Assembly: GCA_027484965.1 (NCBI GenBank)
Contig: JAIXRY010000004.1
Span: 1-40,087, forward strand
DNA: 40,087 nucleotides
Reading direction: 5' to 3'
Source of the DNA: a bacterium
Lineage (GTDB): Bacteria > Patescibacteriota > Minisyncoccia > Phycocordibacterales > UBA9973
Below the pieces are notes generated by a model. The model worked only from the letters and a program-made list of their open reading frames with translations. It was not told the origin of the DNA and searched no databases. The translations under genes were made by a program, and so were the position numbers. This document shows positions 1 through 40,087 of this stretch, one piece after another. Numbering within the stretch: the first letter of the stretch is position 1; the number at the start of each line of letters is the position of its first letter.

Positions 1-13
1 GGACTCTAGTATT

Positions 14-55
14 AAATAAAAAACATCTGATTTTTAAATCAGATGTTTTTTATTT
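14..55. terminator. Long palindromic terminator downstream of tRNA-Lys
   Basis: AAATAAAAAACATCTGAT-ttttaa-ATCAGATGTTTTTTATTT, 18-bp perfect arms ending in a T-run. Confidence 0.75.
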
Positions 56-60
56 TTTTG

Positions 61-133
61 TCCGCTCGGTAGGAATCGAACCTACGACCATCTCCTTAAA
101 AGGGAGCTGCTCTACCAGCTGAGCTACGAGCGG
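61..133 (-). tRNA. tRNA-Lys (anticodon TTT)
   Basis: Minus strand CCGCTCG TA GCTC ... CCC TTTTAAG G ... GTAGG TTCGATT CCTAC CGAGCGG A; full cloverleaf. Confidence 0.95.
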
Positions 134-180
134 ATGTATTTAAAGCATTCAACAGAATAGTAAGTATAACCTATTTTCTA

Positions 181-290
181 TTGAAGCCGCTACATCCGAG
201 CTAACGAACAGATGTATAGTCTTTAACAAAACACAATATAATTATGTTTTTAATTGAAGTTGCTACATCTAAGCTAACGAGCGGATATAC
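181..290 (-). repeat. Two decayed copies of the tRNA-Lys 5' region in tandem upstream of the gene
   Basis: ttgaagccgctacatccgagctaacgaacagatgta (181..) and ttgaagttgctacatctaagctaacgagcggatata (254..) resemble the tRNA 5' region ctaccagctgagctacgagcggatgta. Confidence 0.6.
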
Positions 291-340
291 CCTCTCAAAT
301 CTTTGGAAAATGAGAGAATATGTATACTAAAATAGCATTT

Positions 341-694
341 TTAGAACGGAAGGTCAAATGCGTAAAAACCAGCGGTTGAGAAAAGAAGAGATATTGCTAC
401 TCCAATAACAAAGATGAAGAGCGCTTTTTCTGTATAATCTGTATCTTTTAATTTTTTACCAAAACGAATTGTTGTATCAAAAATAGCAAAAAGTGAAGCG
501 ATTTGTGTTAGAGCGCCGATCATAAAAAGAACACCAAGAACAATTTCAAATCCGCTATACCATTTGTGCCATGTTCCGTCTCTCTTTTTCCATGTTCGAA
601 ATCCTCTCAAAAAGAAATAGAGTCCTATTATTATGCGGAGTATAAGTGGAGCAATTAGGCCCCAAGAAAGTAAATTTGGAAATATTGTAACCAT
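341..694 (-). CDS. Small multi-TM protein, DoxX-like
   Basis: ORF with several hydrophobic segments; start MVTIFPNLL chosen because TATACT lies 7 nt upstream of this ATG. Confidence 0.6.
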   Translation of the reverse strand: MVTIFPNLLSWGLIAPLILRIIIGLYFFLRGFRTWKKRDGTWHKWYSGFEIVLGVLFMIGALTQIASLFAIFDTTIRFGKKLKDTDYTEKALFIFVIGVAISLLFSTAGFYAFDLPF

Positions 695-744
695 ATATGC
701 TAGTATACTCTGTATAAGACAGGGATTCAACAGATATTCAATAT

Positions 745-1233
745 ATGAAAACTAACAACAAAGAACTAAACACAATAGTGATTCTTCCAGATATAAGAAG
801 CGCTGAGAATGTCGGATCTATTTTTCGTACCGCAGATGCGCTTGGAATTGATCAAATCGTTCTTGGTGGAATCACTCCAGATCCGATAGATAAATTTAAT
901 CGTCCAAACAGTAAGATCGCAAAGACCGCTCTCGGTGCAGAGAAAACTATTTCATGGACTCATTGTAATAGTTTGAGTGCTAGATTTGCTCGTCTGAAAA
1001 AAGCAGGGTATACACTTGTAGCTATTGAACAAGATAAAAGATCTGTTGATTATAAGAAAGTGAAGAAGGTAGATAAGATGGTCTTTGTTATGGGTAATGA
1101 AGTTGAAGGTCTTCCCAAAAATATTTTAGATAAGATGGATATAATCGCTGAGATTCCAATGCAAGGAGGGAAAGAATCTCTCAATGTGTCTGTTTCTTTT
1201 GGGGTAGCACTATTTAGAATTTTGAATAAATAA
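745..1233 (+). CDS. SpoU/TrmH family RNA 2'-O-methyltransferase
   Basis: Motifs VILPDIRSAENVGSIFRTADALG, VFVMGNEVEGLP and IPMQGGKESLNVSVSFGVALF. Confidence 0.93.
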   Translation: MKTNNKELNTIVILPDIRSAENVGSIFRTADALGIDQIVLGGITPDPIDKFNRPNSKIAKTALGAEKTISWTHCNSLSARFARLKKAGYTLVAIEQDKRSVDYKKVKKVDKMVFVMGNEVEGLPKNILDKMDIIAEIPMQGGKESLNVSVSFGVALFRILNK

Positions 1234-1259
1234 AAAACTCTCGCATGAGAGTTTTTTAT

Positions 1260-1382
1260 TTATCTAACTTCCTGAGGAGCGTCTATAAAAGGGGAAGTGT
1301 ATTGTTTTGTTGCTCCACCATTCCAATACCAAAGAGCAAACAAAACAACAAGTCCTATAAATAGCCATTTAAATTCTTCCAT
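1260..1382 (-). CDS. 40-aa single-TM small protein (below the ORF-track cutoff)
   Basis: ATG at 1382 reads MEEFKWLFIGLVVLFALWYWNGGATKQYTSPFIDAPQEVR then TAA; placed between a terminator and fpg on the same strand. Confidence 0.6.
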   Translation of the reverse strand: MEEFKWLFIGLVVLFALWYWNGGATKQYTSPFIDAPQEVR

Positions 1383-1387
1383 ATGTT

Positions 1388-2320
1388 TTAATTATAAAGC
1401 ACTTGGTGTTTATTACAAAAGTGAGTACTACGACCGTTTACCATATTTCTTTCGATAATTCCTTTGCATCCGTGTTTACCACAAACTTCATTTTTCTTTT
1501 GATATACATTGTGATGATGTTGAAATTCTCCACGTCGTCCCTCTATATTTCTATAGTCAGACATAGAGTCTCCTCCAAAATCAATTCCTTTTTCTAAAAC
1601 TTCCTTCATGCTTTTATAAAGCAGAGAAAGATTTTTCTTTGGAATTTTGTTGAATGTAGATTCTGGATGAATAGATGATGACCATAACATTTCATCAGAA
1701 TAAATATTCCCAATACCAGCTACAATACTCTGATCCATCAAGACTGTCTTGATGGCTTTATTTGTATTTTTGCTTAATCTTTCTAAGAATACTTTTTCTG
1801 TAAAAGATTCTTCTAGTGGTTCTGGGCCAACTCCTTTCAAGTGAATACTTTGTTCTAAATAATCTGTTTTTATTAATGTGACTTTTCCGAATTTTCTAGA
1901 ATCACAAAAAACTAAATTCTTTCCATTGGATAGAGAAAAGACAACATGAATAAATCTATTATAAGGATCTTTTAATGCTTCGTTTTTTTCTTCACTTGCA
2001 ACAGACCAAGAATTTTTCTTTTTGTCATAAGTGTATTTTCCAAAGAGTAGGTGACCTGTCATTTTTAGATGAATGAGTATTGTATGTTCATTATCTAGAT
2101 GTATAAGAATATTTTTTGCACGTCTTTCGGCTTTTTTGATTTTGGCACCAATTATAATCTTTTTAAATTTCTTAAAAAATTCTTCATCTTTTATTGTGTC
2201 TTTGAATTGTTTGATTGGGTTTTTGCGAGTAAGGTCTGTCCACACATCTTCTATGATGAGTTTTGGTAAAACTTTTTGTAATCCATTTACTGTTGTTGTG
2301 ACTTCAGGTAGTTCTGGCAT
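1388..2320 (-). CDS. mutM: Formamidopyrimidine-DNA glycosylase
   Basis: N-terminal MPELPEVTT, DQSIVAGIGNIYSDEMLW, C-terminal zinc-finger region with GRSTHFCNKHQ. Confidence 0.93.
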   Translation of the reverse strand: MPELPEVTTTVNGLQKVLPKLIIEDVWTDLTRKNPIKQFKDTIKDEEFFKKFKKIIIGAKIKKAERRAKNILIHLDNEHTILIHLKMTGHLLFGKYTYDKKKNSWSVASEEKNEALKDPYNRFIHVVFSLSNGKNLVFCDSRKFGKVTLIKTDYLEQSIHLKGVGPEPLEESFTEKVFLERLSKNTNKAIKTVLMDQSIVAGIGNIYSDEMLWSSSIHPESTFNKIPKKNLSLLYKSMKEVLEKGIDFGGDSMSDYRNIEGRRGEFQHHHNVYQKKNEVCGKHGCKGIIERNMVNGRSTHFCNKHQVLYN

Positions 2321-2369
2321 ATATCAGAGTATAACAAAATAGACTTTATTTTATATAATCTATACTGTA

Positions 2370-2399
2370 TTGACAATTTATCATTTAATATGCTCTAAT
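2370..2399 (+). promoter_or_regulatory. Sigma70-type promoter
   Basis: TTGACA (2370-2375), 18 nt, TCTAAT (2394-2399). Confidence 0.55.
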
Positions 2400-2597
2400 A
2401 TGTAAAAACCAGTGAACAAATGATCTGGTTATTTAAAACTAAATAGATAGCACCATGGCAGACTGACACCATCAAAAGAACCTATTAGTGAGGGTCAAAT
2501 CGCTAAATTAAACCAAAATTTAACAGCGCGACTGCTGAATTATAAAACTTCTATTCCAAGTGATCTTTTTCAGAAAGTACTTGAAGATGGAACTCTT

Positions 2598-3065
2598 TTG
2601 GATGAAATTTTTGCTTCAATCCACAAACTAGTGGATGCAATCAGTAATTTGATTATCCGTAAAGTTACAGTCAATCGCAATCAGTCTCCGAAAGAAGTAC
2701 TGAACGCTACAGGAAGAACACAATATAACGACAGTGGTATTGTGATAGGAATGCCGAAAGGTGAGGGTGAAGAAACAGAAGTATTTTTCTTCAAATTGGA
2801 TCACCATGTAAATGATAACGATTTAGATAAAGAATACGAACTACGTGGTTTGAAACCAGTTGATCCGTACTCTTTAGCAAAAGTGAATGAAGATGATTCG
2901 GCTTTCGCTGATACTTATCCGAATGGAACACATTGGAAAAACGAAGACGGAAAATGGTGTTTTGCGCGCTTCTATAAGGCAGGAAAACACTTGCGTCGAC
3001 TGCGTATAGGTCGGAGTTATGATACTTGGAGCTACTATTGGTGGTTTGCTGGTGTCCGCAAGTAA
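2598..3065 (+). CDS. Uncharacterised protein with C-terminal WWFAGVRK; possible diversified C-terminus
   Basis: Open frame; the same frame is open upstream to 2451, so the true start may lie near 2455 or 2463. Confidence 0.7.
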   Translation: MDEIFASIHKLVDAISNLIIRKVTVNRNQSPKEVLNATGRTQYNDSGIVIGMPKGEGEETEVFFFKLDHHVNDNDLDKEYELRGLKPVDPYSLAKVNEDDSAFADTYPNGTHWKNEDGKWCFARFYKAGKHLRRLRIGRSYDTWSYYWWFAGVRK

Positions 3066-3147
3066 GTACTTATTACTTTGGACTCTATACTTTCTGTATT
3101 TTGTCTTTAATCATAAAAACGATTTTCTTTTTAGAAAATCGCTTTTT

Positions 3148-3717
3148 TTATTTCCCCAATAATTGCAATGCAGAACGTATACGTTCATTTGTAGTACCTT
3201 CTTTTGGAATATCTTTTAGAATATTACGCACTTCAGAACCATTCCATCCGAGGGCTTCAAGAGCAAGAATAACATCTCCATCAGAAGACATTTCTTCTTT
3301 TGTCATTACTACACCTTTTACTTTGTCTTTTAATTCATGAACAATTTTCTCTGCTGTTTTTTTTCCAATACCAGAAACTTTAGTCAGGTGGGATGCGTCA
3401 TTTGAGGCTATTGCATTAATAAGTGTTTCACTATCTACAGCGTCTAGAACTCCGAGAGCAGACTTAGGTCCTATTCCTGAGACTTGTAGAAGTAATTCGA
3501 ATGTTTCGAGAGTTCCTATCTTTGTAAATCCATATAAATCTAAAGCAGTCTCGCGTACTGATAGGTGCGTGAAGAATGTTATTGGGTTTCCCAAATTATC
3601 ATTTATTGAGAAGAGCGTTTCTTTTGTGGTGTGTATTTTGTAGCCAACACCGCGAACGTCTACAAGGGCAACGTTTTCTTTAAGGGAGCGAGGAATTCCT
3701 GTAATTGATCCAATCAT
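3148..3717 (-). CDS. ruvA: Holliday junction branch migration protein RuvA
   Basis: MIGSITGIPR...GVGYKIHT, helix-hairpin-helix LLQVSGIGPKSALGVLD and LTKVSGIGKKTAEKIVHELKDK. Confidence 0.95.
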   Translation of the reverse strand: MIGSITGIPRSLKENVALVDVRGVGYKIHTTKETLFSINDNLGNPITFFTHLSVRETALDLYGFTKIGTLETFELLLQVSGIGPKSALGVLDAVDSETLINAIASNDASHLTKVSGIGKKTAEKIVHELKDKVKGVVMTKEEMSSDGDVILALEALGWNGSEVRNILKDIPKEGTTNERIRSALQLLGK

Positions 3718-3883
3718 ATAAATATAGTATATAGGGACTAGTCGATTTTGCGAAATTGTATCTCATACTGTGTCTACTGGAGTCTTATGTGCGAAAACCC
3801 TAGTATTTTGTCGTTTTCCATGCTATAGTATCTTTTGTTCGCAATGATCGTGTCTCGATATAAGCAAACACTTAAATAAACAT

Positions 3884-4129
3884 ATGCCAATTACAAAATC
3901 AGCAAAACAAGCACTTAAAGTTTCACTTAAGAGACGTGCAATGAATGACCGCAATAAAAAAGCAGTCAAAGAATCAGTAAAAGCCGTGGAGAAAAATCCA
4001 AAAGCTACAGATTCAAAACAAACTCTCTCAAAAGCTTTTAGTGCTCTCGATAAAGCGGTAAAGCGCGGTGTTATGAAAAAGAACACAGCTTCTCGCAAAA
4101 AATCACAACTTGCAAAAAAAGTTGGATAA
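3884..4129 (+). CDS. rpsT: 30S ribosomal protein S20
   Basis: MPITKSAKQALKVSLKRRAMNDRNKKAVK...KGVMKKNTASRKKSQLAKKV pattern. Confidence 0.93.
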   Translation: MPITKSAKQALKVSLKRRAMNDRNKKAVKESVKAVEKNPKATDSKQTLSKAFSALDKAVKRGVMKKNTASRKKSQLAKKVG

Positions 4130-4189
4130 TAAAAATCCCTCATAAGCAACTCTTATGAGGGATTTTTCTTTGCTATACTATAAATACTC

Positions 4190-5701
4190 ATGAAATATTT
4201 TCGCAGGCTCGTTAACTATGTTTTTTACTTCAAAAGAATAAAGCGTGTTTATGGTGATCATAAAAATTTTGAAAAACAACAAGAAGATGAACTTTTTAGA
4301 ATTTTACATTTAACAAAGAATACAAAATGGGGAAGTCTGTATAAATATAGAGAAATAAAATCCATAGAAGATTTCCAAGAATTTGTACCTATTTCAAAAT
4401 ATGAAGAAATAGCACCATTTATTGAAGATATGTTAAATGGTGAAGAAAATATTTTGTGGCCAGGACTTGTTAAAAATTTTTCCAAGTCTTCTGGAACAAC
4501 AAATGCGAAGAGTAAATATATTCCACTTCCAGATATTTCTTTAAAGAAAAATCACTTTAATCAAGGGATGGATATGATTTCTGTTTATTTAAACAATCAA
4601 AAAGATTCAAGGCTACTTTTTGGAAAAACACTTTCAATCACTGGAAGTCTTTCTTATTCTCCATCTGGTAATAAAAACATTATGGTTGGTGATGTCTCTG
4701 CTGTACTTGCTTCAAATATTCCAAAATGGGCTCATGTTATCAGGACTCCAAAATTATCAACAGCACTACTCTCTGATTGGAAAGAAAAAGTTGTAAAAAT
4801 TGTTGACGCTTCCTCAAAAGAAAACGTTGTTGCTTTACTTGGAACGCCAACTTGGGTTTCTGTTATATTGAATAGACTAAATCAAAATACAAAAAAACCA
4901 ATAAGTGCGTCATGGAAAAATTTGGAAGTGTTTTTTCATGGAGCTGTTTCTTTTGCCCCTTATAAAACTCTCTTCAGAGAACTGCTTCCTGATAAAAATA
5001 TTAATTATGTCGAAGTATATAATGCTTCAGAAGGGTTTTTTGCTTTTTCAGACGACTTTAACAAGCCTGAAGAAATGTTACTTTCTTTGTCGGGTGTTTT
5101 TTATGAATTTATTCCACTCTCAGAATTCTCAAAAGGTGAAAGACGTGCAATATCTTTAAAAAATGTTACTTGTGGCATTTCTTATGCTGTTGTAATTACA
5201 ACTTACGGAGGACTTTCTAGATATATTATTGGAGATACTGTTTCTTTTGTTAATCTTAATCCTTTCAAAATAATTTTTACTGGTCGTACAAAATATTTTA
5301 TAAATGCTTTTGGTGAAGAACTTGAAGCTTTTCATGTGGAAAAATCTCTAAAAGAGTCACTTCAAAAAACTGGAGGTTCAATAAAAAATTTTACAGTTGC
5401 TCCTTTGTATATGAAAGACGGTAATGGTGGTGCTCATGAGTGGCTTATAGAGTGGTCAATTAAACCTTCTGACGTATCTTTATTTGAGAATAGTGTTGAT
5501 GAAATTATCAAAGAATTAAACTCAGACTACGAAGCAAAAAGAGCAAATGATTCAATTTTAGGAAAACCTGTTTTTAGATATTTACCAGAAAATACTTTTG
5601 ATAAATGGATGGAAAAACGTGGAAAATTAGGGGGGCAAAACAAAGTTCCTATATTGTCTAACTCTAGAGAGTATGTAGATGATATTATCGATATGCTTTA
5701 A
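4190..5701 (+). CDS. GH3 auxin-responsive promoter family protein (acyl-adenylating)
   Basis: SKSSGTTNAKSKYIPLP, VEVYNASEGFFAF, TYGGLSRYIIGDTVSF, FTGRTKYFINAFGEELEAFHVE. Confidence 0.85.
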   Translation: MKYFRRLVNYVFYFKRIKRVYGDHKNFEKQQEDELFRILHLTKNTKWGSLYKYREIKSIEDFQEFVPISKYEEIAPFIEDMLNGEENILWPGLVKNFSKSSGTTNAKSKYIPLPDISLKKNHFNQGMDMISVYLNNQKDSRLLFGKTLSITGSLSYSPSGNKNIMVGDVSAVLASNIPKWAHVIRTPKLSTALLSDWKEKVVKIVDASSKENVVALLGTPTWVSVILNRLNQNTKKPISASWKNLEVFFHGAVSFAPYKTLFRELLPDKNINYVEVYNASEGFFAFSDDFNKPEEMLLSLSGVFYEFIPLSEFSKGERRAISLKNVTCGISYAVVITTYGGLSRYIIGDTVSFVNLNPFKIIFTGRTKYFINAFGEELEAFHVEKSLKESLQKTGGSIKNFTVAPLYMKDGNGGAHEWLIEWSIKPSDVSLFENSVDEIIKELNSDYEAKRANDSILGKPVFRYLPENTFDKWMEKRGKLGGQNKVPILSNSREYVDDIIDML

Positions 5702-5721
5702 ATATGTTAGAGTAAATATAT

Positions 5722-5991
5722 ATGGAAGTTTATCTTGAAGAATATTTTGGACTCGAATGTCCTCACTGCCAGAGAATGCAAGAACTCTCAAAGAAGATTG
5801 AGAAAGAAATAGGTGTAACGATCAATCGTTTTGAAGTTTGGCATAATTATGAAAACATGAAAAAAGTTGAAGAACTTGACCCTAAGAATGAATGTGGAGG
5901 TGTACCTTTTTTTATAAATAAGAAAACAGGTAAGACTCTTTGTGGGGAAGTATCAGAAAAAGAAATACGTGACTGGGCACTAGGAAAGTAA
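5722..5991 (+). CDS. Thioredoxin/glutaredoxin-fold protein
   Basis: CPHC active site and GGVPFFINKKTGKTLCGEV. Confidence 0.75.
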   Translation: MEVYLEEYFGLECPHCQRMQELSKKIEKEIGVTINRFEVWHNYENMKKVEELDPKNECGGVPFFINKKTGKTLCGEVSEKEIRDWALGK

Positions 5992-6003
5992 TATACTAAA
6001 TTT

Positions 6004-6543
6004 ATGAACAAACCTCACAAAACACATTTTATAGGAGTGCTACTTATCACGTTTTTTATTATTATATTGACGGCGGTTTTTTTGATGATGAAAAATAGAA
6101 ATACGTTAGATGAAAATATTCCTGTTGCTGAAAATAAGACAGAAACAACAAGCATTGTTCCAATAGTGGAAGAAAAAGTAGGGTGTGGAATTGTTGTAAA
6201 AAGTCCAACAATTGGTGAAAAGTTTGATGTTATAAAAAAGGTGTCTGTTGTTGTTGATAATTCAAAGAGGGTAGAACTCGGATGTGGGTGGACTGTTTTT
6301 GAAGGGCAAGCCGGAACATTTAAAATAGTTGATTCTCAAGGTAATGAAGTCTCAAGTGGAATATTAAAAGTTCAAGAAGGGATTGAGTGGATGACTTCTC
6401 TCCCTGTAATGTATGAAGCTGAAGCGCCAATCTCAAAAGACGAGAAAGATATTGCAAAGGGAATAGGTAAGTTAATAATCACAGAAGATGACCCAAGTGG
6501 AGAAAAGATTCTTCAGACTATAGAAATCCCTGTGGAGTTTTAA
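6004..6543 (+). CDS. Membrane-anchored protein with Gmad2-like Ig-fold domain
   Basis: N-terminal TM; VKSPTIGEKFDVIKKVSV...WMTSLPVMYEAEAP...GKLIITEDDPSGEKILQTIEIPVEF. Confidence 0.55.
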   Translation: MNKPHKTHFIGVLLITFFIIILTAVFLMMKNRNTLDENIPVAENKTETTSIVPIVEEKVGCGIVVKSPTIGEKFDVIKKVSVVVDNSKRVELGCGWTVFEGQAGTFKIVDSQGNEVSSGILKVQEGIEWMTSLPVMYEAEAPISKDEKDIAKGIGKLIITEDDPSGEKILQTIEIPVEF

Positions 6544-6608
6544 ATTTATAACAGCTGTCAACTAAAAAACCTTTATAAATTAAGGGTTTTTTAGTTACAT
6601 TAAATTTA

Positions 6609-6638
6609 TTGACAAAGTAGTATAATTTATTATATAAT
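6609..6638 (+). promoter_or_regulatory. Consensus sigma70 promoter
   Basis: TTGACA (6609-6614), 18 nt, TATAAT (6633-6638). Confidence 0.75.
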
Positions 6639-6677
6639 ATACGTAATAAATTGTAGAACCATTAAAAATAAATAATA

Positions 6678-7337
6678 ATGAAAAAGTTATCATTAATTAT
6701 CACACTACTTTTGCTAGTGTTTGCTTTTACCAACTGCTCTTTTAAAAGGAATCTGCGAAAATGCGGTAATTCTGATGAATGCTGGAAGTATGTGGAAGAT
6801 ATCCAAATGTTCAAAGAGAACAAGAATCATAAATTCGTGTTTGACTCTACCAAAGCAAAAGTGTTCTTTGTTGCGAAATGGAATACGTTTATTCCATATC
6901 GCGGTTCTTGGGACGGTTATGATCGGGACGGCGGAGTTATTAGTGGATATGAGAAAGGGAAATATGTCTATTTTTTGGAAAAATACAAAGTACAATCAGA
7001 ACAATTTTTCAAAGAAACTGGCAAATCATTTATTGTAATGGAGAAGAGATTCTACAAGACTTCACTTTCAGAAGACCCAAGAAGAACTTGCTTTTGGATT
7101 TCTCTCGTTATGAAACCTTACTCGCAGAATATAGACACGTTCTTGAGACAAGCAACCTGTATTGAAGAAAATCCTTCATTTCAGTCTTTATTTCCAAATT
7201 ATATTAATGATCTGAAGCGAAGAGTACTCGCGTCAGAAGGTGTAACTGATTGGGAAAAGATTATTAACTTCACCGCACAAACTGTTCCTGGCAAACCAGA
7301 AACTTGGAATGCGTGGAGATGGCCTGGTTATAACTAG
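6678..7337 (+). CDS. Putative lipoprotein of unknown function
   Basis: MKKLSLIITLLLLVFAFTNC lipobox-like signal peptide. Confidence 0.65.
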   Translation: MKKLSLIITLLLLVFAFTNCSFKRNLRKCGNSDECWKYVEDIQMFKENKNHKFVFDSTKAKVFFVAKWNTFIPYRGSWDGYDRDGGVISGYEKGKYVYFLEKYKVQSEQFFKETGKSFIVMEKRFYKTSLSEDPRRTCFWISLVMKPYSQNIDTFLRQATCIEENPSFQSLFPNYINDLKRRVLASEGVTDWEKIINFTAQTVPGKPETWNAWRWPGYN

Positions 7338-7465
7338 GTACAAATCCTTGTCGTATGACAAGGATTTTTATTTGGAATTTATATTAAGATTGTTACAGCA
7401 AAAAACTCTTTTCAAAAAGCATTTTTTGCTGTATAGTACTTGTTGTTGATACTCATTATCAATAT

Positions 7466-7537
7466 GCTCTCGTCGTTCAATGGATAGGACGCAACTTTGC
7501 GGAAGTTGCGATGTAGGTTCGATTCCTACCGAGAGCA
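7466..7537 (+). tRNA. tRNA-Arg (anticodon GCG)
   Basis: GCTCTCG TC GTTC AATGGATAG GAC; anticodon stem-loop GCAACT TTGCGGA AGTTGC; T-arm GTAGG TTCGATT CCTAC; CGAGAGC A. Confidence 0.93.
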
Positions 7538-7540
7538 CAA

Positions 7541-7581
7541 TATAAAAAATCACCTAATAATAAATTAGGTGATTTTTTATA
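7541..7581. terminator. Bidirectional terminator after tRNA-Arg(GCG)
   Basis: TATAAAAAATCACCTAAT / ATTAGGTGATTTTTTATA, 18-bp arms. Confidence 0.75.
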
Positions 7582-7590
7582 TCTCTAAAC

Positions 7591-7677
7591 GCTCTCGGTA
7601 GGAATCGAACCTCGGCGCCAATTTTTAAGAAGTAAAACGACTATAAAAATTGTGCGTTTCGACCGAAGGGAGAGGTG
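7591..7677 (-). repeat. Inverted tRNA-Arg 3'-end copy followed by a structured segment
   Basis: gctctcggtaggaatcgaacct is the exact reverse complement of tRNA-Arg positions 7515-7536; adjacent CGC-CAATTTTTA/TAAAAATTG-t-GCG hairpin. Confidence 0.7.
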
Positions 7678-7685
7678 ATTCATGT

Positions 7686-8153
7686 TTATATACCAAAATA
7701 ATCAAAAAGTTGTTCAGGTATACTTTCTACAAGCTCCTCATTTTTTGTTGTATATGTCTTCAACATACTTTCCATATCTTCTTCATGTATGTTTAATACA
7801 GGGAATGAAACGATTCTATTTATACCAACATTACGACTAATAAGAAGAAGTCTCTGATCTCTTCTCGTTGTAAAATTATAAGAAACAACATTTTTCCAAA
7901 TAATGATTTCATTGTTTATAGAAATTCCTTTTTCATTTATTTCAAAATCAGTAATCTCAGGTTCTTTGTGCGCTGTAAATATTATAAGAGATCCTGCTAT
8001 AAGAATAAAAATTCCAAAAAGAAAATTTGAAAAAAAGAAAGAGGCAATAGATCCCGCTATAACAATAATACCCATAGCCCAATACCAATCAATACTTTTT
8101 GGTTTAAATTCGTAGGGGAGAGCGCTCCAAGATAAAGAAGTTTTTTGTTCCAT
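7686..8153 (-). CDS. Two-TM membrane protein, uncharacterised
   Basis: ORF with two adjacent hydrophobic segments and a soluble C-terminal half. Confidence 0.65.
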   Translation of the reverse strand: MEQKTSLSWSALPYEFKPKSIDWYWAMGIIVIAGSIASFFFSNFLFGIFILIAGSLIIFTAHKEPEITDFEINEKGISINNEIIIWKNVVSYNFTTRRDQRLLLISRNVGINRIVSFPVLNIHEEDMESMLKTYTTKNEELVESIPEQLFDYFGI

Positions 8154-8286
8154 ATATACATTGTAGCAATAATTTTAATATTAACAGGTGGAAAAATACT
8201 TTTAAATAGCAAAAAAGAGTTAATTTCACCCTTTTTTGTTTATATAGGAATATTTACTGTCTAGATTTGATTGAATAGGTGAGATT

Positions 8287-8344
8287 CGCCTCCGCAAAAC
8301 AAAAAGTACTATCAAATGATAGTACTTTTTGTTTTGCGGAGGCG
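8287..8344. repeat. 28-bp perfect palindrome overlapping the tRNA-Ser 3' end
   Basis: CGCCTCCGCAAAACAAAAAGTACTATCA-aa-TGATAGTACTTTTTGTTTTGCGGAGGCG. Confidence 0.9.
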
Positions 8345-8423
8345 GGGGGATTCGAACTCCCGGACCCCGTAAAGGGTCTCCTGTTTTCAAGACAGGTGCC
8401 TTCAACCACTCAGCCACACCTCC
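8337..8423 (-). tRNA. tRNA-Ser (anticodon TGA)
   Basis: Minus strand GGAGGTG TGGCTGAGTGG ... CCTGT CTTGAAA ACAGG, long variable arm, GTTCGAATC, CGCCTCC G. Confidence 0.94.
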
Positions 8424-8507
8424 ATGTGATTTACGTTTTGGTTGAACGTTTAGGTACTATATCAAAAATATGACAAGAGAGCAATATTCAAAATACTGTG
8501 ATAGGAT

Positions 8508-8939
8508 ATGAATATGAAGTCTTTAGGAATTGATTATGGAACAAAAAAGGTAGGACTTGCTATGTCTGACCCTGAAGGTCTTATGGCTTTTCCTTTTAAG
8601 ATTATCAAAAATGACCAAACTCTTATTGAGAATATATCTAATATTATTTTAGAAAATAATATTGAAAAAATTTTTATAGGGAAATCTCTAGGTTTATTCG
8701 GAGAAGAGAATAAAGTTCAAAAAAATATTGATTTGTTTATAGAAAAATTAAAGAAGATAACCAGTGTGCCTGTTGAGACTGTTATAGAATCATTTACAAG
8801 TTCTCATGGAAGAATTGGAATTGATAAAAGTTCTCTTAATGATAGAAAAACAAAACAAATAAGTGAGGGCTTAGTAGATGCAAAAGCTGCGGCGCTTATA
8901 TTACAAAGAGGTCTGGATAAAAATACTAATATAAAATAA
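8508..8939 (+). CDS. ruvX: Holliday junction resolvase RuvX/YqgF
   Basis: LGIDYGTKKVGLAMSDPEGLMAFPF and C-terminal VDAKAAALILQRGLD. Confidence 0.9.
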   Translation: MNMKSLGIDYGTKKVGLAMSDPEGLMAFPFKIIKNDQTLIENISNIILENNIEKIFIGKSLGLFGEENKVQKNIDLFIEKLKKITSVPVETVIESFTSSHGRIGIDKSSLNDRKTKQISEGLVDAKAAALILQRGLDKNTNIK

Positions 8940-8954
8940 TTACTTATACACCAT

Positions 8955-9296
8955 ATGATTACAATTGATGATTTTGCAAAATTAGAAATAAAGCTTGGGA
9001 AGATATTGAGTGCTGAACTTGTGGAAGGTTCTGATAAATTGGTTTTATTTAATATTGATCTTGGAGAGGAAACAGGTCCAAGGCAGATTCTTTCTGGTGT
9101 TCGTGCTTATTTCCCTGACGAACAAGTGTTGATAGGTAAGACTGTTCCTGTTATTGCAAATCTAGAACCACGGACAATTCGCGGACATGTTTCAAATGGA
9201 ATGATTCTGTATGGAATACAAAAAGATGAAGGAGGTGAAATACTGACAACCTTAGAACCAAACAAAGAACTAATCCCAGGATCTTTAGTAAGTTAG
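8955..9296 (+). CDS. tRNA-binding OB-fold protein (MetRS beta/CsaA-like)
   Basis: LEIKLGKILSAELVEGSDKLVLFNIDLGEE...RQILSGVRAYF...ANLEPRTIRGHVSNGMIL. Confidence 0.9.
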   Translation: MITIDDFAKLEIKLGKILSAELVEGSDKLVLFNIDLGEETGPRQILSGVRAYFPDEQVLIGKTVPVIANLEPRTIRGHVSNGMILYGIQKDEGGEILTTLEPNKELIPGSLVS

Positions 9297-9307
9297 ATTC
9301 CAAAATT

Positions 9308-9350
9308 GAAACCCTGAGGAAAAGTGTTAGACACTTTTCCTCAGGGTTTC
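9308..9350. terminator. 20-bp palindromic terminator
   Basis: GAAACCCTGAGGAAAAGTGT-tag-ACACTTTTCCTCAGGGTTTC. Confidence 0.75.
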
Positions 9351-9400
9351 TCTATTTTTCTCTTTAGAATAAAAAATATCCTTGCTATACTTAGTATGTA

Positions 9401-11026
9401 ATGCGAAAACTTTTTGCAAAAATTATTACTCCTCCCGCGTACTTAACAATACCTTCTGTCGGTATCGATATTTCCGATCGCTCGGTTAGATTTATAGAAT
9501 TCAAAGACGATGCTTTTGGTAAAAAAAAGTTAGATAGATTTGGTCTAAAAAACATTGAGGAAGGAATTATTTCAAATGGTAAAGTTATTCAAAGAGATAG
9601 CTTGGTTAAGCTTCTAGAAGCACTAAAGATTGAACATAAACTTACTTTTGTTCGTGCTTCTATACCAGAAGAACAAGTTTATTTGTTCTCAGTACAAATT
9701 CCAAAAGTAAAAGAAGATTCTATAAGAGAAACTATTGAGCTCTTGCTTGAAGAATATGTTCCAATTCCAGCAGGGGAAACAGTCTTTGATTATCAAATTA
9801 TTAGTGAATTAGAATCTCACTATAACATTGAAGTCACTGCTGTTCCCTCAAAGATTGTGGAAGACTATGCGCTTATTTTTGAAGAAGCTGGGTTGGTGCT
9901 TGTTGGATTTGAATTAGAAGCACAAGCAATGGCTCGTGCTGTGATAAGAAATGGAGATACTAATACTTACATGATTGTTGATTACGGGAATACTCGTACA
10001 GGACTTTCGTTTGTTGTTGATGGTATTGTAAGATTTGCTTCTTCTGTTGATCTTGGAAGTTCTATGCAAGACAAAGAACTTGCTCGTGCACTTTCAATGG
10101 ATATTAAGACTGTAGAGGAGCTAAAAAAGAAAAATGGATTATTGAAGAGTAATAAAGACGAAGCGTTTTTTCAGGCAATCTTGAGTGAAACAGCTCTTCT
10201 TCGTGACGAGATAAATAAGCACTTTATTTTTTGGCATACACATAAAGATGAGTTTGGTAATATTCGTCCTCCCGTGGATAAAATCCTTCTTTGTGGAGGT
10301 AATGCAAACCTTATAGGGCTTCCAGAGTATCTTTCAGCTTCTCTTCGTATTGCAGTTATTCATGCAGATCCGTGGACTAATATTACAGATAGAACAACCT
10401 ACATACCAGAACTCGAAAGAGGGCCAGCTCTTTCTTATCCTACAGCCATTGGACTTTCTCTTGCTGACGATAATTCTCTGGTAAATTTATTACCACTTTC
10501 TTCTCAAAAAAATATAAAAAAGATACTTTTCTTAAGATTAGGAACCCTTTTTATATCTTCAATAGCAATGGCTTTTGTTGTTGGGAGTATACTTCTAATA
10601 CCGACATATATTATAGGAAAAGAACAGCTTAATAATTTTCAATCAAAAGCAGATCTTCAAGATAAAACATCATTAAATCAAGAAGAAGAAAAAGCTAAAA
10701 AAGATAGCGAACAAATAATTTCAAAAATTAAAACTTTTGATAATCTAAAAGAAAATCATTCTTTTATTGCTGAAATAATAAACCCACTCATTGAAGTATC
10801 AAGAGAAAAAGTATCTATAACCTCTCTTTTGTATGAAGAGATTCAAGGTGCAAATACAACAAATATAACTATTACAGGTAAAGCTCCTTCAAGACAAATT
10901 CTTTCTCAATTTCATCAAGACCTTAATAAGAGTGCTTTTTTTGAGAAAGTTAATTTGCCAATATCTAATTATGTAAAAGGAAAAGATATTGAATATACGA
11001 TTCAGGGATTTATAAAGTATGAATAA
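9401..11026 (+). CDS. pilM: PilM-PilN fusion (type IV pilus inner-membrane platform)
   Basis: N-terminal PilM actin-like fold (VGIDISDRSVRFIEF, YMIVDYGNTRTGLSFV, ILLCGGNANLIGLPEYL); C-terminal VNLLPLSSQK-TM-coiled coil-ferredoxin-like PilN region. Confidence 0.85.
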   Translation: MRKLFAKIITPPAYLTIPSVGIDISDRSVRFIEFKDDAFGKKKLDRFGLKNIEEGIISNGKVIQRDSLVKLLEALKIEHKLTFVRASIPEEQVYLFSVQIPKVKEDSIRETIELLLEEYVPIPAGETVFDYQIISELESHYNIEVTAVPSKIVEDYALIFEEAGLVLVGFELEAQAMARAVIRNGDTNTYMIVDYGNTRTGLSFVVDGIVRFASSVDLGSSMQDKELARALSMDIKTVEELKKKNGLLKSNKDEAFFQAILSETALLRDEINKHFIFWHTHKDEFGNIRPPVDKILLCGGNANLIGLPEYLSASLRIAVIHADPWTNITDRTTYIPELERGPALSYPTAIGLSLADDNSLVNLLPLSSQKNIKKILFLRLGTLFISSIAMAFVVGSILLIPTYIIGKEQLNNFQSKADLQDKTSLNQEEEKAKKDSEQIISKIKTFDNLKENHSFIAEIINPLIEVSREKVSITSLLYEEIQGANTTNITITGKAPSRQILSQFHQDLNKSAFFEKVNLPISNYVKGKDIEYTIQGFIKYE

Positions 11027-11600
11027 TAAAATTAATAAAAAAACAATAATTACACTAATTGTCTCATGTGTTTTCTTGATTTTTTCTGCGGGAATATTTT
11101 TCTTTGGATTGTTTAAAATAAAGATAATATCTAATAAAATTTTGGATATAGAAGAAAATATTTCTCTACTTAAAGATAGTGCAGGGAGAAGTGCTGCACT
11201 ATCTAAAGCAACATCATCTTTAAAAAAGGTTCAAGATACTTTGGACGTATATTTTGTACAAGAAAATAATATACCTGATTTGTTGGAGCAAATAGAAGCT
11301 TATGGAAAAACTATAAATGTCCCCGTTGAATTTAGTGGTATTACAACTAGTGCTAACGCAGAAGATTTTATAACATTAACAATCAAAGCAACTGGTGATT
11401 TTAAATCAATTACAATGTTTACTAATTACATAGACTCTTTGCCGTATAATTCTAAAATCACTAGAGTCTTTTTAGTATCAAACATTCTTGATACTTCTGC
11501 TCAGCAAATTGTCGATCCAAAGAAAAAATATACAGTACCTTTACCTGTATGGAAAGCAGAATATTCTTTAAAAATTCTTAGCTTCACTCCTAATCAATAG
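11019..11600 (+). CDS. pilO: PilO-like type IV pilus protein
   Basis: N-terminal TM, coiled coil, IPDLLEQIEAYGKTINV...LTIKATGDFKSITMFTNYIDSLPY; overlaps the pilM-pilN 3' end. Confidence 0.72.
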   Translation: MNNKINKKTIITLIVSCVFLIFSAGIFFFGLFKIKIISNKILDIEENISLLKDSAGRSAALSKATSSLKKVQDTLDVYFVQENNIPDLLEQIEAYGKTINVPVEFSGITTSANAEDFITLTIKATGDFKSITMFTNYIDSLPYNSKITRVFLVSNILDTSAQQIVDPKKKYTVPLPVWKAEYSLKILSFTPNQ

Positions 11601-11605
11601 TAGAT

Positions 11606-11923
11606 ATGAATATACAATCTCTTTTTAATAATAAAATAAAATTTCACAAAAGAAATCCTTTGGCGATTGTTTTTGTTGCTTGGATATTTATTCTCTGTGT
11701 TTTTATTGGAGCATCTTTGTATGTTGGAATATATGTAAAAAATTTGTTTTTTACCATAAGTGATCCTATTTATAAAGGTGAACCAAAAGATATTCAGAGA
11801 ATAGATAGGAGAGTGCCTTACGACAAGATTGATGTCATTGAAAGTTACTTTAGTAAGAGACAGCAAAGTTTTTTAACTACAAAAGAAATAATTTCCAAGA
11901 TAATTGATCCTTCTATAAAATAA
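11606..11923 (+). CDS. Small single-TM protein in the pil operon
   Basis: ORF 6 nt downstream of pilO with one TM segment. Confidence 0.55.
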   Translation: MNIQSLFNNKIKFHKRNPLAIVFVAWIFILCVFIGASLYVGIYVKNLFFTISDPIYKGEPKDIQRIDRRVPYDKIDVIESYFSKRQQSFLTTKEIISKIIDPSIK

Positions 11924-11926
11924 TAA

Positions 11927-11953
11927 AACTCCCTAAAAGGGAGTTTTATTATT
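11927..11953. terminator. Terminator of the pil operon
   Basis: aaactccctaaaagggagtttt palindrome. Confidence 0.65.
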
Positions 11954-12090
11954 TGTGGGCGATAGAGGACTCGGTCACAAATCACTAAATATTTTTCTTA
12001 ATGCATTAAAAATATAAAGTGTTTGCGACCCCGACTCGGCAACGGTTTTTGTAAAACCGATTACATGCCTCCGTCTTTCTCTTCCTCTAT
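11952..12090. other. tRNA-Val-derived structured element (three-way-junction fold)
   Basis: Begins with a 22-nt exact copy of the tRNA-Val 3' end; P1 ATAGAGGA/TCCTCTAT, P2 11973-12030, P3 CGGTTTT-TGT-AAAACCG. Confidence 0.55.
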
Positions 12091-12142
12091 ATACCTCAAA
12101 AATCAAAAGCCCCACTCTTTCAGAGTGAGACTTAAGATTTTG

Positions 12143-12215
12143 TGGGCGATAGAGGACTCGAACCTCTGACCTTCGCTGTGTAAAAGCGTTGCTCTACCAA
12201 CTGAGCTAATCGCCC
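12143..12215 (-). tRNA. tRNA-Val (anticodon TAC)
   Basis: Minus strand GGGCGAT TA GCTCAGTTGGTAGAGC ... CGCT TTTACAC AGCG ... AGAGG TTCGAGT CCTCT ATCGCCC A. Confidence 0.93.
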
Positions 12216-12390
12216 GATTTATTAAAAGGAAACATTTGTATCCAATAGGGCTATATTACAATAATTTTCTAAAAAATACAACATTTATCATAAGGCTTTA
12301 TTAAATTGTCTTTATTTGATAATATAGCAATATTGCCCTTGTGGTATTAAGAGATATAAATTGAACACACTAAGTTTGTAAATATAATAT

Positions 12391-12462
12391 GCCCTTGTAG
12401 TTAAATGGATATAACTGCGGACTTCTAAGCCGTTATTCGAGGTTCGATTCCTCGCGAGGGCA
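12391..12462 (+). tRNA. tRNA-Arg (anticodon TCT)
   Basis: GCCCTTG TA GTTA..TAAC, loop CTTCTAA, CGAGG TTCGATT CCTCG CGAGGGC A. Confidence 0.9.
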
Positions 12463-12508
12463 CAAATATAAAAAGACTCAAAAAATGAGTCTTTTTATAT
12501 TTGTGCCC
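12458..12508. repeat. 23-bp perfect palindrome spanning the tRNA-Arg(TCT) 3' end and terminator
   Basis: GGGCACAAATATAAAAAGACTCA-aaaaa-TGAGTCTTTTTATATTTGTGCCC. Confidence 0.9.
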
Positions 12509-12512
12509 GAGA

Positions 12513-12626
12513 GTATATGAACTGCTTCATATACGTCGAGGAATCGAAAAGCTTTTGCTTATTTATGAAAATCTGTGATTTGAATAAATGCAAAAGGTGT
12601 AATGCTCCTGTAAGGAGAGATTCCTC
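12513..12626. other. tRNA-Arg-derived structured element (hairpin plus three-way-junction fold)
   Basis: GTATATGAA-CTGC-TTCATATAC hairpin; P1 GAGGAATC/GATTCCTC, P2 12552-12596, P3 CTCCT-GTA-AGGAG; minus strand TTCGATTCCTCG matches the tRNA T-arm. Confidence 0.55.
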
Positions 12627-12654
12627 TCAAGGATATAAATAATATACTAGTTTG

Positions 12655-13101
12655 CTATATTGTTTCGAGATAATTGTTAAAAGATGTAATATTACTGAAC
12701 TTTGTTTGAGGTGAGTCCCAGAGCATTATTTCTGTATTTTCTGGGAAGTTATTTTCCCTTAATCCGTTCAAAAGTATTTTGAGCCCATCTTTTGAATGTG
12801 AAGTCATTTCTATTTCAATATCAGAAAACTCAAATGTTTGTTTATTGTCTTTATCTGGTTCTCCTAACATTGTACCTCCTCCTGTAACTTCTCCTACAGT
12901 TTTCTCTTGGAGTAGGGTATTTATTGGATTGCCATATTTAGACTCACGTTCTGCTGGCTCAACTCCTGGAGTTATTGTTAAAATAATGAAATTTGATTCG
13001 CTACTATCCTTTGAAGGAGTAACTGAAGGGTCTTTTTTGAAAAATGAAAATAATGACATAAATATAATTACTAAGATTACTATTAATAAAGCTTTTTTCA
13101 T
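12655..13101 (-). CDS. Secreted or membrane-anchored hypothetical protein
   Basis: Internal start MKKALLIVILVIIFMSLF gives a natural N-terminal TM segment. Confidence 0.6.
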   Translation of the reverse strand: MKKALLIVILVIIFMSLFSFFKKDPSVTPSKDSSESNFIILTITPGVEPAERESKYGNPINTLLQEKTVGEVTGGGTMLGEPDKDNKQTFEFSDIEIEMTSHSKDGLKILLNGLRENNFPENTEIMLWDSPQTKFSNITSFNNYLETI

Positions 13102-13166
13102 AAATAAACTATAGCATAGATAAAACTCTGAAAAAAACAAAAACCACCTTTCGGTGGTTTTTGTTT

Positions 13167-13646
13167 TTAGTCATTAATTTTTATAACTTTTGTATTTCCA
13201 ATTAAATCGTGGAGTGTTTGTTTTTTATTTGTAAAGAAGTATATAAGCCATCCAATATATACTGGAATAACTCGTGTGATAATTTTTCCACCCTCTCTTT
13301 GGAATGCTTGTTTTTGAGAAATTCTATTTCCATCTAGATCTGTTACTTGTATATTAAGTAGCTGTTTTCCAAATGTCCCTTCATATCCAACAGAAATCAT
13401 AACTGCATTATAAATTATTCCTGAAATAAAAAATAAAAATACAGCATTTAATAGATAAATAATTTTTGGACCACCTCCAAGTACCATAAGAATAACGGTT
13501 ATTGTGAATGAAAAGGCTACCACAATAGTATCATCAATAATTAGGGCAATAGCTCTACGCCAAAAAGGTGCAAAATTTGTATCAAAATGAGCTGGTATTT
13601 CTAAAGGTTGAACTTCTATAACATTGTTAGTGTTTTGGTTTTCCAT
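13167..13646 (-). CDS. RDD family membrane protein
   Basis: FAPFWRRAIALIIDDTIVVAFSF ... EGTFGKQLLNIQVTDLDG ... QTLHDLIGNTKVIK. Confidence 0.88.
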   Translation of the reverse strand: MENQNTNNVIEVQPLEIPAHFDTNFAPFWRRAIALIIDDTIVVAFSFTITVILMVLGGGPKIIYLLNAVFLFFISGIIYNAVMISVGYEGTFGKQLLNIQVTDLDGNRISQKQAFQREGGKIITRVIPVYIGWLIYFFTNKKQTLHDLIGNTKVIKIND

Positions 13647-13687
13647 ATTGTTTTATATGAGTTATTCCTGTATTGTAACATTAACAC

Positions 13688-14452
13688 ATGGAAAATATCA
13701 AAACCCCAAAAATAATATATGAAGATGAACTTGTTTTGGTTATAGACAAACCAGCAGGCTTAATCGTGCACGCCGACGGCAAAAGAGAACAAGAAACACT
13801 TGCTGACTGGATACTTCTCAATAGACCAGAAATAAAAGATGTAGGTGAAAAAATGATTATCAAAAAAGGCGAAGAAGAAATTGTAATAGAAAGACCAGGT
13901 ATTATGCATCGTCTAGACAAGGAGACCTCTGGTGTTATGGTTATTGCAAAGACAGACGCAATGTTCAAATTTTTGAAAAGACAATTCTTCGAACACACAA
14001 TCAAAAAAACATACAGAGCCTTTATCTATGGACATATGACTCACGACATAGGAATGATTGATGCACCTATTGGAAGAAGTTCTACAGATATTCGTATGTG
14101 GAATGCTGGACGTGGAGCACGAGGTGAGAAGAGAGAAGCAAAGACTCGATATCGAGTACTTGCTCGTTTTGTAGATCCTGAAACTAATGAGAAGGTGAGT
14201 GAGATTGAAGCGTATCCTCAAACAGGGCGTACACATCAAATTCGTGTTCACTTTAAGTTTGTAAATCATCCAATAGTATCTGATTTCTTATATTCTCAAA
14301 ATAAACCAAAACTTCTTGGATTTGAAAGAGTAGCCTTGCACGCCTTGTCTTTAGACTTTGCTTTTCCTGGGGGAGAGAGGAAGACTTTTACTGCAGAACC
14401 TCCAGAAGACTTCAAAAATGCTGAAACTATTGCAAAAGCTTTAAAAATGTGA
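13688..14452 (+). CDS. RluA-family 23S rRNA/tRNA pseudouridine synthase
   Basis: VIDKPAGLIVHADG, MHRLDKETSGVMVIAKT, YPQTGRTHQIRVHF. Confidence 0.94.
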   Translation: MENIKTPKIIYEDELVLVIDKPAGLIVHADGKREQETLADWILLNRPEIKDVGEKMIIKKGEEEIVIERPGIMHRLDKETSGVMVIAKTDAMFKFLKRQFFEHTIKKTYRAFIYGHMTHDIGMIDAPIGRSSTDIRMWNAGRGARGEKREAKTRYRVLARFVDPETNEKVSEIEAYPQTGRTHQIRVHFKFVNHPIVSDFLYSQNKPKLLGFERVALHALSLDFAFPGGERKTFTAEPPEDFKNAETIAKALKM

Positions 14453-14468
14453 TACATTCACTCTACTT

Positions 14469-14909
14469 ATGGCAACAACAAATATTAGCTTTTCTCCTAC
14501 AGTAAATGTAGAAGAACGCAAAAAAATCAATATAAAAGCAGGAGACACTGTTCGTGTTTGGAATAAAATCCAAGAAAAAGGAAAAACACGTCTTCAAGCT
14601 TTCGAAGGACTAGTTCTTGCTCGCAAACATGGTACAGAAGCTGGTGCAACTTTCACAGTTCGCAAAGTTTCTAACGGTGTTGGTGTAGAACGTATTTTCC
14701 CTCTATACTCTCCAAGTATCGACAAGATCGAAATCTTGAAGAAATCAAGTGTTCGTCGTTCAAAACTATACTTCATCCGCGAAAAAGCTGTTAAAGAAGT
14801 TGCAAAACGTCTTAAGAGTGTAGTGGTTGCTTTCCAAAAAGGAAAATCAGTTGAAGAAGAATTGATTGAATCAGAAACAGAAGAAAACACTTCAGAAAGT
14901 GCGGAATAG
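14469..14909 (+). CDS. rplS: 50S ribosomal protein L19
   Basis: GDTVRVWNKIQEKGKTRLQAFEGLVLARKHG...FTVRKVSNGVGVERIFPLYSPSIDKIEI. Confidence 0.95.
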   Translation: MATTNISFSPTVNVEERKKINIKAGDTVRVWNKIQEKGKTRLQAFEGLVLARKHGTEAGATFTVRKVSNGVGVERIFPLYSPSIDKIEILKKSSVRRSKLYFIREKAVKEVAKRLKSVVVAFQKGKSVEEELIESETEENTSESAE

Positions 14910-14912
14910 TTA

Positions 14913-14952
14913 AAAAGAAAAGTGCGACCCGTTCGGGTCGCACTTTTCTTTT
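14913..14952. terminator. 19-bp palindromic terminator
   Basis: AAAAGAAAAGTGCGACCCG-tt-CGGGTCGCACTTTTCTTTT. Confidence 0.8.
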
Positions 14953-15006
14953 GAGTATTTATATGACTTGAAATAATCATTGTTTTAATGTATATTGTCA
15001 GCATAT

Positions 15007-15090
15007 GCGCAGGTGGCGAAACTGGTAGACGCACTACCTTGAGGTGGTAGCGCCCGCAAGGGCATGGAAGTTCAAGTCTTCTCTTGCGCA
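15007..15090 (+). tRNA. tRNA-Leu (anticodon GAG)
   Basis: GCGCAGG TGGCGAAACTGGTAGACGC, CTACC TTGAGGT GGTAG, long variable arm, TTCAAGT, CTTGCGC A. Confidence 0.94.
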
Positions 15091-15160
15091 CATAAAAGAA
15101 AATCCCTAAAAGGGATTTTCTTTTTGAAAATAACGCACATTTTGATACTATATAAAAATA

Positions 15161-16159
15161 ATGAATATACATTTTTTACTAGGAATACTTTTCTCTCTTG
15201 TGGGGCTTTTGATAGCCTTGTATCTTTTACGTAAAAAGAAAGCATTAGAAAGACCTTTTTGTCCACTTCGTGCAGATTGTCATACAGTAATTCAAAGCAA
15301 GTATTCTTCAATACTCGGAGTTCCTCTGGAATATTTTGGAATAGGGTATTATCTTTTGTCTGCATTACTTTATACAGCACCAATAGCATTTCCTTTTTTA
15401 GATGTTGTCTTATTAAAGACAATCCTTATAACAATTTCTGTAGTTGGAGCAGTTTTTTCAGTATACCTAATAGCTCTTCAAGCATTTGTTATTAAGTCTT
15501 GGTGTTCTTGGTGTGTTTTGTCTGCAATAACATCTACTATACTTTTTGTTATTTCTTTTGTATCTTTGACTCCAGAAGTATTTGTTACCATTTCTCTATT
15601 TAAAAGATTTTTAATCATAATTCATGTTCTTGCTGTTATTGTGGGTATGGGAAGTGCTTTTGTTACAGATAGACTCTTTTTTAAATTTTTGAAGGATTAC
15701 AATATTTCAGAAGAAGAAAAAAACATTATGGATGAAGTTTCTAAAATAATCTGGATAGCTTTGTTTGTAATAATTGTTTCTGGAATATTTATATATTTTA
15801 CAAATATTAGTGAATACAATAATACTCCAAAGTTTTTTGCAAAAATGATAGCTGTTTTGGTTATTACTGTAAATGGAATATTCCTCAATGTTATTATTTC
15901 TCCAAAATTAGTATCAATTAACTTTTTGAATGAAGTCCCTTTTTCGAGAGATATTTCTAAAAAAAGAAAACTCGCATTTGCTCTCGGGGCAATATCTCTA
16001 TCTTCATGGCTTACAGCATTTTGTTTGGCAATGTTAAAAAATATTTCTTATACACTTTTTGAAATTCTTGGAGTATATCTAGTTGTTGTTATCTTTGCTA
16101 TTTTAGGGAGTCAGGTTTTTGAGTATGTTTTATCAAATAAGAAAATAAAAATTTCATAA
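15161..16159 (+). CDS. Vitamin K epoxide reductase (VKOR) domain fused to a C-terminal multi-TM domain
   Basis: CPLRADCHTVIQSKYSSILGVPLEYFGIGYY and VIKSWCSWCVLSA (CxxC) plus about five further TM segments. Confidence 0.82.
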   Translation: MNIHFLLGILFSLVGLLIALYLLRKKKALERPFCPLRADCHTVIQSKYSSILGVPLEYFGIGYYLLSALLYTAPIAFPFLDVVLLKTILITISVVGAVFSVYLIALQAFVIKSWCSWCVLSAITSTILFVISFVSLTPEVFVTISLFKRFLIIIHVLAVIVGMGSAFVTDRLFFKFLKDYNISEEEKNIMDEVSKIIWIALFVIIVSGIFIYFTNISEYNNTPKFFAKMIAVLVITVNGIFLNVIISPKLVSINFLNEVPFSRDISKKRKLAFALGAISLSSWLTAFCLAMLKNISYTLFEILGVYLVVVIFAILGSQVFEYVLSNKKIKIS

Positions 16160-16160
16160 T

Positions 16161-16730
16161 ATGCTATACACTGGAAAAGGTGACAAAGGAACAACAAAAT
16201 TATTCAATACTCCAAGCGGTGAACGTGTTTCAAAAGGGGATATTACTTTTGAAGCGCTTGGAACTGTAGATGAATTAAATGCGTATGTTGGATTATTAAA
16301 AGTAAAAGTCGAGAATATGACATTCTCTACGGATAATGAAGAAAAGTCCATTGCTCACATACTTCACAATATTCAAGAAACACTTTTCATTATTCAGGCA
16401 GAAATTGCCGGTGCTGGTATGACTGTAGAAAAGAAACATACCGATGAAATAAGTATCATTGTCGATCAAATAGAAAATACTCTTCCACCAATAACAACCT
16501 TCTTCATTTCTGGTGGAACAGATATTGCAGCACTCTCTGATGTTATTAGAACTATTTCAAGACGATGTGAAAGGCTTCTAGTGCGTATTTCTATTGAAAA
16601 AGAGGATATTGTGGGAGAATATACACTTTCTTATGTTAATCGTCTCTCAAGTGTCTTCTATGCTCTTTCGCGCCTATTTAATCACGAAGCTGGTGTTTCA
16701 GAAATACCTCCAGGATATAGAAAGGAATAA
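16161..16730 (+). CDS. Cob(I)alamin adenosyltransferase, PduO type
   Basis: LYTGKGDKGTTKLFN, ALGTVDELNAYVGL, DVIRTISRRCERLLV, YVNRLSSVFYALSRLFNHEAGV. Confidence 0.9.
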   Translation: MLYTGKGDKGTTKLFNTPSGERVSKGDITFEALGTVDELNAYVGLLKVKVENMTFSTDNEEKSIAHILHNIQETLFIIQAEIAGAGMTVEKKHTDEISIIVDQIENTLPPITTFFISGGTDIAALSDVIRTISRRCERLLVRISIEKEDIVGEYTLSYVNRLSSVFYALSRLFNHEAGVSEIPPGYRKE

Positions 16731-16746
16731 ATAGTTTTTTTTGGGG

Positions 16747-16820
16747 GGGGGATTACTGGGAATCGAACCCAGATTGAAGGTTCCACAAACCTCAGTGTTA
16801 ACCGTTACACCATAATCCCC
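16747..16820 (-). tRNA. tRNA-His (anticodon GTG)
   Basis: Minus strand G-1 GGGATTA TG GTGT..ACAC, TTGTGGA loop, CTGGG TTCGATT CCCAG TAATCCC C73. Confidence 0.94.
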
Positions 16821-16948
16821 ATGTACATTATTTGATTGTCTGTCGATTAAACCATATTTTAATATAATTTTCAACTTTTTAAAAAATATATTAATTAAAA
16901 TGACACTTTTTTATTTAGGTATATACTGTATTTATAATCTTATAATTT

Positions 16949-17464
16949 ATGCAATACAATATTCATCCAATCTTTGTTCATTTTCCGATAGCATTTTTGA
17001 TGCTTTACTCACTAATCAAAATACTCCCACTTAGAAGATGGGTCTCTAGTATTTCTTTAAAAGCGATAGAAAGAACTCTCCTCATCGCTGGAATAATTGG
17101 AGGATTTTTTGCGCTTCAGACAGGAGAGCTTGCTGAACATCTGACAAGTCCTGTCGAATCTGTTGTTGAAATGCACTCTGCTTTTGCTAATGCATCTGTT
17201 TGGATTTATGGAGCTATATTACTTGGAGAACTTATGGTTATTTGTGGTTCTTATGTAAATAGTAAAATTCAAAATAAAACAATTTTAAATATCTACGGAG
17301 TTCTGGTTACTCTTCTTACAAATAAATACTTAGTAATCATTCTTGCTGTTGTGGGTGTTATAACTATTTCACTTACAGGGCTTCTTGGGGGAGTAATGGT
17401 GTATGGAACAACAGCTGACCCATTTGCAAGTGTTATACTGTCACTATTAGGAATTAATTTTTAA
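16949..17464 (+). CDS. DUF2231-like integral membrane protein
   Basis: NIHPIFVHFPIAFLMLYSLIKIL motif with four TM segments. Confidence 0.75.
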   Translation: MQYNIHPIFVHFPIAFLMLYSLIKILPLRRWVSSISLKAIERTLLIAGIIGGFFALQTGELAEHLTSPVESVVEMHSAFANASVWIYGAILLGELMVICGSYVNSKIQNKTILNIYGVLVTLLTNKYLVIILAVVGVITISLTGLLGGVMVYGTTADPFASVILSLLGINF

Positions 17465-17471
17465 AAAATAT

Positions 17472-17870
17472 ATGAAAAAAGGACACAAAGAAAATATTGA
17501 ACAAAAAACATTAGAAAATACAAATTTCCGTCACGTGCTTTATTCAGCAGAACATATGCAACTCGTACTTATGAGTTTGCTTCCAGGGGAAGATATTGGA
17601 GAAGAGATTCACAATGAAAACGATCAATTCTTCCGTTTCGAAGCTGGTGTTGGAAAGGTTGTGATTAACGATACTGAATATGAAGTTTCTGATGGTGATG
17701 TCGTGATCGTTCCACAAGGTGCAAAGCATAATGTCATTAATACTGGAAGTATTGCTCTGCAACTCTATACAATATATACTCCAGCCCATCACAAAGATGG
17801 GATCATAAGAGAGACAAAAGAAGACGCGATGAACAACGAAGAAGAATTTGATGGAGTAACTACAGAATAA
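17472..17870 (+). CDS. Cupin domain protein
   Basis: LLPGEDIGEEIHNENDQFFRFEAGVGKVVINDTEYEVSDGDVVIVPQGAKHNVINTG. Confidence 0.9.
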   Translation: MKKGHKENIEQKTLENTNFRHVLYSAEHMQLVLMSLLPGEDIGEEIHNENDQFFRFEAGVGKVVINDTEYEVSDGDVVIVPQGAKHNVINTGSIALQLYTIYTPAHHKDGIIRETKEDAMNNEEEFDGVTTE

Positions 17871-17895
17871 AAGAAAGCCCCTTAATTGGGGCTTT

Positions 17896-18162
17896 TTAGT
17901 TGTACCTAAATGTTGGAAGTTTTTGTATGTCTAATATTGTTTTAGTATATACAACAGCTTTTCTTTCTTTAAGATTTGTAATCCTTATTATTTTTTTGAG
18001 TCTCCGCTTTTCTTTTTTTGTAATAATTTCATCTCTAAACATTTGATCAACAATATTACAACCCTCTTCTTCGGATTCAAATTCTAAACTTTCATACTCG
18101 TCTTTTTTGATATACCAAGCCAACTTACAGTGGGGAGGTACTTGCATAAGCCTTGCTTCCAT
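17896..18162 (-). CDS. Hypothetical protein
   Basis: 88-aa ORF in an otherwise uncovered interval, charged soluble composition. Confidence 0.5.
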   Translation of the reverse strand: MEARLMQVPPHCKLAWYIKKDEYESLEFESEEEGCNIVDQMFRDEIITKKEKRRLKKIIRITNLKERKAVVYTKTILDIQKLPTFRYN

Positions 18163-18231
18163 AACTTTAAAGAATTTATTATATACAGTCTACTCTTTTT
18201 AATTTGTAAAAACAAATGGTATATTTGAGAC

Positions 18232-18951
18232 ATGCAGAAAGATTTAAAGATAAAAACTAAAGACAGTCACTATATATACGGGACTTTAAATACTCCAAAT
18301 AAAATTTCCAAAAAATTAGTAATTTTTGTTCATGGATTTACAAGTCACAGAAATGAACACATTTTATTTAATGGTTCAAAATTTTTTGTAAATAAAGGAT
18401 TTGATACTTTTCGTTTTGATTCATATGCAGGTGATAAGGGAGCTAGAAATATGTTAGACTACACAATTTCTCTAAATGGCGAAGATATTAATACTGTCGT
18501 TGATTATTTTTTCAAAAAATATAAGAAAATTTATGTTGTAGGACATAGTTATGGAGGAACAGCGCTTTTGTTTGCAAATCAAGAAAAAGTTTCAAAATTT
18601 ATTTTTTGGGATCCCTCATATATTGAAAAAGATCAAGATCAAGGATTTGTTTATAAAAAAGAAATAGATTCTTATATTGAGGATTGGGGTGTGACTTATA
18701 TTGTTGGTAAAAAATTAGTTAATGAATTAAAAAATTTCCCAAACTGTGGAGATATGATTTCAAGATTTAATAAACCTGTATTATTTATAGGTGCAGGTAA
18801 GGGTGCAAAAAATCATTGTAATAAATATTTTAAAAAAACTAATTCTTCTAAAGATTTGAAAATAATAGAAGGTGCCGATCATAATTTTAATAATTTTGAT
18901 CACGAAGAAATTTTATTTAAAGAAACAATTAATTTTATAAATATAAAATAA
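18232..18951 (+). CDS. Alpha/beta hydrolase
   Basis: VIFVHGFTSHRNEH, VVGHSYGGTALLFAN nucleophile elbow, GADHNF catalytic His. Confidence 0.88.
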   Translation: MQKDLKIKTKDSHYIYGTLNTPNKISKKLVIFVHGFTSHRNEHILFNGSKFFVNKGFDTFRFDSYAGDKGARNMLDYTISLNGEDINTVVDYFFKKYKKIYVVGHSYGGTALLFANQEKVSKFIFWDPSYIEKDQDQGFVYKKEIDSYIEDWGVTYIVGKKLVNELKNFPNCGDMISRFNKPVLFIGAGKGAKNHCNKYFKKTNSSKDLKIIEGADHNFNNFDHEEILFKETINFINIK

Positions 18952-18990
18952 TAAAACTCCCCGTAAGGGGAGTTTTATTATTTGTGAATA

Positions 18991-19257
18991 TTATTCACGT
19001 GGGCGGTCTTCTTTTGGACGAGCGATTGAAACGCGGATTCCGCGTCCATCGAGTTCTTTTCCATCGAGTTCTGAAATTGCACGTTCTGCCTCTTCAGGTG
19101 AACTCATTTCAACGAACCCAAAGCCTTTTGAGCGACCTGTCATTTTATCCATAATCACACTTGCAGATTCTACAGTGCCGATTGTTTGGAAGAATGAACG
19201 TAGTGAATCATCTGTTGTTTTCCAAGCAAGTGATCCAATGTAAAGTTTTTTCTCCAT
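18991..19257 (-). CDS. RRM-type RNA-binding protein
   Basis: KLYIGSLAWKTTDDSLRSFF (RNP2) and RSKGFGFVEMSS (RNP1); start MEKKLYIG. Confidence 0.93.
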   Translation of the reverse strand: MEKKLYIGSLAWKTTDDSLRSFFQTIGTVESASVIMDKMTGRSKGFGFVEMSSPEEAERAISELDGKELDGRGIRVSIARPKEDRPRE

Positions 19258-19450
19258 AGGTATATGTTCTAGTTTATCAGTTTCGACCGTATCCCAAACT
19301 AACAGCACCTATAGAGAAAACTCGATACGAAGCAGTAGAATTAGATACTCTCTAAGTAAAGCACACTTATCGATAAAAAGGAAGAGGTAAAAACTAATAA
19401 TATTGTTATATAATGTAAACATATTATTAGTTATTAATTTTCTGTATTAT

Positions 19451-19828
19451 ATGTTGTCATTTATAGGTATTTTACTTCTTGCGACAATCGCTTCTGTTAT
19501 TGTTGGTATGATTTGGTATGCTCCGTTTGCTTTTGGTCCATTATGGTCACGTCTTTCTGGTAAAACTATGGAAGAAGGAGGAAATGCAAAATCAATGATT
19601 TTTGGTATTCTTATAAGAATCCTTGCAACTCTTGGCCTCTTTATCTTTGTTATAGCAACACGTGCTATGCCATTGGTTGTGGCTTCAGTTATTTGGCTTA
19701 CAGTTATTGTTCCTGGGTATCTTACAGCTATGCTTTATGAAAAGATGTCTTGGAAGCTTGCTTTGGTTCACTCAGGATATGATCTCATATCTTTGCTTGC
19801 CGGAGCTCTTGTGTTGATGTTTATTTAA
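19451..19828 (+). CDS. DUF1761-like membrane protein
   Basis: IASVIVGMIWYAPFAFGPLWSRLSGK motif; internal start MLSFIGI. Confidence 0.75.
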   Translation: MLSFIGILLLATIASVIVGMIWYAPFAFGPLWSRLSGKTMEEGGNAKSMIFGILIRILATLGLFIFVIATRAMPLVVASVIWLTVIVPGYLTAMLYEKMSWKLALVHSGYDLISLLAGALVLMFI

Positions 19829-19836
19829 TTAAAACC

Positions 19837-19886
19837 TACACAACCAATAAAAAACACCCGTTCGGGTGTTTTTTATTGGTTGTGTA
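19837..19886. terminator. 24-bp palindromic terminator between convergent genes
   Basis: TACACAACCAATAAAAAACACCCG-tt-CGGGTGTTTTTTATTGGTTGTGTA. Confidence 0.8.
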
Positions 19887-19888
19887 TT

Positions 19889-20098
19889 TTATAAACCAAA
19901 AAGGTCTTTTAGTAAGGTGCTCCACAATTTATTAAAATTCGTAACAATTAAATAAGAGGGGATAAAAAATAGAGCCAGTACAAAAAAGAATAATAATTTA
20001 AGAGTTTTCTCTAGTATTGTAAATACAACACCAGAAATATCCTTACTGCTCCCTTTTGTTCCTTCCCAAAGTTCTTTAAAAAAATCTTCCATATACAC
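19889..20098 (-). CDS. Small single-TM protein
   Basis: 69-aa ORF with a central hydrophobic helix, placed after a terminator. Confidence 0.5.
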   Translation of the reverse strand: MYMEDFFKELWEGTKGSSKDISGVVFTILEKTLKLLFFFVLALFFIPSYLIVTNFNKLWSTLLKDLFGL

Positions 20099-20214
20099 AA
20101 AATATACATTGTATAATCTAAAAATGCTAGTTTCATAGTATTTAATTAATCTTTTAGTGTAGATTTATTTTTTTATGATAGTATAGATGTGTATTAGATT
20201 AATTAAATAAAAAT

Positions 20215-20832
20215 ATGTCATTCATAAAAAATCTTTCATGGCGCTATGCAACAAAAATATTTGATTCAAACAAAAAAGTTGAAAGTGATCATGTAGAAAA
20301 AATATTAGAAGCGGTAAGACTTGCTCCAACATCTTTTGGGCTACAACCATTCCATGTAACTGTTGTGGAGAATCAAGAACTAAAAGACAAACTTCAAGGA
20401 TTTTCTTGGAACCAACCTCAAATAGGAACATCTTCACAAGTACTTGTCTTTTCTTATAGAACAGATGTTTTAGCTAGGATTAATACTTACTTTGAGATGA
20501 TTTCAGGTGGTAATGAAGAGGTGAGAAAGGGTATGGAAGGATATGAGACAATGATGAAAAATTTTGCAGAAAGTATGTCAGAAGAAAAAATTGCTTCATG
20601 GGCTGCAAGACAAGCATATATCGCTCTTGGATTTGCTTTAGCTTCTTGTGCAGAACTTGAAATAGACTCTTGTCCTATGGAAGGATTTGATGCTGCTGCC
20701 TACAAAGAAGCGCTAGCGCTTCCAGAAAACATAACTCCTGTAGTTCTTCTTCCTATCGGATATAGATCAGAAAGTGATACAGTTCGTGCAAAAGTTCGTT
20801 TTCCAGAAACAGACTTATTTTCAAATAAATAA
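20215..20832 (+). CDS. Nitroreductase family protein
   Basis: WRYATKIFDSNKKV, AVRLAPTSFGLQPFHVTVV, LGFALASCAELEIDSCPMEGFD. Confidence 0.92.
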   Translation: MSFIKNLSWRYATKIFDSNKKVESDHVEKILEAVRLAPTSFGLQPFHVTVVENQELKDKLQGFSWNQPQIGTSSQVLVFSYRTDVLARINTYFEMISGGNEEVRKGMEGYETMMKNFAESMSEEKIASWAARQAYIALGFALASCAELEIDSCPMEGFDAAAYKEALALPENITPVVLLPIGYRSESDTVRAKVRFPETDLFSNK

Positions 20833-20919
20833 TAATTTATAAAATAAAAAATCGAATTTACAAAAGAATTCGGTTTTTTTATTTTGTCTTCCTTGTTAGT
20901 TTGATATACTAAATACATT

Positions 20920-21540
20920 ATGAAGAAATATATATCAGAACTTATTGGAACATTTATCTTATCTCTCGTCGTTGCTCTTGCTGTGGGTGGGGGAGCTTTC
21001 TCTATACCTATACCAGTACTCGCTGCGCTTGTTGTAGGAATATTCGTTTATGCTGTTGGAACAATATCTGGTGCACATTTAAATCCTGCCGTAACTGTTG
21101 CAATGCTTGCAACAAAAGAAATTCCTGGAAAACAAGGTCTTGCATATCTTGCGTCTCAATTTTTAGGCGGAGCTTTTGCTCTCATTGTTGCAGGACTTCT
21201 TGATGCAAACACAAATTTACTTCCAACTTCTGTATCAATGATGTCTGGAGTCGCTGAAGCGCTTGGAGCTTTTGTTTTTTCTTTTGGTGTTGGTGCTGTA
21301 TATTACAAAAAAGTAACATCTTCAGGAAGTGGTATTGTTGTAGCTCTGTCACTTCTTGTTGGAATATCTATGGCAGGTCTTTTGGGGTCTTACGGAATTA
21401 TTAATCCTGCAGTTGCCCTTGCGTCAGGTGTGTTTGATATGTTTTATCTATTAGGACCAATTATAGGCTTCACTGTAGGATTTATGATTTATAAATGGCT
21501 TATAGATTCACCAAATATTCAAGTACAAGTTACAGAATAA
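20920..21540 (+). CDS. MIP-family aquaporin
   Basis: SGAHLNPAVTVAM and YGIINPAVALASG (two NPA motifs) in a six-TM protein. Confidence 0.93.
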   Translation: MKKYISELIGTFILSLVVALAVGGGAFSIPIPVLAALVVGIFVYAVGTISGAHLNPAVTVAMLATKEIPGKQGLAYLASQFLGGAFALIVAGLLDANTNLLPTSVSMMSGVAEALGAFVFSFGVGAVYYKKVTSSGSGIVVALSLLVGISMAGLLGSYGIINPAVALASGVFDMFYLLGPIIGFTVGFMIYKWLIDSPNIQVQVTE

Positions 21541-21602
21541 AAACAAAACCTCCTTCTAGGAGGTTTTGTTTTTATTTAAATAATGATACATACTATAGTA
21601 AT

Positions 21603-22448
21603 ATGAGTATCACACTAAAAAGAGTAATTAAAATAAGTAGACCTAGATTTTGGCTCTATGAACTAGGAACATTTTTTATCGGAATTGTTGCTGGTGGATT
21701 TTTTGGTGCACCGATAATGTCTATCACTATTTGGGGTATTTATTTTTTGATTTCAGCAAACATTTTGATCTACGGTATAAATGATATTTATGATTATGAT
21801 ACTGACAAATTAAATCCAAAAAAACAAAATTATGAAGATCTGTTGGATCCAACAGATCACAAGAAGATATACTTTTGGATTTTAGTGACAAATATTCCTT
21901 TTATTTTTTTTATTTTTAATCTTTCTACGTCTACAATAATTTCACTTTTTTTCTTTGTGTTTTTTGCTACATTCTATTCAGCAAAACCTATCCGTGCAAA
22001 AGCTCGTCCTTTTTTTGATTCATTTTTTTCTGCAGGACATTATGTAGCTACAGGTGTCTTTGGATATTTTTTAACGAACCCCGAACACTCTTTTCCTTTA
22101 TGGGGAATTGTAGCTGGAATGTCTTGGGCTATTTCTATGCATGCTTATTCCGCTGTTCCTGATATTGAGTCTGATGCAAACGGAGGTTTGGCGACAATTG
22201 CAACTTATTTAGGTAAAAATAAAACCATACTACTCTGTTCTCTGCTCTATACAATTTCATCAATCATAGGATCCTTATTGGTAGGGTGGTGGATTTCAAT
22301 TTTACTTATTCCTTATTTGTTTATAATGTATAAATCATATTTTGCTGATGAAATTTTTCTTTTTAAACTTTATAAATATTTTCCAATGTTGAATGCTTTT
22401 TCTGGAATGGTGCTCTTTTGGAGTCTTTTGTTGAAAATAATTTTATAA
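21603..22448 (+). CDS. UbiA-family prenyltransferase, candidate lycopene elongase-type
   Basis: SRPRFWLYELGTFFIG, NDIYDYDTDKLNP, YSAVPDIESDANGGLATIATYLG; adjacent to the crt genes. Confidence 0.82.
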   Translation: MSITLKRVIKISRPRFWLYELGTFFIGIVAGGFFGAPIMSITIWGIYFLISANILIYGINDIYDYDTDKLNPKKQNYEDLLDPTDHKKIYFWILVTNIPFIFFIFNLSTSTIISLFFFVFFATFYSAKPIRAKARPFFDSFFSAGHYVATGVFGYFLTNPEHSFPLWGIVAGMSWAISMHAYSAVPDIESDANGGLATIATYLGKNKTILLCSLLYTISSIIGSLLVGWWISILLIPYLFIMYKSYFADEIFLFKLYKYFPMLNAFSGMVLFWSLLLKIIL

Positions 22449-22486
22449 AATAAAAACCTCACATTGTGAGGTTTTTATTTCTTTAT

Positions 22487-24007
22487 TTAAACTTCTTTTA
22501 ATGGTTCCGGATCAGATATTTTTTCAATTCTCTTATATATCAACTCAGCCGATATTATACATATAGGAACTCCAATACCAGGGTTAGTTCCAGCTCCAAC
22601 AAAGAATAAATTTTCAACTTTTCTAGATATATTGTTCGGTCTAAATATTGCTGTTTGCGGAAGAGTGTGAGCAAGACCTAAAGCTGTTCCTTTGAATGCA
22701 TTGTAGTCTTTTATAAAATTATCAACACTGTAAATTTCTTTTGTTATAATTCTTTCCTTGAGATTTGGTATGTCTAATTCTTTTTCCATTAATGAAAGTA
22801 TTTTGTCAGCATATAGCCCTTTCTCTTCTTCTGTATGAGAGAGACCTGCCGCAATTGGAACTAGTACAAAAATATTCTCAGTATTATTTGGAGCTATACT
22901 ATCGTCAGATTTTGATGGGGCACATACATATAAAGCTGGATATCCTGGCCATGTTGGATGTTTAAAAATCTTATCAAAATTTTCTTTCCATGCTTTAGGG
23001 AAGAATAGGTTATGGTGTGATAGTGTTGGAATTTTTCCATCTATCCCTAAATACATAATAAATGCACTTGGAGCAAGAGTTCTTTTGTCCCAATATTTTT
23101 GACTGTGTTCTCTGTATTTATCTTCTTCAATCAGTACTTGTTCTGTATGGTGATAGTCTGCATTTGAAATAACCATATCAGCATCAATTATTGCTCCATT
23201 TTCTAATGTAACACCTGTAGCTTTTCCGTTATCAATATTTATTTTCTTAACTGGAGAATTAACTTTTATTTCTGTACCATGTTTTTCTGCTATATTTACA
23301 AAAGCTTTTGTTACTTCATAAAGTCCTCCTTTTGGGTACCAAACACCAAGACCAAAGTCCACATAATTCATAAGTGTATAGATACCTGGAGTATCGTAAG
23401 GTGATGTTCCAAGTAGTACTGTCTGGTACTGCATAACCTTCTGTAGAAGATCATTCTTAAAGAGTCTGTTTATAATTGTACTTTGTTTTGAAAAGAGAGG
23501 TAATTTTCTCCCGAGAGTCATAACTCTTTTATTAAAGAAATCAAAAATAGAGTCGTAGTTTTTATACATGAATTCTTGTTTTGCAACTTCATATTGAAAT
23601 TTTGTTTGTGATAAGAATTTTTCAAGCACATCACCACTACCTTTTTCTAGTGACTCAAAAGTTTCTTTATTTTTTTCAATATTTGCAAAAAAGTCAAAAG
23701 ATTTTCCTTCTTCTTGAAAAACTCTATAAGAAGGGGATAGTAGTTGTAGTTCTAGATGCTTGTTAATGTCCTCTCCTAGCACCTTAAAGAAATCTTCAAA
23801 AACATCTGGCATCATATACCAACTTGGTCCTTTGTCAAAGATAAACTTTCCTTTTTCTGTATCTTTTACTATTAAAGAAGCTCTGCCTCCAGGCATGTCA
23901 TTTTTTTCTAAAATAGTAACTTTGTATCCTTTTTTTGAAAGTAAACAAGCAGAAGCAAGACCTCCAATTCCTGACCCTATAATAATTATGTGTTTCTGTT
24001 TATTCAT
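22487..24007 (-). CDS. crtI: Phytoene desaturase family carotenoid oxidoreductase
   Basis: IIIIGSGIGGLASACLLSKKGYKVTILEKNDMPGGRA, FDKGPSWYMMPD, C-terminal NLFFVGAGTNPGIGVPICIISAELI. Confidence 0.95.
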   Translation of the reverse strand: MNKQKHIIIIGSGIGGLASACLLSKKGYKVTILEKNDMPGGRASLIVKDTEKGKFIFDKGPSWYMMPDVFEDFFKVLGEDINKHLELQLLSPSYRVFQEEGKSFDFFANIEKNKETFESLEKGSGDVLEKFLSQTKFQYEVAKQEFMYKNYDSIFDFFNKRVMTLGRKLPLFSKQSTIINRLFKNDLLQKVMQYQTVLLGTSPYDTPGIYTLMNYVDFGLGVWYPKGGLYEVTKAFVNIAEKHGTEIKVNSPVKKINIDNGKATGVTLENGAIIDADMVISNADYHHTEQVLIEEDKYREHSQKYWDKRTLAPSAFIMYLGIDGKIPTLSHHNLFFPKAWKENFDKIFKHPTWPGYPALYVCAPSKSDDSIAPNNTENIFVLVPIAAGLSHTEEEKGLYADKILSLMEKELDIPNLKERIITKEIYSVDNFIKDYNAFKGTALGLAHTLPQTAIFRPNNISRKVENLFFVGAGTNPGIGVPICIISAELIYKRIEKISDPEPLKEV

Positions 24008-24851
24008 ATTTGTTTAAAATTGTTTTTATAAAAACAATAAATTTCTCTTTTTTGTTTAAACTTGTTCTTTTGCTAATATTGTAACCACTTTCTTTTATTT
24101 TCTTTAATAATCTTGAATATCTATTATACGATAAAAGAACAGCAAATCTTGTATACCTAGGCAAAAGTTTTATACCTTCTCTTCCTATAACGCCAAGTTC
24201 TCTAGTTCTTTTTTCTTGTATGTCCATGTACTTTATCCAAGCTATTTTTTTTTCTTGCGATGATAGTTGTTTTATAAAATCTGACGGATTTAAACCACAA
24301 TCATGTAATTCATTTTGAGGTAAATATATACGCTCTCTTTCTTCGTAGTCACTTCTAGCATCTCTAATAAAGTTTACCAATTGAAACATTTCTGCCATTG
24401 CTTTTGCGTGTGGCTCCCAAACACTTTTTGCTTTTGTTATATAACCCATAGCATACCCTATAATAACAGCCGAACCATACATATAATCTTCAACTTCCTT
24501 ATAATCACTATAAATATGCTTTTCAGTATCTTTCTCCATTGATTTGAAAAATGATTCAAAAAATTCTTCTTCCAAACCAATTTCTTTTTGCAAAATTCTC
24601 GTACTTTGCTGGACAATATTTTTTTCAGGATTGTTTTTCCAATCATTCCACCATGTATGTAAAACAATTTTTGCTTCTTCGTCTTTAAAATCAGTATCTA
24701 CAATCTCATCCACAGTCCTTACAAATGCATAAAAAATCCAAGTTTGATAACGTTCTTTCTTGGGGAAGAATAGGGTGGCTATATAAAAAGTACTACTATA
24801 CCTTTTGATTATTTTTTTGGCGTTATTTATTTGTTCTTTTGTAAACATCAT
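24000..24851 (-). CDS. crtB: Phytoene/squalene synthase
   Basis: YSSTFYIATLFFPKKERY, VRTVDEIVDTD, FQLVNFIRDARSDYEERERIYLPQNEL. Confidence 0.94.
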   Translation of the reverse strand: MMFTKEQINNAKKIIKRYSSTFYIATLFFPKKERYQTWIFYAFVRTVDEIVDTDFKDEEAKIVLHTWWNDWKNNPEKNIVQQSTRILQKEIGLEEEFFESFFKSMEKDTEKHIYSDYKEVEDYMYGSAVIIGYAMGYITKAKSVWEPHAKAMAEMFQLVNFIRDARSDYEERERIYLPQNELHDCGLNPSDFIKQLSSQEKKIAWIKYMDIQEKRTRELGVIGREGIKLLPRYTRFAVLLSYNRYSRLLKKIKESGYNISKRTSLNKKEKFIVFIKTILNKYE

Positions 24852-25858
24852 GATGTTCTCTTTTCTATTAATGAAACAAGATTAAAAAGGGCTTCCTTTG
24901 TATGATCTTTTATGTCTTCTTTCTCAATACTTTTCTTTGCTATTTCTAATTTTTCAAAAACCTCACTTCTCAATTCTTGTATTAAATTACTGTTTCTAAT
25001 TTTTTCTTTAAATTCTTTTGTAATAAGATTTCTGTTTTTTGAACCAAATATTTTATTAAACTCTTCTAGTAATTTTTGATCGTCTTGATTATTAATTTTT
25101 GCATTAATAAGTGTTGGTTGTCCTTCTATAATATCAGTAAAACCATGTTTTCCTAAGTCATCATCTTCGCTCATTATATCAATCAAGTCGTCTGTTATTT
25201 GGAAACATATTCCAAGGTTGTCACTGTAAGAATAAATCCAATCATTAGGTTTATTTCCAGAAAGTGTAATTCCAAGTTCTAATGGGCGAGTACAAGTGTA
25301 TCTTGCTGTCTTTAAAAGCATACATTCAAAAATATCTTTTTCTAAGACACCTTTTTTATCTCTATTATCCAGATCTATCATCTGACCGACAATAACTTCA
25401 TCTATTAGTTTTTTCCAAACGAGTAAGCTCTCTTTTGATTTTTGTGTTGAAAAAAAAGAATCGTAAGCCCAATTAAAAAGAAGATCTGCAACCAATATTG
25501 CCTGATGCTTGTTTATGGGTTCTTTATATAGTTGTTTTGAGTAGGTATGAATAGCTTCTGTTCCGTGACGTAATTCTTGTTCATCCATAATATCGTCTTC
25601 AACAAGAGCCATAATGTGGATTAATTCTATAGCCACGAGTACATCTTGTATATCTTTCCAAGATTCTCTATTTTCCTGATATCCTATAGCGATTATGAAA
25701 GGACGAATTCTTTTGCCTTTTTTCGCTAATATGAGTATATGATCAAATATTTTTTGTAATCTTTCATTAGACGTAATTTTTTTTGTTTCTTCGATATAAT
25801 TACTTAACTTATCTAAAAAATAAATATCAAATTCTTTTTTAAAATCTACAATGTTCAT
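24848..25858 (-). CDS. crtE: Polyprenyl diphosphate (GGPP-type) synthase
   Basis: GKRIRPFIIAIGYQ, first Asp-rich motif VEDDIMDE, second FQITDDLIDI. Confidence 0.92.
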   Translation of the reverse strand: MNIVDFKKEFDIYFLDKLSNYIEETKKITSNERLQKIFDHILILAKKGKRIRPFIIAIGYQENRESWKDIQDVLVAIELIHIMALVEDDIMDEQELRHGTEAIHTYSKQLYKEPINKHQAILVADLLFNWAYDSFFSTQKSKESLLVWKKLIDEVIVGQMIDLDNRDKKGVLEKDIFECMLLKTARYTCTRPLELGITLSGNKPNDWIYSYSDNLGICFQITDDLIDIMSEDDDLGKHGFTDIIEGQPTLINAKINNQDDQKLLEEFNKIFGSKNRNLITKEFKEKIRNSNLIQELRSEVFEKLEIAKKSIEKEDIKDHTKEALFNLVSLIEKRTS

Positions 25859-25861
25859 ACT

Positions 25862-26293
25862 TTATATTCTCGATATGTAATCTAAAACTTCTTCCGCGTG
25901 TTTTTCAGGGTTAACTTTTAAATACTCTTTAATTATAATTCCTTCTGGATTTATAATATATGAAATCCTTTTTGTTCCTAGAATTCCATCAGCTTTATAT
26001 AAAGCACATACCAAACCTTCTTTATCTGACAAAAGAGTAAAAGGTAGTTCGTATTTAGAAATAAATTTTTTGTGTGATTCTGAGCTATCTTTGCTTATGC
26101 CAATAACTATAAGGTTGTGATTTTTTAATGCTTCGTGATCTTCTTTTATACTGCAAGCTTCTTTGGTACAGCCAGGAGTATCGTCTTTTGGATAAAAATA
26201 CAATAACACAAAAGAACCTCTATATTGTTCTAATGTATGAATTTCTTTATTTTCATCTGGTAGTGTAAAATTTGGTGCTTGTTGATTTTCCAT
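25862..26293 (-). CDS. bcp: Peroxiredoxin, Bcp/PrxQ type
   Basis: APNFTLPDENKEIHTLEQYRGSFVLLYFYPKDDTPGCTKEACSIKE; start MENQQAP. Confidence 0.94.
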   Translation of the reverse strand: MENQQAPNFTLPDENKEIHTLEQYRGSFVLLYFYPKDDTPGCTKEACSIKEDHEALKNHNLIVIGISKDSSESHKKFISKYELPFTLLSDKEGLVCALYKADGILGTKRISYIINPEGIIIKEYLKVNPEKHAEEVLDYISRI

Positions 26294-26329
26294 TTTGCAA
26301 TTATACGTTTTTTTTATAGAATACTCTAT

Positions 26330-26887
26330 ATGGAAAACAATAATGATGATATACAAGCAATTTGGTGGATTATAGGTGTACTTATTGTTGGTGGGATTGG
26401 TGCGTATTTTCTCGTTTTTAATAAAGGTGGTAATACAGCAAAAAATATTCCAACAAAAATAGATGTTACAGAACCAAGTAATGTACCAAAAGAAACAGTT
26501 CCAAATGGAGACATATTACCAGATAACAAAAAAACTATGGATGATAAAAATACAATAACAACAAAAGATGGACTTAAAATTACCACCATAAAAGAGGGTA
26601 GTGGTGATGTAGCAGAAAACGGCAAAACGGTAACAGTTCACTACACAGGAACATTTGCAGACGGAAAGAAATTTGATTCAAGTGTAGATCGTGGACAACC
26701 TTTTTCATTTCCTCTTGGTGCTGGACGCGTAATTAAAGGATGGGATGAAGGAGTCCTTGGTATGAAAGTTGGCGAAAAGCGTAAACTTATAATACCTTCA
26801 GATTTAGCTTACGGTCCAAATGACTACGCATCTATTCCTGGAGGTTCAACTCTTTATTTTGATGTTGAACTCCTTGGTGTTAAATAA
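26330..26887 (+). CDS. Membrane-anchored FKBP-type peptidyl-prolyl isomerase
   Basis: N-terminal TM then KTVTVHYTGTFADGKKFDSSVDRGQPFSFPLGAGRVIKGWDEGVLGMKVGEKRKLIIPSDLAYG. Confidence 0.95.
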   Translation: MENNNDDIQAIWWIIGVLIVGGIGAYFLVFNKGGNTAKNIPTKIDVTEPSNVPKETVPNGDILPDNKKTMDDKNTITTKDGLKITTIKEGSGDVAENGKTVTVHYTGTFADGKKFDSSVDRGQPFSFPLGAGRVIKGWDEGVLGMKVGEKRKLIIPSDLAYGPNDYASIPGGSTLYFDVELLGVK

Positions 26888-26904
26888 TATCTAGAAGATA
26901 TCAA

Positions 26905-26958
26905 AAAAGACGTATAGAAAAATATCACCACCAGGTGATATTTTTCTATACGTCTTTT
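26905..26958. terminator. 25-bp perfect palindromic terminator
   Basis: AAAAGACGTATAGAAAAATATCACC-acca-GGTGATATTTTTCTATACGTCTTTT. Confidence 0.8.
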
Positions 26959-26992
26959 CTATAAAAATTCTATATATGATATAATGAATTAT

Positions 26993-28534
26993 ATGAATTT
27001 GAATATAATCCAAAAAATTAAAGATGGTTTTAAGGTTTTTGTTAGTAAAAAAAGATACTGGATAGGTGCAATTATTGTAATATTGATTGCTGTACCTTTG
27101 ATAATGAAAGATAACGCTGCTAATATTGTGACTTCAAAAGTTGAAAATAAAACATTAATTCAAACTGTTCTTGCTACAGGTCAAGTTACTAGTATTACAG
27201 ATCTTTCACTTTCTTTTGATTCTTCTGGTGTTATTAAAAACATCCCAGTTGTTGTTGGTCAAAAAGTTAAAAAAGGACAAATTCTAGCAAGTCTTGAACA
27301 AGGTAATGAATTAGCTGTCCTTACTCAGGCTAGAGGTCAGCTTCTTGCTGCTCGTGCAAAATACCAAAAGATTCTTGAGGGTGCAACAAATGAAGAAGTT
27401 GCGATTGCAAAAACTGCACTTACAAATGCGGAGACTGATTTAGAAAAAACAAAAAATGCTCAAGCGACTTTGGTAGAGAATGCAAGACGCACAATGATCA
27501 ATGCTGGACTTGAAATGTATCCAGATAATACAAGTAATACTCTAACCACTCCAACTCTTTCAGGTACATATACCGGTGAAGTGGGAACTTATATTATAAC
27601 CCCTTTTTCAAGTGGTTCAGGGGGGTACTTCTCTTTTAACGGTATTGAGACTGGCACCGGTATTATAAGTACTGCGACTTTTAATCCTCTTGGAACAAAA
27701 GGTTTGTTTATAAAATTTCCATCAAACTTTAATTCAGGATTATCTACTTCTTGGACTCTTGATATTCCAAATAAAAAATCAGCAAGTTATATTGCAGCTG
27801 TTAATACATATAATTCTGCATTAGAAACACAAAAAAGTCAGATATCAAGTGCAGAATCACAGGTTGCAACAAGACAGGCAGAATTTAATCTAAAAGTTGC
27901 AAAAGCTCGCGATGCTGACATATCTCTTTCACAAGCAGATGTTTTATCTGCTGAAGGTAATTTACAAAACGCACAAGCTAATTTTGAAAAAACTGTAATA
28001 AGATCTCCAGGAGATGGAACTATTACTAAGGTTGTAAACAAAGTAGGGGAGCTTTCTCAGGCACAAAAAGAATCAATAGTGCTTCAAGATATTGATAATC
28101 TATATATCAAGGCAAACATTAATGAATCAAATATTACAACTGTATCTTTAGGTCAAAAAGTATCAATTACTTTCGATGCTTTTCCTGGTAACTACACTGG
28201 AGAAGTTGTTCATATTGATCCTGCAGCAAAGATTGAAGATGGAATTGTTAATTATGAAATAAAAATTTCTATTAATGAAAAAGATATGTTTATAAGACCT
28301 GGAATGAATGCTGATATAAAAATAGACGCTAATGAAAAACCAAATACAATAGTTGCTCCAAAAGCTTCTATAAAAAAAGATGAAAAAGGTTCTTATGTGG
28401 AGGTTGTCATAAATCCAAAAAATAAAAAATCTGAAAGAAGAAATGTTACAACAGGTGTTACTGGGGACGGTGCTCTTGTAGAAATTATTTCTGGTCTATC
28501 TGTCGGAGAAGAAATAATTGTTTCTAGAATTTAA
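26993..28534 (+). CDS. HlyD/MacA-type efflux periplasmic adaptor subunit
   Basis: GQVTSITDLSLSFDSSGVIKNIPVVVGQKVKKGQILASLE lipoyl half-motif, coiled coil, VIRSPGDGTITKVVNKVGEL. Confidence 0.9.
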   Translation: MNLNIIQKIKDGFKVFVSKKRYWIGAIIVILIAVPLIMKDNAANIVTSKVENKTLIQTVLATGQVTSITDLSLSFDSSGVIKNIPVVVGQKVKKGQILASLEQGNELAVLTQARGQLLAARAKYQKILEGATNEEVAIAKTALTNAETDLEKTKNAQATLVENARRTMINAGLEMYPDNTSNTLTTPTLSGTYTGEVGTYIITPFSSGSGGYFSFNGIETGTGIISTATFNPLGTKGLFIKFPSNFNSGLSTSWTLDIPNKKSASYIAAVNTYNSALETQKSQISSAESQVATRQAEFNLKVAKARDADISLSQADVLSAEGNLQNAQANFEKTVIRSPGDGTITKVVNKVGELSQAQKESIVLQDIDNLYIKANINESNITTVSLGQKVSITFDAFPGNYTGEVVHIDPAAKIEDGIVNYEIKISINEKDMFIRPGMNADIKIDANEKPNTIVAPKASIKKDEKGSYVEVVINPKNKKSERRNVTTGVTGDGALVEIISGLSVGEEIIVSRI

Positions 28535-29811
28535 TGATTAATAATCTAAAAAAAATAGAAAGCTCTTTTAAGCAAAACGCTAAAGTCGGCTGGTTTTTGG
28601 CTAAGCGTGATATTAAGCGTGCTAGTGTTTGGACAACAGGACTGATCGTTCTTGTTATGACACTTACATTTTTAAATTTAATCGTTGTGTCTGGAATATT
28701 GGTAGGCCTTATTCAAGGTTCTGAAGATGCTCAAAAAAAATACGAGATAGGGGATATTGTAATATCTCCATTGTTAAGTCGTAGTGCAATTGACCAAACT
28801 CCTCAAATAGTTGAAATTGTTAAAAATATTCCAGGGTATAAAAATCATACAGTTAGATATTCTGGATCAGCTAAAATAGAGTCAAATTATCGCGACACTG
28901 TAAAACCGGGCGACAAAAGGGATGGGGCTGGAGGATCTCTTCTTGGAATCAATCCAATCGAAGAAGAAAAATTTTCTGGTATTTCAAAATTTGTAACACG
29001 AGGTTCTTATTTGGATCCACAAGATGGAGACAGTGTTCTTATTGGTAAAAATCTTTTGTATGAGTTTACACCCATAGAAGCTCCAGGTTTTCAAACTCTT
29101 AAAGATGTTTCTATTGGTTCTCGTGTAAAAATTACAGTAGGTAACACTTCTCGTGAATATTTTGTTAAGGGCTTTATTCAAAGTAAAGTTGATTTTGATA
29201 GTTCAATAATAATGATTGAGTCTGAAGTACGTAAATTGACAGGTAGAACAGATTTAAATGCTGGTACTATAGCAATACAATTACTACCAGGTACAGATCC
29301 TGTTTTTGTAAAAAATTTCTTATTAGATTCTGGTGTTGGTGATTTAGCTCGTGTGCAAACAGCAGAAGAGGCTTTTCCTAAATTCTTAAAAGATATAAAA
29401 AACACCTTTGGTATTTTAGGATCTATGATTTCTGCAATAGGACTTGTAGTTGCTTCAATTACTATTTTTATTGTTATTTTCGTTAACGCTATTACAAGAC
29501 GAAGGTTTATTGGAATTTTAAAGGGTATTGGTATAAATAAAAGAGCGATTCTTTATTCTTATATATATCAAGCTTGTATATATGCATTTTTTGGAATTAT
29601 TATTGGAATGATTTTGATATTCTTTTTAATAAAACCTTACTTTGCTGCAAACCCAATTAATTTTCCTTTTTCTGATGGAATATTGGTTGCAACATTATCT
29701 GGAACACTAATTCGTGCCGGGATACTTCTTGTTACAACTATTATTGCAGGGTTTATACCTGCTAGGATGGTTATCAAGCAAAATACACTTAGTGCAATTC
29801 TTGGTCGTTAG
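28534..29811 (+). CDS. ABC transporter permease, FtsX/MacB family
   Basis: N-terminal TM, large extracytoplasmic domain, C-terminal three-TM FtsX core (ITRRRFIGILKGIGINKRAILYSYIYQACIYAF). Confidence 0.9.
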   Translation: MINNLKKIESSFKQNAKVGWFLAKRDIKRASVWTTGLIVLVMTLTFLNLIVVSGILVGLIQGSEDAQKKYEIGDIVISPLLSRSAIDQTPQIVEIVKNIPGYKNHTVRYSGSAKIESNYRDTVKPGDKRDGAGGSLLGINPIEEEKFSGISKFVTRGSYLDPQDGDSVLIGKNLLYEFTPIEAPGFQTLKDVSIGSRVKITVGNTSREYFVKGFIQSKVDFDSSIIMIESEVRKLTGRTDLNAGTIAIQLLPGTDPVFVKNFLLDSGVGDLARVQTAEEAFPKFLKDIKNTFGILGSMISAIGLVVASITIFIVIFVNAITRRRFIGILKGIGINKRAILYSYIYQACIYAFFGIIIGMILIFFLIKPYFAANPINFPFSDGILVATLSGTLIRAGILLVTTIIAGFIPARMVIKQNTLSAILGR

Positions 29812-29830
29812 TTATATAAATTTATAAAAC

Positions 29831-30508
29831 ATGCTTACAATTAAAAATCTTACAAAAAAATTTAAAAGTGGAGATCAAGAAACTATTGCGGTAAATGATC
29901 TCTCCTTTGATATTATAGAAGGGCAATTTGTTACTATTACAGGTAAGTCAGGTTCTGGAAAATCTACTTTAATGTACCAGATAGGGCTTTTAGATATGCC
30001 TACAAGTGGACAAGTTATAATGGATGGAAAAGATCTTATAAATCTTGATGAAGAGGGTAGAACAATGATACGTCTCAATGATTTTGGTTATATATTCCAA
30101 GACTATGCAATCCTCCCTTCTTTGACAGCTCTTGAGAATACATTGTTACCACTTCTTATGCAAGGATATGATATTAAAGAAGCAGAAGAAAAAGCAAAAA
30201 TTGCTTTAACAAAAATTGGTCTAGAAAACAAAATGAACAATCTCCCAAGTGAATTATCTGGAGGACAACAACAGCGTGTGTCTATTGCTCGTGCTATTGC
30301 TCATAGCCCAAAGATTATTTTTGCTGACGAACCAACAGCAAACCTTGATTCTGAAACTTCAGCCCAAGTAATGAAAGCTTTTATAGAACTTAACAAAGAA
30401 GGACAAACAATTATAATGGTGACTCATGAAGAAGAATATGCGCGTATGGCACATCGCACTATCCATCTTGCTGATGGTAAAATAGTCAGCGATACTCTTA
30501 ATAGGTAA
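29831..30508 (+). CDS. ABC transporter ATP-binding protein, MacB/LolD type
   Basis: Walker A GKSGSGKST, signature LSGGQQQRVSIARAIAHSP, Walker B IIFADEPTANLD. Confidence 0.96.
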   Translation: MLTIKNLTKKFKSGDQETIAVNDLSFDIIEGQFVTITGKSGSGKSTLMYQIGLLDMPTSGQVIMDGKDLINLDEEGRTMIRLNDFGYIFQDYAILPSLTALENTLLPLLMQGYDIKEAEEKAKIALTKIGLENKMNNLPSELSGGQQQRVSIARAIAHSPKIIFADEPTANLDSETSAQVMKAFIELNKEGQTIIMVTHEEEYARMAHRTIHLADGKIVSDTLNR

Positions 30509-30517
30509 AATTATATT

Positions 30518-30561
30518 TTGACTTTGTGTGTATTTTAGTTTAGTATCTTATTAAACTAAAA
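30518..30561 (+). promoter_or_regulatory. Promoter with -10-overlapping palindrome
   Basis: TTGACT, 17 nt, TAGTAT; TTTTAGTTTA-gtatcttat-TAAACTAAAA. Confidence 0.55.
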
Positions 30562-30571
30562 TCCATTAAAA

Positions 30572-30898
30572 ATGAAAATAATATATCTATTCAAGGAGAA
30601 ATCTGAACAATCAAAAGGTTGTATCGGAAAATTTGTAGCAATTGACTCTATATCGCTTAAGATTGAATTTTCTTTCATAATTAAAAATGATTCAGGAGTA
30701 AAATTAATTTTTGATACCTGTGAAGATGAAAAAGTGTTTGAAAAAAATATAATTTTAGGGTCTAATTGTATTATGACTCCATTGAATATAGTTTTTTCAA
30801 ATGATTATGAAGAAATTTCAAGTTATGTATCAACAATAGTTCCAAATTTGATAAAAGCATATTTGAATGATAAAAAAGTTGAGAACGCTCAATCCTAG
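30572..30898 (+). CDS. Hypothetical protein
   Basis: 108-aa ORF with its own promoter and a following gcgttctcaa..ttgggcgtt-type terminator. Confidence 0.6.
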   Translation: MKIIYLFKEKSEQSKGCIGKFVAIDSISLKIEFSFIIKNDSGVKLIFDTCEDEKVFEKNIILGSNCIMTPLNIVFSNDYEEISSYVSTIVPNLIKAYLNDKKVENAQS

Positions 30899-30933
30899 AT
30901 TGGGCGTTTTTATTTTGTGGTATACTTATATAT

Positions 30934-31740
30934 ATGATAAATGAAGAAGAAAAAAACAAATTATTAAAAATGGCTTTTGTATTTGTATCTATTGTTTCTG
31001 TATTTTTTATTGCAAAAATAGGAACAGAGTTTAAAAATTATAAGACCATAGGTTCCGACCATACACCAACAAATACTATTACAGTTTCAGGTGATGGTGA
31101 AGCGTTTGCTATTCCTGATACTGCCGAAATAAGTTTCACTGCTCGTGCATCAGAAAAGACAATGAACACAGCTCAACAAAAAGTTAATGAAATAACAAAG
31201 AAATCTATTGATTATGTAAAATCAGTTGGAGTTGAAGATAAAGATATTAAGACAGCAAATTATAATTCGTACCCAAAATATGAATGGCAAAAACAAACAA
31301 TACAATGTGTTACAATTCCTTGTCCACAACCAGAAGGGAAGCAAGTAATGGTTGGGTACGAAGTATCTCAAACTATAACAGTTAAAATTAAAAAGACAGA
31401 TTTAGCTTCACAAGTAATAGACGAGCTTGGGAAACTCGGAGTGACAGAAATTTCTGGTCCAAACTTCACTGTTGATAATATAGATCAATACCAAGAACAA
31501 GCTCGCAAAGAGGCTATCGAAAAAGCAAAAGCAAAAGCAGTTGTTCTTGCAAAAGACTTAGGTGTAAAATTAGTTCGTATTGTTTCTTTTTCAGATGGAA
31601 ATAGTAACGCTGTAATGCCTATGGCTTATGGAAGTGCGATTCGTATGGAAAAGACAATGGATTCTTCAGTAGGGGCGAGTCTTCCACAAGGAGAACAAAA
31701 AATAACTTCAAATGTAAGTATTACTTACGAGATACGTTAA
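30934..31740 (+). CDS. SIMPL-domain (DUF541) membrane-anchored protein
   Basis: ITVSGDGEAFAIPDTAEISFTARASEKTMNTAQQKVNEITKKSIDYVKSVGVEDKDIKTANY. Confidence 0.9.
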   Translation: MINEEEKNKLLKMAFVFVSIVSVFFIAKIGTEFKNYKTIGSDHTPTNTITVSGDGEAFAIPDTAEISFTARASEKTMNTAQQKVNEITKKSIDYVKSVGVEDKDIKTANYNSYPKYEWQKQTIQCVTIPCPQPEGKQVMVGYEVSQTITVKIKKTDLASQVIDELGKLGVTEISGPNFTVDNIDQYQEQARKEAIEKAKAKAVVLAKDLGVKLVRIVSFSDGNSNAVMPMAYGSAIRMEKTMDSSVGASLPQGEQKITSNVSITYEIR

Positions 31741-31791
31741 AAATTCATTCAAATAATAAAAACCCTTCCAAAAGAAGGGTTTTTATATATA

Positions 31792-31821
31792 TTGACAAAA
31801 TAGTATATTATGTGGTATAAT
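31792..31821 (+). promoter_or_regulatory. Consensus sigma70 promoter
   Basis: TTGACA (31792-31797), 18 nt, TATAAT (31816-31821). Confidence 0.75.
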
Positions 31822-31868
31822 TTATATAGATAAGGTTAGTTCTTTGACAGGTAGAATTGTTTAAAAAA

Positions 31869-31916
31869 TAAGTTGTTTAACAGAGTGGGTCTACATCCTT
31901 TCTGTTAAACAACTTA
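31869..31916 (+). promoter_or_regulatory. 16-bp perfect inverted repeat in the 5' UTR
   Basis: TAAGTTGTTTAACAGA-gtgggtctacatcctt-TCTGTTAAACAACTTA. Confidence 0.75.
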
Positions 31917-31927
31917 AAAACAAACAA

Positions 31928-33325
31928 ATGAAAAAAATAATAATTTTAATTGCAATTATCGGAATGATTTTTGCAACAAGTGCAGTAAACGCAAAATCAA
32001 GTAGCGATATAAATGTAGCTGATACTACACCAAGAGTTACATTCTTTAGATCTTTCCCAGGAATATCGTTCTCTGGATTGACTTACGTTGAAATGAAGAA
32101 TAATGACACCCTCAGAGGATGTCAAAATTCTTTTGTAACTATGCACATTGTTAACTTTACTCCTTGTATAACTCACATTTCGTGGGTAAAATTAGGTAGT
32201 AATATTGAACATCAAGCTACTTGGTATGAACACAATCCAAGTCACGGTTTCTTATTCAGTGCAGACCTAGGAAATGTATCAAATGGGGTTTATGTGGTGA
32301 AAACTACATCAACTTTACTTGGTTCAGTTAACTTCGACACTCTTGTAGTGTCATTAGGAAACTCAAATCCGATTAAACCACGCATTGTTGATTTAGCAGG
32401 AATGGGTGGATTGCATTGTGGGAGTACCAATTTTGAATTAACTTTGGATTCACTTCAAAATTTTTCGAACCATTGGTGGTATGGAGCTATGAATAAAGTG
32501 GACACCTTAAAGTTAGACAAATACACAGATGAAAAACTATGTGTAAGAGCTGTCGACAAAAATGGTTGTATGGTTTTTAGTGACACTATGATCGTAAAGA
32601 ATTACGAAGCGACTACTCCTACTATTCAGTTCGGTGATCAAAAACTTTTTACTAACTTAACAGGAACATTTAATTGGTATATTGATAGCAATATCGTTGC
32701 TACTAATAGTAACAATTATTTTTACCCTAAAGTTACAGGGAATTATCAAGTACAGTTTGTTGACTTTAGAGGGTGTAAATCTTCTCTAAGCACAAATTCG
32801 TGTGTCGTAGTTCCTAAAGTAATTTCTTCAGACACTGTTGTATTGAACGCAGGCAGTAATAGTGTTCAAATTCCACTGTTTAAGTCATACAATGACTATA
32901 AAGCAGTTGTATGTTGGAAAGTTACAAAGAATGGGGTTCTGATTCAGGACAAATGTATAAGAACTAACGAAATTTCTTATATTGATGTTACTGAAGGAGT
33001 TTACTTTATAAACTCAACTTCATCATTTGGAATTGAATCGACTGATACAATAGTTGTTCTGAAAAGAAAAACTACTGGATTAAATGATATCTCAAAGTTG
33101 ATTGAAGTTTTTACTTATCCTAATCCATTTACTGATAGCTTTACTATAAGCAATCAAAATGGTTCTAAAATTGTTATTTTTGACCTAACGGGAAAATCTA
33201 TATTTGAAACAATTCTTCAAAGTAATGAAGAGATTATCAAACCGGAGATTCCTTCTGGTCTATATCTTTTAAAGATTTACAACAATGACCAATACATTGG
33301 TTATAAAAAAATCTTAAAAGATTAA
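31928..33325 (+). CDS. Secreted protein with a C-terminal T9SS type A-like sorting domain
   Basis: Signal peptide MKKIIILIAIIGMIFATSAVNA; C-terminus YPNPFTDSFTISNQNGSKIVIFDLTGKSIFE...IPSGLYLLKIYNNDQYIGYKKILKD. Confidence 0.85.
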   Translation: MKKIIILIAIIGMIFATSAVNAKSSSDINVADTTPRVTFFRSFPGISFSGLTYVEMKNNDTLRGCQNSFVTMHIVNFTPCITHISWVKLGSNIEHQATWYEHNPSHGFLFSADLGNVSNGVYVVKTTSTLLGSVNFDTLVVSLGNSNPIKPRIVDLAGMGGLHCGSTNFELTLDSLQNFSNHWWYGAMNKVDTLKLDKYTDEKLCVRAVDKNGCMVFSDTMIVKNYEATTPTIQFGDQKLFTNLTGTFNWYIDSNIVATNSNNYFYPKVTGNYQVQFVDFRGCKSSLSTNSCVVVPKVISSDTVVLNAGSNSVQIPLFKSYNDYKAVVCWKVTKNGVLIQDKCIRTNEISYIDVTEGVYFINSTSSFGIESTDTIVVLKRKTTGLNDISKLIEVFTYPNPFTDSFTISNQNGSKIVIFDLTGKSIFETILQSNEEIIKPEIPSGLYLLKIYNNDQYIGYKKILKD

Positions 33326-33407
33326 ACCTTCTACCTATTACTTTTATCTAGAACCTAATTCATTTGAATTGGGTTCTTTTTATATTAACTGAATAATATT
33401 ATTTAAT

Positions 33408-33436
33408 TTGACATAAAATTCTTAAAAATGTATTAT
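33408..33436 (+). promoter_or_regulatory. Sigma70 promoter of secE-nusG
   Basis: TTGACA (33408-33413), 17 nt, TATTAT (33431-33436). Confidence 0.7.
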
Positions 33437-33490
33437 ACATATATAGACGCCCGGAAAGGCGTTTTAAAAAAGCCTAATTTTAAAAACTCT

Positions 33491-33667
33491 ATGTTTCAAT
33501 TTATAAAAGATACACGTGCTGAAATGGTTAATGTTACATGGCCTTCTCGCAAGAAAACAATTTTCTATACACTTGCAGTGGTTATTATTTCTGGGGTCGT
33601 AGCTTATTATCTTGGTTTCCTCGATATGCTTTTTGCAAAAGGTATTGGGTATATCATTACAAAATAA
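33491..33667 (+). CDS. secE: Preprotein translocase subunit SecE
   Basis: FIKDTRAEMVNVTWPSRKKTIFYTLAVVIISGVVAYYLGFLDMLF; followed by nusG and rplK. Confidence 0.92.
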   Translation: MFQFIKDTRAEMVNVTWPSRKKTIFYTLAVVIISGVVAYYLGFLDMLFAKGIGYIITK

Positions 33668-33670
33668 TTT

Positions 33671-34216
33671 ATGGCAAAACAACAAGAAGGCGCAGAACGA
33701 AATTGGTACGCAATTCATACATATTCTGGGTATGAAAATGCGGTAATGCGTAATTTGAAACAACGTATTGATTCTCTTGGTATGCACGACACTATTTTTG
33801 ATGTTGTGGTTCCAACAGAAAAGAAAATAAAAATCAAAGCAGGAAAGCGTAGTGAAGTAGAAGAAAAGATTTTTCCAGGTTACGTACTGGTTGATATGAT
33901 TGTTACTGAAGATACTTGGTTCGTTGTTCGTAATACTCCTCGTGTTACAGGATTTATTGGTGCTGGTGTTCAGCCGGTTCCACTTTCTCAAAAAGAAATT
34001 GATGAGCTCTTCGGACGTATGGATAAGAATGCTCCAAAACATAATATTGAACTTACAATAGGTGAGACAATAATTATTGCTGATGGACCATTCAAAGATA
34101 GTGAAGGACGTGTTGAATCTATTGATCAAGAACGTGGAAAGGTTCGTGTGCTTGTATCACTCTTTGGACGCGAAACTCCAGTAGAGCTCGATTTCTTACA
34201 AATAAGAAAAATGTAA
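33671..34216 (+). CDS. nusG: Transcription termination/antitermination factor NusG
   Basis: RNWYAIHTYSGYENAVMRNLKQRI, EEKIFPGYVLVDM, GPFKDSEGRVESIDQERGKVRVLVSLFGRETPVELDF. Confidence 0.97.
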   Translation: MAKQQEGAERNWYAIHTYSGYENAVMRNLKQRIDSLGMHDTIFDVVVPTEKKIKIKAGKRSEVEEKIFPGYVLVDMIVTEDTWFVVRNTPRVTGFIGAGVQPVPLSQKEIDELFGRMDKNAPKHNIELTIGETIIIADGPFKDSEGRVESIDQERGKVRVLVSLFGRETPVELDFLQIRKM

Positions 34217-34349
34217 GAAAAGCCCCTAAACGGGGCTTTTCTTTTGGAGCCTTGCAAAATAGTGCTTTTTTTGGTATAAAGTATAAGCTTCTCGGTAGTA
34301 TATTAGTCCAATATATTCTCGTTAATCTAATTATAGATTTAAAACATTT

Positions 34350-34775
34350 ATGGCAAAAAAGATAATAAAAAAAATCAAATTACAAATTGCCGCAGCGAAA
34401 GCAACTCCTGCGCCACCACTTGGTCCTGCACTCGGACAAGCCGGTATTAACATTTCAGAATTCTGTCAAAAGTTTAATGCTGCGACTTCTGCTATGGCAG
34501 GGGATATCGTTGGTGTAAAAATTGAAGTATACGATGACCGTTCTTACGATTACCGTATTACAACTCCACCAGTTATCGGTCTTCTTACAAAAGCTGCAGG
34601 AATCGAAAAAGGTTCAGGTAAGCCAAATACTTCAAAAGTAGGTAAGATTACAAAAGCTCAAGTAAGAGAAATTGCAGAACGCAAAATGCCGGACTTGAAT
34701 GCAAAAGATATCGAAGGTGCTATGAAAATTATCGAAGGTTCAGCTCGTTCAGCAGGTATTACTGTTATCGACTAA
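34350..34775 (+). CDS. rplK: 50S ribosomal protein L11
   Basis: [39 protein letters not shown]. Confidence 0.97.
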
Positions 34776-34848
34776 ATCAAAAACAAAAAAACCGCTTCTT
34801 GCGGTCTTTTTGTTTTTGATGTATAGTTTGGGCAAATAAAACCAAAAA

Positions 34849-35982
34849 ATGTTTGACAATAAAAACAAAGGACGAGGAGCATTTCCAGTTCAAACCCTTC
34901 ATGAATTGAAGGACGGTGGATTTTTACAAATTCACGAAAATCAGATAAAACCAGCATCTTTTGATACTGTAATTTCTGATGAAATATATCATCTTCCAAG
35001 AGGAGCGTTTCAGGTAAAAAAAGGCCAATCAATTTTTGAATTTGCAAAAGATAATTCACTAATTAAAGACCATTCGATTCAAAATCCACTGGAAGTTGGA
35101 GAAGCATATCTAATCAAAATAGAAGACAAAGTAAATCTTATGTCTGGTGTTTACGGATATGCAAATCCAAAATCTTCAAGTGGGCGTTTAGATTTACATT
35201 GTAGGCTTTTAGCTGACTGTGTAGGTGCATACGATACGTTACCAGGTGGATGGAAAGGTGATTTGTGGGTATTGGTAATTCCAAAAAGTTTTCCGATTAT
35301 TCTGAACTCAGGTGACTCTCTTAATCAAATTCGTTTGTTTAACAAAGACGCTAGACTTTCGAGAAGCGAACTTGAATTTGCTCTTGGTCATGATAACTTG
35401 TTGTACAAAAAGCCAATTTATAGTGGCGCACTTAAACAAAAGATTTTTTCTCAAGATTTGATTCCTCAGGATTATGATCTTGATTCTCTTCTTTTGTCTA
35501 TTGATTTGGAAGGTCCTCTTCCAGGTTATGTTGCAAAAAATTTCAAAAATCAGGAACCGATTGATATTTCACGTATTGGAAATTATCCGTGGGAAAATTA
35601 TTTTTCTAAACTTGAGCCAAATGAAAAAGGTATAGAACTCGATTCAGGTAAGTTTTATATACTTAGCACTTGGGAAAATGTCTTAGTTCCAAACACAATG
35701 GCTTGCGAAATGCGTCCAACTGACGACCGTCTTGGTGACTACAAAGCTCACTATGCTGGATTTATTGATCCAGGATGGGGAATGAGTGAAGGTGGATTAA
35801 GAGGTCTTCCTCTCACGCTTGAAGTTCGTCCTTTCGGAAAGATGACGCTATTTAATCAACAGCCAATTGCTCGTATAAAATACGAATGGCTTGTTGAGCC
35901 GGCAAATGTTAATTATCAGGATTTCGACTCGAACTATAAAGTTCAAACAGGTCCAAAACTTGCAAAACAGTTCAAGGTTTAA
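34849..35982 (+). CDS. Bimodular dCTP deaminase family protein
   Basis: IKPASFDTVISDEIY, YGYANPKSSSGRLDLHCRLLADCVGAYDTLPGGWKGDLWVLV; second module HYAGFIDPGWGMSEGG..LTLEVRPFGKMTLFNQQPIARIKYEW. Confidence 0.85.
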   Translation: MFDNKNKGRGAFPVQTLHELKDGGFLQIHENQIKPASFDTVISDEIYHLPRGAFQVKKGQSIFEFAKDNSLIKDHSIQNPLEVGEAYLIKIEDKVNLMSGVYGYANPKSSSGRLDLHCRLLADCVGAYDTLPGGWKGDLWVLVIPKSFPIILNSGDSLNQIRLFNKDARLSRSELEFALGHDNLLYKKPIYSGALKQKIFSQDLIPQDYDLDSLLLSIDLEGPLPGYVAKNFKNQEPIDISRIGNYPWENYFSKLEPNEKGIELDSGKFYILSTWENVLVPNTMACEMRPTDDRLGDYKAHYAGFIDPGWGMSEGGLRGLPLTLEVRPFGKMTLFNQQPIARIKYEWLVEPANVNYQDFDSNYKVQTGPKLAKQFKV

Positions 35983-36046
35983 ACTCTCTTCGGGGAGTTT
36001 TTATTTTTGGTAATATAAAAAGCCAAACTCATTGGTTGGCTTTTTC

Positions 36047-37462
36047 TTATTTTGTAATTTCTGAAATCCTTTTATCTCCTATAAATAAATCCTGATCAGC
36101 GCGTTTGATATCAAAATCATCTTCACTTTCATCTGCATAAATTGGAATATCTAATTTTACATTACTTAGAGAATCTTTTAAACTAGAGTACATTTGAAGT
36201 GCAATTTTGCGAGCTGTTGGATGAACTGTTGTTGCTGTGCGAAGTTCGATGATATAAATCAAATCTGCAAGCGGTACAGTAAATACATCTAAAACTTTAA
36301 AACCCATTGCAAGATAGTATTGAGAAATTTCATCATTACAATCAAGTCCTTCGATCGCAATAATTTGCTCATCAATCAATCTTAAGGCCCCATTCCTCAC
36401 ATCTTCAGGTAATTGTTCCAAATACCATTCTTCAAATCCATAAAAATAGGTAAGTAATGGAACTCTCTGGAGTGCACTACGCTGGCGTTGTAAATCACGA
36501 TGTGAACGGAAATCAATCAAAAATTCAATTCGATAACTTCCGCATTCGTTTACAATTTTAGGAACATCGGTTTTTACTGGTCGACTCTCTAACAAATCTC
36601 CATAATGTGTTTCAAGCATAATATTGTGCTGGAAATTTGTTGAAAAATCAAAACCTTTTCTCAGAGCATTGTATGAATTTTTATATTCCAAATTTGCTCT
36701 TTCGTAGGAAAACTTCTCCATGAAATCTTTGCGATAATTTTCGCTTTCCTCATACACTTTCTTTTTGATAAAAGTGCTGGAGTAACGTTCGCAGAGTCCA
36801 TCGAATGTTTCTTTTGCAAGGGAACTGATTTCTGAAAGTGGGTGATGAATCATGTAAGATAATTTTTCATCCCAATTACGAAGTTCCATGTGGCAACTCG
36901 CATTTGTCCTTGCTCCTGCTGGTAGAAATGACCCAAGCACATCATAAGCACGTTTTTCAATCATTGTACTGTACTTGCTTTCGTCCTCATCGTCTTTTTT
37001 AGGACGGACAATTTTCAAATGCGCCATTGTAGGTTCAAGTGATTTTTTGTAAAAATCAAACCACCTTTCCATAATAGCTTTTGATTGCTCGGTTCCTAAT
37101 GGGTCAAGATATCCAAGACCAGTTACATCAATGTAGCGAGTACTTGTTTCTTGTCCGTTGTAAGCCCAGAAATTTTGGACTTCTTTTGCAGCGAGCATAC
37201 TAATATCGTCAAACGCTGCTGTTGTTGAAGCGCAATCAGCAATACTCTTGTGTCCGTATTTGCTGTAGAATTTTTCCATGAATTTTTCAGCACCTTCTTT
37301 TATTACAAGAAGTAGATTTTTCCAAAATCCACCAGGACTGCGGGAATTTAGGGCTTGGACCATTGCACTTTCTTCGGGCTCCATTTCGTCCCAAATAGTG
37401 ATGTTTGCACCAGTAGAAGTTTTTCTTCTAGTGAAAAGTTTAGATAATTTTTTAAGGTTCAT
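36047..37462 (-). CDS. Tandem-domain ThyX-like (FAD-dependent thymidylate synthase family) protein
   Basis: SKYGHKSIADCASTTAAFDDISMLAAKEVQNFWAYNGQETSTRYIDV and a second half YRIEFLIDFRSHRDLQRQRSALQRVPLLT. Confidence 0.78.
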   Translation of the reverse strand: MNLKKLSKLFTRRKTSTGANITIWDEMEPEESAMVQALNSRSPGGFWKNLLLVIKEGAEKFMEKFYSKYGHKSIADCASTTAAFDDISMLAAKEVQNFWAYNGQETSTRYIDVTGLGYLDPLGTEQSKAIMERWFDFYKKSLEPTMAHLKIVRPKKDDEDESKYSTMIEKRAYDVLGSFLPAGARTNASCHMELRNWDEKLSYMIHHPLSEISSLAKETFDGLCERYSSTFIKKKVYEESENYRKDFMEKFSYERANLEYKNSYNALRKGFDFSTNFQHNIMLETHYGDLLESRPVKTDVPKIVNECGSYRIEFLIDFRSHRDLQRQRSALQRVPLLTYFYGFEEWYLEQLPEDVRNGALRLIDEQIIAIEGLDCNDEISQYYLAMGFKVLDVFTVPLADLIYIIELRTATTVHPTARKIALQMYSSLKDSLSNVKLDIPIYADESEDDFDIKRADQDLFIGDKRISEITK

Positions 37463-37488
37463 ATTTATTTTTTAATTTGGTTTGCATA

Positions 37489-37520
37489 TACTTTACACTT
37501 TTGTACAAAATTGTCAAAAA
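37489..37520 (-). promoter_or_regulatory. Shared promoter block, copy 1
   Basis: Minus strand tttttgacaattttgtacaaaagtgtaaagta. Confidence 0.75.
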
Positions 37521-37545
37521 TAAAAGCCCGCCTGCAGGGGAGGGC

Positions 37546-38082
37546 TTAAGCTCTTTTCTCTTCAAGAAGAATAAGGGCGAAGATTGAATAATTAATCATG
37601 TCGGTGTATTTCGACTCGTCTCCTTCTGAGGCAAGTAATTCTTCCTTGTTTTCGATTGCGCGAAGTCTTAAAAGATTTTGTAAAATTAGGTCGGTCATGG
37701 TTGATATTTTCATATCACGCCAAGCTTCACCATAATCACTGTTTTTCTTTTGCATTAATTCAAAAACTTCTTTTTGAATTTCTTTGTAGCAAGCAGAAAC
37801 TTGATCAGAGGTTAGTTCTTCTTTGAAATCGTGACGAATGTTTATCATGGCCATAATGGAATAATTAATGATTCCATAGTATTCTCCTTCAATTGAATCT
37901 GAGATTTCTTGCGAACCCTTTTCTTCAATTGTCCGTATTCTTTTGGCTTTGATAAAAATTTGGTCTGTCATAGAACTTTTTCTCAAAATTCTCCAAGACA
38001 AACCATAATCTTTTTGCTTTTTTAAAAAAAGCTCTAACACTTTGTCTGTGATAGAAGTGTACTGTTGTATTGTGTTGCTCAT
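37546..38082 (-). CDS. DUF1599-like protein with two tandem repeats
   Basis: KKQKDYGLSWRILRKSSMTDQIFIKAKRIRTIEEKG and QKKNSDYGEAWRDMKISTMTDLILQNLLRLRAIENKE. Confidence 0.78.
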   Translation of the reverse strand: MSNTIQQYTSITDKVLELFLKKQKDYGLSWRILRKSSMTDQIFIKAKRIRTIEEKGSQEISDSIEGEYYGIINYSIMAMINIRHDFKEELTSDQVSACYKEIQKEVFELMQKKNSDYGEAWRDMKISTMTDLILQNLLRLRAIENKEELLASEGDESKYTDMINYSIFALILLEEKRA

Positions 38083-38101
38083 TTTGTTTTTAATTTTCCT
38101 T

Positions 38102-38133
38102 TACTTTACACTTTTATAAAAATTTGTCAAAAA
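38102..38133 (-). promoter_or_regulatory. Shared promoter block, copy 2
   Basis: Minus strand tttttgacaaatttttataaaagtgtaaagta. Confidence 0.75.
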
Positions 38134-38173
38134 TCTTTATAAACATGAGTAAATTTGCTATGCTTGGTATGTA

Positions 38174-39859
38174 ATGAAAAAAGAAATAGAAAATCTTATA
38201 AAACAAGCACTTTTGTCTCTTGGAATAGAAACTGAGAATGTTTTGGTGGAATATCCGGGAGATATGGCTCATGGTGACTTTGCGACTAATGTGGCGATGT
38301 TGTACGCAAAGGGAAGAGCGCAAAATCCGAAGGATTTTGCGCTCGAGCTCGTATCTATAATGAATGATAAAAAATCAAATCTTATAGAAGATATTTCTGT
38401 GGCGGGTCCTGGTTTTATAAACTTCAAAATCTCAAAAGAATACTTCTTTAAAGAATTAGAAAAAATAAATACCGAAAAAGAAAACTATGGAAAGAGTGAT
38501 ATATATAATGGAAAGAAAATTCTTGTAGAACACTCAAGTCCAAACCTCTTCAAACCTTTTCATATTGGTCATGTGATGAACAATACAATAGGGGAATCAA
38601 TCACTCGTATTGCAAGTGCAAGTGGTGCTGATGTTTCTGTTATTTCGTATCCGTCAGATATTTCTCTCGGTATTGGTAAAGCTGTATATGTAATGCTTTT
38701 GGATGGTTTAGAAAAAATACAAAGTTTAGATACTGATACAGAGAAGCTTGCATACCTTGGAGAATGTTATGTCAGAGGTACGAAGATGTTTGAAGAAAGT
38801 GACGAAGTAAAATCTCGCGTAAAAGAAATCACAAAAAATCTTTATGAGAAAATCTCATCTCCAGAATTAGATGCTTACGAAATAGGTAAAGAAATAAATC
38901 TAAAATATTTTATAAATATTGTTGCGCGTCTTGGGTCACACTTTGATAACTTTATTTTTGAAAGTGAAGCAGGGAAGGTGGGTCAAAAGATTGTAGAAGA
39001 AAATATTCCAGAAATTTTTACAAAAAGTGACGGAGCTGTTGTATATGAAGGAGAAAAAGAAGGTCTTCATACTCGTGTATTTATAAATAGTGAAGGCTAC
39101 CCAACATACGAATCAAAAGACATAGGTCTTATGTCTCTCAAATTTGAAAAATATAATCCTAATATTTCAATATTCATAACAGACCACGAACAAACAAATT
39201 ATTTTGAAGTTGTAAAAAATGCAGCCGGCAAGATAAATAAAGAATGGGAAGAAAAGACAGTCCACAGAACTCACGGAAGAATGACTTTCAAAGGTCAAAA
39301 GATGTCTTCACGTCTTGGTGGTGTTCCTCTTGCTGCAACTCTTATTGATGCTGTGGTAGAAGAAGTAAAAGAAAAGAATCCTGATATAGATAATAAGAGT
39401 GCAGACATGATTGCTATTGGATCTCTCAAATATACAATCCTTCGTGCTAAAGCGGGTAGTAATATAAACTTCGATCCAGAAACATCTCTATCCTTTGAAG
39501 GTGATTCAGGGCCATACTTGCAGTACACTCTTGTGCGTGCAAAATCTGTTTTAAATAAAGCTAAAGAGCAAGGGTTTGAACCAAAATATAATCCAGAAAA
39601 AGAAATTGGAATTTTGGAAAAATATCTTACACGTTTTCCAAGTATAGTAGAGAAGAGTATTAATGAATGGGCACCTCATCATATCTCTGGTTATGATATA
39701 GAAGCCGCTCACTTATTTAATAGCTGGTATGGAAATACAAAAATTATTTCTGAAGATAAGGAAGAAACAGAACACAATCTTTTTGTAACATCTTGTTTTG
39801 TTGCTGTGCTAGAGAAGGGGATAGAATTACTTGGAATTACAGTGCCTGAGAAAATGTAA
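38174..39859 (+). CDS. argS: Arginyl-tRNA synthetase
   Basis: EHSSPNLFKPFHIGHVMNNTIGESITRI (HIGH), GRMTFKGQKMSSRLGG, C-terminal DALR-type end. Confidence 0.96.
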   Translation: MKKEIENLIKQALLSLGIETENVLVEYPGDMAHGDFATNVAMLYAKGRAQNPKDFALELVSIMNDKKSNLIEDISVAGPGFINFKISKEYFFKELEKINTEKENYGKSDIYNGKKILVEHSSPNLFKPFHIGHVMNNTIGESITRIASASGADVSVISYPSDISLGIGKAVYVMLLDGLEKIQSLDTDTEKLAYLGECYVRGTKMFEESDEVKSRVKEITKNLYEKISSPELDAYEIGKEINLKYFINIVARLGSHFDNFIFESEAGKVGQKIVEENIPEIFTKSDGAVVYEGEKEGLHTRVFINSEGYPTYESKDIGLMSLKFEKYNPNISIFITDHEQTNYFEVVKNAAGKINKEWEEKTVHRTHGRMTFKGQKMSSRLGGVPLAATLIDAVVEEVKEKNPDIDNKSADMIAIGSLKYTILRAKAGSNINFDPETSLSFEGDSGPYLQYTLVRAKSVLNKAKEQGFEPKYNPEKEIGILEKYLTRFPSIVEKSINEWAPHHISGYDIEAAHLFNSWYGNTKIISEDKEETEHNLFVTSCFVAVLEKGIELLGITVPEKM

Positions 39860-39888
39860 TTAAGAATAAATATATATAGTGTGAGTAT

Positions 39889-39919
39889 AAAAAGTGCGAC
39901 CCGAAGGGTCGCACTTTTT
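39889..39919. terminator. Palindromic terminator after argS
   Basis: AAAAAGTGCGACCC-gaa-GGGTCGCACTTTTT. Confidence 0.8.
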
Positions 39920-39980
39920 TACATACTTTTCCCCAATAACAAACACTTTTTCTCCTCCATTGTTTTGATATACTATATAC

Positions 39981-40087
39981 ATGCAAAAGACTCTCAAAGT
40001 GTTTTTCACTCACTTCTACACAGTACTCTCTATAGTACTCTTTGTATTATCTTACGGAGCTCTCAAAGTATCAGCTGTATACTATCC
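39981..40087 (+). CDS. Truncated N-terminus of a membrane protein running off the window
   Basis: TATACT 6 nt upstream; ATG reads MQKTLKVFFTHFYTVLSIVLFVLSYGALKVSAVYY. Confidence 0.6.
   Translation, partial: MQKTLKVFFTHFYTVLSIVLFVLSYGALKVSAVYY

Follow-up and report, generated by a model that had tools for sequence, protein, structure and literature searches.

The window, 40,087 nucleotides of contig JAIXRY010000004.1 from a bacterium of the phylum Patescibacteriota (assembly GCA_027484965.1), contains a compact set of predicted carotenoid genes (Table 1). Four genes lie on the minus strand in the order bcp-crtE-crtB-crtI, with 3 nucleotides between bcp and crtE (25859-25861) and overlaps of 4 nucleotides (crtE/crtB) and 8 nucleotides (crtB/crtI). 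The ubiA gene converges on crtI from beyond a strong hairpin terminator with a folding energy of -16.9 kcal/mol (z -7.3). The gene order, gap and overlaps given in a preliminary description agree with the coordinates of the open reading frames, and the catalytic motifs named there were all found: DDIMD and DDLID in CrtE, DEIVD and DARSD in CrtB, and NDxxDxxxD in UbiA. A promoter scan returned 31 promoter-like matches where 30.2 were expected, i.e. not above chance; to judge from the spacing, bcp may be co-transcribed with crtE. No gene for rhodopsin, lycopene cyclase or Blh adjoins the crt locus, and no lyase, cyclase or retinal dioxygenase is encoded within it, as had been described. Elsewhere on the contig (31928-33325) there is a Bacteroidota-type sorting domain.

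Table 1. Features of the carotenoid locus and its surroundings (positions within the window)
Feature	Position	Strand	Description
ubiA/lyeJ-like	21603..22448	+	lycopene elongase-type UbiA prenyltransferase (predicted), 281 aa
hairpin terminator common to convergent ubiA and crtI	22448..22480		15-pair stem from scan
crtI	22487..24007	-	phytoene desaturase (predicted), nearest the bifunctional CrtI/CrtD (CrtID) model, 506 aa
crtB	24000..24851	-	phytoene synthase-type, 283 aa, fast-evolving, both Asp-rich motifs intact
crtE	24848..25858	-	trans-prenyl (GGPP-type) diphosphate synthase (predicted), 336 aa
bcp/prxQ	25862..26293	-	thiol peroxidase (predicted), 143 aa, leads putative operon
divergent intergenic region, 36 bp	26294..26329		bcp on left, FKBP gene on right; expected promoter site
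HlyD + FtsX permease + ATPase ABC exporter	26984..30508	+	from Pfam matches; adjoins locus, any tie to carotenoids putative

CrtE (PF00348, 1e-42) is the sole PF00348 protein of the genome, i.e. its single trans-prenyl synthase, and CrtB (PF00494, 1.5e-44, 153 bits) is its sole SQS_PSY protein. CrtB scored below all NCBIfam equivalog cut-offs (84.5 of 550 bits for NF045686, 79.1 of 500 for NF045921, 117 of 278.6 for HpnD) and forms a long branch beside CrtB of the same family (support 82); the prediction that its product is phytoene, not squalene, rests on operon context. That the divergent CrtB and CrtE might be pseudogenes was ruled out by their intact catalytic columns. CrtI belongs to the phytoene desaturase family (TIGR02734, 477 bits, 7e-143, cut-off 238.1). 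It is the only PF01593 match in a genome-wide search, which found no separate CrtD or other second desaturase. Its score with the CrtID model (NF058655) was 601.5 bits, just below the cut-off of 640, and it is not classed as a CrtID member; CrtI of a relative in the same order (L045) scored 649.3, above that cut-off. In phylogenetic analysis CrtI of the window grouped with its own family (support 93) inside a Paceibacteria clade of 10 sequences (support 100), so that by models and tree alike it falls with phytoene desaturase family enzymes, as the preliminary description supposed, and not with non-phytoene desaturases.

The UbiA superfamily domain is present in the ubiA product (PF01040, 5e-20, 72.2 bits, cut-off 34.2). 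This protein also matched NF009516 (209.7 bits, 5e-62), only just above the threshold of 205. That model is named merely "prenyltransferase", and it is the top-scoring model for haloarchaeal proteins in the LyeJ position, peaking on UbiA of crtI-lyeJ-cruF operons (426.3 for a protein from a crtI-cruF operon). The motifs N60D61xxD64xxxD68 and D187xxxD191 are invariant across 13 relatives. In a tree whose root is approximate and whose E. coli outgroup branches are very long, the window protein lies among UbiA proteins of carotenoid loci, apart from E. coli UbiA and CyoE. A search of PDB sequences with UbiA as the query gave no match at E 0.1. The convergent arrangement of ubiA and crtI recurs in 22 of the 31 Patescibacterial loci that have both genes. 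The assignment of UbiA as a lycopene elongase-type prenyltransferase of the LyeJ/CrtEb kind is supported at the level of sequence.

In the proposed pathway, CrtE would make GGPP from IPP and DMAPP or a short allylic diphosphate, CrtB would join two GGPP into phytoene, and CrtI would convert phytoene into lycopene by desaturation. Its score suggests a CrtID-like enzyme, in which case it would also introduce the 3,4-double bonds. With DMAPP as the donor, UbiA would then lengthen lycopene by a C5 unit at either end, and the resulting C50 carotenoid would be acyclic and of the bisanhydrobacterioruberin type. Without CruF there would be no hydration onward to bacterioruberin: no PF04240 match was found genome-wide with a model that detects Patescibacterial CruF at 120-151 bits, and the bacterioruberin pathway is incomplete, both CruF and a separate CrtD being missing from the genome. 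We infer an acyclic C50 product of this type because an elongase-type UbiA occurs together with a CrtI near CrtID and without CruF or a second desaturase; a product that is neither bacterioruberin nor a cyclic carotene appears likeliest. The earlier suggestion of a C50, bacterioruberin-type product thus holds in its C50 part, on the evidence of UbiA and CrtI, and is best taken as halting before hydration, CruF being absent genome-wide. The pigment would most likely serve as a membrane stiffener and protectant. On the whole the window probably contains a Patescibacterial (Paceibacteria-type) locus for a C50 carotenoid, intact and inherited vertically, with a bisanhydrobacterioruberin-type product and with precursors obtained from a partner cell.

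Alternatively, though this is unlikely, the C50 product could be of the flavuxanthin/nonaflavuxanthin type, made by CrtEb-like chemistry with CrtI proceeding to lycopene only. The CrtI score below the CrtID cut-off leaves 3,4-desaturation uncertain; the CrtI tree puts the window protein on the Actinobacterial side, at a split with a support of only 45; and the window UbiA has a match to the actinobacterial-type elongase model NF009608 as well, at 145.5 bits. This last score is under the cut-off of 217, however, whereas the haloarchaeal-type model is cleared, and the window CrtI prefers the CrtID model over the general crtI_fam model (601.5 versus 477 bits), the reverse of Actinobacterial CrtI (481 versus 551).

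Bcp contains an AhpC-TSA domain (PF00578, 4e-36, 124 bits, cut-off 26) and scored under the NCBIfam equivalog cut-offs (114.9 of 140 for NF006960, 136.6 of 260 for NF053650). The antioxidant or membrane-protection module proposed earlier on account of the peroxiredoxin retains the 3-nucleotide adjacency of bcp and crtE on the same strand, but the coupling to a peroxiredoxin is weak, PrxQ/Bcp leading the crt operon in just one other locus seen (L060, of a distant lineage). A thioredoxin reductase/AhpF-like gene leads the operon in L164, which would also suit a single dedicated peroxide-defence operon, chiefly antioxidant, formed of carotenoid synthesis and PrxQ. Neither kind of gene is at the operon head in most relatives, however: the place is taken by an ABC ATPase or permease gene, by some other gene or by one in divergent orientation. 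In reduced genomes the gene at the head of a compact operon often changes. We therefore regard a dedicated peroxide-defence operon as rather doubtful.

It is very unlikely that the locus yields only C40 lycopene, with UbiA acting instead in the prenylation of quinones, heme or lipids and only by chance a neighbour of crtI. The ubiA gene forms a transcription unit apart from the operon, convergent to it and having its own terminator, and three relatives of the same class (G042, G013, G147) have crtE-crtB without UbiA or CrtI inside the fetched stretch. Against this, models of quinone UbiA/MenA and heme UbiA gave at most 42.5 bits with the window UbiA, versus 209.7 for NF009516, and of 80 genome-collection loci picked by UbiA alone, 73 have crtI or crtB within the fetched stretch, spanning Acidobacteriota, Bacteroidota, Actinomycetota, Haloarchaea, Asgard archaea and DPANN. 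By models, linkage and tree, UbiA groups with carotenoid elongases, as the preliminary description needed it to, rather than with quinone or heme enzymes.

A binning or assembly artefact joining a foreign carotenoid operon to a Patescibacterial contig would fit the missing IPP pathway, the patchy distribution of the locus (SQS_PSY in only 8 of 147 family genomes) and the Bacteroidota-type sorting domain, but it is highly improbable given the positions of CrtI and CrtB in their trees, a GC content of 0.30 versus 0.33 for the window, and the crt locus of a same-order genome (G346, one contig of 981,549 bases), which adjoins the same FtsX/ATPase genes on one flank and RuvX/tRNA-binding/PilM genes on the other, as in the window. 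A chimeric contig, on which the preliminary description would have foundered, was rejected on this synteny and these trees.

Searches of the entire genome, which is 97.6% complete, detected neither IspH nor any GHMP kinase (IspE, MVK, PMK, MDD); their controls matched 10 and 14 of 14 genomes. UppS was not found genome-wide either. Genes for the MEP and MVA routes both appear to be missing from the genome, so that the lack of IPP/DMAPP supply described for the window extends to pathway markers of the entire genome. Incompleteness of the bin was rejected as a sufficient cause, GHMP kinase being present in none and UppS in one of nine same-family genomes tested (this one included). Since IspH, GHMP kinase and UppS are missing and CrtE is the sole trans-prenyl synthase, IPP and DMAPP are apparently scavenged; these, or a longer prenyl diphosphate, would most likely come from a partner cell. 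Recognisable mevalonate-pathway kinases occur in only 1 of 16 carotenoid-gene-bearing genomes tested: the GHMP matches of G422 are a true phosphomevalonate kinase and diphosphomevalonate decarboxylase, and none of those of G346, G216 and G526 is above any isoprenoid-kinase cut-off. The chances are about even that carotenoids are the main or only isoprenoid outlet of a host-dependent Patescibacteria lineage that has neither IPP/DMAPP synthesis nor an undecaprenyl diphosphate synthase and builds C50 pigment from partner-cell units, and that carotenogenesis without precursor synthesis is the rule in the phylum. If so, tiny, probably host-attached bacteria invest scavenged C5 units in a carotenoid of membrane-spanning length, which would imply that a stripped-down cell is under genuine selection for a stiffer membrane or for photo- or oxidative protection. 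What Patescibacteria take from their hosts would also become testable, by following a labelled C5 precursor, fed through the partner, into a pigment beyond the partner's own biosynthetic capacity.

Such dependence has a counterpart in Rickettsia parkeri, likewise a reduced bacterium relying on the isoprenoid precursors of another cell (PMC6854040); there the host is eukaryotic, the dependency has been demonstrated experimentally and it concerns the cell-wall lipid carrier, whereas here the dependency is deduced from the genome and the visible sink is a carotenoid. Patescibacteria of Lake Baikal were reported in 2023 to carry bacterioruberin genes (PMC9948471), and the window locus is an addition to genes of this type already known in the phylum. 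According to the available parts of that report, homologues of lyeJ and crtD were present in genomes of the Paceibacteria class, as in the window, and of Saccharibacteria; cruF was also found and the genes were on different reads without a cluster, unlike the compact cluster without CruF described here. Precursor supply is not discussed in those parts, whereas the window genome has no detectable IPP synthesis.

A bifunctional CrtI/CrtD and a LyeJ elongase/1,2-hydratase have been described in Haloarcula japonica (PMC11946383). The haloarchaeal bacterioruberin cluster (crtI/D-lyeJ-cruF, with crtB nearby) resembles the window in having a CrtID-type desaturase beside a LyeJ-type UbiA and a linked crtB, but in the window crtE is in the operon, ubiA is convergent rather than co-directional, and the genome lacks CruF and the MVA pathway. 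Actinobacterial C50 clusters (crtE-crtB-crtI-crtEb plus cyclase genes; Corynebacterium, Arthrobacter and Microbacterium type, L134-L146) share the crtE-crtB-crtI order and a UbiA elongase. Their elongase fits NF009608 at 439-469 bits, far from the score of the window UbiA, and no cyclase gene adjoins the window locus. Loci of Acidobacteriota and Flavobacteriaceae (for example Pyrinomonadaceae, Gillisia and Gelidibacter) have a window-like convergent ubiA-crtI junction, a CrtID-like CrtI and a related UbiA. Cultured Flavobacteriaceae in which the convergent pair occurs include Gillisia limnaea, Gelidibacter algens and Psychroserpens burtonensis. The convergent Acidobacteriota loci all have CruF and none has crtE within the stretch, the opposite of the window, and the nine convergent Flavobacteriaceae loci are without crtB and crtE within the stretch. 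The ubiA-crtI pair, often convergent, is thus found in Patescibacteria, Acidobacteriota and Flavobacteriaceae, and cultured Flavobacteriaceae could therefore reveal the product of this enzyme group.

The carotenoid locus of the window is genuine and was for the most part read correctly in the preliminary description: bcp, crtE, crtB and crtI follow one another with a 3-nt gap and then overlaps of 4 nt and 8 nt, facing ubiA, and the expected motifs were recovered, with catalytic columns essentially intact in all four carotenoid enzymes and at most two near-invariant columns departed from per protein. All five proteins matched their families far beyond chance in profile searches. A hairpin (-16.9 kcal/mol, z -7.3) separates ubiA from crtI, so that ubiA appears to be transcribed separately from the crt operon. 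The locus is of an already known kind, with an interesting problem of precursor supply.

Coordinates of the locus and of other features in the window and in relatives' loci
Feature	Sequence	Position	Strand	Remark
bcp	window	25862-26293	minus	
crtE	window	24848-25858	minus	
crtB	window	24000-24851	minus	
crtI	window	22487-24007	minus	
ubiA	window	21603-22448	plus	converges on crtI
hairpin	window	22448-22480		between ubiA and crtI; 15 pairs, T/A-rich ends
ABC exporter genes	window	26984-30508	plus	by crt locus
ABC exporter genes	L045	11099-13098		by crt locus
ABC exporter genes	L049	10777-11469		by crt locus
ABC exporter genes	L065	12332-14045		by crt locus
two-enzyme operon	L052 (G725)	6070-11493		
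inverted repeat	window	26908-26955		near-perfect, 20 pairs; between FKBP and HlyD genes
Por_Secre_tail protein	window	31928-33325	plus	465 aa, secreted type
nitroreductase-family gene	window	20215-20832	plus	near crt locus
nitroreductase-family gene	L091	12301-12942		directly upstream of crtE
GH3-family protein	window	4190-5701	plus	N, middle and C domains

UbiA is taken as a putative lycopene elongase, in agreement with the earlier proposal: it passes NF009516 (209.7 bits, cut-off 205), scores 145.5 and 119.1 on other carotenoid-type models and reaches at most 42.5 on quinone-type models. UbiA of a haloarchaeal crtI-prenyltransferase-cruF operon scores 426 bits on NF009516, and NF009608 is the model fitted by Actinobacterial elongase-position proteins. 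When the GTDB species collection was scanned with a UbiA alignment, 73 of 80 loci selected on UbiA alone had crtI or crtB inside the fetched stretch; these carotenoid loci came from Patescibacteria, Acidobacteriota, Flavobacteriaceae, Actinomycetota/Chloroflexota, Haloarchaea, Asgard archaea and Woesearchaeota. The tree placed the window protein amid Paceibacteria-type sequences (16 rows, SH-aLRT 81) within the carotenoid-locus group; E. coli UbiA and CyoE fell outside it, although the branches to these outgroups are long.

CrtI reached 601.5 bits on the model for bifunctional CrtI/CrtD enzymes (CrtID; cut-off 640) and 477 on the general crtI model, whereas the Actinobacterial CrtI tested did better on the general one; CrtI of a same-order genome exceeds the CrtID cut-off (649.3). 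In Haloarcula japonica, enzymes of the CrtID kind catalyse 3,4-desaturation as well as the desaturation of phytoene, and LyeJ combines the activities of an elongase and a 1,2-hydratase (PMC11946383). The window's genome contains no second PF01593 enzyme and no CruF by a model that detects Patescibacterial CruF at 120-151 bits. These features point to an acyclic C50 carotenoid as the best-supported product, most likely bisanhydrobacterioruberin-like, the main alternative being a C50 product of flavuxanthin type. An acyclic rather than a cyclised product is in line with the preliminary description; of the bacterioruberin-type pathway suggested there, elongation is likely and hydration probably lacking. 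CruF adjoins UbiA in a same-family genome (G737, locus L160); the window lineage may therefore either never have possessed CruF or have lost it. Another Patescibacterial operon (L052) encodes a pair of CrtI-family enzymes: the one adjoining crtB scores as CrtI and the one adjoining ubiA and cruF as CrtID, a putative natural split of the two functions.

The window's genome (796 kb, 97.6% complete, 17 contigs) has no detectable IspH, undecaprenyl diphosphate synthase (UppS) or GHMP kinase, the last meaning that IspE, mevalonate kinase, phosphomevalonate kinase and diphosphomevalonate decarboxylase are absent together; CrtE is its sole trans-prenyl synthase. Among nine same-family genomes, its own included, none has a GHMP kinase and one has UppS. 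Mevalonate-pathway kinases exceeded curated cut-offs in one (G422) of 16 carotenoid-gene-bearing genomes across the phylum, the window's included; GHMP matches in G346, G216 and G526 missed every isoprenoid-kinase cut-off. Given the missing markers, the simplest inference is that IPP/DMAPP or longer prenyl diphosphates would be scavenged from a partner, much as Rickettsia parkeri scavenges prenyl precursors from its host (PMC6854040). Peribacteria differ in encoding a mevalonate pathway that is almost complete (PMC4736985). LyeJ, CrtD and CruF genes were reported in 2023 from Lake Baikal Patescibacteria, a novel Paceibacteria family included, with a proposed membrane function at low temperature (PMC9948471). 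To that report's account of these genes, the present analysis adds a compact cluster shared by several of the phylum's lineages, a hydration step that the window lineage probably lacks, and the finding that IPP synthesis is missing from almost all carriers tested.

SQS_PSY, the CrtB domain, was present in 11 of the class's 384 genomes; within the family, 8 of 147 genomes have it, and these belong to 7 of 24 genera. A chimeric contig is countered by the trees, in which CrtI and CrtB cluster with same-family sequences, and by synteny with the single contig of same-order genome G346. Flanking genes are shared at both ends: the FtsX permease and the ATPase at the crtE end, and RuvX, a tRNA-binding protein and PilM at the ubiA end, some 12 kb off in the window. 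These results fit an old locus retained in a few lineages. CrtB and CrtE are its fast-evolving members; best identities among the relatives compared were 38% (CrtB), 60% (CrtI) and 54% (UbiA). The convergent ubiA-crtI junction recurs in 22 of 31 Patescibacterial loci with both genes, 9/9 Acidobacteriota and 9/11 Flavobacteriaceae loci, which together with the UbiA tree suggests that the block moved between phyla, in one direction or the other. Nine Flavobacteriaceae loci (L073, L081, L083, L084, L088, L092, L095, L096 and L097), from cultured Gillisia, Gelidibacter, Psychroserpens, Subsaximicrobium and Jejuia and from metagenome bins, pair an elongase-type ubiA with a convergent, CrtID-like crtI, with no crtB inside the fetched stretch; Flavobacteriaceae with this junction are candidate C50 producers, testable in culture. 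Three loci of family f30 (L047, L048, L056) have crtE-crtB pairs, with neither crtI nor ubiA inside the fetched stretch.

The peroxiredoxin (PrxQ/Bcp) does head the putative operon, but the proposed antioxidant link is only possible, resting on two or three cases: PrxQ heads one other Patescibacterial locus (L060, a distant lineage) and a thioredoxin-reductase/AhpF-like gene heads one same-family locus (L164, 13-nt gap), whereas the head is a LolD-type ABC ATPase in L049 and L072 (L070 is similar), an ABC permease in L065 and other genes elsewhere. In several Patescibacteria the crt operon includes or adjoins genes of ABC exporters (FtsX permease, LolD-type ATPase or ABC-2 permease), a proximity possibly due to chance, given that exporters of this sort may be widespread in such genomes. 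On each of the two strands the scan picked up the inverted repeat as a terminator-like hairpin. The C-terminal Por_Secre_tail (type IX secretion sorting) domain is normally a feature of Bacteroidota; the contig is otherwise Patescibacterial, and the protein was possibly acquired from a Bacteroidota partner. The nitroreductase-family genes of the window and L091 are 37% identical, and a complete GH3-family acyl-adenylating protein is unexpected in so reduced a genome.
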